DNA from: Haliotis asinina
Lineage: Eukaryota; Mollusca; Gastropoda; Lepetellida; Haliotidae
Length of the DNA: 64,000 nucleotides
Direction: 5' to 3'
Assembly (NCBI RefSeq): GCF_037392515.1
Contig: NC_090283.1
Span: 18,260,501-18,324,500, forward strand
In this document: one piece after another, positions 1 through 64,000 of the stretch
Numbering within the stretch: the stretch's first letter is position 1
Layout: each line of letters starts with the position of its first letter
Position numbers and translations under genes: made by a program
The notes under the pieces: model-generated
What the model saw: only the letters and a program-made list of their open reading frames with translations
Databases searched by the model: none
Told to the model about the DNA's origin: nothing

Positions 1-45
1 TTTGGGTAATACTCAATGGACACGCACTTTCTTGTCTTGGTCTAA

Positions 46-196
46 TGAGGGCGGTGGGGTAGCCTAGTGGTTAAAGTGTTCGCTTGCCACCCCGAGTATC
101 CAGGTTCGATTTCCAAAATGGGCACCATGTGCGAAGCGTAACCCCGGCGTCTCCCGCCATGATATTTCTGGAATATTGCTGTTAGGTGAACGTCTT
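46..196 (+). mobile_element. family-A tRNA-derived SINE
   Basis: Box A GTAGCCTAGTGGTTAAAG, box B GGTTCGATTTC, body GTCTCCCGCCATGATATTTC, tail GGAATATTGCTG. Confidence 0.85.
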
Positions 197-917
197 TTCG
201 TCCATATCTCAAAGAGCTGTATCCGCTCATGAAGTTCTGAACATCATCAAGACACCTTTTGAGGCAATATATACAACTGATAGACGAATGGATCAATTAG
301 AACACTACATAATGACCCATGAAGATCCTGATTACAATTAATCATCTATAATCCATGATGCAGGGCTTGTCATACGTGTCGTATCGGCCTATGTGCGGAT
401 ACAAAGTATGCACGATACGTTAGGAGTTCATTTAAAAAAACCTAGCAGATACGAACCACAGCAATTGTGTAGGTCTAGAAATCATTTATAGTCGTATTTA
501 TCTAAAACATTAAGCTGAATTTAAGCAGTGTCCTATCTTAGAATTTACATCATAGCTAAAAATTGGGGTGTCTCTTGTGTTGCTAAGTCCCGGTTGCTAA
601 GGAAACCGCGTATCGCAGCGAATCATCTCGGTTAAATTCCATTGGTCAAAATTGTGCAAATTACATTCTGTGCGGGATAGAAACTAATTGCAAGTTTGTT
701 AAAGAAACAAGACTGTGCAAACAGTCAACTATCAACAACTTGCAAACAGTCAAGTATCAAATTGCTGTACAAATACTGAGTGAAACACTCACTGATTCCA
801 TTAGTTGAAAAGTATGATCATGCTGATATGTGGAAATATTATGACCTTCTGACCTCTGTAGCACTATTTCCAAATCATGGTAATGCAAACCACAAAGTAT
901 TGTTTATTGACCTGTTC

Positions 918-1040
918 AGACTTGCTGGCTTGGTGGACACATACCATTGTATCCCAAATGCTTAGATCGATTTTCATGTCGTTGATTACTGGATTGTCTG
1001 ATCCAGGCTCGATTATTTACAAACCGTATTTATATCATTC
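918..1040 (+). mobile_element. family-B repeat, partial
   Basis: GCTTGGTGGACACATACCAT, GTTGATTACTGGATTGTCTG and GGCTCGATTATTTACA. Confidence 0.7.
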
Positions 1041-1445
1041 AAAACTACGTTACACTGAAGACCCTGCTTATGTGTGATCAGACGTTATTACTCGCCCGTG
1101 GAAGATACTGCAGTGTAATATTTTACATCGATATCACACTAGTGTAATACCGCAAGACGTATGACGTCATAACGTTCATAGTTATAAAACGTAATAAAAA
1201 TGGTATTACATAACCCCCATTATCGTTTAGTATCCTCGAAGATACCGTTTTGAGAGATTTTGTACATGTCTTGATATGTTATGACGTCATCGACTTGATG
1301 ACGTCACAATGATAATACCTCACTGCAGTGCAAATGTGATGACAGTAACTTGTTAAGAAGAGATTTATAGTTTTCAATGAAGACTGATTGTTTATGGGTT
1401 GGACCCACTACGACATTGTTTATGGGTTGGACCCACTGCAACATT

Positions 1446-1590
1446 GTGTTGGAACCGCCTCCGTGGTGTAGTGGTTAGAGCGTCCGCCCAGAGAGCGTGC
1501 ACGTCGTCCTATGAATGAAATAGTCTTAAATTCAACGTTAAGCCCCATTTCAGCTCACCTCGCCTCACAATGCCGTCGGTGATTTTATTG
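1446..1590 (+). mobile_element. family-C tRNA-derived SINE, truncated
   Basis: Head CCTCCGTGGTGTAGTGGTTA and GCGTCCGCCCAGAGAGCG, shared with 24545-24870. Confidence 0.7.
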
Positions 1591-1974
1591 TATGGAAACA
1601 GGACATGTAACTCTATGTAATTGAGTGGTCTGTTGAAACGGCATGGTGTCGGTATAGTGTGAAGATTGACTGCATATATCTCACAGGCCCAAATAGACCG
1701 GACTCTGCACAAGGGTGTGATGCCTTGCAGTAATCTCAATTTCTTCTTCTCTTCTTTTGCATACTGCCATCTTAATATCTTTGTGGTGATTTGTATTACT
1801 TCGTTCACTGAAGAATGCAATTGATCATTGCATCCAATGTCTGTGTTTTTTTCCGTTTCACGCCGTTTTCCGATTATGGTACCAAGAAACGTTGACTTCC
1901 TGCAAAATTCAAACGGCAAAGTTTATTTGGTTGCGTCATTTATGTTGACTTTTATCCACTTTAAAAGTGAGTGT

Positions 1975-2135
1975 GACGTCATCCACTCGTCATGCCAACA
2001 ACCCGGGCTCGATTCCCCACATAAAGCCCATTTTCGGTGTCTCCCGCAATGATATTTCTGGAGTACGATGTGTGAAGCCCTTTCAGGATGATATTGCAGG
2101 AATGTTGCTAAGTGTGGTGTGAACTCATTCTTATT
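1975..2135 (+). mobile_element. family-A SINE, 5' truncated
   Basis: GGGCTCGATTCCCCACATAA and GTGTCTCCCGCAATGATATT. Confidence 0.7.
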
Positions 2136-2924
2136 TACGTTGTTTGGAGAGTGATGAGTCTGGTATTTCACTCACTGGTGCCGCCGGCGAGTGCTCTCCA
2201 ATTGCGTTACTCGGAAAACGCTGACGTCATACCTCTGTTCCAATCACCTCCATCCTGATGTCATTTGACGTCTGGTAACATTTTGTTTCTATCAACGAAG
2301 GAACCGTATGGCTGTCGTTAACCTCACTGTCGTCTGGTGACGTCAAGTGCTGTGTAAATATGTATTTATAAATATACGTTCATAGCCATATAGCCCATGG
2401 AAAATGTTTCCATACTGGTATACAGAAAACAAACCTGAAAAAACAAAAAACAAATCGAAAGTCGCGTAGTGCGTTTCTCGGTATAAAGTACGAAGTCGAG
2501 AAATTTGCTGTTTCTAACTAAATCATGGACAAAGCCCATGGTGTATTTTTGTCTAAAATGAATAAATAAAGTTGCACCATTCTGACATTTTACACACCTC
2601 TGTGCAGGTTAATAGTCTGTGCCTGAACAACATCTCTCACAGCAATCCCTTTTCAGATCTAATAACAGTGTGCGTCAGAAAAAATATTAACGTGTATAAA
2701 CAAAACAAGCAGCCCTGGTAACCAGCGGAATGACGCCGTACTGCATGACGCACTGCATGAAGATAGTCGTCCCTGGACCAGACAACCCACAGACAGATAT
2801 CATGGGCATCCATAGGTCAACATGGGTGTGAGGGGGTGCTGGTCGCACACATCATTTTCACCCGAATTTCAGTGATCACTTACAAAACTTCAGGACTGAA
2901 AGGGGTGCTGACCCCTGCAACCTC

Positions 2925-3030
2925 CCACCTTTGCACAATGTATGAAGCCCATTTCTGTTTACCTTCAACTACCGCTCGCCATGATATCCATGGAATTTTC
3001 GTAACAGCGTTTTAAAACCTCATTCGGTCA
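2925..3030 (+). mobile_element. family-A SINE fragment
   Basis: GCACAATGTATGAAGCCCAT and CCGCTCGCCATGATATCCAT words. Confidence 0.5.
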
Positions 3031-3661
3031 TTCGTCATCGACTAACTGACATTGTGATATAACCGTGTGGAGATACGTCTAAATGGTATGATGACGCTCA
3101 TTAGACAAAGTCCGAGACCTGGAGCAACCCACGTTTGTTGAGCGGCCATTACACTATTTGGAGGTATTAGGTGAAGGCGTGCATTTGCATAAGTGAGAAG
3201 ATTTTTTTCTTTTCAAAACACCTTTTTACATGTCCTCTATAACCATTTAATGTTTTCAAATGTGAAACCCGAGAAAATTAAGTGAATTTCAAGTATTTTC
3301 AGAATACATCAAATGTTCATCCCAGTAAGGTTTTATTTATTGTTTATGCTTATCACAAAGTGGAGATTTATCATCCAAAAATGGTGTTCCACGTGATACA
3401 ACGCCTGGGTGAGATGAAATATTACCAGGTAATACAGGTATATTTTCCCTGATTTGGACTTTTGTTTGCCTTCCCGATATGGGCGGGATCAAAATAGTCA
3501 ATCTGGCCCCTGGCATGATATCGATAGCTTGCCCGCTGACTTAAGGGAAGATATCGATATCTTTACCGTAATTTGTGTACACGACGTCACAGATCGGTAG
3601 TGAATCGAATGACGATACGTCAACAATGTTTGATCATCCTTTGATCATGGTGAGTGCGTGA

Positions 3662-3906
3662 GTCTAGTTTTACGCCACACACAGCCATCTCCCAGTTTTA
3701 TGGCGGCTGTCTGTAAATAATCCAGTCTGAACCAGACAATCCAGTGATCAATAGCATGAGCATCGATCTGCGCAATTGGGAACCGATGACATGTGTCACT
3801 AAGTCAGCGAGTCTGACCACCCGGTCCCGTTAGGCGCCTCTTACGACAAGCATAGTCGCGTTTTATGGCAAGTATGGGTTGCTGAAGGCCTCTTCTACCC
3901 GGTACA
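3662..3906 (-). mobile_element. family-B SINE-like repeat
   Basis: Complement strand; ACAATCCAGTGATCAATAGC and TGACCACCCGGTCCCGTTAG words. Confidence 0.85.
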
Positions 3907-4225
3907 TTCAAGGATCCATTGATCATGGCCGGATAAAGGACACTAGCGTCTGTAACACGACGATTGCTTCAGTTGGAAGATTTTTGGGAGAGGTAGGGGG
4001 TAGGAAATATGTATTTTATTCTATTTCTATGTGGTCTGATATTATTAAATTCATAGAACGGAATAATCGTCTATGTGGGATATGTCATAGACTAAATCTT
4101 TTGAATACGTTTCCTTAAAACTTCATTTATTCAGACGATCTATCTGTTTCAATATATGTCCGAAATTCTATCATCTATGTCTTTGCAATGTGTTCAGCAA
4201 ACATTTGGTGTATCCCCTCTTATCA

Positions 4226-4490
4226 TGAAGGTCCCGGGGTAGAATAGGCCTTCAGCAACCCATGCTTGCCAGAAAAAGCGACTATATGCTTGTCGTTAGA
4301 GGCGACTAACGGGATCGGGTGATCAGGCTCGTTGACTTGGTTGACACATGTCATCGGTTCCCATTTGTGCAAATCGATGCTCATGTTGTTGATCACTGGA
4401 TTGTCAGGTCCATACTCGATTATTTACAGGCTGCCGCCATGTGGTTGTAATATTGCTGAGTGCGGCGTAAAACTAAACTCGCTCACTCTT
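4226..4490 (+). mobile_element. family-B SINE-like repeat
   Basis: Near full length: TAGAATAGGCCTTCAGCAAC to GCGGCGTAAAACTAAACTCG and CTCACTC. Confidence 0.9.
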
Positions 4491-4793
4491 ATCATTACGC
4501 CACGTCATGAGTGGGATATTTGTATTTTTATCAACCCATGTCGACATAATTGATATCAGTAGATGAAATTCTCTCTTATTCCTTTCCTCTGTATATTTCC
4601 CCCAATCCAACGATGTGAGACGTACGTATATCAATATCGGTTGGCCTAATATTGATGCTGTTTTTTTTTACAATACATCCAAGGCCAAACTGCCTGTTGA
4701 TGATCATGGATGTATCGATCTTTCTATCATTCAGGATGGTTATTGTTGTTTTTATTAATGTTCACCCTCCTAAGTCACAAAATAACTATGCTA

Positions 4794-5000
4794 GTCGTTA
4801 GAAGCGACTAACGGGATCGGGATCGGGTGGTCAAACACGTTGACTTGGTTGACACGTCATCAGTTCCCAAATGCGCAGATCGATACTCCTGCTGTTGATC
4901 ACAGGAGTGTCTGGTCCAGGCTCGATTATTCACCGACCGCCGCCATATAGTTGGAATATTGCTGAAAGCGGCGCAAAACTAAGCTCACTCAATCACTATA
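4794..5000 (+). mobile_element. family-B SINE-like repeat, 5' truncated
   Basis: GTTAGAAGCGACTAACGGGA to GGCGCAAAACTAAGCTCACT. Confidence 0.85.
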
Positions 5001-7670
5001 AAAACATTACATTTACTTTTTCTTTCATTTGTTTATTACAAGATACCAAGACACAATTTTCTTTTCCCCCAACGCATTAGTTTGGACAAGTCGGTTAAAC
5101 GATTATGAAAGAATGTACACCATAATATTAGGTGCAGCCGTCGTTGATGCGGGTCTCGTTACGATTTATCGTGACAGCATATACAACAGTTAATTTAGTC
5201 ATGCTGTGACATTAATGCGCATTGTCACGATATATCCTTAATGGGAGTGTCGGTGCCAATAATTTTCATTCTTTGGCGATTACTAGTATTACGTTAAGAC
5301 TGGATGGTTAATATTTAGGAGATAAACATCATGTGTTGGCCAATTTCCGGGTGTTATTTGAAGCACGGGAATGCATTTGGAACCGACGGCGGCAGTTTCC
5401 GGAAATCTAATACCATTTGATCATGTTTTTCAACCAATCGTATTACAAAACACAGTGACTTTTGGTTTACAATGTGGCCCAAAAATGACGACACGTGAGC
5501 TGTCTTTTCGTCCCAATTTGTGTTCGAACTCCGCCCAATACATACGCTCCTTACAGGATCCCTAGTAATCGCTCTAGCTTGACGGAAAAGACACCTGCGG
5601 TGTTGTGAGCTAGCATCATCGACATTGACTTTTACTATGCTATGTGAGGGTCACGGTCAGAACACTCTTGAGTGACAACAGAAAATTGTTAACGATTCTC
5701 CATTTCACACGAACAGTATGTCGGATATGTAGTGGTTGTTGGAGAGTTACACACGATTTTCTTTGAACAGGTATGTATTGCTCTACAGAAGTATTTGGCG
5801 AGTCAATCAGGTGCGTGATCAGATGGTAAAATAGCAAGTATTTGCTGGTACAACTTGAGAAATGCGTGTACATTACGTTCACAGGTGAACGTACCTGCCT
5901 TGACCCAGTTCCTGCGCCATTCAGAATTGAGTTGACATTATAGAACGATGTGATTTTATAGGCTATCCTTATATTATGGCGTCTTTAGAATACGTTCGCC
6001 ACCCTGACTTCAGTTCTATGTCCTAACGGATCCCTAACCCGAACTGTAATCCTAACCCGAACATTTTGATCATCAGATTCAGAGGAAAATAAATATCGGT
6101 GGATTGAGGTAAACATGTAGGTAAAATAGCTACGTAATTAAGTGTCGAACGTATTCTATTATCGCACCATTACAATCTATCCTCATCGTTACTGGTAAGT
6201 TGTCTTAATTAATCTCACCCGAACGCCATCTTCAAGGGCAGGGGTTTTTTTTATTGTATTTTTCTGGTTGCCACTGTGATCTGCATTATTCATGCCAGTC
6301 GTCCTAAAATATGTGTAAATATTTTTAAAATTTTGATTTGTTCATATCTACGTCAGAAAAGGATAGATGAACATACGTACCTTTGATTCTACTTTGTTTA
6401 TGAGTGACTGGCACTCGACTCTGATATATTTGTGTGTATGACCTAAATACGTAAGGTATATTAGATCATGATTATGAATATATCAGTGTCGAGCACTTGT
6501 GGTGACTGTGTAATCTACATGTGAAATAAAAGCTGTCTTGAAAAACAAGTTAAAAACATATTGTTTTCTTTGGTATCCTGGAAATAGATGTATGATACGA
6601 AACACATGAAAAATGTTTCCAATTGTGAATGTGTAACTTTGTGATATGATAAGTCAAATTGCCAAATTTGCAAGTGAAATTTTAATTCTTCAGTTGATTT
6701 TTTTAGCTTAAAATTACGTTAATCTAGGAAATCGAAAAAATAATCCTCAGTCATCTAACAAGACGATTTTAATTGCCACTTCTGCTAACCACCAAATGTT
6801 AGGTAGTGCCAACCAACTTGACAAAAAGGGCAATCCCTATGAGTTTATCATATTTGATTGGATTATGCCTACCAAAATATAAACCTTTGACATTAATCTT
6901 ACAAACTATGATGTGTGTGTAAATGTGGGTAAGGGTTCCACCCAAGCCATCCCACTTTCATAGAATATGATTAAAAAAAGTCCAACCCACATCCAATTAG
7001 GTGATGGCAAAATAAGATAATTTAACACAACTGAAACACGCTTGGGGAATAGAACACTAAAGTGACTGAAGGCGCCTTGACACCTGTGCAACATATTTGC
7101 TAGGCAAAAAAATGTCTACATTCAACGATTCATCACAGTTTCTCAAAGCATGAAGGTGTCATAGTGAAGACGAATTAGGCGTGTGAAAATGTAGGTCGCA
7201 GATACAAATGCAGTAAATACAACAGATATCTTTAGATGAAAATCCATTGACAAAACATCAGTTGTTAAAGAAAGCTGTATGTTACGTCAACTAAATATGC
7301 CACTATACATAACATCAATGAAATGTGTTTTGCTGATGTCAGTCACGAAATAGCTGTGATCACATTACCTCAGAACTAATGACGGGGAGAGCTGAGATGA
7401 ACTGGAGGACAGTGGAACGAATCCCAACCTTCTTAACACCCATTAAACGCTTATACCACACCCCCTCCCTCCAAATTAAATAAGCTCCACCTTTTTAATG
7501 TGACCATTACATAAATAATCCCTCAGCACATATTTGAGGGGGTTGGGAGATGTGTACATGTGTAACTCTTTATAAAGGTGTATGTACAATTATGTATTTT
7601 ATATTAGAGCAATATGGTTGTATGTATTAGTTTTTTTAAAACCGTGTTTGGCATAAAGTGTGGCAGAAGG
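5001..7670. other. upstream stretch without recognised gene
   Basis: Apart from the module at 5319-5390 I see no gene, RNA or clear repeat. Small open frames have no recognisable product. One CACGTG at about 5491. Confidence 0.5.
5319..5390 (-). repeat. ~80-base dispersed module, copy 1
   Basis: Complement of the module at 14939-15018; carries CATGTGTTGGCCAATTTCCG and CACGGGAATGCATTTGGAAC. Confidence 0.85.
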
Positions 7671-7674
7671 GTTA

Positions 7675-7820
7675 CCAAATCATGCTAACGGTCGTACGTT
7701 ATAGTGTCTGCTCATTACGCTGAAGGCCCGGGTTTGATTCCCATTTGGGTACAAATTGTGCAAAGCCCATTTCTGGCTTCCGTAGTAGTGATATCGCTGG
7801 AATACTATTAATAGTGGTTT
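7675..7820 (+). mobile_element. family-A SINE
   Basis: GAAGGCCCGGGTTTGATTCC box B region, then CAAAGCCCATTTCTGG and a degenerate GGAATACTATTAATAGTGG tail. Confidence 0.65.
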
Positions 7821-7917
7821 AAAATCATACTCCCTTCATTCTGGGATTATTGTTTTTTTTGTTGTTTGAAATGCTGATCATGCTTATAGTTGTATTAACG
7901 TTTTATGAAAATCATTG

Positions 7918-8543
7918 AAGGTCACATGCATCCAAAAAATCAAACTTAATTAAAACACAGTTATCTTTTGTTCATGATAATAGAAATTTATTGGTGATTG
8001 TGAAAAAAACCCAAATAAACAAAATTATAAACTTGTAATTGCAGATCAGAAGTGCAATATTTTGTACTTAGCTTTACCTCCCTCAAAACGATGCAGCCAC
8101 GATACCAAACCCAATCAGGGCTGGTGGATGTGCACTCACGTGTAACGGTGCCTTGTCTTTGGCCACTGGTTCATTTGCTGATATGCTTATTCGTCTCTTT
8201 GTTTATGGCTTATAAGCCAGATAGGTGTTAATTTTAAATTGCAAATGGTTAATAATTGTAGTTGTGACAGGCAGGCAGACATATAAGTGTCAGTTCAGTT
8301 TTCCAGGTGACAGAGTCTGCTTATCACAATCAACATGCTTTTTTGATGGAACAGGTAGATCATTTACTTGTTTGTGTACACAACCAAGATTAGACTACTG
8401 CTCGCGACCTCATGCTAAGCGGCAGGCATGCTGTTTCATGCGCTGCAAACCTACTCACTGTGCATGTGGTATGAGCGCAGCACAGGTGTTGAATCTTTGG
8501 AAACCTGATAGCAAAGTTGTGTTTTACATTGCATGTGACCTTT
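7918..8543 (+). mobile_element. non-autonomous TIR transposon upstream of tim
   Basis: Ends AAGGTCACATGCA and TGCATGTGACCTTT. The interior matches 37632-38402 in reverse orientation, including GGCTTATAAGCCA and the GACAGAGTCTGCTTATCACA segment. The open frame inside it has no recognised product. Confidence 0.75.
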
Positions 8544-8659
8544 AACCAACAGCAAGGCTTGAAAGTTGGGTGCCTTTTGATTTTTGATTAATTTATTTTT
8601 GTTGATTTTTTAGTTTTGCTTGTAAAATTAATTCTCTATCTGTTTCCTTTACTGACAAG

Positions 8660-8830
8660 TGGGTGGTGTACTCAGGGTAGCCTAGTTGTTATTATCTTGT
8701 TATCTTATTGTTATCTTGCTATGCAAAAGACACACATTTCATTCCATGTTCAGTTTCCCACATGGGTACATTGTGTTACGCCCATTTCTGGTGTATCCAT
8801 CAGTGGAATTATTCTAATATCTTTGTTGAT
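8660..8830 (+). mobile_element. family-A SINE, degenerate
   Basis: GGGTAGCCTAGTTGTTA head and CACATGGGTACATTGTGTTA body. Confidence 0.6.
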
Positions 8831-8929
8831 CCACGTCCAGAACTGGCCATTTTTCTTCTGCAGAATTTTCCCATTAGTGAGTCAAGTTAAATCAAGATTG
8901 ACTAACAAACAAAATGATATTTTGTAGAG

Positions 8930-9200
8930 GTTGTAATGGCTTGTATTGTCATTCCTGAGCACACTCATAAGTACTGTTTTCAGATCATCTTTCTAAATCT
9001 AGAAAAACATCTTTCAAGAAAAAACAAACTGCCAGCTTGAATATCATGAAGCTCATAAACTGTTGCAGCTTGTTTTAATATTTAAAGTTTGAAATGCTAC
9101 ATCATTATTTTTGTTTATACAAATATTCAACACCAAAATATTTTGTTTGAAAAATGGGATACCAAAAAAGAATTTTCTGCGGAATTCTTAAAAAGTAAAT
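8930..9200 (+). repeat. old dispersed repeat, relative of 32030-32300
   Basis: Shared words include TGTCATTCCTGA, ATCTTTCAAG, ATCATGAAGCTC and TGCGGAATTCTT, in the same order in both copies. Confidence 0.6.
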
Positions 9201-11284
9201 ATGACAACTGTTTACTCACCTTTGAAATAACTTTTCTTATGGTCATGTATTTTTGAGTGTGTACTCAACCACGTTTGTTTCATCTCCAGTGAGAGATAAA
9301 GATGTTTGTTATTTTTTCCAACACACAGTATTCTGGACATAATTTTTTCGTTTCCAACAAAATGGGATTGGAGACTGTGTCAAGCCTCAATTTGTGTACA
9401 CAACATTGAATTAACTTTTTCGTGCACTTTCAAGTGGTAAAATCCAGGGCATGGTTAAAAAAGGTTTAATATCTGTGAACACATCAGAAACTGCATCCAG
9501 GGTATCTTACAAAATTGTTGAATGTATCTAACCTCCTACACTAGGTCAATATGTAAAATCTAAATAAGAAGTTTTACTTTTTTGAGATGACACCAATCAC
9601 CTGCCATAGTTCACAATTAATTTCTTTTAGGCGATGAAAAAGATATAACAATGTAATATTATTCTGTTAGGCTTTTTTGCAGGAATAATGGCCTGATTGA
9701 TCCCACGCATCTAATGTGATATTGATTTTCTCCTGTCTGATTGACCGTTGAATGAAGTGGTAACTTATCATAGAAAGGAAAGGTGAGGTAAATTAAAGCC
9801 CAGAGCCCTTTGCACAAATGCTCGAAACATCTTTGCAGAAAGAAATATCAATTGTTCACTTCACCTATCTCATGAGCATGTGTTCATATGAGATTGTGAT
9901 AATGAATTACCGTGTTAATGAATGTGTTTATGAATCACTGTCAAGATAAGGCTACTGCCAAGATTTGTGAAAATTAGGCAAAGCATGACAGATATGTTGT
10001 TTTAATAGAGATCAGGGCTATTCCATCCCATCACCTTAAACCCAACTAATTTAAAAATAATTATCCACACAACCCACACTGGCTTCTCATTGACCTGCCA
10101 AACTTGCAGTGCTCACCACTGGCTTCATACCAAATTATCTTCTCTTACATGGTTTCTGCCTAACTAACTCACATTCACAAACTGTGACAGTAATCCCACT
10201 TATCTCTCATTTTGGGTACGTTGCAAACAACCAATTGCAAGTTTCAATTCGAAGGCTGATCAAAATATTTCGGCTGTCAAATTGGCAAAAACCAGCTTAC
10301 ATCCCAGCATCCTCAGTTTGTTCCACAGGTTCAGTGTAGTCATCAACAATTATAAATTCATCACTCTTCATCGAAACTTTCCTTATACGTTCTCTATTAG
10401 TGCCAGATGAGCAAATGGTAATTCCATTTTTGGAAGAGTGATAAACGCTTTGAGCTGTTGCAAGCCCGAAACAAGCGATTCATTTGCTTACTGTAAGCGA
10501 TTTATGGCTTGCAACGCACCCATTGTTATTATAGCTCTTCAGTAATTTCCTTTGATGCTTTGTTATCCCGTCTTTGTTTGTGCTCATTATCACATCGACA
10601 TACATCTTGTATGGTATCTGGTGTACCCCATCATTAACCTGTATGATTGAAAATGGTATTAGAATCTACACCAAAACATTGCCATTATTAATATAAAGAA
10701 ACTGATCGTCCATGTAGTTGTGTCATCCCCAATACTAGCAATCTCTAGAAAGCCACTCATACTGAACAAGTTCTTGTCTATTGAAGTACAGCTTATGTGA
10801 ACATTTCGGAACATTCCTTATAAACCAACAGTGATGTTTTTCTTTTGTTCTCAGGGACACTTTTTTTTTGTAATATCCTTCAAATCTGATACAATCTCAT
10901 TTTCTCAGGCAAGAATCTAAATAGTGTCCCTCTGACCAGGGGATTATCTTAAGGTCTTTTTGCCTTGGCATTATCTTAATAATGTCCCTTTGCCCCGGCC
11001 ATTATTTTCATAACATCCCTCTGCTGCGGAACTATTACTTGCTTTGGAGATTGATATGACTTTGTCTTGCCATCACTGAATATGATCGTAAAATATGACA
11101 TTATTGACAATTTTCAACATGTAGTACCGACACCTGGTTTCGAAACTTAACCGTTCGTTGACTGGCTTGGCGGTTTTATCCACTAGGCTATGAAGGAAAG
11201 ATGAGAAGAGTGAGTTGTTTTTCAGGGTGACAATGAAAAAGCATGTTATGTTGGTGAGTAACAGCAACCTCCTTGGATCTTCCT
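9200..11284. other. upstream stretch without recognised feature
   Basis: AT-rich, only short open frames. It could contain the tim promoter or a non-coding first exon, but I cannot place either. Confidence 0.45.
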
Positions 11285-11390
11285 GGGAAAAGATGTCCTG
11301 TTATAATGATTGGTCCCTAATTTCTGGTATTCTGGGAAAGATGTCCTGTTATAATCATCGGTCCCTAATTTCTGGTATTTCCATTTGCAG
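11285..11390 (+). repeat. 48-base tandem duplication abutting tim exon 1 acceptor
   Basis: Two copies of GATGTCCTGTTATAATSATY GGTCCCTAATTTCTGGTATT (written in two parts), starting at 11292 and 11340. The second copy runs into the acceptor. Confidence 0.85.
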
Positions 11391-11493
11391 ATTCCCACTA
11401 TGGAGTGGAGTTTAATGAACCCCATCGGTCTGTTCGAGACTGAGATTGGCTTTATGGCCAATGGGATATACTTCGTATCTGATGAATGTAAAG
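11391..11493 (+). CDS. tim: tim exon 1 of coding region (start codon)
   Basis: Acceptor ATTTGCAG ends at 11390; nine untranslated bases precede ATG at 11400. It encodes MEWSLMNPIGLFETEIGF..., which lines up with the MDW- start of insect TIM. The donor is G|GTGAGT at 11494 with one base carried over. The acceptor implies at least one upstream non-coding exon, which I could not locate. Confidence 0.85.
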
Positions 11494-14400
11494 GTGAGTA
11501 CGGTAAACTGTTCTATTTCTGCGTCTTAAAATTTTCGCGAGTGATGACCACTAAACCTTTTTGCACCTTCTTATTTTTGCGAGGTGCTAGTTGACATATA
11601 TCAGACGGCAAGTGTGTGACCATTGAGTTGTTACAAACTAAACAGATTTACGTAGTGATCTAGACACAAGTGTAATTCATTTTAAGACCAATCCTTTTTA
11701 ATTGGGTCAAAGATCAGTAAGTGACGCGCAATTTAGCCATGTTAATCCAAATTAGCCCAGCGGTGACTTTTGATTGAGCAGTGACACATGTATTGTTTTT
11801 ATGTTGTTGACTTATGGCAATAAAGTGAATGATATATCTATGTTATCACATATTTTTTTTCTCGTATCATGAAGTCTGACGCGAAATTCGCAAAATTTAA
11901 AAGTATATTGTTCATGTAGCAATGCCTTTTAAACAATTATTTTTCCATTCTTGAGTGAAAGTTGGGAAGTACAATAGACAAAGGTTATAGTTGTCCATTC
12001 CTGCTTGACATCGATTCAAGAATTGAAAGGTTGCACTTATGAAATAAAAGAAGTTGTGAGCCATAAACTACTGATAAAGTTTGTTCTATGTTCTGTACAG
12101 TGTTTTGTACGTAACTTTTTGGGGTGACATTTAAGTTAAGTCCTCGAATGTGTTATTTAACTGGGAATTTTACATATACACACCGTTTTTATTGTGATTG
12201 TAAACAAAGTTTATTTTATGATACTTCCCGCTGTGAATAGTTACAACATTGCTGATGCAGTATTTAGCAATAGTTGTTCACTCACCTTGTCCTTCAAAAC
12301 TAAAGGGCCAGAAGACGACGTAGCAGAACTTTTTTGTCTCAAACTGTGTGCAGCTGTTCCCTGTCAAAACCGTGTATAATTCTAAACAGAGCTTCTTTTC
12401 ATGGCACCATTCCAAGAACTGTCTAAATGATCTTAACTGTAATTTGAAGGCAGAGTACTTCAATATTGCAAAAAAAACAAACTACTTGATAATGTTGACA
12501 TTGAAGTATTCAGCCAATCAAAACCATCATGACTGAGATCAGATTCTGCTCAAATTATGATTCAAGTATATGAAGCACAGGGTGTGTCTGTCCACAATGA
12601 TTTCTGAAAAAAATGCATGTTTCGAAAAAATGAAATCTAATAAAAGGAAGAGTTAATGTCTTTTATTTTAAACCTTGAGAAAAAAACAGTTGGGTTTCTT
12701 TTGAAGTTCAGTATATTTCTCTTTCATGCTGATGTTACTTTTCAGAGACCCTTCAAGAAATGTTGAACCTATTGCTGACTTCCGATGGAGCCGATGGTCA
12801 GATCAGACAAAAACTTGGACAGCATGATGTTATACGCAAGGTTAGTGTGTTTTGATATTAGCGTAACAAAACATAATTCCTTTTCTTTCACTTTGTTTTC
12901 AAAACTCCCAAGGAAGATTAACTTCAGCAGCCCAAAATCATTTTCTGAAACAGTTTGATGGTTTGCAGAATGAAAGGAACGGTTCCTGAAACCATGAGGA
13001 ATCTTCTCTGCATTTCCAAATTTTGTTGAATTTCATTGTTGTTTGAATCATGCAGATCTGTTTAAAAGAGTGTTTGTCTTTCCAGTTTTGAATGGAAACA
13101 TTTTTGACTGCGATAAATATGAAGAGCACGTCTCAGTTTTCTTACCTTTTTGACGAAAATATTGAATCTTGCAAGACTCTGATTCATTGGAGAGCACGTT
13201 TCCACTTTTTATTTCTTTCAGAAATCATGTTTTTTTGTGGACACTAACTGTGACTTTTCGTTTCAGGATTTGTTGCCTCTTCTCATGGCTTTAGAAGAAG
13301 ACTCGGAACTTTTCCATGCAGCCATTGAGTAAGTATGCAAGGGAACTAGTGAGTTGACCATGTTGAGGTTTGACTTATTCACAGAATGTCACTGTCTCAG
13401 ATAAAATCTTCAAATGATAGATAGTGTTGTTTGACACTAAGGCACATCCGAACAAAATCGTCTAGTAAAAAGCTGATTGGGTCTAGTTAAAATCGTGTCT
13501 GGATGGTGTTGAAGATCTTTAATGAGCGCTTTTTCAAATCATTGTATTTGTTTACTTTCATTTTTAAAAGATTCCACATGTTCAGTTATTAGAATGAGTA
13601 TTATAGAGACTGTAATTAAGTTTATTATGTATTAAAAGACTATAAATGCTTCTCTTTAATGATAAACATTCTTCAGAAAACTCAAACTCTAAATTATACA
13701 GTATTCACAAAAGACAAAAGGAAAAAAAAAATGATCACATAGTTTTTGGTTTGATGCAGTTAATTCTTCCAGTATGCACTATGAACTTGCTGATAAAAAG
13801 AATAACCTTTCATTAGGAATCGGAAGTCAGTCATCCACATGCACTAAGCTGTTGTGTTTTTACATCAGATTTAGTGCTGATGTGTTTCACACCCTTGTTT
13901 TTCACTGTTTTTGACAATATTTCATTTTAATGAATATTGAATCAGTTGTTTCACTGCATCCTCCAACATCATGTTTAATGCGTCCATTAAGCACCCCAAA
14001 ATTGCATTTACTGGTGTTCATGAATAGTGTCTGACCCTCTGACAAATCCACCAGATCAGACAGAAGTCCCCAACCTGCTGACCCCAGTGTCTGACTGAAT
14101 ATATCGCAATAACTTTGTCTGAAGTTGTTATTTGTGACATTTGACACTTGTTCACTGTTTATAAATTTATGTATATAATGTTTGTCATTATATAATGTTA
14201 ATAATTTCACTGCCAATCATGAGAAATGTTAAATTTGAAATGTGTGTTAAATTTTATTCTGTGGGTCCTGTGAATTTTCAGTGGGTCAGACAGACATCTG
14301 AAACTTACAGGACCCAGTGTCCTGTTACTAAGAAACACCATTCATGAACACTGATTTACCTTTGAGTATAGATAACCTCACCGTGTTTGAGTTTATATAT

Positions 14401-17400
14401 GACTGTCAAATTTTAGTGTGTTTCCAAATGTTTTGTTTGTAGTATATAACTGGTATATTTCTAAGGGCATTGCCAAACAAGAGCACAGATTTCATTTGTC
14501 TAATTGTCCAAAATTTGCACTAACTGCAGCACCTTGTTTCATGGTGTGCTTTTTTCATTCAGAATAATCTGACCCGTGAAGGTCCCAGGGTAGAGTAGGC
14601 CTCCAGCAACCCATGCTTGCCATAACAGGCGACTGTGCTTGTCGTAAGAGGCTACTAATGGGATCAGGTTTTCAGGCTCGCTGACTTGGTTGACAAATTT
14701 CATCGGTTCCCATTTGTGCAGATCGATGCTCATGTTGTTGATTACTGGATTGTCAGGTCCATACTCGATCATTTACAGACCGCCGTCATATAGCTGGAAT
14801 ATTGCTGAATGCGGTGTAAAACTAAACTCACTCACTCACTCTTAATACTCTACATTTCAAACATGTACTAACTGCAGTTGCTCGGTTCATGACGATGATG
14901 TTTTCATTCAGACTACTCTGCATTGTCAAACAGCTGACGCCGTCGGTTCCAAATGCATTCCCGTGCTTCACATACTCAATAACACCCCGAAATTGGCCAA
15001 CACATGATGTTTATCTCCTAATTGTCAAACAGCAGCTCATGTTTCATGTGTCAAATCGCCCAGAACGTACACTAACTTAGGAGCTTGTCTCATGATGTGC
15101 TGTTTCCCCTCAGACTACTCTCGCTGCTAACACAACCTTTGAGTCTGGGACAGAACAGCCATCACAGTGGATTTGAAGAGCAGGCGCGGTCAAAGGCTGT
15201 GCTCGTCTTACTACAACAAGCTGATGATGTTTGCTGGAGCGTGGAGTTTTTTGCTAAGTTTAAGAAGGAAGTCATGAATCGTCTTGAAAGGGTTGGTATA
15301 ACTCAGTTTTGTTTAGATACTGATATTTTCTTGATCTTATTTAAACTAAGGTCGATGCCCATGAAGATCCAAGTTTGAATTGATCTTCGGTAGTCCATAC
15401 TTGGTAGAGGTGACTGACAGGATTGGGTGGTCAGGCTTGCTTATCTACTTGACAAGTCATTATATCCAAACTATGTAGATCAGTACTCATGCTGTTGATC
15501 ACTAGATTGTCTGATCCAGTCTCAATTATTTACAGACCGTAACCATACAGCTGAAATATTGCTGAGTTTGGAGTGAAAGTGAGAATATGAGATGCAAAAT
15601 GTGATCTAACAATTTATCCAAGTTGGAAACAGTTAGAGTGACTGGCAGTCTTAGATTGAAATTTAGATGCATAAATGTGAACAAAATGTAAAAGTTGCCC
15701 ATTTCGTGAATTAATCCAAAGTGTTTGTATTTTTAGCTCCTATTGATTGTTCTTCTAATAAATTTTGTTTCTTCCAGGCTTCAGATGGTGTCTTGAATCA
15801 ATTAGATTGTGAAACTATTAATTACTGTCTGTTGCTTATCCGAAACTTGTTCTACTTCGGCGAGACAGACCGCAAGGAACATATCAATAACTTCAGGTTA
15901 AGGTTAGTGTTCAACATTACAATGTATGGTGACCTACACCCAGACTTTTATTCACCTTGTGAGCATGACTTGCTTGACCTTGACCTCTGCCTTGGCTTAT
16001 TTGACCTTGATCTCTGCTCAGTAAAATTTAGTCAGTAAATGCATAACTTGTTTTATTAGGAACGCAGTTGAACCTAACAATCATTTTAATTTTACTATGT
16101 ATAGGGTGATATTTGAGCTGACTGATAATGTTGTATTTTACCCCTGTATAGGGCGATATTTGAGCTGACTGATAATGTTGTATTTTACCCTTGTATAGGG
16201 CGATATTTGAGCTGAATGATAATGTTGTATTTTACCTTGTATAGGGCGATATTTAAGCTGACTGAAAATGTTGTATTTTACCTTGCATAGGGCAATATTT
16301 GAGTTGACTGATAATGTTGTAATTTTTCCTTCTGTAGGATGATATTTGAGAGCGGTCTGGATGAGATGATCATGGCCGTCATTCGCCACCAGCAGAAGGT
16401 GAGAGATAACTTCCAGAATTTTTATGTTATGTCATTTCATTTGTGATGTGACAGTAATAATGCTGAGTATGGCATCAGGCATAATTCATTTGTTCCCAGA
16501 CACTCTCTCCTAGTGTAACCCAGAGGGGACACATGTACATCCAGGGTAGAATAGGCCTTCAGCAAACCATGTATGCCATAAAAGGCGACTATGCTTGTCG
16601 TAAGAGGCGACTAACAGGATCGGGTGGTCAGACTGGCTGACTTGGTTGACACATGTCATCTGTTTCCAATTGTGCAGATCGATGCTCATGTTGTTGATCA
16701 CTGCATTTTCTGGTCCAGACTCGATTGTTTAAGACAGCTGCCATATAGCTGGAATATTGATGAGTGTGGCGTAAAAGTACTCACTCGCTTACACAAAAGG
16801 TATCTATGTACCATGCTGTTTGTAAGAAGATAGCTTGGTACCTTGCTGTTTGTCAGAAGCTGCCGAGGTACCTTGTTGTCAGTAAAAGACTACTGAGGTA
16901 CCTTACTATTTGTTAGATTCTACCTAGGTACCTTGTTTTTTGTAAGATTTTACCGAGGTACCTCGCTGTTTATAGGATTCTACAGAGGTACCTTACTTTT
17001 TGTAAGAGGCTACCGAGGGACCTGTGTACTGAAGTACCTTGCTCTTTGTGAGATTCTACCGAGATACTTTGCTCTTTGTAACCTAATGTAAGGGAGTACT
17101 AAGGCATGTTGGTGTTTGTAGGAGACTAGCAAGGTACATTGCTGTCTGTATGATTCTTCCACAGTACTTTGCTGTGTGTAAGAGGCTATTGAGGTACTTT
17201 GCCCTCTGTAAGAGGCTACCAAGCTACCTTGCTACTCTTTGCTATAAGCTACTCTTTAAGAGGCTACCAAGGAACTTTGCTGCTTGTTAGAGGCTACCGA
17301 GCTACTTTGCTCTCGTCAAGATGCTACAAAGCTACTTTACTGTCAGTTAAAAGCTACCAAGGTACTGTCTGTAAGAGGTTACCAAGGTACTTTGCTGTTT

Positions 17401-20400
17401 GTAAGAGGCTACCCAGTGACCTTACTGTTTGTAAGAAGCTACCAAGATTCTTTGATGTCTGTAAGAGGCTACCAAGGTATGCTGCTGTTTGTAAGAGGCT
17501 ACCATGGTATCTTGCTGTTTGTAAGAGGCTGTCCAGCCTCCATACTGTTTGTAAGAAGTGATCGCTTAATTGGTCAGGCAGCACGACAGGGTGGTTGCAA
17601 CGAAAGGTGGAAAAACTTGCCTTATCAGGACAGCTGACTACTAACTACTAACTGCTAACTACTAACGTTTGTCTTTGTAATGAAATAAATATCTACGCGA
17701 AATTTTGCTGTATACAGCAGTAATCTTCATTGTATGGTTAGAAAATTGGAGTGTGGCGTTTAGCAAATAAATATCTTGTAATACAGTTGAGATGTTACAT
17801 TCCTGTATACATGTAGCTTCCAGTACAAGTACTTCCCCTTGTTTCAGATCTCATTCACAGTGTCAGTCGTCCAGATCCTTTCCTTCCTGTATAAGGACAA
17901 TGTAAGTAAATCTACAACAATTTCACTCATGATATACTCTTTAAAAAAAGTAGGGGATAATGAACTATCAATTTGGATAGGAAGTGTAAACATTAACAAA
18001 CATTTCAAGGACAGGCATCTTATGAACGCACCGCCATTTCCCTCTATTACCACCCCTAAATACAACACATGATTTGCACGTGCCTAGCTCAGTATGTGCA
18101 TGGGGTCCCATTCTTGATTTTGACGTTTTTTCAAGGTCAAGAAATCACTTAGAACATTGATTTTGACACTCATCTTGCATCACACATTTGTTAGTGCTTG
18201 TTTCTAGTCATTAGTTTTCAAATGAAAACCATATACATGCAAAGTACATGCCACACACGAATCATCTTTCAAAAGCAACTATATTCCAAATAATTATGGT
18301 TGTAAGGAAGTGTAAATGGTGATGCACTCTCAAAACATTCAATAATATCATGTCAGCATTGATTGAATCCGATAGATCTTTTAAATATTTTTAATCGTAA
18401 ATTTTGAAAAAATGAAGATCCCCTACTTTTTTTTTAAGAGTACATATGTCTACAGTACCTGGCCAAAAGTGAGTTATCTAAAGTGAAATTTCCATAGACT
18501 TACATGTTAATTTTGTGTAGCATACATATTTTTCGTGAATTTAATATTTGCTCGCATTTGTGGATATCATCGTAGCTACATCTACATAATTTCTGATCGA
18601 TTTTTCTGTCTTATCAATTTAATCAACACATATACAATGTTGTGAGAACACTTAACATGACAGCTTATGGGATGTAATTGTAAACGTATGTACATATGTA
18701 GATACATATAATGTCATTGAGAAAAACATATAATATTATTATGTGAATATAGCGACGATGAATATTATTTATGCTACTCAAAATTTTCATAATATCTATG
18801 GAAATTTCACTTGTAATGACTCACTTTTGGCAAGGTGCTGCAAGTATGTACAACCATACTCACTGTAAGAAACAACAAATATATTTTCAAGAAATCAGGA
18901 GGTAGTCAAAATTAGCAAATCATTATTTGGAAGTTGTATGCCCATTGCTGGTGTTTTCTGTGAAAAAGTTCTCAGTTTAACTAGAATTACATTCTAATGA
19001 AAATATGTTATTGTTGTTGGGTGGCATTCTGAAAGGTTCTTGCCAACTGAATTATATAACTGTAATTTACTGTAACTTCTTACATGAGAAATTGTCTTGC
19101 CTTCATGTAAAATATTTTAGTTTCATTGGTTAGTGATGCTATAAGAAGGAGGGTCACAGCTAGAAAAAATATTACCCACAGCCATGATAACCACCAAACT
19201 CTCTGCCAAGGTGCTGTATCATTACTGCTAGACACTGCCTTAATCAGACACGCGCGTAAAACAGACGTATACACATGTTAGAGAGACAAGATTCAATGAT
19301 GCCAAAGGCACATATTAGATGATCCTGCACACTAAACGCATTTGTGACAAGAGAGGCGGTACAATGAATTGGGCGAGTACACTTGGCTGCTACAGGTAGT
19401 TTGACGATTATGCATGTGCAATACATGCTAACCGTGACATGAAATCAACACCGCATATTCCTTCGAATGATAAGACTGCAATATCAGGCATAAGATACTG
19501 ATATTCCACGCTAACCTTTAGTTAAGACGAAGACAAATAGATGATTGGGGCATTGACAAGCATTTTAGATATTCAACAATTTTGTTAAAAAAAACCCAGG
19601 AAAGTGTCATTCGCTTCGTGAAATGGATCGGTGGTCCTAAATATATTTGCTCAGTATATTGTGTTGATTCAGTTCGTTGGGATTGTACCTGTTCCCAAAT
19701 TGAGTGTGCTATAACAATTCATGCGTGAAATGCACGGGGAAAATGAACTTCTCGAAATTTATCAGACAACCTGTCTCCCTCTTGTTTCAAGTGGATCGTT
19801 CTGTGGGGTGTTCCCAAGTATGCCAATTGGGGTCATTTGTCAGGTCGTGGATCATCTTATATGTGTTTACCAGTAACAACAGTATGACTCAATAACATGA
19901 CACATGCAGTGCCTGGAGTTTGAAAACCGTCCCATCAGCAGTTTTTGAGAACACATTTATTATACCGACTTGCACTGCTTTATTTGAAGCTATTTTATAT
20001 ATTGAATAATTTGCACACTCAATTTCAACATAAGTAACCAGTTTTGTCACAGTCTCAATCATATCTATGTTATACTGATTTAAAAAATCCTGTCGAGAAG
20101 TAGACGCCAATTTGTTTACATGTCGTATGGTCAGTATAAAATAAAAGTTTGTACATTTGACATGGAAGTAAGATAAATATGTTGTATGCTTCTAATTAAT
20201 AATTTAATTAATATTATCTAACATACAGTAGCACTGCTACTCAAGCCGTTACATCAGACTGAACTAAAAATAACAAGCAATTGTAAATATCATATTTTCG
20301 ATTTATCAGAATTTTTATATTTTAGTATAAAAAACTTCACTGTAAACTAACCATGAAATTGAATATTCACCATTTGATGAATATTCACGGACGAACATGC

Positions 20401-23400
20401 GCTCAACACTTGGCAAACAGTAAAATTTTAGACACTTTTATTGTTTAATTAATATTCTAGTGTCTTTCGTGCATGCATGCATTTCATTGCGTGACAGTAT
20501 TTGTTAAAACATTAATTTAAAAAAATGCAGAAAAAACTTTAAATTGGTGATTACATTAAAAGTGCACATGTATTTTGATTATAATCAGTAATCGATCACA
20601 AGTCCTCCCAATAATTGATAGTGGATTTGGTTTATGATTCTCAACACTATATAACTGCTTGAATGTAAAAAATATTAGGGGAGGATTGAGGATCAAAGAT
20701 CAACATTTTGACCTTCATTTGAAGGTGAAGATCTTGCTGCAGACACAGCAGCCGATGTCCCCTGAGAGGGCAAGTGAATATTCTTCTGAAGAGCAGTGCC
20801 TACAAGCCATGGCCAATCTGGGCTTGGAGCAGGAATTAGGAAACCCACTATCCTCCCCCGATGACATCGAGGATCCCACGGTACAATGTCGCTACATCAC
20901 AGCCATAATGGACACCATGGAACTAAACAAGCCAAAAGTGGAGGAAATTGGTGTTGGCCGTAGTGACGTCCCAGGCTTGCCAGTTGTTGTCCACAGCAGC
21001 AATGACGCCCGGAGTGATGTCGTTGGGTGAGTAACAGATGTAGATCTCCGCCTCCTTTCAGTGTGCAAAATTGTTTCCATGTTTTGTTACCTAGTCAGGC
21101 TAGCTATGCATGAAAGTTACTAGCCCATAAAATAATTCACTAGCCCGAATTTTGAATGTAGAAACTGAGCAAAAGATTACATAAATATACGAGAATAAGG
21201 TATTGTCACCATGACACAGGTTTCATCATTAAGTTGCTGATGAAGATTTTTGTCAGACGGTGTTCTTGCATGATTTAAAAGTCTATTACAACTCAAATTG
21301 GAGAGAGTGGTATATTTACTGAATGACCCTATGAAAATTTACTATCCAGTCGGGCCAGTGATTGTGGAGATTTACTGTCCTGAGTAAATTTTTACTAGTA
21401 AGACAGTGACTATTTCGCACACTGCCTCCTTTCACAAAGCACTAAGTCACTAAGGTAACCTTAGTGCAGTGTTGAAGAATGTTAGTAAAGGTTAACCTTA
21501 GTAAGTGTTGCTTCATGAAAGGAACCCCAGGGTGTTGTTGTACAGAGTGATAAGTTGACTGTAACTCCCATTACATAACATAGACTTTCGGTAGTCTTGG
21601 ACCTAGGTTCCTTTGTGCATCAGCACCCTAGATCACATGGTCGTTGAATGCACATGATGTCTTTGCTCTTCCATCTAAAATGTTTACATTTGAAGAAGTT
21701 TGTTATACCACAGAATTCTATCATCCAAAGACATATTTGTTCAATCAGTAAATTGAAAACTTTTGTCGTGATTGTTTTCAAATTTTGGGATCAGCCTCCA
21801 GCGAGTGGGTGAGAATGGTTTGGGGCACTTATAGAGACTTTCCTCATGGATCATTCTTCATGTCTGCAGGGATACTAGGAATGTGTTGAAAAGATATTGT
21901 GTGATATTTTTAATTTATCTAGATGGGTCACAAATTTCATCTTATAAAGTCAGATTTGTTCGACCAACAATTTGCAATCATTCAATGGATTGATTTTCTG
22001 ATTTGGATAATGACTTCTGTATTTTGACAGATTTAGTATTTTTGTAAATAATGATAACTAGTTGTTCGGCTTGTGTTTGGAGTTATGGTTGGTGTATTTG
22101 ACAGCCTTGCGGTATGGCTTGTAAGTAGTGTAGTAAGTAATATTTTGTTATAATACAAGACTCTATTATGGATGACAACTTCTTTAATTCTTTTAACACA
22201 ACGTTTGGTGTAATATCTAACATCGTTACCTAGTTTTGTATGTTTTTTTTCAGGCAATATTTGACTAATCTTGCACAAAAGTTTCTGTCCGATGGATACG
22301 CAGGCTTCATTGCAGATCTGTTGGTGAGTTCGGTTAACACTGTCATCTGTTCTGTCTTTCACAAACGAAACCAGTAGTAATTAGGGACCTGCAAAACCTG
22401 AGTGTTTTTCAAACAGCTTTGGGCCTTAGGACAGATGTGAATTTCAACTACTGGTTTTGATGCAGGCGGTACCATTGTTTAATAAAGTGTGAATTTGACT
22501 TTGCTTGGTGCATTTGTTGCTAGTCGTGTGGTTATATGCAACGATAATTGTCATGTTGATGAGATGCTTTTCAATTGTTTAGGAACTTACTCTGTCGAAG
22601 AACAGCAGGATATTGGACAATTCCTACCTGCTGTGGAGCATATCATTTTTCCTTCGCTTTGCAAGACAGCAAGCAACTCCCCTCAAAAGTCTTGTGTAAG
22701 TGTTTTTCACCATTCCACTATGGCTGTCTCCATGCTTCGAATTATCGATGGATTGCAATTGTTGAATCTCCAGTAGCATGTTAGCAAAGGTAGAAATGAA
22801 AAAGTATTGATCAATCGATAGTGTGTTATGATCAATAGTTTAGTAATTGACTACCATTAATAAATGTGCAGCACAGAATCCAGGAAGTACTAGATTCATT
22901 CACTTTTAGACTTGAAGTTTCATCGACTTTATATTTTTAACTTTTTACTTGATCTGGGTTTAAAGTGGAGATCAGTGATTATTTCAGTTGACAAGTTGTC
23001 TGACAAAAATGGGAGTACAATAATGAATACTGTAAACAGCCAAATTTTCGCGACCGTTTAATTTTCATGAATTTCGCCTCAGACTTCATGATGCGAGAAT
23101 GAAAACACACAATAATACAGATATATCATTCACTTTATTCGGATAAGTCAATACCATAAAAATGATGCAGGTGTCACTGCACGGCCACTTGTTACCACTG
23201 GTCTAATCTGGATTAACACGGCTCAATCACGTGTCACTAACTGATTCGCTAACACCTAATTAAAAAGGATTAGTTTAAAAATGAATTAAATTTGTGTTTA
23301 GATCACTACGCAAATCTGTTTATTTTATTACAACTCAATGGTCACACACCTGCGTTTCGTGTACATACATTCAGAGATGCCCACTGTAACAAGATCACAT

Positions 23401-26400
23401 GTTCGTAAGGAGACTGGTCTTTTTCATGGGTAGGGTCTAAGATAATTTTCTGATACCTGTCAACTAGCACCTCGCGAAAATAAGAAGGCGCGGAAAGGTT
23501 TAGTGACCATCACTCGCGAAAATTTAAGGGCGCGGAAATAAAACTGTTAACAGTAATTGATCCGTTGAAGTATTAACCATTGTGAGCCATAAAGATCCAG
23601 GGTGGAATAAGTCTTCAGTAACCCATGCATGAAACAAAACATGATTATGCTTATCATGAGAGGCAATTTACAGGATCGGGTGATGAGGCTTGCTGATTTA
23701 GTTGCCACATGTCATGGTATCCCAGTTGCACAGATTGATGCTCATGCTGTTGATCACTGGATTGTCTTGTCCAGACATGATGCAGCTGGAATAATGATGC
23801 TTGCAGAGGGACACTAAACTCACTCACTCATTAACTGTTGCAAACATCAAGCATATAAAACTAATTCTTTGACACATTTCATTTGGCATTTCAGAAAGTG
23901 TGTGGACGGTAACCTGATCTCATACCTGGTGTACGTCGCAGTCGATTGCTGTGAAAGGCAATGGTCACTTCAGAGACAAAAGCAGTGGTGTGACTTCACC
24001 CAGAATAAGTGAGTGATGAAACCTTTAGATTGTTTGCTTGTTTGGTTTAAAGCCATACTTCACAGTGTTTCCATCAAGATGACAGCTGTCTGTATAATGA
24101 AGTCCAGGTCAGACGATCCAGTTTCTCTTTTTGAACCAACAGATTACTCCAAATCTTTATTAAAGCTTAGCATTGATTTTTTTCATTTTATTTATACTCC
24201 CTTTGTTATTGAACAGCACAAAGTCTGTCAGTCTGTTAGTATGTCTATGGTGGGGACTGATTTTTTTAGAAACAGTTGTAGATAGGGAAACCAAGTTTGG
24301 TTTGTGTTAACTGCCTATGTATCGTTATTTGTAGGACAAATGAATAGTTCTCGAAATATAAACAGAACTTTGATGACTATGTTTTTTTTGTTTTTAATTT
24401 TCTCTGTATATATTTGTTTTTCACTTTTGTTTTAATTGTTTTTATTAATTTAGTCATCTTTCCCTCATCTTTTTCAACCAGGTTTTAACCAGTAGAGATT
24501 TATTGGGTACCAAAGTGACATAAATTTCTCTCACTCACCGACTTGACTGCCTCCTTGGTGTAGTTGTTAGAGCGTGCACTCAGAGAGCGGAAGTTTGTGG
24601 GTTTGATCCCTGTCCCTGTCATAACAAAAGACATATAAAGTATGGTACATTTTTATCCCTGTTGCTCTGCATGAATGGGTACAACAAGGACTGGGCGGCT
24701 TGGAGTATAATATGGTGTAATGGTGCTTAACTGAGTCATGGTAACTCAGTGAGCTGGCACCATGAAACCGGCTTAAGTCTGGGCTTGTACATCCAGCCAC
24801 GCATGCACACATGCTTGTTATCATATGAGTGAAATATTCTTAAGTGCGAAGTTAAACTCAGTTTTCCTCACCTTACTCATTGACTTATCTACTGTTGGTT
24901 GCAGGCTTCACCTCACAGTTCTATCCATGATACAACTATTCCGCTTGATGCTCTCTGCCACAGAAGATCCAGAATGCCAGCATCTCATTACACCCACCAT
25001 TAAAGGTAAGATATATTTTCTAATTTAGACATGGCATTAATGATCAATGAATGAGAAGCTGTGCTAATTAGCAGGATTTGATGTGCAGAGTCGTTTCCCT
25101 TGAACTCTCCAACATCACGCAGGACTATAAACACAGTAATGATAAGTCTTGCAATACTTTGGGATAGTCTCCCCTATCCTCCATGAATTGAGCTGCGCTA
25201 ATCAAAGATGTCTCCCTTGAACACACCAGGATCCTAGGTCCTTGGGAACAGAACACATGATATTGATAAGTTCTGAATTACTTTGGGATTTTCTCCTCCA
25301 TGTAGTTGTGCTAATCAGCAGATGTGCAAAGTTACCTCCCTTTACCAGGATCCTTGATATTGCAGGACAAACCACTTTGGGATTTTGTCCTCCTTGAATT
25401 GAGACTAAGAAAATTTATGCTAAAGCTGAAATAAATTTGAATCTTTAGAAAGAAAGGTTTGGGATCAGACTAATAGGTGAACTTTTGATGAAAATATGTA
25501 TCATTGTACTGTATTTACCTCTCTGCTGTGAAGATGGACTAAACTGAACCCTTTCTTTTACTGTGTGAAGATCAGTTTTGGTTGTTTGTTTCTCTCTATG
25601 AAGATCGTGTTAGAGCTGATGTTCAGAAAATGATGCCAATTCAGTGGGGTTATGAATAATTGTTTAGTGCACTGTTAAACAGAAAACTAAACAAACCAAC
25701 ATCTGAAATGGTGTTCTGTTTGGCATTATCCTTATTAAGCAACCTTCAAACAAATAATTTCCTGTTTGTAGAGAGTCTAATGGGGATGACCCACCTTCGT
25801 GACGTCTTCGTGCTGCTTCTTAGGCAGCATCGCTGCCCAAACCAGGGCGTTGTCTACCTCCGCAACCTCATCTGCGCCAACCATCATCTCCTACTCATCT
25901 TGGAACAGTGGGGCACGGAAAAGACTAGGGCAGGCAACTTTTCAATGTTGGAGCATGTCAAAAAGTGAGAATTCAATGCACAGAGCTATCTCCCTTGACC
26001 ATGTCATGATCCGATGATCGAGGTGCCTTTGAGATTGACATCCAATGATCGAGGGGAAGAAGTACCAGCGTCCTGAGCATGTACTAGTTGCGTTGATATG
26101 TGCACTATATAAATATAAATTTCTCATTAGTAATAATTATATTTCATCAATTCATCATATCAAAACTTTTCACAGCTGGATCACACCGATGATTTAATTC
26201 AAGAAAAGTGTTAGCATGAAATTTATCAATTCTATTCAATTTGTAGGTTTGCCACTCTTGAGATTATGGCGAAGTATGGCCAAGCCTTAGAGAACTTTGG
26301 GCAGAATGAAATTGGCCTGAATGAATGCATCCTCACAATGATGCATCACATTGCAGGCGACTGCAGTGAACCGCTGTGTCTGATGCAGCTGTCAATCATG

Positions 26401-29400
26401 AGAACATTCTCCAACATGTTGGAACAAAAACATCTTCTGTCAACTGTAAGTGTCTTTGATTTAAGCCGTCTGATGGTCATGCTAAGACATGAGTTCGTTT
26501 CCCCACATGGGAACAATGTATGAAGCCCATTTGTGGTGCTTCCCGCCATGATATTGCTGGAATATTGCTGAAAGTGGCAGAAGACCGTACTTAGTAAACA
26601 TGTTGATCAACTAATCAGAGATGCATGTAAATGTCCTGTCTTTATGAGGTTTCCTGTTTACCACAAACACACTTAAAATCATTAGTGAAAATTTGAACTG
26701 CATTCAAACAATCCCGCAGATGAAATATGTAAAGCTAGTTTCTCATGTTTAATTTTTTATTTTAAGTGACCTTGACCTTGACCTTGACCTTGATGAAATG
26801 TGTAATTCTGAATGTTGAACCACATGTAGATGAAAAATATGTTAACAAATTCAATTTACAGTATGGAATGTTGTTCCCTGACATACTGAACACCTTAGAT
26901 TTGAATTATTATTTAAACTTAAGTGTAGGAACTCAGATTTTTAGCCAAGGTCTGAACTTGCATCAGTTTGCTTATCCGTTGATTTAATGAATTTTACAAC
27001 AGTGAAATTTGTCTGTTAATGACTTTCCTGGAACTGACTCACTTGTGTGGATTGTAAAGTAGTCAAGAATAGATGGGTAGTTTGTTTGTTACCATAGACA
27101 CAACATCGTATTGCTTTGCATGAACAAGTAATGGAAGACGTACAATGTTTTTACTTCCCCATAGGTAAGGTGCATAGTATGGAATACATATGTAGCATAG
27201 CAGTGTTCACAGATTTTGCATAGCAAGGTACACAGTTGTTACTGTGTGGAATACACACGTCCTAGTCCAGATTGTGGAGAAAACTCCGGATTTGACATAT
27301 TCCACTGTACCTGGAGCATTCTTGACTGCAGTGAAGAATAACTCGAGCACACTCATGTTGCAGGATTTCAGTGATCTCATTGAATATGTGTTGGAACAGT
27401 TCATGATCTTTGCAGAAGAAAAACCTATCGCAACAGCTCAGATGCTCTTCGGTATCCAAGGAAAAGAGTGAGTGATAAGACAAGAAATATTTGTTAGTGG
27501 AAGCAATGACCTCACAACACAGAGTTGTCACCCTCTTAATGCTTCCAGGATCAAATGTGATTGATTCACATGACAATTATCAGGGGTTCAAAACTCTTTA
27601 AAAAGCCACTTGCCCCCAGGGCACTAATTTTCCACTAGATCTGATTTTTATGTCATGATCATAATGGTGACATTGTGAAAGAATACTATATTGGTGCAAA
27701 TGTTCACTGGACTGTTTATCGAGAAGTGATAAATAACAAAGAAAGATAGCTCTACTTTATTACCATTGCAAAATTTCATGTATTTGCAGTTTGAAACCAT
27801 GAGCGGAAATTATCTAGTTGTCCATGGACAAGAAAGATACTGTTATTTGATTGGCTGAAATGAAAATTGACTTCTGTTGGGCGTCGGGCAATGGGATTTT
27901 TGAACCCCTGATTATGAATGTGTAGCAGGACTTTTTCAGCTCTTGGTTGCAACCATGCTTAGGAATACAAGTGTATTTGATATATTGTATTTGTTGGTCA
28001 TGTACATCTAAAGCTGACAACAGAAGCAAACAAGCTGCACTACCAGTAATTACAATTTACAAACATTTATGTAAGATTATGATGTGTCTACCTCTTTTCG
28101 TGAGACATATTGTGACTCATGGATCCTGAAACATTGCAAAATTACGGTGGCAGATGGATGTGGCGGTGAATCAGGATATCTCAAATAAGTTTTTTTTCTT
28201 GGAAAAAAGGTCGGTGAAAGAACAAGGTGTGTGGTCGTCAGAGGAGGAGGAAGTGCTTATGTCGAGTATTCTCAGCCTCACTGAGAGCGACAACATCATT
28301 GCGGATCTCAGAGAAGCTCTGCTTCATACCGGCTTCGAGCGAACTGAAGATGAGGTGAGTTCCCTCGTTCCACTGTCTGACCCAGAGTTCCCCAAGCTGG
28401 CATTTGACAATTCTTTACATACTCCCACAGACTTCATTACCTAACAAAAGTAGTAGAATCTGGTATGGGCGAAATGGTATACCACAGTATTAGCAGAGCT
28501 TTGCCTATGGTATGGTATACCATAATTCAATCTAAAAATTCAATATTTTTAGTTTTTTTAACACTTCTTTTTATCTAGTCATAAAATGACAATTTCATTC
28601 ATTCAAAATAAGAGAGATAATGGTTATTTTTTTTTCCATGTTAGGCCAGACCAATTACATTTCTTTTATGGATCCACAGGTATTTTTCCAAGAATAAGAA
28701 GAAAATAAAAATAAATTTTCCCCTGCCAAAAAAACATATTCTAATGGTTTTTATAGGCCAAAAATGCAAACTTTCAAGAATATGTATTTTTTACATTGGA
28801 TCTTTTTTCTCCATATGCACTTCATAAATTGCCGAAAGTAAAATACTTTAGTTGTAAGAAAGAATATTATTTAGATTGGTGATTATATTTTTATTCCCAC
28901 CTTTAGGTTTTCTGAGTACAAGAATCTGTAAGACATGAAGTACAATTGGCCTTATCAAATGATATACGGTTTTGCTCTTGTCAGTTTTGTGTGTTATGAT
29001 GGTATGTCCTAATTAGAAATGAAATGGAGGCTTTACTTCAATATGTGCTTGACCATATTTTGTGTGTTTTGATCGTATGTCCTATTTAGATATGAAACGG
29101 AGACTTTATGGCAATATTACTTTACCATGTTAAAAGCATACTGTTTCACCCCAGGTATCTGTACTTTACTGAGAAAGTTTAATCCCAAATTTGACACGTG
29201 TTACATCAGTGTGCTTGGTGCAGATTGAACAGTTCATCAAAGACAGTGGCTGGCTGAAGGAAGACTCAATGATGGACACAATGGCCCCTTTGGGTAAAGA
29301 GGTAGGCGTACATTCTTGAGTAGAGCTGTGACGATATATCGTATCGATACTTACTGAACGCTAAATATATCGATCGTTCATGATATGTATCGTTGACTTT

Positions 29401-32400
29401 AAAATTGTTAATTTTCACTGGAAATTGACAGTTATGTCAAAATTTATCCTGTTACTTGATATACTTGCTGTCAGTTCCAAATACATTCCCGTGCTTCAAA
29501 TACTCAATAACACCCGGAAATTGGCCAACACATGATGTTTATCTCCAGAATGTTTCTTTGGTCCTGATGAGTATTGGTTTCGACAGCTTCACCATAGTTG
29601 CTGGAACGTTAGTGAGGGTGGCCTAGTGTTTGATGTGTTTGCTTGTCAGGCTGACGGTTCAGGTTTGATTGCTGACATCCATTTAGTCAAGCTGGAAGTG
29701 TTTCTTTTCCTTACTCTCTCAGCATGTCATCATAGGAGTATTCTCAAGTATGACGTTAGGCCCAATTTTACCTCACTTAGACCTGGAAAATATTCTAATC
29801 TTGGGAGATACAGTGATTGTGTTAATTTGACTGTGTGTGACCTTGCTTTGATATTTGTTGCAGAACACGCTGGAAGAAGACGAAAAGATGAGGATCATTG
29901 ATGAACTGTCCCAGGTACCGGAAGAAGATCTCATCGATCACCTCGTCTCACGACTAAAGAGCATCGGCCATGAGAAACACATCATATGGCTGCAAGAAAA
30001 CCTTTTTGAGGCGGCCAATGCGCGAAATTGTAAGTTTTCCATGCCAGTTTCCAACACTCTAGTATGATCGAGCTAAGGATAATTTGTGTTTGCCTATATG
30101 TTAATCTTATAACCTTGTGGACTGCATCACTTAGTGTTCTGTCTGATACTGTGGGCTTCATGCCCACAATGTCCTGTAAGGAACATGAATTTCCTGTGTG
30201 GTGATCAATTGTTTGAGGACTCAAGCATTGATTTTGTTCTGTGTGATCAAAGTAAAGGGCTTATAACCAACAAGAATCTCCTGGGCTTATAACCAACAAG
30301 AATCTCCTGTGTGGTGATCAAGTGTTTGAGGACTCAAGTATTGATTTTGTTCTGTGTGATCAAAGTAAAGGGCTTATAACCAACAAGAATCTCCTGGGCT
30401 TATAACCAACAAGAATCTCCTGTGCTGGTGATCAAGTGTTTGAGGACTCAAGCATTGATTTTGTTCTGTGTGATCAAAGTAAAGGGCTTATAACCAACAA
30501 GAATCTCCTGGGCTTATAACCAACAAGAATCTCCTGTGCTGGTGATCACGTGTTTGAGGACTCAAGCATTCATCTATGTGATCCCAGTAAAGGCTTGAAA
30601 TTATATGTGGTGTTTCAAACAAGTGACAAGGTGCAGCTCTCCTTGGAGGGGAAACTCTGGCTTGTGTCAGTAGAGTCCTCTCAGGTAAGAAATTTAGTTT
30701 TTGCAGAAATGGCTAAGTTTTGAGCCAGTGTCATTGATTCACTCACACCACAAGCATTAGGAGAGTTAGGAGAAAGTGTCTGCATAAATCTCCAGAACAG
30801 ATGTTAAGGACTGCAGTACAACATGGAGGCAAGGGACCGGACTCTGTCAGAAAGGCTCATTCTCGAGTGTCCGTGAATCCAAGGATTAGTCCAGGCATCT
30901 TGACAAGTTGCAGAAGACAACAAAGGATGAAGACACCGATGTTTAGTTCATCTGACAGGAGGGCAGAGGGAAAAAAGACACAGCTAAACTTCTCAAACCA
31001 AATGTCTGCTACTGAAGTGAACTTGCTGTGCATGCTGGCCTGGGGTTTGAAAAGAAAGTATGCAAAAGGAGATTAAAGAACACTTTCATTACGTGCACAA
31101 TGGTGTGGTTTTCAAAAGGGTACCCAGAAGTATGCAACAAGAGTTTAAAGAAAGCATAATTCGTCAGACAGGAATCTCCTGAGAAGAACTGAAGAGTTTG
31201 TGTTTTGATCCCAACAGAAAACTACAGGATCCAGTGATGCCTGTTAAGCCATCATGTAGAGCTCAACAAAGAGTCAAACCAAGAAATATGCAATGGAGTA
31301 AATTACTGTAGCAGGCTTTATGAGGCGATGGCAACTGATATGCACCATGAAGTTGGTTTCATTGGGACGTAATGCAAAAGTGTTTGATTAGAATGCCACA
31401 GTAACTCCAAGGCATTGTGATGCTATGCAGAAAGTATGATAAAGTACGGTTGGGCGCCTTTGATCTTCCACCAAAATGTATTCGAATTACATGTAGGTGT
31501 ATATCATTGGATTTTTTATAATGGTCTACAATGTGGCTTGCTGTTTATTGCTGATAATGACAATTCAAATTAACACAAGTGACTCCCTGGTTGATTGATC
31601 CCTTTACTCAGGGATTGATCCCCATGCATGACAAAACGTACCTATTTCTTCACATTGGCCACTCCATGTTTGTAAAATCAAATGTACAGGCATTCTCATT
31701 GATATTTGTTGTCAGCTGGACACTGACACTTTGACTGTTTGAGTCCAATATGGGGAGAGGATGTCGGATTGCTCAGATTGACAGTGTCTTAGGGACCAGA
31801 AAATGATGTCAGAATTCGGAATGTGCAGATGTTGGATAATTCAGTGTTTAAATGATGTTAATATAGAAGAACGCTGCTTTAACCCAAAATATGTCAGAAT
31901 TCACAGTTTGTCGGATAATCCAGTTGTCAGATTATACAGAACCAAATGTAGTTGCCAAACCTAAAGGAAAATCATACACAAGCATGGCAAAGACAAAAGA
32001 TTGTCTATCAGTTGAAACGATAGTTTGTAGAGCTTGTGATGTCATTCCTGATCAGGCTCATAAAAGTGCTGTTTCAGATAATCTTACTAATTGTAAAAAA
32101 AATCTTTCAAGGAGACACAATCTGATGTTGTACCTTGAATCTCATGAAGCTCTGAAACAGTTAGAGCTTTAAAGAATGAAGTTTGAAATTGTTTATTTAC
32201 TTTTGTTGATGGTTTTATCAAGTCTTTAAATGCAGAGTCTTTAAAAATGGGATACAGAACTTACTTAAATTTGCTGCGGAATTCTTCCTCTGCGGAATTG
32301 GCAGTGAAATTCAGGAGGGAGTGATAGACATTCATTTAGTCATGCCTCAGTTGTGGTGTGTTTGCTCATTGCTGATTGGACACATGAAGATTCGGATTAA

Positions 32401-35400
32401 AACTGATCTTAATTATCCCATGCTTGTTGTAAGATGTGAATAATAGGATCGGTTGGTCAGGCGTCAACCAGGTCACCGTATCCCAGTTTCGTAGATCGAT
32501 ACCTATGCTGTTGATCACTGGTCCAGACTCGATTATTTCCCACTGCCATCCAGCTGGAATATTGCTGACTGTGGTGTAAAATTGACCACACCAACTCACA
32601 CTCATTGCTAATTTATGAGGCATCCCTCAGTGATTTGTTTTTATTTTCAGGCATAATGGCGAACACAGTTGATTTAATACGGGAACCGGTCACCCGAATA
32701 TGTGCAAGTAAGTCATATCAGCTGAAAACACTTATAAACTGAGAAGATCTGGGTTAGAATTGATCTCAAGCTACCAAACCTAGGTGCAAAGGGGATCGGG
32801 TGGGTAGGGTCACTGATTTGTTTGATGCATGTCATTGCTTTCCAAATGGATGGATTGATGCTCATGATATCAATCAACAGATTAGATATTACCAGACATG
32901 CTTTTGCTCGTTTGATACCAAATCATTAACTTGTTTGATAAAAATGCACAGAAGGACGTATAGTATGTCTGATGCAAAGTTGTTCGAAGATGGCCCATAT
33001 ACAATTACATAGTTCCCACAAATACATAGTTCACATACAAATACATTGTGTCACATACAAATACATGGTTCCCACATATACAGTTATCCCATACAAGTAC
33101 ATTGTGTCACATACAAATACATGGTTCCCACATATACAGTTATCACATACAAATACATTGTGTCACATACAAATACATGGTTCCCACATACACAGTTATC
33201 ACATACAAATACATTGTGTCACATACAAATACATGGTTCCCACATATACAGTTATCACATACAAATACATTGTGTCACATACAAATACATGGTTATCACA
33301 TACAAATACGACATACCATACATAGTTATCACATACAAATACATTGTGTCACATACAAATACATAGTTCCCACATACAAATACAACAAACCATACATAGT
33401 TATCACATACAAATGCATTGTGTCACATACAAATACATTGTGTCACATACAAATACATAGTTCCCACATACAAATACAACATCGCATACATAGTTATCAC
33501 ATACAAATACATTGTGCCACTTGCAAATATATAGCTCCCACATACAAATACAACATTGTTTAATGATAGTTTTGCCAACTCGTTAACCAGCTTCCTGTTA
33601 CAAGGGCATCTGGGCAGTTACTGTCATCTGGTGACCAGTGTATTTTCTATTTCAGTCATGAAAAAGGACATTCCACTCATCTTTGTGACAGAGGAACACG
33701 AAAAGATATGTCATAATGTCTACTTCTTTGCTTTACTAAACACTCTGGATCTGAAGGTTGGATCAAGTAATGAACAGTTTGTGTTCCCAAGAGTGCCGTC
33801 TGATTGGTCGGCATCAGTCATTATTCAAAAGATGAAGATGTTGGGTCCAGTACCTGTTGGTAAGTGTTTTCATTATCAACCAGAGATGCCAAAACAATTT
33901 TAGAAAAGAATTCTGAATAAGGCCAGACCAGTTTTATTTCTTGTTTTAAGGCCCTCAAAAAACCGAGGGGATGGAGGGAAAAAAGTAAAAATATCACCAG
34001 TCAAAGGGATATTCTTTCTATAAACTCTTGAAGTATTTTACTTCGGACAATTTATGAAGTGTATGTGGGCCAAAATATTCTTAGAAGTTTACATTCTTGG
34101 CCAATAAACATACTGGTTTGACAGTTGGAGTTTATTTTCATTTGTTAAGTATTAATTTTATAAATACTGAATTTAAATGAATATTTTTTGCTCAAATTTT
34201 TCCCAGATGCTAGTTACTAGCCATTTTCAGTGGTGAGAAGACTTGAAGAAATTTCCCATGTATACAGTCTAAGTTACATTCCACTACTGAGTCTAACAAA
34301 ACCTTATGGGAGGTCTCGTCAGGTAACGTTTGAGATTGACCAATCAGAACACAGCTTATCAAATCGCAAAAGTGGACATTTGCACATACCTTTTGAATTT
34401 TTTATCTTGAAAGGGTGCGTACCCGAATGATTCCGAATGCTATTTAGTGTACGATCACGGCGCACATTACAACCATGACAATGGTGAGTAAAAAGTCTCT
34501 GAAAATAGTGTTTTGGCAATATGCAAGGATGTCATCTCGCGGAAATATTAGCTAATGGTAACCGTGTCAACAGAAACCCCAAAGCGTATATACCGCAAGT
34601 CAAATAACTGTTATATGCAGATTTTTGTTGTTAAAGAGATCTGTGTCAGTGACCTGAATATTGTGGAAGTCCCTCTGATCTCCAAGTAGTAACCGTTGTC
34701 TGATTGGTTAAATACTGTCTTGCTATTCATTGTGCTGTCGTAGGTTGCTCAAACATTACCCGACGTGACCTCCTCGTTTTTGTTAGACTCAGTGGTGGCA
34801 TGTAACAAAAAACACTTGAGACTAAGTTTTCTGAGACTGTCATGTATAATGAGTGAGCTGAAATTTCAAAATTTAAACATCATACCTACTTTTTGTAAAA
34901 GAACATGCAGAAGTGGATCAGGTGGAACAACTAGTTGTTCAGTTGTCTCAGGCAACGACTACCGGGCAAGAATTCCCTGCGTTTGAACCCAAACAGTCAA
35001 GGTAAAAAGTTTTCCTCACGTTAAGTTATTTTCATTGTCTGTTTTCCTGCTTAATTTTTTGACTTAACACACTGTAGTTTTCGTTTATTTTCTTTTTGTA
35101 CTTCATTGCACTTTTATAGTTACGTATGCTTACATAAGTATTGAAAGTTCCAAAGTGACTCTGTTTCATTGTGTGACCAAATAGTCGAAGGCGCTGTGAT
35201 TGACTGTGCTGAGTTCTGTCCCATCAAAAAGTCTTAAATTTTTTATCATGGGTTAGAGTTCTGGCTTGTTGCATGTTCCTTGGTTTGTTTTGCTCCATTA
35301 ACAGCCTGACAGTGTCTGGATTATCCAAACCCCCTCTACTGTATTTTTCATAATAATCTACAGTGCAAAATAATAAGGGTATTCCACCCTACAAGACAAA

Positions 35401-36839
35401 TGCCCAAAGCACATTATTATTACCCCAGATGACACAAGTTGCCAGTCAATAGACACATGACTTATCCCACTGGGTACCCATTATCTGCTGGGTGAACTAT
35501 GCCTGTGGTTTGGACATTGTGGCCAACATTCAAGATCTGCATTCTTTTGGGCTATTCTACTACCAGGTACCTGTTATCTGCTAGGTGAACAATGCCTGTG
35601 GGCTGGACTTCGTGGTCAACATTCAAGATTGGCATCACTTTAGGCTGTTCTACCACTGGGTACCCATTATCTGCAGGGTGAACAATGCCTGTGGTTTGGA
35701 CATTGTCGTCAACATTTGCTCATCATGCCAAAGACCCAGGTTCGCTTCCTCATATGGGTACAATGTGTGAAGCCAATTTCTGGTGCTCCCCTGCCATGAC
35801 ATTGCTTGAATATAACTAAAAGTGGTGGAATGTTATACTGATTGACAGACTCTGTTCAGTGTGGTTCACTCTTTGTGATGCCATTGGCTGGTGTGTCTCA
35901 AAACAAAATTCACACACTCTGGATCCATGCATGTGAATACAATGGATGAAAACAGTGATGCATTGTTTAGGATGTTTGTTGTCCACACTTTGACAATGTT
36001 CCAGCTACTTTGGTGTGATCTGTACATGATCTCATCTCTGCCAGACCGTGATTGACATCATGAACATAAACCAATATTGCTAGGGTAGCATGCATCAACC
36101 AAGTCAGTCAGACTGACCACCAAGTCGTGTTCCTGCAAACCTGTTCTGTTCTAGATCTGTCCACTCTCTTTTGGACTAGACACCGTTACTTGGTGGGTTG
36201 TCTAATGCCACACTCGTCAGTATTCCAACTGTATGGCAGCAGTCTGTAAAAATAATCCTGTGATCAAGAGCATGAGCATCAATCTACACAATTGGGACAC
36301 AATGACGTGTCTACCAAGTCATTGAGCCGGACCCCCCGATCTATTAGTCACCTCTTACCACAAGCATAGTTGCCTATTATGGCAAGAATGGGTTGCTGAA
36401 GGCCAATTTTAAAACATATCTTTACGGCCCCTTAGACATGGCATGGCTTAAAGCAGCAACAGGTCTTTTGTAAGTTGTGAAAGGAACCAGATACCATGTA
36501 CTATCAACAGCCAACTTCAATATTCCATTATAGATTTATACTCACAATGAACTTGGTAAACAATACTTATGTTAGCTGTAGGTTTCAGGGGCTGTCTACT
36601 AACAATTCACTGGCCATTAACTTGGCATTCACTAACAACTACTGTCCTAACTCATACAATAGCTGATAATAAATTGTTACCTTTATTCTTGTGTTTATTT
36701 CAGAATAAATATAATAATTCAGGTACTAAAATTTTTTACACCCCATAACCTTGCTTAGAACGGATTTAACGGTTTAAGTGTGCTTTTCTCTGCTTAGAGA
36801 ATCAACTTGCTTTCAATATTTTCTGCTGTATGAAAGTCC

Positions 36840-36896
<57 letters not shown>

Positions 36897-37028
36897 TCTG
36901 CTTTACTGGACATACCTGTGTATGTATGAATGATTGATCTGCTTTACTGGATGGACGTGTGTGATATCGATCTGCTTTGATGGACATAACCGTGTGTGTA
37001 TGTATGAATGATCAATCTGCTTTAATGG

Positions 37029-37059
<31 letters not shown>

Positions 37060-40000
37060 TGTATGTATGTATGTATGTATGTATGTATGTATGTATGTAT
37101 GTATGTATGTATGATTAATCTGCTTTAATGGACATGTATGTATGTATGTATGTATGTATGTATGTATGTATGTATGTATGTATGTATTGTTACCTGAGGG
37201 TGTCGGGTCCTGGTTATAGTATGTATGATTGATCTGCTTTAATGGACATACCCGTATGTATGTATATATGTATGAATGAATGAATGAGGTGCTTTAATGG
37301 ACAATACCCTGCTTGGTCTGTCTTACTAGATGTGCAGTCTTCATTGCAGCATGTGAGATGATGTGTGCATGTGAGAATGGAGGTTGTTCGTCAGAAAGGA
37401 AGCAGCACATGAGAATGGAGGTAGCACATGATAAGGAAGCACTTATAAAGGAAAGTAGCTAGAGCTGGTTTTGGTATACAACCTGAGATGCAATGTATCA
37501 TGATACCAAAATATTGCCAAAGTATTGTGCACTGTAACTGCAATATGACATGAATCCTAATATAAGGGTGGCGATACGATACATGTCATGATACTGAAAT
37601 CTTTAATTCTAACTCCAACTATGAAATACCTAGGTCACATGCAACATAAAACACAACTTTGCAGATTCTGATAACTTTTGGTATGCACTTACCAAAACAA
37701 ACATCAAAAATGCCAATTCAACCTGTAAAGTTGATAGAAAAAAGCCCCAAAATCAGAGTTCAAACGATTCACTCATTTTCCCCCAGCGCTGCGAGAAAAG
37801 TGGTTTCAAAAGCTATGCTGCGTTGCGCTCATAACACATGCACAGTGAATAGGTTTGTGGAGCTTGAAACAGTATGCTTGCCCCGAGTATGGGGTCGTGA
37901 GCAGTAGTCTAATCTTGGTTGTGTACATAAACAAGTAAATGATCATCTCTGCACATAAAAAAAAACATGGTGATTGTGATAAGCAAACTCTGTCACAGGG
38001 AAAATTCAGTGTTTGGTTTGTTGACACCTATATGTCTGCCTGTCTGCTAATGACAATTTGCACAACTTCAATTATTGCAATTTGAAAATAACTCTTATCA
38101 GGCTTATAAGCCATAAACAAAGACCTGACTAAGCGTATCGGCAATTGAACCAGTGGCCAATGACAAGGCGTCTTTACACATGAATGCACACCCACCGGCC
38201 CTGACTAGGTTCAGTATCCCGGCTGCTTCGTTTCAAGGGTGGTAAGCGCAAGTTCAAAATATTGCACTTTTAATTTGTGATTATACTCTTATAATTTTGT
38301 TTATTTGCTTATTTCACAATCACCAATGCATTTTATATATATCATGAACAAGTGATAACTGTGTTTTAGTTATGTTTGAGTATTTGGTTGCATGTGACCT
38401 TTAATATCAAAACACCAATTTTACAGTTTTTGTTCAGGGTTCATTCAGATACAAGCTAATTAAGTTAATACATGGGGAAGTAGCAGCACGTGAGAAGGGA
38501 AGTAGCAGCACGTGAGAGGGTTAGTAGCAGCACGTGAGAAGGGAAGTAGCAGCACGTGAGAGGGTTAGTAGCAGCACGTGAGAAGGGAAGTAGGAGCACG
38601 TGAGAGGGGAAGTAGCAGCACGTGAGAAGGGAAGTAGCAGCACGTGAGAGGGGAAGTAGCAGCACGTGAGAAGGGAAGTAGCAGCACGTGAGAAGGGAAG
38701 TAGGAGCACGTGAGAGGGGAAGTAGCAGCACGTGAGAAGGGAAGTAGCAGCACGTGAGAAGGGAAGTAGGAGCACGTGAGAGGGGAAGTAGCAGCACGTG
38801 AGAAGGGAAGTAGCAGCACGTGAGAAGGGAAGTAGGAGCACGTGAGAGGGGAAGTAGCAGCACGTGAGAAGGGAAGTAGCAGCACGTGAGAGGGTTAGTA
38901 GCAGCACGTGAGAAGGGAAGTAGGAGCACGTGAGAGGGGAAGTAGCAGCACATGAGAAGGGAAGTAGCAGCACGTGAGAGGGTTAGTAGCAGCACGTGAG
39001 AAGGGAAGTAGCAGCACGTGAGAGGGGAAGTAGCAGAGGGAAAGTAGCAGCACGTGAGAAGGGAAGTAGCAGCACGTGAGAGGGGAAGTAGCAGCACGTG
39101 AGGATGAAGTAGCTGCACATTAGAGGGGAAGTGGTAGCATGTGTGGAGGGAGACAGTCAGTGTTCATACAGACACATAGGAAAGGGAAGTTTTTCACCAA
39201 GCTTCATGTTAACTTTGCTAGCTTCTCATGCCACAAGATCTTGCAATGTTTTTACCTTGCTGTAATAACTTGCTGTTCCCAAGCTTATTATGTTGTCGCT
39301 ATGTCAAATGTTTGCAACTGAGAGAGGGTTAGTAGCAGCACATGAGAGGGGAAGTAGCATCATGTTAGAGGGGAAGTAGCAGCACGTGAGAGGGTTAGTA
39401 GCAGCACGTGAGAGGGGAGAAGATCTTGCATTGTTTGTACTTTGCTGTAATAACTTGCTGTTCCCAAGCTTATTATGTTGTCACAGTTTCAAATGTTTGC
39501 AACTGAGAGAGGGTTAGTAGCAGCATGTGAGAGGGTTAGTAGCAGCACGTGAGAGGGTTAGTAGCAGCGCGTTAGAGGTTTAGTAGCAGCACGTGAGAGG
39601 GGAAGAAGATCTTGCATTGTTTGTACTTTGCTGTAATAACTTGCTGTTCCCAAGCTTATTATGTTGTCGCTATGTCAAATGTTTGCAACTGAGAGAGGGT
39701 TAGTAGCGGCACGTGAGAGGGAAGTAGCAGCATGTGAGAGGGTTAGTAGCAGCATGTGAGAGGGGAAGAAGATCTTGCATTGTTTGTACTTTGCTGTAAT
39801 AACTTGCTGTTCCCAAGCTTATTATGTTGTCGCTGTGTCAAATGTTTGCAACTGAGAGAGGGTTAGTAGCAGCACGTGAGAGGGTTAGTAGCAGCACGTG
39901 AGAGGGAAGTAGCAGCATGTGAGAGGGTTAGTAGCAGCACGTGAGAGGGAAGTAGCAGCATGTGAGAGGGTTAGTAGCAGCACGTGAGAGGGTTAGTAGC

Positions 40001-43000
40001 AGCATGTGAGAGGGAAGTAGCAGCATGTGAGAGGGGAAGTAGCAGCACGTGAGAGGGTTAGTAGCAGCACGTGAGAGGGGAAGAAGATCTTGCATTGTTT
40101 GTACTTTGCTGTAATAACTTGCTGTTCCCAAGCTTATCATGTTGTCGCTATGTCAAATGTTTGCAACTGAGAGAGGGTTAGTAGCAGCATGTGAGAGGGA
40201 AGTAGCAGCACGTGAGAGGGGAAAAGATCTTGCATTGTTTGTACTTTGCTGTAATAACTTGCTGTTCCCAAGCTTATCATGTTGTCGCTATGTCAAATGT
40301 TTGCAACTGAGAGAGGGTTAGTAGCAGCACGTGAGAGGGAAGTAGCGGCACGTGAGAGGGGAGAAGATCTTGCATTGTTTGTACTTTGCTGTAATAACTT
40401 GCTGTTCCCAAGCTTATTATGTTGTCGCTGTGTCAAATGTTTGCAACTGAGAGAGGGTTAGTAGCAGCACGTGAGAGGGTTAGTAGCAGCACGTGAGAGG
40501 GAAGTAGCAGCATGTGAGAGGGTTAGTAGCAGCAAGTGAGAGGGTTAGTAGCAACACGTGAGAGGGAAGTAGCAGCATGTGAGAGGGTTAGTAGCAGCAC
40601 GTGAGAGGGTTAGTAGCAGCATGTGAGAGGGGAAGTAGCAGCACGTGAGAGGGTTAGTAGCAGCACGTGAGAGGGGAAGAAGATCTTGCATTGTTTGTAC
40701 TTTGCTGTAATAACTTGCTGTTCCCAAGCTTATTATGTTGTCGCTGTGTCAAATGTTTGCAACTGAGAGAGGGTTAGTAGCAGCACGTGAGAGGGTTAGT
40801 AGCAGCACGTGAGAGGGAAGTAGCAGCATGTGAGAGGGAAGTAGCAGCATGTGAGAGGGTTAGTAGCAGCACGTGAGAGGGTTAGTAGCAGCACGTGAGA
40901 GGAAAGTAGCAGCATGTGAGAGGGTTAGTAGCAGCACGTGAGAGGGTTAGTAGCAGCACGTGAGAGGGAAGTAGCAGCATGTGAGAGGGGAAGTAGATCT
41001 TGCATTGTTTGTACTTTGCTGTAATAACTTGCTGTTCCCAAGCTTATGTTGTCGCTATGTCAAATGTTTGCAACTGAGAGAGGGTTAGTAGCAGCATGTG
41101 AGAGGGGAAGTAGCAGCACGTGAGAGGGTTAGTAGCAGCACGTGAGAGGGGAGAAGATCTTGCATTGTTTGTACTTTGCTGTAATAACTTGCTGTTCCCA
41201 AGCTTATTATGTTGTCGCTGTTTCAAATGTTTGCAACTGTGAGAGGGTTAGTAGCAGCACGTGAGAGGGTTAATAGCAGCACGTTAGAGGGAAGTAGCAG
41301 CATGTGAGAGGGAAGTAGCAGCATGTGAGAGGGTTAGTAGCAGCATGTGAGAGGGTTAGTAGCAGCATGTGAGAGGGAAGTAGCAGCATGTGAGAGGGTT
41401 AGTAGCAGCACGTGAGAGGGTTAATAGCAGCACGTTAGAGGGTTAATAGCAGCACGTTAGAGGGTTAATAGCAGCACGTTAGAGGGTTAGTAGCAGCACG
41501 TGAGAAGGGAAGTAGGAGCACGTGAGAGGGGAAGTAGCAGCACGTGAGAAGGGAAGTAGCAGCACGTGAGAAGGGAAGTAGGAGCACGTGAGAGGGGAAG
41601 TAGCAGCACGTGAGAAGGGAAGTAGCAGCACGTGAGAAGGGAAGTAGGAGCACGTGAGAGGGGAAGTAGCAGCACGTGAGAAGGGAAGTAGCAGCACGTG
41701 AGAGGGTTAGTAGCAGCACGTGAGAAGGGAAGTAGGAGCACGTGAGAGGGTTAGTAGCAGCACATGAGAAGGGAAGTATCAGCACGTGAGAGGGTTAGTA
41801 GCAGCACGTGAGAAGGGAAGTAGCAGCACGTGAGAGGGGAAGTAGCAGAGGGAAAGTAGCAGCACGTGAGAAGGGAAGTAGCAGCACGTGAGAGGGGAAG
41901 TAGCAGCACGTGAGGATGAAGTAGCTGCACATTAGAGGGGAAGTGGTAGCATGTGTGGAGGGAGACAGTCAGTGTTCATACAGACACATAGGAAAGGGAA
42001 GTTTTTCACCAAGCTTCATGTTAACTTTGCTAGCTTCTCATGCCACAAGATCTTGCAATGTTTTTACCTTGCTGTAATAACTTGCTGTTCCCAAGCTTAT
42101 TATGTTGTCGCTATGTCAAATGTTTGCAACTGAGAGAGGGTTAGTAGCAGCACATGAGAGGGGAAGTAGCATCATGTTAGAGGGGAAGTAGCAGCACGTG
42201 AGAGGGTTAGTAGCAGCACGTGAGAGGGGAGAAGATCTTGCATTGTTTGTACTTTGCTGTAATAACTTGCTGTTCCCAAGCTTATTATGTTGTCACAGTT
42301 TCAAATGTTTGCAACTGAGAGAGGGTTAGTAGCAGCATGTGAGAGGGTTAGTAGCAGCACGTGAGAGGGTTAGTAGCAGCGCGTTAGAGGTTTAGTAGCA
42401 GCACGTGAGAGGGGAAGAAGATCTTGCATTGTTTGTACTTTGCTGTAATAACTTGCTGTTCCCAAGCTTATTATGTTGTCGCTATGTCAAATGTTTGCAA
42501 CTGAGAGAGGGTTAGTAGCGGCACGTGAGAGGGAAGTAGCAGCATGTGAGAGGGTTAGTAGCAGCATGTGAGAGGGGAAGAAGATCTTGCATTGTTTGTA
42601 CTTTGCTGTAATAACTTGCTGTTCCCAAGCTTATTATGTTGTCGCTGTGTCAAATGTTTGCAACTGAGAGAGGGTTAGTAGCAGCACGTGAGAGGGTTAG
42701 TAGCAGCACGTGAGAGGGAAGTAGCAGCATGTGAGAGGGTTAGTAGCAGCACGTGAGAGGGAAGTAGCAGCATGTGAGAGGGTTAGTAGCAGCACGTGAG
42801 AGGGTTAGTAGCAGCATGTGAGAGGGAAGTAGCAGCATGTGAGAGGGGAAGTAGCAGCACGTGAGAGGGTTAGTAGCAGCACGTGAGAGGGGAAGAAGAT
42901 CTTGCATTGTTTGTACTTTGCTGTAATAACTTGCTGTTCCCAAGCTTATCATGTTGTCGCTATGTCAAATGTTTGCAACTGAGAGAGGGTTAGTAGCAGC

Positions 43001-46000
43001 ATGTGAGAGGGAAGTAGCAGCACGTGAGAGGGGAAAAGATCTTGCATTGTTTGTACTTTGCTGTAATAACTTGCTGTTCCCAAGCTTATCATGTTGTCGC
43101 TATGTCAAATGTTTGCAACTGAGAGAGGGTTAGTAGCAGCACGTGAGAGGGAAGTAGCGGCACGTGAGAGGGGAGAAGATCTTGCATTGTTTGTACTTTG
43201 CTGTAATAACTTGCTGTTCCCAAGCTTATTATGTTGTCGCTGTGTCAAATGTTTGCAACTGAGAGAGGGTTAGTAGCAGCACGTGAGAGGGTTAGTAGCA
43301 GCACGTGAGAGGGAAGTAGCAGCATGTGAGAGGGTTAGTAGCAGCAAGTGAGAGGGTTAGTAGCAACACGTGAGAGGGAAGTAGCAGCATGTGAGAGGGT
43401 TAGTAGCAGCACGTGAGAGGGTTAGTAGCAGCATGTGAGAGGGGAAGTAGCAGCACGTGAGAGGGTTAGTAGCAGCACGTGAGAGGGGAAGAAGATCTTG
43501 CATTGTTTGTACTTTGCTGTAATAACTTGCTGTTCCCAAGCTTATTATGTTGTCGCTGTGTCAAATGTTTGCAACTGAGAGAGGGTTAGTAGCAGCACGT
43601 GAGAGGGTTAGTAGCAGCACGTGAGAGGGAAGTAGCAGCATGTGAGAGGGAAGTAGCAGCATGTGAGAGGGTTAGTAGCAGCACGTGAGAGGGTTAGTAG
43701 CAGCACGTGAGAGGGAAGTAGCAGCATGTGAGAGGGTTAGTAGCAGCACGTGAGAGGGTTAGTAGCAGCACGTGAGAGGGAAGTAGCAGCATGTGAGAGG
43801 GGAAGTAGATCTTGCATTGTTTGTACTTTGCTGTAATAACTTGCTGTTCCCAAGCTTATGTTGTCGCTATGTCAAATGTTTGCAACTGAGAGAGGGTTAG
43901 TAGCAGCATGTGAGAGGGGAAGTAGCAGCACGTGAGAGGGTTAGTAGCAGCACGTGAGAGGGGAGAAGATCTTGCATTGTTTGTACTTTGCTGTAATAAC
44001 TTGCTGTTCCCAAGCTTATTATGTTGTCGCTGTTTCAAATGTTTGCAACTGTGAGAGGGTTAGTAGCAGCACGTGAGAGGGTTAATAGCAGCATGTGAGA
44101 GGGAAGTAGCAGCATGTGAGAGGGTTAGTAGCAGCATGTGAGAGGGTTAGTAGCAGCATGTGAGAGGGAAGTAGCAGCATGTGAGAGGGTTAGTAGCAGC
44201 ACGTGAGAGGGTTAATAGCAGCACGTTAGAGGGTTAATAGCAGCACGTTAGAGGGTTAATAGCAGCACGTTAGAGGGTTAATAGCAGCATGTGAGAGGGT
44301 TAGTAGCAGCACGTGAGAGGGTTAGTAGCAGCACGTGAGAGGGGAAGTAGCAGCACGTTAGAGGGTTAATAGCAGCACGTTAGAGGGTTAATAGCAGCAC
44401 GTTAGAGGGTTAATAGCAGCACGTGAGAGGGTTAGTAGCAGCACGTGAGAGGGGAAGTAGCAGCACGTGAGAGGGGAAGAAGATCTTGCAATGTTTTTAC
44501 CTTGCTGTAATAACTTGCTGTTCCCAAGCTTATTATATTGTCCCTATGTCAAACGTTTGCAACTGAGTGCTCACACTACCATTGTTTGAACATGTTTTTA
44601 TTTTTGTTGTGTGATATGCGTTATACAGACTACACTGGCTATGAAGAACACCAATATTTGTCCAGGACAATTTAGGTGCTATGACTGTCAAGTCTGAAAA
44701 ATATAAGGAAATGTCAAGAAATGAATACATGTCCATTTAACAACTATGTACATAAATGACAGAATATAATTTAACATATACTTAACAATTAAAAAGAAAT
44801 TAATCCAGATGAGCAGACCTTGCCTCATGTCAAAATACATGCCACGTTTGCGCTTCACTTCACACAATCAGCAAAAGTTCAAAGCTTTGCATGAATAAGT
44901 CAGTCAATTTTGTGCTGATTTAGTTGGTTCGTTTGTAAAATTTACCATCCAAAACTGGAATCCGAATATCTGTCATGGACAGGCTCCATTATAACATAAG
45001 AGATGTGTCTTTTTTTAAAGAAAATTGTCAGGATGTGGAGGTTTCCAGATATTTGGGCTTCCAGGTTGGAAATAACCCATTGCCTGACATCCCAGTCCAG
45101 TGTGTTTTTCTTTCGGGCAAGCCAATTTGTCTGTCACGCTGTACTGTGGCCCGTTGATTGTCCATTGTTCAGGATGTTCTTTATTTTTTAAAATCAAAAC
45201 GAAAAAGGGCAGGAATAGTGGACAAATTATCAGGTCAAGTGACTTTATATGTGCCACTGTACCAGAGTACACAAGCAATTTCAAACTTATTTCCACCCGT
45301 GATATTTACTGAATAGGGTTAGGCATTAAGGCGTGCTTGTCACACCCTCCAGAGTCAACACTGGCACCATAGATTCAACACTTGATTTCACTCTAACCAG
45401 TCGTTTGTATTGGAGCTTGTTCAGTGCCATGTGTATCCCGTTCTCGTGTTAACAGCAAGGCAAAATTGTCTCATTGACTTCTGACACCCGTGATCAAAGC
45501 ATTGGACAACCTGTGCCATTGCTCTTCCCGCTGGTGCGCAGTTCTTAAACATTCTAGGGTTAATGTCTCAAGGCATGAATACTTCTTCCAAGAACATCCA
45601 AATGGGTGTGTTTTACTGGCATTTATCTTAGCTTGAAGACTTGATTACTGCAGGTATTTGGACAAAATTCATTTTACACCCGGACTTTCTCATGGCTCTA
45701 TCTCTCTATCTATCTCTCTTGTCTACCTTCCTTCCCTCTTTCTCACGTCTTTCCTCCCCTCTTCCCTGCCTCTCTCTTCTTTGATGTCTCTCTCTCTTGG
45801 GTTTGCTTGTAACGTCAAAGACCCTGAAACTGTCTGATTTTGGCAGCTTCACTAATCATAAGGTCTGACAGGATATTGAGTCAAGTATGAGGTATGGTAT
45901 TTTATGTATGGCCTTGCAGTCATCTAATCGCTTGTGCATAGTTGTGTCCCCTGTTAGTGCTTGTATCCTCAGTTTGTTGGTTCAAGTCAAAATGGGTACA

Positions 46001-46155
46001 TTTTAATGTTTCGAATAACATAACGTCTTTCTTCTTTTTTCTGCAGTTCTATGAAAGAGGTGAAACTCCCAGAGAAAGAATGGATATCATGTGTTCAGGA
46101 AGCCAATAAGTACCAAGAATCTCAACAGCTCCAGTTAACCATGGAAACGAACTGA
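11400..46155 (+). CDS. tim: TIMELESS, circadian clock protein (dTIM-type), 22 coding exons
   Basis: Clock protein that in insects pairs with PERIOD, enters the nucleus and represses CLOCK/CYCLE; light resets it through cryptochrome. Exons: 11400-11493, 12746-12840, 13267-13328, 15114-15291, 15778-15896, 16338-16398, 17848-17901, 20725-21026, 22254-22323, 22583-22695, 23895-24008, 24905-25005, 25772-25964, 26247-26445, 27364-27467, 28210-28354, 29224-29301, 29864-30029, 32651-32707, 33656-33859, 34911-35001, 46047-46155. The sum is 2709 nt, 902 residues plus stop, every junction in phase. Family blocks seen: NYCLLLIRNL (N-terminal armadillo part), SFFLRFARQ, LRDVFVLLLRQ, ECILTMMHHIAGD, FSDLIEYVLEQF, HIIWLQENLF. 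These resemble insect clock TIM more than the replication-fork paralogue (TIMEOUT/mammalian TIMELESS). It is much shorter than Drosophila TIM (about 1400 residues), mainly because the region between residues 221 and 322 is short. Exact exon 5 and exon 8 edges are the least certain. Confidence 0.9.
11499..11910 (-). mobile_element. MITE beginning at the tim exon 1 donor
   Basis: Starts TACGGTAAACTG right after GTGAG of the donor. It contains ATTTTCGCGAGTGATGACCA and ends with CATGAAGTCTGACGCGAAATT. It is the reverse-orientation relative of 23028-23555; edges are approximate. Confidence 0.6.
12746..12840 (+). CDS. tim: tim exon 2
   Basis: Residues 32-63, ETLQEMLNLLLTS...GQHDVIRK. Acceptor TTTTCAG, donor AAG|GTTAGT. 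It matches the family's helical N-terminus (…RR.LG..…VRSDLIPLL block shared with exon 3). Confidence 0.85.
13267..13328 (+). CDS. tim: tim exon 3
   Basis: Residues 64-83, DLLPLLMALEEDSELFHAAI. DLLPLL is a conserved TIMELESS word. Acceptor TTTCAG, donor GA|GTAAGT, two bases carried over. Confidence 0.85.
14012..14353 (-). mobile_element. TIR element (intron 3), relative at 57611-57940
   Basis: Ends GTGTTCATGAATAGTGT and ACACCATTCATGAACAC are inverted repeats. The interior matches the second copy in reverse orientation. Confidence 0.7.
14517..14575 (+). repeat. degenerate copy A of the exon 4 acceptor region
   Basis: CACTAACTGCAGCACCTTGT, then CATGGTGTGC and TTTTTCATTCAG|AATAATCT. It resembles 15071-15121, and a SINE is inserted right after it. 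Confidence 0.7.
14568..14850 (+). mobile_element. family-B SINE-like repeat in tim intron 3
   Basis: Full length, from CCGTGAAGGTCCCAGGGTAG to CTCACTCACTCACT. It is inserted in copy A of the duplicated exon 4 acceptor. Confidence 0.9.
14865..14930 (+). repeat. degenerate copy B of the exon 4 acceptor region
   Basis: GTACTAACTGCAG..., TTTTCATTCAG|ACTACTCTGC. It shares ACTACTCT with the true exon start at 15114. The frame after this acceptor reaches a stop (TAG) at about 15078 without a donor. Confidence 0.75.
14939..15018 (+). repeat. ~80-base dispersed module, copy 2
   Basis: CGGTTCCAAATGCATTCCCG ... AATTGGCCAACACATGATGT. It sits between two copies of the exon 4 acceptor duplication. Confidence 0.85.
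15114..15291 (+). CDS. tim: tim exon 4
   Basis: Residues 84-143, starting ELLSLLTQPLSLG, which corresponds to the RILVNLTVP block of insect TIM, and ending KEVMNRLER. Acceptor CCCCTCAG, donor AGG|GTTGGT. Two upstream degenerate copies of its acceptor region exist (14517-14575 and 14865-14930). Confidence 0.85.
15398..15575 (+). mobile_element. family-B repeat, degenerate, in tim intron 4
   Basis: GGTGACTGACAGGATTGGGT and GTTGATCACTAGATTGTCTG. Confidence 0.75.
15778..15896 (+). CDS. tim: tim exon 5 (tandem donor; may end at 15902)
   Basis: Residues 144-182; includes INYCLLLIRNLFYFGE, a hallmark TIMELESS motif. There are two GT donors six bases apart (after 15896 and after 15902). Both keep phase and differ by inclusion of Leu-Arg. 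Confidence 0.85.
16098..16337 (+). repeat. 46-47-base tandem repeat ending at tim exon 6 acceptor
   Basis: Five units, each with TGTATAGGGCGATATTTGAG, starting at 16104, 16151, 16198, 16244 and 16290 (GGG position). The sixth unit is the real acceptor and the first codons of exon 6 (TCTGTAGGATGATATTTGAG). Confidence 0.9.
16338..16398 (+). CDS. tim: tim exon 6
   Basis: Residues 183-203, MIFESGLDEMIMAVIRHQQK. Acceptor TTCTGTAG, donor AAG|GTGAGA. The 5' edge of this exon is the last unit of a 46-47-base tandem repeat that fills the end of the intron. Confidence 0.8.
16538..16795 (+). mobile_element. family-B SINE-like repeat in tim intron 6
   Basis: CAGGGTAGAATAGGCCTTCA to GTGTGGCGTAAAAG; the 30-base minisatellite begins at its tail. 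Confidence 0.88.
16798..17560. repeat. ~30-base minisatellite in tim intron 6
   Basis: Degenerate unit GTAAGAGGCTACCGAGGTAC CTTGCTGTTT, about 24 copies. Open frames on both strands reading VRGYQGTLLF or its equivalents are repeat artefacts. Confidence 0.9.
17848..17901 (+). CDS. tim: tim exon 7
   Basis: Eighteen codons, ISFTVSVVQILSFLYKDN, matching the VTMVQLIALIYKDQ block of insect TIM. Acceptor TGTTTCAG, donor AAT|GTAAGT. A MITE starts about 34 bases beyond the donor. Confidence 0.85.
17935..18442. mobile_element. MITE in tim intron 7
   Basis: Terminal inverted repeats TACTCTTTAAAAAAAGTAGG and its complement ending TTTTTTTTTAAGAGTA. A related fragment lies at about 53580-53770. It is bounded by TA, as in Tc1/mariner-type elements. 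Confidence 0.75.
18453..18840. mobile_element. MITE in tim intron 7, next to the previous one
   Basis: Inverted ends CAGTACCTGGCCAAAAGTGA and TCACTTTTGGCAAGGTGCTG, extended by matching arms GAAATTTCCATAG and CTATGGAAATTTC. Confidence 0.8.
18841..20724 (+). other. tim intron 7, remainder
   Basis: AT-rich; no recognisable repeat beyond two MITEs at its start. A missed phase-0 exon is possible. Confidence 0.5.
20725..21026 (+). CDS. tim: tim exon 8 (variable linker)
   Basis: Residues about 222-321, polar linker rich in Ser, Glu and Asp (PERASEYSSEEQCLQAM, SSPDDIEDPTVQ). It replaces the several-hundred-residue acidic/NLS region of insect TIM. The start is uncertain: acceptor TTTGAAG gives 20725, and an in-frame CTGCAG gives 20743, six residues shorter. 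Donor GG|GTGAGT. A further phase-0 exon in the preceding intron cannot be excluded. Confidence 0.7.
21428..21524. mobile_element. short inverted-repeat element in intron 8
   Basis: TCCTTTCACAAAGC and GCTTCATGAAAGGA ends, with inner AAGGTAACCTTAG and GGTTAACCTTAG words. Confidence 0.5.
22254..22323 (+). CDS. tim: tim exon 9
   Basis: Residues 322-345, QYLTNLAQKFLSDGYAGFIADLL, aligned with the LKEFTVDFLLKGYSYLVEEL block. Acceptor TTTTTTTTCAG, donor TTG|GTGAGT. Confidence 0.85.
22583..22695 (+). CDS. tim: tim exon 10
   Basis: Residues 346-382, with NSYLLWSISFFLRFARQQ matching the DTSHFFWLVTYFLKFAAQ block. The longest open frame across this exon is a different, non-coding one. Donor chosen as CTTGT|GTAAGT because only that phase continues into exon 11 without a stop. 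Confidence 0.85.
23028..23555 (+). mobile_element. MITE in tim intron 10, same family as 11499-11910
   Basis: Imperfect inverted ends: TACTGTAAACAGCCAAATTT against the GGAAATAAAACTGTTAACAG end, with CGCGAAAAT words inside both arms. The interior matches the intron 1 copy on the opposite strand. Confidence 0.65.
23588..23830 (+). mobile_element. family-B SINE-like repeat in tim intron 10
   Basis: GATCCAGGGTGGAATAAGTC to AACTCACTCACTC, directly after the 23028-23555 MITE and about 65 bases before exon 11. Confidence 0.85.
23895..24008 (+). CDS. tim: tim exon 11
   Basis: Residues 383-420, including ISYLVYVAVDCCERQ, aligned with the SYLTYEGVSLCEQLE block. Acceptor CATTTCAG, donor AA|GTGAGT. Confidence 0.85.
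24545..24870 (+). mobile_element. family-C tRNA-derived SINE in tim intron 11
   Basis: Head CCTCCTTGGTGTAGTTGTTA, box B GGGTTTGATCCC. It ends GAAATATTCTTAAGTGCGAA and GTTAAACTCA about 50 bases before exon 12. Confidence 0.8.
24905..25005 (+). CDS. tim: tim exon 12
   Basis: Residues 421-454, LHLTVLSMIQLFRLML..., aligned with the MHLVVTAIREFLQ block. Acceptor GTTGCAG, donor AAAG|GTAAGA. Confidence 0.85.
25772..25964 (+). CDS. tim: tim exon 13
   Basis: Residues 455-518. It carries the most diagnostic block, LRDVFVLLLRQ...YLRNLICANHHLLLILE, very close to insect TIM. Acceptor TTTGTAG, donor AA|GTGAGA. Confidence 0.92.
26247..26445 (+). CDS. tim: tim exon 14
   Basis: Residues 519-585, FATLEIMAKYGQ...LNECILTMMHHIAGD. 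The TMMHHI(A/G)GD motif is strongly conserved in TIM. Acceptor TTTGTAG, donor ACT|GTAAGT. Confidence 0.92.
26475..26600 (+). mobile_element. family-A SINE in tim intron 14
   Basis: CCCCACATGGGAACAATGTA, CTTCCCGCCATGATATTGCT and GGAATATTGCTGAAAGTGG. Confidence 0.8.
26767..26794 (-). promoter_or_regulatory. array of nuclear-receptor half-sites (TCAAGGTCA) in tim intron 14
   Basis: Four head-to-tail TGACCT hexamers (GACCTT period 6) read on the minus strand as overlapping TCAAGGTCA words, the extended half-site of ROR/ERR/FTZ-F1 receptors. It could equally be a simple hexamer microsatellite. Confidence 0.4.
27364..27467 (+). CDS. tim: tim exon 15
   Basis: Residues 586-619, DFSDLIEYVLEQFMIFAEEKP, matching DWSDLIEYVIHKFM of insect TIM. 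Acceptor GTTGCAG, donor GA|GTGAGT. Confidence 0.9.
27581..27910. mobile_element. 330-base MITE in tim intron 15
   Basis: Inverted ends CAGGGGTTCAAAA and TTTTTGAACCCCTG, with further arm similarity. The flanks read ATTAT on both sides, a plausible 5-base target duplication. Confidence 0.75.
28210..28354 (+). CDS. tim: tim exon 16
   Basis: Residues 620-668, including GVWSSEEEEVLMSSILSL, matching the C.WSQEEMDTLYW block. Acceptor is GGAAAAAAG, a weak purine-rich site behind a T-rich tract; donor GAG|GTGAGT. Confidence 0.8.
28640..28860 (+). repeat. dispersed repeat, relative of 33915-34110
   Basis: Both copies have AGGCCAGACCA, TTTATTTCTT-like, a GGCCAAAAAT or TGGGCCAAAAT word and a TAAATTGCCGAAAGTAAAAT-like end. 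Confidence 0.5.
29224..29301 (+). CDS. tim: tim exon 17
   Basis: Residues 669-694, IEQFIKDSGWLKEDSMMDTM..., in place of the IIQQLLQQDII helix. Acceptor GGTGCAG, donor GAG|GTAGGC. Confidence 0.8.
29468..29546 (+). repeat. ~80-base dispersed module, copy 3
   Basis: CAGTTCCAAATACATTCCCG ... ATTGGCCAACACATGATGTT, in tim intron 17. A MITE-like ACGATATATCGTATCGATAC palindrome lies just before it, at 29328-29395. Confidence 0.85.
29608..29800 (+). mobile_element. family-A SINE, degenerate, in tim intron 17
   Basis: GGGTGGCCTAGTGTTTGATG head, GTTCAGGTTTGATTGC box B; it ends about 60 bases before exon 18. Confidence 0.55.
29864..30029 (+). CDS. tim: tim exon 18
   Basis: Residues 695-749, including LIDHLVSRLKSIGHEKHIIWLQENLF, aligned with the HLLWLQRILIE block. 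Acceptor TTGTTGCAG, donor AATT|GTAAGT. Confidence 0.88.
30178..30600. repeat. 113-114-base tandem repeat in tim intron 18
   Basis: Units begin GTGATCAA(G/T)TGTTTGAGG at 30201, 30314, 30428 and 30542. Each contains a nested doublet of CTTATAACCAACAAGAATCT. Confidence 0.9.
32030..32300 (+). repeat. old dispersed repeat, relative of 8930-9200
   Basis: See 8930-9200 for shared words. The small open frame across it has no recognised product. Confidence 0.6.
32380..32610 (+). mobile_element. family-B repeat in tim intron 18
   Basis: GATCGGTTGGTCAGGCGTCA, GCTGTTGATCACTGG and GGAATATTGCTGACTGTGG; it ends just before exon 19. Confidence 0.8.
32651..32707 (+). CDS. tim: tim exon 19
   Basis: Residues 750-768, IMANTVDLIREPVTRICA, corresponding to the HIMEPVAYHCIC block. 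Acceptor TTTTCAG, donor GCAA|GTAAGT. It follows a family-B SINE by only about 40 bases. Confidence 0.82.
32745..32900 (+). mobile_element. family-B repeat, degenerate, in tim intron 19
   Basis: GATCTGGGTTAGAATTGATC and GGGGATCGGGTGGGTAGGGT words; starts about 38 bases after exon 19. Confidence 0.65.
32998..33555. repeat. minisatellite of CACATACAAATACAT units in tim intron 19
   Basis: Higher-order unit of about 56 bases (CACATACAAATACATTGTGT, CACATACAAATACATGGTTC, CCACATATACAGTTAT), degenerating to the right. It ends about 100 bases before exon 20. Open frames in three frames are artefacts. Confidence 0.9.
33656..33859 (+). CDS. tim: tim exon 20
   Basis: Residues 769-836, ending PRVPSDWSASVIIQKMKMLGP, which matches the C-terminal RIPDYW...LAKKLGP of insect TIM. 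Acceptor TATTTCAG, donor GTTG|GTAAGT. Confidence 0.88.
33915..34110 (-). repeat. dispersed repeat, relative of 28640-28860
   Basis: Partly palindromic family, so its orientation is uncertain. Confidence 0.45.
34911..35001 (+). CDS. tim: tim exon 21 (91 bases, hidden)
   Basis: Found by phase. Exon 20 leaves one base while the terminal exon needs two, so a middle exon of length 1 mod 3 is required. Acceptor ACATGCAG|AAG and donor AAG|GTAAAA bound a frame reading VDQVEQLVVQLSQATTTGQE and ending FEPKQS. Joining it restores a frame to the final stop. A skipped or alternative exon remains possible. Confidence 0.75.
35460..35720. repeat. ~92-base tandem repeat, three copies
   Basis: Each copy has GGGTACCCATTATCTGC, GGTGAACAATGCCTGTGG and GTCAACATTCAAGAT words. 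A SINE fragment follows. Confidence 0.8.
35725..35840 (+). mobile_element. family-A SINE fragment
   Basis: ACCCAGGTTCGCTTCCTCAT, GGGTACAATGTGTGAAGCC. Confidence 0.7.
36195..36405 (-). mobile_element. family-B repeat in tim intron 21
   Basis: Complement strand; TGTGATCAAGAGCATGAGCA and AATGGGTTGCTGAAGGCC. Confidence 0.8.
36844..36896. repeat. (TG)n(AG)n microsatellite
   Basis: Uninterrupted TG run followed by GA run in tim intron 21. Confidence 0.95.
37028..37186. repeat. (ATGT)n microsatellite, two blocks
   Basis: Two long pure ATGT runs separated by ATGATTAATCTGCTTTAATG; further degenerate units extend to about 37290. Confidence 0.95.
37632..38402 (-). mobile_element. non-autonomous TIR transposon in tim intron 21
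   Basis: Ends AGGTCACATGCAA and TTGCATGTGACCTTT. It is a longer relative of 7918-8543 and lies directly before the E-box satellite. Confidence 0.78.
38680..41280. repeat. satellite block, copy 1 of a 2812-base-offset duplication
   Basis: Aligns at a constant offset of 2812 with 41492-44090. From about 38970 onward I saw only a few differences, for example GGAAAG against GGGAAG at about 40911 and loss of one 21-base unit near 44090 in copy 2. Confidence 0.85.
41492..44090. repeat. satellite block, copy 2 of the duplication
   Basis: Near-identical to 38680-41280, including the unique inserts around 39139-39321 and 41951-42133 that are not part of the 22-base unit. This implies recent unequal exchange or an assembly duplication. 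Confidence 0.85.
45695..45802 (+). repeat. pyrimidine-rich tract upstream of the last tim exon
   Basis: CTCTATCTCTCTATCTATCT and similar CT-rich sequence, about 245 bases before the exon 22 acceptor. Confidence 0.7.
45826..45988 (+). repeat. 163-base direct repeat, copy 1
   Basis: About 97% identical by eye to 47872-48034 (five mismatches seen). It ends in a tRNA-like box B word (GGTTCAAGTC). It lies just before tim exon 22. Confidence 0.88.
46047..46155 (+). CDS. tim: tim exon 22, terminal (stop codon)
   Basis: Acceptor TTTTTTCTGCAG. It encodes SMKEVKLPEKEWISCVQEANK, ends LQLTMETN and then TGA at 46153-46155. It lies about 11 kb beyond exon 21, past the E-box satellite. I do not recognise this tail from insect TIM. 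The frame fits only if exon 21 is included. Confidence 0.72.
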
Positions 46156-46830
46156 TGCTCTTCGACATTGAGAGAAAGCCTTGTGAGAATCATTGAAGTC
46201 ATTGTCTCTCCATCTAACACCATGGAACCCTTTCATGGATCCAGACATATATTTATTGGTAGTCATCATGAGAATGGCCACAATACAGACACAATGACAG
46301 ATTTCTGGGGTAACAAGTAATAGAAATCATTTTTGGAAAAAATGGTATTAATGCAAAACTCTACCAATCATTCTTGTTAAAACAGACCCACTTATTCATT
46401 TTTCATTGAGTCTAGAGGCCAGATGTGAGCAAATTTAGTCTGGGTTTATTCTGGACCTTTGAAGTTAAAGTTTTAAAATGAATTTGAACATATATTTTAT
46501 TTAATTATTAAGTGCACCAAGTCTTGCCAGGGGTCATCTTTACATGAACATGCATAAATATTGTGTTCAGGAATAAATTATGTAGATATTGTAATAAGGA
46601 ATTAAAATGTTATTTAGAGTTGTCTCCCTTGCATCACATCTAATTTGAAAGTTGTTTCCCTTTATGATCTTGATGTTATGGCTGCAGTATTTCATGTGAG
46701 AAAATGTGAATTTTGTATGTTGTCTCTTCAGGAGACTTTGACTGTTTTTGTGTGTTGCTGTTTCCAGACTGTTTGCACATTGCATTTATAACTTGATAAT
46801 CATCACTGGATGAGGGTAATAAATGTATTG
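46156..46830 (+). other. tim: tim 3' untranslated region with candidate poly(A) signals
   Basis: AT-rich, no open frame of note. AATAAA occurs at 46572-46577 and 46818-46823, with another near 47205, any of which could end the transcript. The 3' end is inferred. Confidence 0.5.
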
Positions 46831-47101
46831 ACGAGAAAATGATGGCACTATTGCAAGATCATGATGAAAGATCTAACTAGGTTGAAAATTGTTCCTTGGG
46901 GAGTGTCCTTCCAAAATTAATGATGGTGCCATTTTGGATATCATAACTACCTTGCTTTAATACTTAATGGTCTGAAGATAACATAGATTGTGAAAGGGGT
47001 GTTTTAGTCCACAGGAAATAATTAATTCTGAATTGGTGGGAATTATTTATGTAGCAATTATCAACAACTTGACAGTTTCATTGGTGAAATTTTGGAATCT
47101 T

Positions 47102-47192
47102 GGGCCCTGTTCCATGAAGAGATCGTAGTTCTATGCTAGAATATGAACATTATTAAGATTGTGTTACTATGGTTACTTCAGGGAACAGGGCA
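47102..47192. mobile_element. short hairpin MITE
   Basis: GGGCCCTGTTCC ... GGGAACAGGGCAC inverted ends, 91 bases. A similar TTTCACAAAGC/GCTTCATGAAA pair lies at 21428-21524. Confidence 0.6.
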
Positions 47193-47871
47193 CTAAACAA
47201 GTGAAATAAATTGAGTGAGAGAATCCTGATTTTTAAATACAGCAATGACCAAATACCAAATCTTCTCTTCATGAACTCTGTATTGGGTAAAAAATTAACT
47301 CCCAGTAATTTAATCACCGAATAATTCTACTTTTTGACATTTTCTATGCACCTTAAGATCTTTCAAAAGAATTTCAAAATATAAACAGTGTTTTTAATTT
47401 GCCAGCATGGTAATTTGTTTCAGATAGTAGAAAAATTCCTGGTACTCAAATTGCCAAGAAACTGGTATGGTCAAGAGCCTTTAACTCATTCAAAACCAGC
47501 CAACCAGAGGCATTTACTGCCATGACGCAGAGTTTCCAGAGACTCTGAGGTCATAGATGAAGCTTAGCCTATGTTTATGAAGGAAAATGCCATGTGGTAA
47601 AGCATTTTCGCTTCTACATATCATACACCAAGGTCTTATCCATCTGTTTGTAAATACGCTTCCTTGTCTATGCCATTTCATTGGAACGTTTGTAGATGAA
47701 ACATCTTTTGTTTCCAAGTCAGAAAGATGCTATGTATATACATTTAGCAGTCATTTATTTATGACCATATCTCTGTGAACATAATTGTATCCTGTCTGTT
47801 CCTAGTGGTTTAAATTTTTTTTTCAAGAATTTTCCATCAGAGTTTAGAGCCTTATGAATGCAGTTTCTATT

Positions 47872-48034
47872 GAAACTGTCCGATTTTGGCAGCTTCACTA
47901 ATCATAAGGTCTGACAGGATATTAAGTCAAATATGAGGTATGGTATTTTATGTATGGCCTTGCTGTCATCTAATCGCTTGTGCATAGTTGTGTCCCCTGT
48001 TAGTGCTAGTATCCTCAGTTTGTTGGTTCAAGTC
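47872..48034 (+). repeat. 163-base direct repeat, copy 2
   Basis: Partner of 45826-45988; together they bracket the terminal tim exon and its 3' UTR. Confidence 0.88.
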
Positions 48035-48179
48035 TCCGATTGATCCTGATCGTGATGGTTAGGTTGTTAACACTACATGTTGATTTCCCACATGAACGGT
48101 AACTAAGCGTTACTATGTCTTGACCTTAAGATGCTGACTTTTGATTCAGCTAATGTGCATTTTCACTCAGAGCGTCTAG

Positions 48180-48350
48180 TGAGCGTCTAGAGCGTCTGAG
48201 AGCGTCTAGTGCTTGAAGTACTGGCTCAAATATGCGGATTTGATTCCCCACATGGTGACATTGTGTGGGGGCCATTTCTGGTGTCCCTCACCGTGATATT
48301 GCTGGAATATTGCTAAAAGCAGCATAAAATTAAACTCAGTCACTCATGCC
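48180..48350 (+). mobile_element. family-A SINE
   Basis: GATTTGATTCCCCACATGG, GGAATATTGCTAAAAGCAGC and ATTAAACTCAGTCACTCA tail. A short AGAGCGTCTAG tandem precedes it. Confidence 0.7.
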
Positions 48351-50027
48351 GGTCTGAAGGTCAGACAGTAAATTGGTCCAGGGCGCTGGTTGTAGCAGAA
48401 TGGAGATAATTGGCTACATACTCATCAGTAAGGTCTTCCGTATTTGGAAATTGTGAGCTGGAATGGTCATTTGATTCAGTTCTGGTATTATCCAATGATT
48501 GTTACTAGGTTAAGTGGAACAATTTGCCAATTTACTAACAACATATCTGCAGGTTGCGTTGTAAAATATCCTTCTCTTTCTGTACATTTTGTGTCTTTGG
48601 TGCAATTATGTAATACTTTCAAGTCATATTAGGTACATAAATAATCAAGTTCTCACTGCTACCAATATGATTTGACAGTTGAAGTTCAAAGCCTCTTTCA
48701 TTTCTTTTTCAAGAATTCGAAATAAGTCTGTTTCTTCATGCCAGATGTTTGAGGTCTCGTGTTTAAACATATTTCGCTGTTGATGCATAGAGTTATTTGT
48801 TGGTTGTTCTTGCTGCAGTCAGCAGTATCAATGCTATTTTCGTCAGCATATGAATGATGAAGCCCAAACCAGTCTTGTGCTTAATATCATGATCATCGTT
48901 TTACATCATTCTCACAGAATAATATGTCACAACCAAGTCAGCAAACCTGACAACATAATAATGTTACTTGGCTCTCATGACAAACAGTGTTGATGAAGAT
49001 CAATTCTATACCAGATCTTCACTGTTCTAATAGATAGAAATTATGAATATCCCAAGCACAATCCTAATGCAAGAGGTATCGATAGCACAACCAGTACAGC
49101 TGCTCATAAGTGTATTTGTTGATAATAATTGAAAATTAGATGTGGTTAACTGTTCTTGAAGTTTTGCTATGAATATTGACTTCTTTTTAGAAACATTTTA
49201 TGTTTTGTACAATTTTTGGACGAACTCTTTGTTTGCACTCGAAACAGGATTTTTGTGATAGTTTGAAATCTGGTTTGGGAACATTGCCCATTTTACAAGC
49301 AAGATGTTTGAAGTCGTGAAAACAAGTGTTTGACATTTCTGTTGTATGATAGAATTAAGAAATGTTCTTAAAACAAGAAAAAGTGTGTTGAGTGAAAAAT
49401 AAGGAGTTTTTGAAACAAGCAGGTGTCAATTGCCAGCTTATCTGGAACTGGAAACATACTGTTTCTCGATGGTGTCCATCCTCAACATCTGCAGGGTATA
49501 CGTTCCTATGAATCTCCACTTTTCAGTCCATTAAATTTATTACTTCCTTTGGCTTGCATTTTATACATGCAGATGTTCATGTTGGGAGGTTCAGCGAACC
49601 TGAGTCACAACTCACATTCAAGATGGCAAAGCAAACCATGCACAGGTTATTTTGTTTAATGTTTCGGACCTGCCAGTTTGTCTGTATGATTACCCTGTAT
49701 GATTACCCCCAAATCTTAGCGGCACTGGCAAGCTCAGGTTTAATGGCAGCTTAGCTGATTGGCTGCTGTCAGAATGCGGAGCTAGCAAAGGTAGGTAATA
49801 AAGTTATTGGGCTGATCTGTAGATGCATCCAAGGCATAGTGGAGACTTGTTGGAACATATGCCCTGGAGATATTCAGGATGAATGTATTTGGATGTGCTT
49901 AGATGACATAAGTTGGTCCTCTTGTAAGAAAATGGATTGTGACATTGTTGATAAACCAGAAATTTACTAAACCACAAACAAACCCAGTTTTGTTTTTGGC
50001 AACATGTAGTTGTTTATGTTTATTTAT

Positions 50028-50245
50028 TGTCTAACATCATACTCCTCAATATTCTAGCTCTATGGTGTCAGTCTGTAAATAATTCAGTCTGGACCAGACA
50101 ATCCAGTGATTAATAACATGGGCATCGATCTACGGAATTGGGATACAATGACATATGCAGCCAGTGATTCTGACTACCCAATCCCGCAAGGTGCCGCTCA
50201 TGACAAGCATGGGTTACTGAAGACCAGTTCTAACCCTGATCTTCA
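50028..50245 (-). mobile_element. family-B repeat
   Basis: Complement strand; CAGTCTGGACCAGACAATCC and CATGGGTTACTGAAGACC. Confidence 0.85.
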
Positions 50246-52486
50246 ATAGGTACTTATTGTTGGTTCTTCAAGTTACATATTTCCATGAGGTGCAGTTAGT
50301 TCAGCTTGATCTGATAAAGTAAATACTAATGTATTGAGTGACCGTGTCATAACTAGTTGAGTTGATTTTTGTGAAGGGAAGCACCATTGTCAGTTGATTG
50401 TCAACATGTGCGAACAGAACAATGTCGCTATTTGACATCTAACTGACAAGAAATGGTCAGCAAATGTCCTAACTTTCTTTTGAAAGGAAGCTATAGATGG
50501 CTTAATGTTTCCAATCTGGGCTGTAACAAATCCATGTATACATGAACTTAGCATGAATTACATTCTCTGCTCCCCTGTTTAATGATGTTAACTCAACCTG
50601 TTGGTTGTGCCATTTGATCTCATGTGTCATGCATATGTAGAGTAGCTCAGATCAAGCTGAACAAGCTGTACACTATGATATCACACCCCGAAGGACACCC
50701 TGGACCCGTTTGAAAGCATTGAGGAGAGTTCAAATCACGCGTACATGTCCGTGGAACTATCTTCAACATTTTCAAAACTTCAATGTAAGGTGTTAAAAGG
50801 GGCCTTGACATCCAGGTGGTGTCTCAACGTCTGAGCGACATAACATACTTTATCATCCAGAACTGTGTTCTACAGGAGATATCGTTTGTGTGAGATCAGA
50901 TAATATATCTTAGGAGATATCGTTTGGAAAGTAGATTTTGCGTGATGCCCTGACAATGCTATGACATCATGAACTTGATGACATCACAGTGCTATGACAT
51001 CGCTGCACTACAAATCTCATGGCACTGCTGTGTGCAGAGATGTATGTTTTTCATTGAAAACTAATGAATGATTTTGGATGAAAAATAAAAAATCACCCAC
51101 GGGTCTGCTGATATCAATTATATCAATGCTTGTTGATGAAGGTGAAAATTTGTTTATCAGCCTATGTTCATATCAGTATCATATCAGTAGACACTTGGGT
51201 AAGATTCTCTATGTATTGTCTGGTTCTCATTTGTATTGGGCTAAAGACAAGTTCAAAAGTTCAATGTTCACTGAAATATTTATTTGCTTACAATGTAAGA
51301 TGTAGCTTTGAACTAGCACTTTCAGTGTCCGTGCCAAATTACCAAATTTATTTTTGTGATAAAAATCAGAATTTGGTTGGAACTAGTTTAGCAGTATAGT
51401 GTTTTGTTCAAAATCTCAACTGTTACGCCAGGTTGATGATGGTTTGGGGTCTCTGAAGTTGTTTCAGTTAGTTTTATCAAAAATAAGAAACAAATGAAAG
51501 ACCAAACATCATAGTGAAATCTGTTATATTTGACTGATTATTTATCTTGCCCAGGTGCATAATCCTTGCTCTAGAGCATAATCCTTTCTTATGGATTGAT
51601 AATCTTGGAATATTATTTTTGTGGAACAGACTTCCAACAGTCTAAACACACGAAACATAATTGAGAGCTCTTTTGCAGGGTGAAACAAAGTTTCCTAGAT
51701 CAGTGTTGTGAATATCTTGGTTTCAAAGTACTTTAGATGCATTGCATATTGTTTGTGTATCTTCCGTGTCATTGCTTGTTTCTTCCAAAAGGTGTTTATT
51801 CATGTTAACAAAGCAAACGTTCAGTCACATTTATTGGTCATTATGTATATGGTCTGTATTGTAACATTGTATGTTGGGCAATGATAGTGTTTCATCCAGG
51901 TCATAAAAAGAGCATCCTGGGCTGGTCCTGGAATGATCAGCGTGACAATTTGCAACCAAGAGTTGTGTCCCTTAGTCGTGCTAGGATCAGATGACCATTT
52001 TTCATCCTGACTGTGATTCTGCGCCACACGTGTGACTGGCTCCTCCATAGTTGGAGGCATACATCATGTTGCTGGGTTAGTGCTGAGAGCAGCATTCATC
52101 ACCTGTGTGGTAAAGATCATAGACCTTGATCGTTTTGGTTTTGGTCTGTGTTAAGCTGCCGCCCACAATTTATGAACTGAAACTGTTCCGATGAATTTTC
52201 CACCTCAAAAGCGCTCTCACAGTCATAAAATAATACTATGCTCCACAGAGAAATTTCACTGCAAAGATGATAAAAATTCACACTTGTATAAAGGCTTCCT
52301 GTAAATGATAGCACTGATGTTGTTTTGTATGTCTCTTTCATGTTAAAGTACAGGGTTTGTGCAAGGTGATCTCATTGCAAAGGTAACTCATGTACCTTAA
52401 TATGGACTTGTGACAGTTGAAAGGCTAAGATGACTTACTGGTATGTCCCTTTCCTCTATGTTCATGTGCAGGGCTTGTTGTCCAAA

Positions 52487-52640
52487 ACCATCTTAGCACT
52501 ATGGTGATTGTAACTTCCATACCTTAACATAGACTTACAACTACCTTAGTGCTAAGGTGGTTGTAACTTCCATACCTTAACATAGACTTACAGTTGTCTT
52601 TGCGCTGAGGTGATTGTAACTTCCATACCTTAACTTAGAA
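52487..52640. repeat. ~52-base tandem repeat
   Basis: Three units containing TTGTAACTTCCATACCTTAA and ATAGACTTACA, in intergenic DNA. Confidence 0.85.
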
Positions 52641-53011
52641 GACATGTTGGTTTATTCTAAGTCGGTTACTTTACCTTTCCTCTGTTTTCACACATGCTCA
52701 AAGTTTTCCTGAAGGTGGTATTTCAAGCAAGGCTTGAATTTTGTAGATTCATAATGGTCCAAACATGTGTGGATGTAAACTGGACTTTTGAAAGACTAGT
52801 TTTTTTCCGGAATTAGACTGACACATTTTGACAAAAAAAGACTCATTTGGCTTTTTGGCATATGTGAAATTACAGTGAATTAACTAGGTGAAAGTGTTTA
52901 TGTTTTATGCATGAGCACAGAAGTAACTTTCTCTTGTGCTTGGCTAAACATTTCTTGATTGCGTCTTTCATTTTTCTAAACATCTGATACAGTTTCTGAC
53001 ATTAGTTTTAA

Positions 53012-53205
53012 GTGCAGTGGAAGCTGTCTAAACTGGCACTCATTGGGAATAAAGAAGTAGTCCAGTTTAGACAGCTTGCTGGATTGTAGAGCTGTGATAA
53101 ATGTACAAACAACGGGTAGGACTGAGACTTTGTGCTGGTGTTGACAACTTGCCGGATTGGACACGTCAGTTTTGACTGTTTCCACTCTAGTCCAATCCTT
53201 GTCAT
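53012..53205. mobile_element. pogo/Tigger-like small TIR element (tentative)
   Basis: Outer ends CAGTGGAAGCTGTCTAAACT and TGACTGTTTCCACTCTAG; the first arm recurs inverted within (AGTTTAGACAGCTT). The class is inferred from the style of the ends only. Confidence 0.4.
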
Positions 53206-56200
53206 TATCACAGCTTTACTGTATTGTGAGAGGTGTTTTATTGAAATGCTGTCTGGTACAGATTTGATTTTGTTTTAAAATTTCATTACTCTGAATTTTG
53301 ATCAAATGTCTGAAGGGAAATTGAAATGAAAACTAATATTTCAGCTGTTTTTTGGGTTTTTTTATGTTTCCCTGAAATATAATGATAAAATATAAAGTGT
53401 AAATATAAAGTAAATGGGTTGGATTGGAAAAAAAACTAATATTTTTTTTAAAGATATCAAAATTTGACAAGTTGGCAGGTTCAGGAGCCAGTTAGTAAAA
53501 TGTATTCTTAATTTGAATTATGCTGGTTTGTTTATTTAAACCTTTTCTTTTGCCCATTTTTCTATACTCTTCCCTGAACTTTCAATTTTGATAGGAAGTG
53601 TAACCATTAACACATTTTTCAAAGACAAATGCGTTACGAATGCACCACCATTTGTCTTTCTCACCAACTTCAAAAACAAGGCATTGGAAGTACATGCAGA
53701 GTGCTGTGGCTCCATACATGGCATATCTTGAGCTTTATGGTTTTCAAGAGGGTCGATGAATCACTGTGGACTAATATCTTGCATCACACAGTTGTTTATC
53801 TGTCTCTTGCTGGGTATTTTGGTCTGTTTTTTTTTAAAAGCAAATTCATCATTTGAATTGAAATCATATCCAACCTAGAAAGAATTCATCTCTTTCTATT
53901 TGTGAGAGCTGGGTCAAAAAATTTCCTTTTATCTTGTGAGTTTGTCCATTTTTCCATGTGTTATACCGTCCACTGGTAGCTTTTATGTTGTCAGAATTTT
54001 ATCAAAGACCATCTCTTGAGGGTCCAGTCGTCCGACATGCTGAAATCAACTGTTGGGGTAGTCTGCCTTTGCATGTTACAAACCCATGATTGCATTTGTA
54101 AGTACTTGTGTCATGGATGGAAACTCGTACATCTCATGGTCTTAATCACGACTGGGCCTTTTCAAAACATAGATGGGCACAGAATGAAAACAGTCTGGGA
54201 GTACTTCCAAGGAAAGATAACTCTAAATTTCCAAACTTGGCTACTCCAATAAATTGATGATACAACACGAAAGTCTTTTTATGTTGTTAGAAAATATCAG
54301 CAAGAAGATAATGTTATAATCACTGAAATATTAATGAATATTGACTATTTGACTCATTTCACTTTACATGATATGATTGTTTGCTACAATTCTTGGCAAA
54401 AATGGCATACCATACAGATACAAATCTTCTTGTAGGTCATGGAACATAGTATGGAACAAGCAGTTACGAAATCCATGATTGTGCATTCAAACCCATATAA
54501 GTTTCTAAGTTTGTCATCCCCTTTGCTTTTATGACTGGTATATTGTTGACAAACTGCATCATAAAACCACAATTTAAACCATGCTGGCTCAATGTAAACC
54601 AGTATCATCTGATGTAAATCACAAAGGCTTCATGGAAAGATAAAGATTCTCACCATGTTATCGTCAAAACCAATTTATAGTGGTAGGAACTTGGCAGCAT
54701 AAACTTCTTGAATGATAAAACCATGACAGTATTTGCAGAAATAATACTGAAGCCAAAATACATTATTTTTAGCTCACCTGATCATTTCCACCTCGTTTTC
54801 CTAAACTTGCCCTACTGCAATGAAATAGAACAGAATAACAAATTGTTTCAAAGAACGCAGGTGTCGTGTATTTATTTATTTTCACCGGTTGTCTTTTACA
54901 CTGAGTGATCTATGTAGTCAAGTTGTGATAAATTGCGTTGATATTGTTTTGTACTGTTAGTCATGTTGGTTCCTTGAAAAAAATTTGGAATCAGAAGTTT
55001 GAATTTAGGAACGGGGAAAGGTTGTTTTCTTTCTTTCCGTCACATACTGGGATGTTCCCCAGGGAACTGAGAATGCAAATTGAATGGCTATCTGTTGTTT
55101 TGTGTGATATTATAAGGAGTTGAATCTCAACAATAATGGCAAATGTGCCACAGGTTTAAAATGATTCTTTATTTACTAAACTATCTTTAAAACCATGTCA
55201 CATTTTAATTTGCATGGCAGGGGCGAGGATTGTGTTGTGTTGATCTGTGGAGAAACTTCAGTTAAATCTCTGTATTTTGGATATCTGGACACAAAGCATT
55301 CATCATTCAAGTAACTTCTTTGGCCCATTAGGACTAATGAAAACATGACACATTTTAGAAACATGATAAATAAATATATAGTAACATTAATTGGATAAGC
55401 TAAGTAATCATCTGAATCATTAGACCTTTTGAAATTGGGTGAAAATGAATACAAAACACGTTTTATGAATAAGTTCTCCTTTATTCTTAACATGATGTTT
55501 CAGAGCTAATTTTTGCTCCTTAATCACCTGATTTTATTTCTGTAAAGAATAAATGTTACTATGTATTTATATTACCATGTTTTTCATACCTGCCCTTGTC
55601 ACATAAATGGCAAAATGTTATTTTAAAAATTTCAGTGGTTTTTGACTTGTATGAAATGTAAAAATTATACGTTATGTACTGATCTTTAGTTTATGGCTGA
55701 TGACAGCATGATATTCCTCTTGCATTTATATTTGGTACTAGTTGTGGGAGTTGGGGGCCGGTGGTTGTGGGGTTCAAGGAAATCATCTGCATTGCCTCAG
55801 GCTTTCCTCCCCTCACTTGTACTCACTCACTCACTATGATTACCTACATCTCAGGGACTTACATTAGACGTGCATCAGTTCAAAAATTGTTTGTTCTAAA
55901 TTTCTGAAAATAATTTGTTTTCTTTTGTTGTCTCTTGTTCTTTAGAAATCACAATCCAAATGTTTTCTGAAATAAATATCTGAAAACACACTGGTTAAAA
56001 CATGTTCGAATGTCATCTTCAATAGCAGTGTTGTGAGTGCGGAAGGGGGTGTATTTGTCAGAAGTACTGGGATTGTCCCTGGCCCCGAGCAGCTTGAAAT
56101 TTTCACAAACACTTCTAAACAGACCTTAGCATAGAAATGTTTAATTAAACTGACGAAGGTGAAATACGGTATTGGCGACACTCTTATAATTTCAGATTCT

Positions 56201-56574
56201 GTCCTGGAGCAACTCTTTCTCTGAGAAGTTTTGAATATTTGTTATGGTTAGACATTTCATTATATATACACACATGTGAAAATGAACCTCTCTCACTCTT
56301 GTTTACAATCACAAGAGGATGGTCATACAATCTGGAGCAGCTGAATGTATCTGAATGTGGATGGTTCGAAGTTGATGTGCAAATGTATTCTCATTATATT
56401 TGTTGTGAGAATAAATGTTGTCTATTTTTTACATTCTCGTGTTCTGTGTTAAAATTTTTTACAATGGTGATTTGTCAAACAGTAACTCGAGGACGTTTAC
56501 TATTTGTGTATTTTGCCAATAGTAATTTGAGGGAGTTACTTTTTACTTTCATTCAGCAATATTGAGCTGTATTG

Positions 56575-56725
56575 TGGAGGACTAAATAAGTTTAGACCAG
56601 ACAATCCAGTGAACAACAGCATGAGCATTGATCTATGCAGCTGGGATGTCAGCAACCCTGACCATCCAATCCTGTGAGTCACTGTTTACGCCACGAATTG
56701 GTTGCTGAAGATAAATTCTACTCCA
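56575..56725 (-). mobile_element. family-B repeat, partial
   Basis: Complement strand; AGACCAGACAATCCAGTGAA and GACCATCCAATCCTGTGAGT. Confidence 0.75.
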
Positions 56726-56774
56726 TATCTTTATGTCTGCAGACAGACAGACTGACTGACTGCGTGAGTGAATC

Positions 56775-57000
56775 TAGTTTAACACCGCTCTCAGCAATAT
56801 TCCAGCTATATGGCAGCGGTCTGTATATAATTGAGTCTGGACCACACAATCCAGTGATCAACAGCATGAACATCGATCTGCGCAATTGGGAACTGACGAT
56901 ATGTGTCAGCGATCCTGGCCACCCGATCCCGTTAGTCGCCTCTTAAGACAAGTATGGGTTGATGAAGGCCTATTCTACCCAGGACCTTCAGGGGTCCTGA
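56775..57000 (-). mobile_element. family-B repeat
   Basis: Complement strand, near complete; AACACCGCTCTCAGCAATAT to TACCCAGGACCTTCAGG. Confidence 0.9.
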
Positions 57001-57610
57001 AGTCTGAAGCAACACAGACCGCCTCTAGTGAGATAAATGTTCAATTAGACATCAAACACAAATTTACAAGGCCTTAAATTTAAACTGGCATTTTCAACAT
57101 TTCCTGTCAATATCTTTCTCTACCCAGCGTCAACTAAAAAGTACTTCACAAATTTTCCAAGACATTTTCACAACCAACAAAAACAAAATAAATTAAGTCT
57201 GCCCTGAATTATTATATTTTCTTAAAACAAGCATACGTCAGAACAAATTCAAGAGTATCTTGGCACTTTCAATGCTTTCAAAGGTTGATACAAAACATCA
57301 AAGCTTTTTCCAGTTTGCCCTTGATGTTCAAGGCATTTGCAAACCTGCATGATCCTTTGCTTATTCTAAACCCAGTGCTGTGCAAAATATCAGATTCTGC
57401 TGGAAAGACAGATATACTTTACATATTCTCCAAAGTTATTTACATGCGGCATCCTACAAGAAGTGATCTAATGTTAAGAGACATTTTCACAACCAACAAA
57501 AATAAAATTAAGTCTGCCCTGAATTATTATTAGGTGAGGTTAACGCAACACTGTGTCAAGTTGTACAAGTGGCAATTCCGCCAGTCACAAGTGTGAGTTT
57601 AGTTTTACAC

Positions 57611-57940
57611 CAGTGTTAACGAATGGTGTTTCACAGTAACAGGACATCGGGTCCTGTAAGTTTCAGATGTCTGCCTGACCCACATAAAATTTAACACACA
57701 TTTCAGATTTAACATTTCTCACTATTAGCTTTGAAATTATTAACATTATATAATGACAAACATTATAAACATAAATTTAGAAACAGTGAACAAGTGTCAC
57801 ATGCCACAAATAACAACTTCAGACAAAATTGATGTGACATATTCAGTCAGACACTGGGGCCAGCAAGTTGGGGGCTTCTGTCTGACCATTGGCAAATCTG
57901 CCAGATTTGTCAGAGGGTCAGACACTATTCGTGAACACTG
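57611..57940 (+). mobile_element. TIR element, relative of 14012-14353
   Basis: Ends CAGTGTTAACGAATGGTGT and GACACTATTCGTGAACACTG. A minus-strand family-B SINE follows directly. Confidence 0.7.
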
Positions 57941-57944
57941 TTAC

Positions 57945-58170
57945 ACTGACATCAGCAACATAGCAGCTGTATGGCGGCGAACTGTAAATAAACAGTCTGG
58001 ACCAGACAATCCAGTGACCCAACAAGCAGCATTAGCATCGATCTCTATAACTGTGATACAATGACGTGTATGAACAATGTTGGTGAACCTGACCACCCGA
58101 TCCCGTTTGTTGCCTTTTACGACAAGCATGGGTTGCTGAAGATCAACTCAATCCCGGATCTTCATGGATA
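57945..58170 (-). mobile_element. family-B repeat
   Basis: Complement strand; AGCTGTATGGCGGCGAACTG, GACCAGACAATCCAGTGACC, GGATCTTCATGG. Confidence 0.88.
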
Positions 58171-58194
58171 CCAGTCTCAAGAGTGAGCAAGTGA

Positions 58195-58345
58195 GTTTAG
58201 GTTTACATTGCTTTCAGTAATATTTCATCAACATCATGGCAGGGGACACTGGAAATGGGCTTCACACTTTGTACCCATGTGGGGAATCGAACCTGGCAAA
58301 CGCTTTCACCACTAGCCTATCCTACCACCATCGCAGTCACAGGAA
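58195..58345 (-). mobile_element. family-A SINE
   Basis: Complement strand; GGGGAATCGAACCTGGCAAA box B and AACGCTTTCACCACTAGCCT box A complements. Confidence 0.8.
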
Positions 58346-58370
58346 AGGAAGTTATGCAATCATTTAATAT

Positions 58371-58850
58371 TATCTTACCTCACACATGAACGTCACCTTC
58401 TGATTGGCTACGTGCCATTCTATTGTTTTCAATGTATCCTGCTTACAGGCAATGTATTATTTTCCGAACTCTTCTCGTGCTTCATGATAGTACCTCTTTG
58501 CCTTGAATAACATTGAATTACGCATCAAGCACAGAAATTACCAATGTTTTGCGATTGAAAATTGATGGAAGGGAGATCACTCTAATTCTGTTTACCTTGT
58601 ATCGTCTGCAAAAGGGTGATTTGCCTCGCGTTCAACAGAAGTGCTTCAAACAGCTCAAAATTAAAATTCAGGTGTTTGGTAAGATAAATACGTTGTTCAC
58701 TGGTCCCTCAGGTTCCATGGGCTCCTGCACCCTCAAGGTTTGTTTATGTTCCTCTTGCCCTGTGGCTAGGGAAACATAAACACACCTCGTAGGTACATGA
58801 GCCCATGGACCCCAAGGGATCAGTGAACAACTTATATTATCTTACCTCAC
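58371..58850 (+). repeat. diverged ~500-base tandem duplication, unit 1
   Basis: Shares in order with 58851-59400: GTCAC.TTCTGA, TTCAATGTA, CTTCAATAACATT-like, GATGGAAGGGAGATCACTCT-like and GTTGTTCACTGGTCCCTCAG. Confidence 0.65.
58692..58832. repeat. long hairpin
   Basis: GTTGTTCACTGGTCCCTCAG and its near complement ending GGGATCAGTGAACAAC, with inner CCATGGGCTC and GAGCCCATGG arms. Confidence 0.75.
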
Positions 58851-59400
58851 CCCTAAATGTCACTGTCTGAGCGCTCTTCTACTATATTCAATGTACTCTG
58901 TGTAAAAGCCAATAGTAACTCATTTGGAACTTCGTGGTAGTTACTTTTTAATCTTCAATAACATTAAAGGACACAATGCATGGAAATTGCTGATGTTTTG
59001 CGAATGGAAGGGAGATGACTCTAAATCTGTTTTCTTGTGTCTTCCACATCCTCTAGCGATGGCAATGAACATATTTAACTCTTTCCAATAAATAAATTCA
59101 AAAACAAAACATTCAAATGTAGTCCCCGTTAATATTAAGAATGGGAATTACATTGGGGCGACTTTACTAAGACAATACCTAAGGGGGAAATATAGCAAGA
59201 TGGAGGATTCTAATTGTTTGATTCACACGGTTTGGCTGACTTTTATGGTCTGGTAACCATGATTCAAACAGTTCAATATTAACATTGAGATGTTTGGTAT
59301 GATAAGTATGTTGTTCACTGGTCCCTCAGGGCCCATGGGTTGAGGTACCTTCGATGCTTGTTGATGTTCCCCTTGCCCACGTGACCAGTAAACAACTGGT
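58851..59400 (+). repeat. diverged tandem duplication, unit 2
   Basis: Partner of 58371-58850, also ending in the GTTGTTCACTGGTCCCTCAG hairpin element. Confidence 0.65.
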
Positions 59401-59947
59401 ATAAACAATAAACAAATATAATATCATATTACAACCCTGCTAAGCATCCAGTCAAGGATGTTGCATTGTATATCCAACATATTTTCCAAATTTAATGGTA
59501 GCTTTATTGATAAGGAAGTCCAGTCTAGAAGTATTCTTGTTGATTTCATCAATCACTGGGTTTTCTGGTCCAGACTTTATTTCTTACAGGTCGCCACAGA
59601 TACAACAGATACAGTACTGAATCTGGTGGGATTTTCAGTAAGAAGCACAAACCACAGTCCTCAATATTGCCTCCCCTACAAGTGATACCTTCAAGTGCTA
59701 GATAATCAAAACTCAATTATACATTACTGAACAGTTTTTCATCTGGATAAGCTTGTGAAAGAATTCATGGTTGCTATTTTAATAAGTGTCATAATCATGA
59801 GTATTAAGTTCTAAAGGCATTTAGAAGCTGAACAAACATGAATACATGACATGTTTTATTGACAACTTCTCTTATTCTTTACACGACATTTAAGAACAAA
59901 TTCATGTTCCTTCATCAGGTGAATGCTGAGTCTTATTGACTTTATAA

Positions 59948-60130
59948 TTATGTTGTTATCCTTGTACAATCTCGTCATTATGTTATCCTTGTACATTCTC
60001 GTCATTATGTGTCTATCCTTGTACATTCTCGTCATTATGTTATCTTTGTACGTTCTCATCATTATGTTGTTATCCTTGTACATTCTCGTCATTATGTTGT
60101 TATCCTTGCACATTCTCGCCATTAGATATG
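59948..60130. repeat. ~30-base minisatellite
   Basis: Unit TTATCCTTGTACATTCTCGT plus CATTATG(TTG), about six copies. The open frames on both strands here are repeat artefacts. Confidence 0.85.
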
Positions 60131-60240
60131 TTGTTATCTTTGTAAATTCTCGCTCCTATCAACACATCCCACCCCTGCCACTGGCTTTGTCATTGTTAAT
60201 TCTTTGTGCACTAATCCAATCTCATTGGCTTCGAAATTAC

Positions 60241-60340
60241 ATTGTTATCTTTGCACATTCTTGTATTTAATTTGTTATCTTTGCACATTCTTGTATTTAA
60301 TTTGTTATCTTTGCACATTCTCATAATTATATTGTAATCT
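60241..60340. repeat. 30-base minisatellite
   Basis: Unit TTTGTTATCTTTGCACATTC TTGTATTTAA, about three copies. Confidence 0.8.
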
Positions 60341-60583
60341 TTGTACATCCATATAAATATATCCACTCCTGACTCAGCATTAACTGATGAAGGAGCTAGA
60401 ATTACCTGTGAAATGTCGTGTGAAGTATAAAAGACGTTATCCATAAAATGTATGATGTATTCATGATTATCAAGGTAGGTAGAAAATGAAGCTGTAGCAA
60501 TGCATCAAGTTCTTATTTTACACTCCTCACTTACATCATTTCCATCACAAGTAGATTGTTAAACCAACTTGAAACATGCTCAC

Positions 60584-63374
60584 TCAAATGTTAGTCTTCA
60601 CTTTTCCCTCAGCAATCCACTGTTGTTTCTTCCTGTCTTTGAGGTCTGTGAGAAAGGATTCCAGTTCACGTAGTGACTGCCTCTTCTCCTTAGTCGTAAC
60701 CTCAGCATCAGCCTCTGTCACAGCCTCTACTGCATTCGATGCCATCGGAGCCGCTTCAGCAGTGCTGAGTATTGCTGGTTTTGTGGCCAATGTATTTATT
60801 TTCTGTGATGGTTCTTCTTTCTTCAATGTTTTTTTTGGTGAGGGTTGTCTTGTTACTTTTGAAACGTGTTTTCTTGGTGGAGATCTATCTCTTGACCGGC
60901 TCCTTGATGATGATGAGGAGGAGGAGGAGGAGGATGACGACGACATGGATGACGATGTGTATGACCTTGACCTCCGCCTTGCTCGACTACGGGATCTGCT
61001 CCTGTCTCTACTTCTTGTGCTGGTACCTTCGCAGTGATTCTTCCTACAGTATCTATCACACTGCCGATTTCTCCCTATGCGTGGCCGACAGTCTTGTCTT
61101 GTGTAATCATAACTATCATCATCATACAAATCCTTGCCTCTATTCCGTTCATTCCCCCTTCGTTTTTCAAGAGAATAATCTTTCCGATGATAATCATCGT
61201 ACCGACTACGTCGATCATCATTATATCTGTCAGACCATTTGTCCCGATCATGATGATGATCATCTTCATAATCATCATGACTTTGGTGACGATATTCATC
61301 ATGATGATAAGAGTCACGTTTATCCCTTTCATCACGATAACGATCACTTTTATATTCGTCAAAACTACAGTCACTGCTGTAGTTATCACTGTGTCTATCC
61401 TCGTCATAGCTGCCTCTTCCACTAGAACTCTTCCTCTTCCCTCTGCTGGACACAGTATTATCTTTCCTTTGAGACCTTGACCTCTCCTTGGGTACATCCT
61501 GTCTACCCTTACTGTCTCTCCTTTCTGAATTTTCTTCGGAATCATGTCTTGAAAACTTCTTTTCTTCCACAAACCGAGAATCACCTTTCTGTGGAGCTTC
61601 TTGCACCTTGTCTTTGACTATTGGCTTCTTTCCCTTGAGAACTTTCTGCAGACCCTTCTCCTTGAGGAACAATCGCTCAAGTTCATCATCATCTGACTCA
61701 TTCTCTTCCACATGCTTCTCAGCACGATACTTTGACAACTGTTTCCCAGAGAAGATATGAATGCCACTTGGATCATTTGGAGACGCAGACTGCCCACTAG
61801 TGGTTATACTGATCTGAATATTTTCATACTTCCCCCCATCTGGTTTGATCTTGATGCCGACAGGCGGTGAGTCGTCCCACTTGGAGGCCACATGAAACAG
61901 TGATCTGCTAGACAGATGAGATTGTAAAGGTTCTTCATCCTTGCTATCACCTCTTGGCAACTCATCAATCTTTCCAAACCCACCTATGGTAACAGGAAGA
62001 TCCTCCTCTTGACCTTTCCCTAACTTTTCACTGACGGATGACACACTGGAGTCTTGAAGCACCTTCTCTGGCGATTTGGACCTTTTAGATACTTGGGACC
62101 ATCGCTCATTTGAAGCAGATCTTCTCTCATTCCCGGATCCTTGCATCAATCTTTCTTTCGAAGCAGAGGGTTCCACTGATGCTGTGACTTTCTTCCTCTT
62201 GTCATCTTGATTCTCTTGGTCAGACACTTTCTTTGTTTCAAACACTGTCTTCATCTTTGAGCTACTCCTTTCAATACTGGAACCCCTGTCATCCCTTCCA
62301 TCTTTCCCTCCCCCTTTGGAGTCATGTCTGCCTTGATTCTTTGGCTTCGATAATTTGTCCTTTCCATCTGAATAATTTGCTGACTTGGCATGTTTTCTTG
62401 CACTGGAGTCCCTTTCCTTTTCTTTCTTTCCTTTCCCATCTGTATATGATCTGTGATAGTCTTTTTCCATGAAACTTCCATCTGTTCGAAGTCCTTTGGG
62501 AATAGAAACACAACGTTTTTCATAATAATCCCCCTTGGGTTTGTCTCCAAGCGAAGAAGAGGAGGAAGAGGAACTGGAATTAGAACTAGAACTGGAACTA
62601 GAACTGGACCTGGAAGTAGAGCTTGAGCTGGATTCTGAGCTGGACCTACGGGCTTTCCCTTTCCCTTTTCCCTTCTTATATTTTGGGGATTCAAGTCTCA
62701 CAACCTTGCCCACCTTCACATGCTCCCATTCAGGTGAAACAGTGGAATGGGTTTTAAGTTCCATGTCCTCCAGATAATAGTTTCTATACTTTCTCTCATC
62801 CCCTCTTCCCTCCATTTCTCTCTCTTCCCAATCATCCGACCGTCTGCCTTTCAAGCTTCGTTGAGTCTTTCTCTGCAAAGAATCAATTTCACTCTCACCA
62901 TACAAGAAGGCCTCTTCATCGAAAGGACTTTTGGAGGATTTGGTACTTTTGGGGCTGTGACTCTGATCAAGCTCACTCGGGGAGGAGTCACCGTGAGTCA
63001 TCTTCTTTAGTTTCAGTTCTCCCCAAGCTTGCTGTCTATCACTATCAGTGGGTACAATCATTCTTCCTCCTGCAAATTCCTCACGAGTTTTTCTTGCCTT
63101 AGGAACAAAGTTGGGATCTTGTGGATTGCAAAATCCTTCTGGAAATGCACTTGATTCAAGAGGGTGCCTTGGCTCTGTTGGCTGAGTCTCTGGAGACCCC
63201 AGACACGGAATGGGCGCGTCTCTGTTGAAGATGCTAGCATAAGGATTATCCGCTACATGGCTGTAGCCCCACTGTCTCTGGGAGTCATCTTCCTTTTCCT
63301 CCCTATCACAACGGAGTTTTGATTTTGGTGAAGACTCATTCCTGGGTTTGTACTTTCTCTTCCTTTCATCTCTC
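60584..63374 (-). CDS. Ser/Arg-rich nuclear-type protein, terminal exon (gene continues past window)
   Basis: One 2791-base exon, 929 codons plus stop (TGA at 60586-60584 on the minus strand). I do not recognise the family. In order it shows a charged N-terminal part (KRKYKPRNESSP, NPYASIFNRDAPIP), a Lys/Gly run, a poly-Ser block (62549-62642), Lys/Ser/Asp-rich low-complexity stretches, a long Asp/Tyr/His/Arg-rich segment (61040-61410), a true RS block (RSRDRSRSRSRARRRSRS) with a second poly-Ser (60902-61010), and a short non-repetitive C-terminus (LRELESFLTDLKDRKKQQW). RS and poly-Ser composition is typical of splicing or speckle proteins; that role is inference. The Met at 63061 is internal: the frame stays open upstream to an acceptor (TTCCAG) at 63375. 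It is convergent with tim. Confidence 0.85.
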
Positions 63375-63464
63375 CTGGAAGCATGAATAAACCTCAGTTG
63401 GTATATAACCTACCTAAATTTGTGCCAGTCACCTCTGGAGGTATCTAAAGTGTGCAAGTTTAGT

Positions 63465-63720
63465 TTTACTCTGCTTTTTTCATCAATATTCCAGGGCCTA
63501 GATTTTCGAAGTTCTCTTAGTACAAAGATAGTCATAAGTTAATGTTGATGTATGGCACTTATGACTATCTTAGCGCTAAGAGAGCTTAAAAAATCTAGGC
63601 CCAGCAATATAATGTTTGGGACTCAGGAAATGGGCTTCACACACTGCACCCATGTGGGGAATCGCACCCAGGTCTTTGACATAATGAGCAATGCTTTAAC
63701 CACTAGGCTACTCCACCCCC
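63465..63720 (-). mobile_element. family-A SINE, split by a MITE
   Basis: ATGGGCTTCACACACTGCAC, GGGGAATCGCACCCAGGTC and TTTAACCACTAGGCTACTCC complements, with a 109-base hairpin insert at 63494-63602. Confidence 0.85.
63494..63602. mobile_element. hairpin MITE inserted in a SINE
   Basis: GGGCCTAGATTTTCGAAG ... AATCTAGGCCC, with inner arms AGATAGTCATAAGT and ACTTATGACTATCT. It splits the family-A SINE word ATATTCCAG|CAATAT. Confidence 0.8.
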
Positions 63721-63930
63721 AAGGACTTGAGGAAATTTATAACCTGTGTTAATGAGTGTGGACATCTGTGTTAACTGTATCAGTCAGCATTCATAATTTA
63801 TTATTACCTACACTGGGTTCAACCTGATACTGAAGGTAACCTGCAGAGGCATTTTAACATGCACCAATCCAGGTTGTAAACAGCAAAAATGAGATGATTT
63901 TCTTGTGAATTATTTTCAATGATGAATTAC

Positions 63931-64000
63931 CTGTTTTCTTCTTCTTCCTCTATCAGTCGTCTTAATTTATCAGTTGTCGTTTCGAAGATAGATTCATCAT
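63931..64000 (-). CDS. Ser/Arg-rich protein, upstream exon (partial)
   Basis: Minus strand reading DESIFETTTDKLRRLIEEEE then an Asn and a donor AG|GTAATT at 63931/63930. Two carried bases join the one-base phase of the 63374 exon, giving an Arg-rich continuation. It is predicted to be a short helical or coiled segment. The exon runs off the window. Confidence 0.65.

Follow-up and report, generated by a model that had tools for sequence, protein, structure and literature searches.

In insects, timeless (tim) is driven through the E-box CACGTG. One of the closest known arrangements of such motifs is the BMAL1/CLOCK E1-E2 element, in which two neighbouring E-boxes lie in the same orientation at a main spacing of 6–7 bp. 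The activity of paired E-boxes in mouse drops at a spacing of 10 bp and recovers at 16–17 bp (17 in the legend), and the intronic Rev-Erb sites include a 16-bp element (PMC3043000). Intronic repeats with a regulatory role are also known, such as the VNTR in intron 2 of the serotonin transporter (mentioned in PMC8239992 and PMC6287221), with tandem units of tens of bp and proposed transcription-factor sites. Our literature searches found nothing on satellite DNA with the E-box CACGTG, plant work only on an intronic circadian E-box minisatellite, and nothing useful on abalone timeless or satellites or on decoy arrays.

Here we analyse a window of 64,000 nucleotides of the abalone Haliotis asinina (NC_090283.1, positions 18,260,501 to 18,324,500) which contains an array of 110 perfect E-boxes within tim. 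In keeping with an abalone, the genome carries egg-lysin genes. The array resembles the E1-E2 element in the common orientation of neighbouring boxes, in a 16-bp spacer close to its 16–17 bp and in the existence of intronic examples. However, it has 110 boxes instead of two and its motif is decaying. It likewise shares tandem units of tens of bp and potential factor sites with the serotonin transporter VNTR, but has far more copies and is organised at a higher order, with a unique sequence captured as spacer. If the array is neutral, a repeat has placed more than 100 perfect motifs in the 'right' gene by chance, which calls for caution with arguments from motif density. If it is functional, a mollusc would possess a natural clock enhancer that can be tuned through its copy number.

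Host gene and position of the array

The spliced candidate exons (Table 1) match Drosophila TIM (8dd7) with an E-value of 1.6e-29 (106.7 bits) and human TIMELESS with 3.3e-8 (36.7 bits). Judged by bit score, the host gene is the circadian (insect-type) timeless, nearer to Drosophila TIM than to TIMELESS/timeout. A Pfam search of nine pieces (eight candidate exons plus a further open frame) found none above the cut-off but the PAB exon, which contains TIMELESS_C (1.3e-6); taken alone, this exon matches solely human TIMELESS, and weakly (E=0.034). The match to Drosophila TIM and the TIMELESS_C domain uphold the identification of the gene in the first-pass annotation. For the first coding exon, which we take to be the TIM N-terminus, the tools returned no match.

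The PAB exon is the last homology-identified tim exon ahead of the array. Because it ends in a GTAAGT donor and a candidate terminal exon lies further downstream, the array is probably intronic, situated in a 3' intron of tim. The reading frame of this candidate terminal exon requires an extra small exon upstream of it. A separate candidate promoter cluster is present upstream.

Organization of the array

The window contains 119 copies of the hexamer CACGTG, whereas dinucleotide shuffles lead to an expectation of 7.58 (sd 2.54). All but nine of these sites lie between 38,487 and 44,469, the nine being spread over the other 58 kb. A fuzzy search with a 17-mer core found 175 head-to-tail units with a period of 21–22 bp, within the range of about 10–60 bp that is typical of minisatellites. 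The steps from one unit start to the next (n=174) are mostly 22 bp (121) or 21 bp (31); 18 steps measure 117–120 bp because a spacer intervenes, and steps of 36 and 223 bp occur twice each. CACGTG is present in 110 of the 175 units, followed by CATGTG (43), CACGTT (10), CACATG (4) and CACATT, CATGTT, CGCGTT and CAAGTG (two each). About a hundred canonical E-boxes in a unit of 21–22 bases, as described in the first-pass annotation, are therefore found here. Its statement that CACGTG recurs through most of about 6 kb must be qualified, since an 88-bp stretch free of E-boxes interrupts the recurrence 21 times. The final copy of this spacer (44480–44567, 93%) continues into unique sequence.

Table 1. 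Features of the tim locus (window coordinates) and two E-box minisatellites elsewhere in the genome
Feature	Position	Strand	Details
Predicted first coding exon of tim	11391..11493	+	ATG at 11400; preceded by splice acceptor
Predicted tim exon	15778..15896	+	Weak TIMELESS match, E=0.17
Six predicted tim exons	25683..30029	+	25683-25964, 26247-26445, 27364-27467, 28210-28354, 29224-29301, 29864-30029; boundaries set by GT/AG and reading frame, +/-1; in spliced protein matching Drosophila TIM (E=1.6e-29)
Predicted tim exon with TIMELESS_C (PAB) domain	33656..33859	+	GTAAGT donor at end
Possible diverged older units	37345..37440	+	Four CANNTG, all CATGTG or CACATG
E-box minisatellite array	38475..44475	+	Unit length 21-22 bp; about 175 units, of which 110 have a perfect CACGTG
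5' block	38475..39130	+	22-bp units without spacer; CACGTG in 27/29 units (unit list)
Large internal duplication, copy 1	38677..41281	+	2605 bp; 4 mismatches to copy 2
Large internal duplication, copy 2	41489..44093	+	Offset 2812
88-bp spacer without E-box	range 39235..44567	+	21 copies
Candidate terminal exon of tim	46047..46155	+	CTGCAG acceptor, stop TGA; without homology support
Unrelated E-box minisatellite	C1:39,273,890 on		29-bp unit; E-box in 51/63 units; 52 boxes
Unrelated E-box minisatellite	C11:54,013,581 on		22-bp unit; E-box in 27/41 units; 27 boxes

The near identity of the two copies of the 2.6-kb block suggests a recent change. Differences at only 4 positions in 2605 bp would also be expected if the assembly had counted one block twice, for instance from two haplotypes. 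However, different unit blocks flank the two copies, and such an error would lower the CACGTG count from about 110 to about 76 while leaving the nature of the array unchanged. We consider a partial assembly artefact unlikely.

The + strand is G-rich across the array (GC skew 0.35–0.46) and 132 nt of transcribed units give a better predicted fold than shuffled sequence (z=-4.95). Both features are consistent with an effect that needs no recognition of the E-box, in which the G-rich, self-complementary transcript would alter splicing, elongation or R-loops of tim or the array would position nucleosomes. However, any tandem palindrome would fold in this way, and a search of the window for Rfam families and tRNAs found neither. 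Such an RNA or chromatin effect appears highly improbable.

Distribution in the genome

The array is a single-locus minisatellite. Exact matches to a 19-mer core of the unit in the 1.143-Gb genome all fall in this array (67 of 67), as do all 21 genomic matches of the 88-bp spacer. With up to 3 mismatches, the core has 263 forward and 84 reverse matches, a forward excess of 179 that is close to the number of units in the array, and among the matches listed those with at most 1 mismatch all lie here. The confinement of exact core and spacer to this array rejects a dispersed or centromeric satellite. A genome-wide count had been proposed in the first-pass annotation as a check, with a satellite scattered over the genome as the unfavourable outcome; instead, the exact core is confined to tim.

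Clusters of CACGTG as such are abundant. Triples with gaps of 10–30 bp number 1571 in the genome, 38 of them from tim, against 1568 for the reversed hexamer, and a genome-wide preference for CACGTG clusters is rejected on these counts; the corresponding numbers for GACGTC and CTGCAG are 1179 and 2573. In a 140-kb control sample, single sites are fewer for CACGTG (16) than for GTGCAC (28), and equal numbers of clusters could therefore mask a slight enrichment of CACGTG clusters relative to single sites. Tandem arrays of at least 300 bp are present in 5 of 14 control stretches of 10 kb, and the window itself holds further minisatellites besides the E-box array.

Arrays with exact spacing are rare. 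Runs of at least four CACGTG at exactly 22 bp give 46 matches at three loci genome-wide (control 12); 27 of the 46 are in tim, which has the largest such array of the genome. The E-box minisatellites on C1 and C11 resemble the tim array in having tandem units each with a CACGTG, and that on C11 also shares its 22-bp period. However, their units are unrelated to it, their boxes are fewer and the hexamer is not the less conserved part of the unit.

Decay of the E-box and possible functions

CACGTG is kept in 63% of the units. It has been lost in 65 of 175, and 51 of these losses are CpG transitions, a count over units that are copies of one another and not independent events. Mean identity over the 175 units is 0.932 for the hexamer and 0.968 for the rest of the core, so that within the array the hexamer, rather than standing out as the preserved part, is less conserved than the remainder of the unit. 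The lowest identity is found at the C of the CpG (0.731, or 0.765 with one duplication copy left out). Among the 26 distinct unit types, identity is 0.77 at this C, 0.85 at the CpG G and 0.81 at the last G, while the 11 other core positions range from 0.88 to 1.00 except for position 17 (0.77), which lies outside the hexamer and varies as much as the C of the CpG. The CpG is better preserved in the C1 and C11 arrays than in the tim array; decay is thus not simply a general outcome for arrays of this kind in the genome. A redundant array could still function after some of its units have lost the E-box.

Because the hexamer varies more than the remaining unit sequence and CACGTG clusters are not in excess of the reversed hexamer, the null explanation already given in the first-pass annotation, a hexamer present by chance in an amplified unit, is the best supported. 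We regard a neutral local expansion of a CACGTG-containing unit, yielding a single-locus minisatellite in circadian timeless, as very probable. A unit of 21–22 bp with CACGTG would first have been amplified in tandem within tim, probably in a 3' intron, by slippage or unequal exchange. The adjoining 88-bp unique flank would then have been captured and co-amplified as a higher-order repeat, followed by a very recent duplication of the 2.6-kb block. The E-boxes would have been carried along passively, presumably free of a selected function, and are now decaying, chiefly at CpG. Counting against neutrality are the location in a clock gene, the rarity of exact 22-bp arrays and the retention of CACGTG in 63% of all units and in 27 of the 29 units of the 5' block.

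Evidence for a function of the array is weak. A decoy role, in which the array would sequester CLOCK/CYCLE, MYC/MAX, USF or MITF-type factors and so withhold them from other sites, could draw on 110 perfect sites inside 6 kb. However, the 16 sites counted in the 140-kb control sample extrapolate to roughly 130,000 CACGTG in the genome, to which the array adds less than 0.1%, and gene-body CpG methylation, which the decay may reflect, would presumably block binding further. The decoy is rejected on these numbers as extremely improbable; of the readings offered in the first-pass annotation, chance amplification stands and the decoy does not.

An intronic clock enhancer is a further candidate, in which CLOCK/CYCLE (BMAL) dimers on neighbouring E-boxes would cooperate across the 16-bp spacing to increase or time the transcription of tim, with a strength set by copy number. 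Within the array, successive CACGTG never start less than 21 bp from one another, so the canonical spacer of 6–7 bp does not occur; triples at this spacing number 14 genome-wide (control 8), none of them in tim. However, 60 of the 109 adjacent pairs have a spacer of 16 bp, in runs of up to 21 boxes, and this is close to the 16–17 bp, one helical turn more than the main spacing, at which activity recovers in the mouse (PMC3043000). This spacing and its published effect speak for the enhancer reading, as does the rarity of exact 22-bp arrays, the largest being in tim. Against it stand the lower conservation of the E-box within the unit, the lack of a cluster excess over the reversed hexamer, the distinct candidate promoter cluster upstream and the mammalian origin of spacing data applied to a mollusc. 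We consider such an enhancer distinctly unlikely. Its more specific form, a homotypic E-box array on which CLOCK/CYCLE pairs would assemble cooperatively at dozens of boxes spaced by 16 bp, acting as a length-variable tim enhancer that sets level, amplitude or phase, varies between individuals in repeat number and has the number of its active sites tuned by CpG decay, appears very unlikely.

The array may have an older trace ahead of it. The stretch at 37345..37440 has a unit-likeness score of 37, compared with a maximum of 21 in 1886 other 120-b windows and of 35 in 500 sequences resampled from this stretch with a Markov model, values that are only suggestive of diverged older array units.

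Organization of the array and its place in timeless

The hexamer CACGTG occurs 119 times in the window, against 7.6 expected from dinucleotide shuffling of the whole window, and 110 of these lie within 38,487-44,469. The first-pass annotation had noted about a hundred E-boxes in 21-22-bp units, which agrees with our count of 110 hexamers in approximately 175 units of 21-22 bp each. On the 3' side of a spacer-free 5' block, groups of units alternate with an 88-bp spacer devoid of E-boxes, and the array also carries a large, nearly perfect internal duplication (Table). Of the 21 spacers, the last (44,480-44,567, 93%) has diverged furthest and continues into unique sequence, from which we infer that the spacers represent captured 3' flank, amplified together with the units.

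Spliced exons at 25,683-30,029 match Drosophila TIM (E=1.6e-29, 106.7 bits; strongest over query 33-237 of 324) far better than human TIMELESS (E=3.3e-8, 36.7 bits), and because of these matches the gene, judged by its central part, appears to be an insect-type timeless (tim). A TIMELESS_C (PAB) domain (E=1.3e-6) is present in the exon at 33,656-33,859, which is closed by a splice donor and which, searched alone, has weak matches (E=0.034), all of them to human TIMELESS. By resemblance to TIM, a putative coding start is placed at 11,400, with two more putative N-terminal exons at ~12,746-12,840 and ~13,267-13,328. The array is probably intronic in tim. A minus-strand open frame of 941 codons at 60587-63409, rich in charged residues, is probably a neighbouring gene.

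Coordinates of the features (window positions unless a fetched stretch of the same genome is named)
Feature	Position	Remarks
Spacer-free 5' block	38,475 to ~39,130	27/29 units with CACGTG
Internal duplication, 2,605 bp	38,677-41,281 (first copy)	second copy at +2,812 bp; 4 differences
Candidate final tim exon	46,047-46,155	sole candidate found; without homology support; frame requires extra small exon upstream
Other minisatellites in or near tim	16797-17556, 30182-30570, 32999-33556, 59947-60362	units of 30, 114, 56/74 and 30 bp, unrelated
CACGTG-9bp-CACGTT-10bp-CACGTG	L013 (C4:18,250,501-18,260,500) 7689-7725	starts 15 and 16 bp apart
E-box minisatellite, 29-bp unit	L039 (C1:39,273,001-39,279,000) 885-2752	52 CACGTG
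E-box minisatellite, 22-bp unit	L040 (C11:54,012,501-54,015,500) 1080-2068	27 CACGTG; unrelated to tim unit

Uniqueness of the unit and decay of its hexamer

The first-pass annotation had called for a genome-wide count of the unit, and this count places all 67 exact matches to the 19-mer core in 1,143 Mb inside the array (reversed control 0), making the exact core specific to tim. All 21 genome-wide matches to the spacer are likewise inside, and a genome-wide repeat is rejected on both counts. Allowing 3 mismatches gives 263 forward and 84 reverse core matches (control 35 and 24); among those listed, all with at most one mismatch sit in the array. Possible old outlier units at 37,345-37,440 contain CATGTG and CACATG only, and their kinship to the array is only suggestive (score 37 against 35 for the best of 500 resamples).

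CACGTG is kept in 110 of 175 units (63%), and 51 of the 65 units without it carry a CpG transition (CATGTG, CACATG, CATGTT, CACATT), the product expected from decay of methylated CpG. The hexamer averages 0.932 identity against 0.968 for the other core positions, and the lowest value is that of the CpG C (0.731 over all 175 units; 0.765 with one duplication copy excluded); across 26 unit types this C stands at 0.77, with position 17, outside the hexamer, varying equally. In the arrays on C1 and C11, the hexamer is conserved at least as well as the sequence around it, and their CpG is better preserved than that of tim. The first-pass annotation had offered, as its null, amplification of a unit that held CACGTG by chance, and this is the account we favour: the array is most likely a neutral local minisatellite with the E-boxes as passengers.

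E-box clusters elsewhere in the genome

Three CACGTG separated by gaps of 10-30 bp form 1,571 clusters genome-wide, 38 of them from tim, against 1,568 for the reversed hexamer GTGCAC; GACGTC gives 1,179 and CTGCAG 2,573. The first 100 matches listed represent 10 loci across the first 39.3 Mb of C1 (~1 per 4 Mb), from which the chance of an E-box cluster in a given 50-kb gene is about 1%. Four CACGTG at exactly 22-bp period match 46 times (control 12), and the matches fall at three loci: tim (27), C11 (18) and C3 (1). To find tim among the three would be striking if the period had been fixed beforehand, but 22 bp was not. The C11 array shares the period of most tim steps but not the unit sequence. 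The other minisatellites in or near tim hold a lone CACGTG, at 30547.

Possible routes to clock control

A 16-bp spacer separates 60 of 109 neighbouring CACGTG pairs. For paired E-boxes, Rey et al. 2011 (PMC3043000) describe loss of BMAL1/CLOCK activity at 10 bp and its return at 16-17 bp (17 in the figure legend), with a 16-bp element among the Rev-Erb intronic sites. By these spacings, the geometry of the array is permissive; we consider an enhancer possible, though unlikely. Work on oyster clock genes (PMC5224872) groups oyster Timeless with insect and crustacean Timeless and locates E-boxes near cry2, cry1 and period. An effect through RNA or chromatin, to which a fold z of -4.95 lends some weight, is likewise possible but appears less likely still. 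The decoy suggested by the first-pass annotation is the least credible, since 16 CACGTG in 140 kb of control stretches extrapolate to ~130,000 genome-wide. Compared with that density, the 20 kb of L011-L012 (C4:18,230,501-18,250,500), upstream of tim, hold 11 single CACGTG that do not recur in tandem.

A splice acceptor precedes the first coding exon of tim, and a distant non-coding first exon is therefore plausible. The three-site cluster of L013 lies upstream of tim, 13.7 kb from its ATG, with GTAAGT at 7866. Among the 20 stretches L009-L028, only L018 has another such cluster within 60 bp, and there is none in the window outside the array. The L013 cluster is a candidate tim promoter and would give a simpler route to clock control than the array.

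An interspersed, perhaps SINE-like repeat occurs in the window at 4226-4423, 14542-14772, 16513-16728 and 56662-56943, spotted as the recurring pseudo-translation GPDNPVINNMSIDLHNWE and its opposite strand, and is present too in the lysin locus L033. The genome carries egg-lysin genes (PF01303) of the abalone type: C14 has six matches, the strongest at E=2.9e-12, and 14 control genomes have none. One translated exon matches sperm lysin structures with E=1.5e-11.
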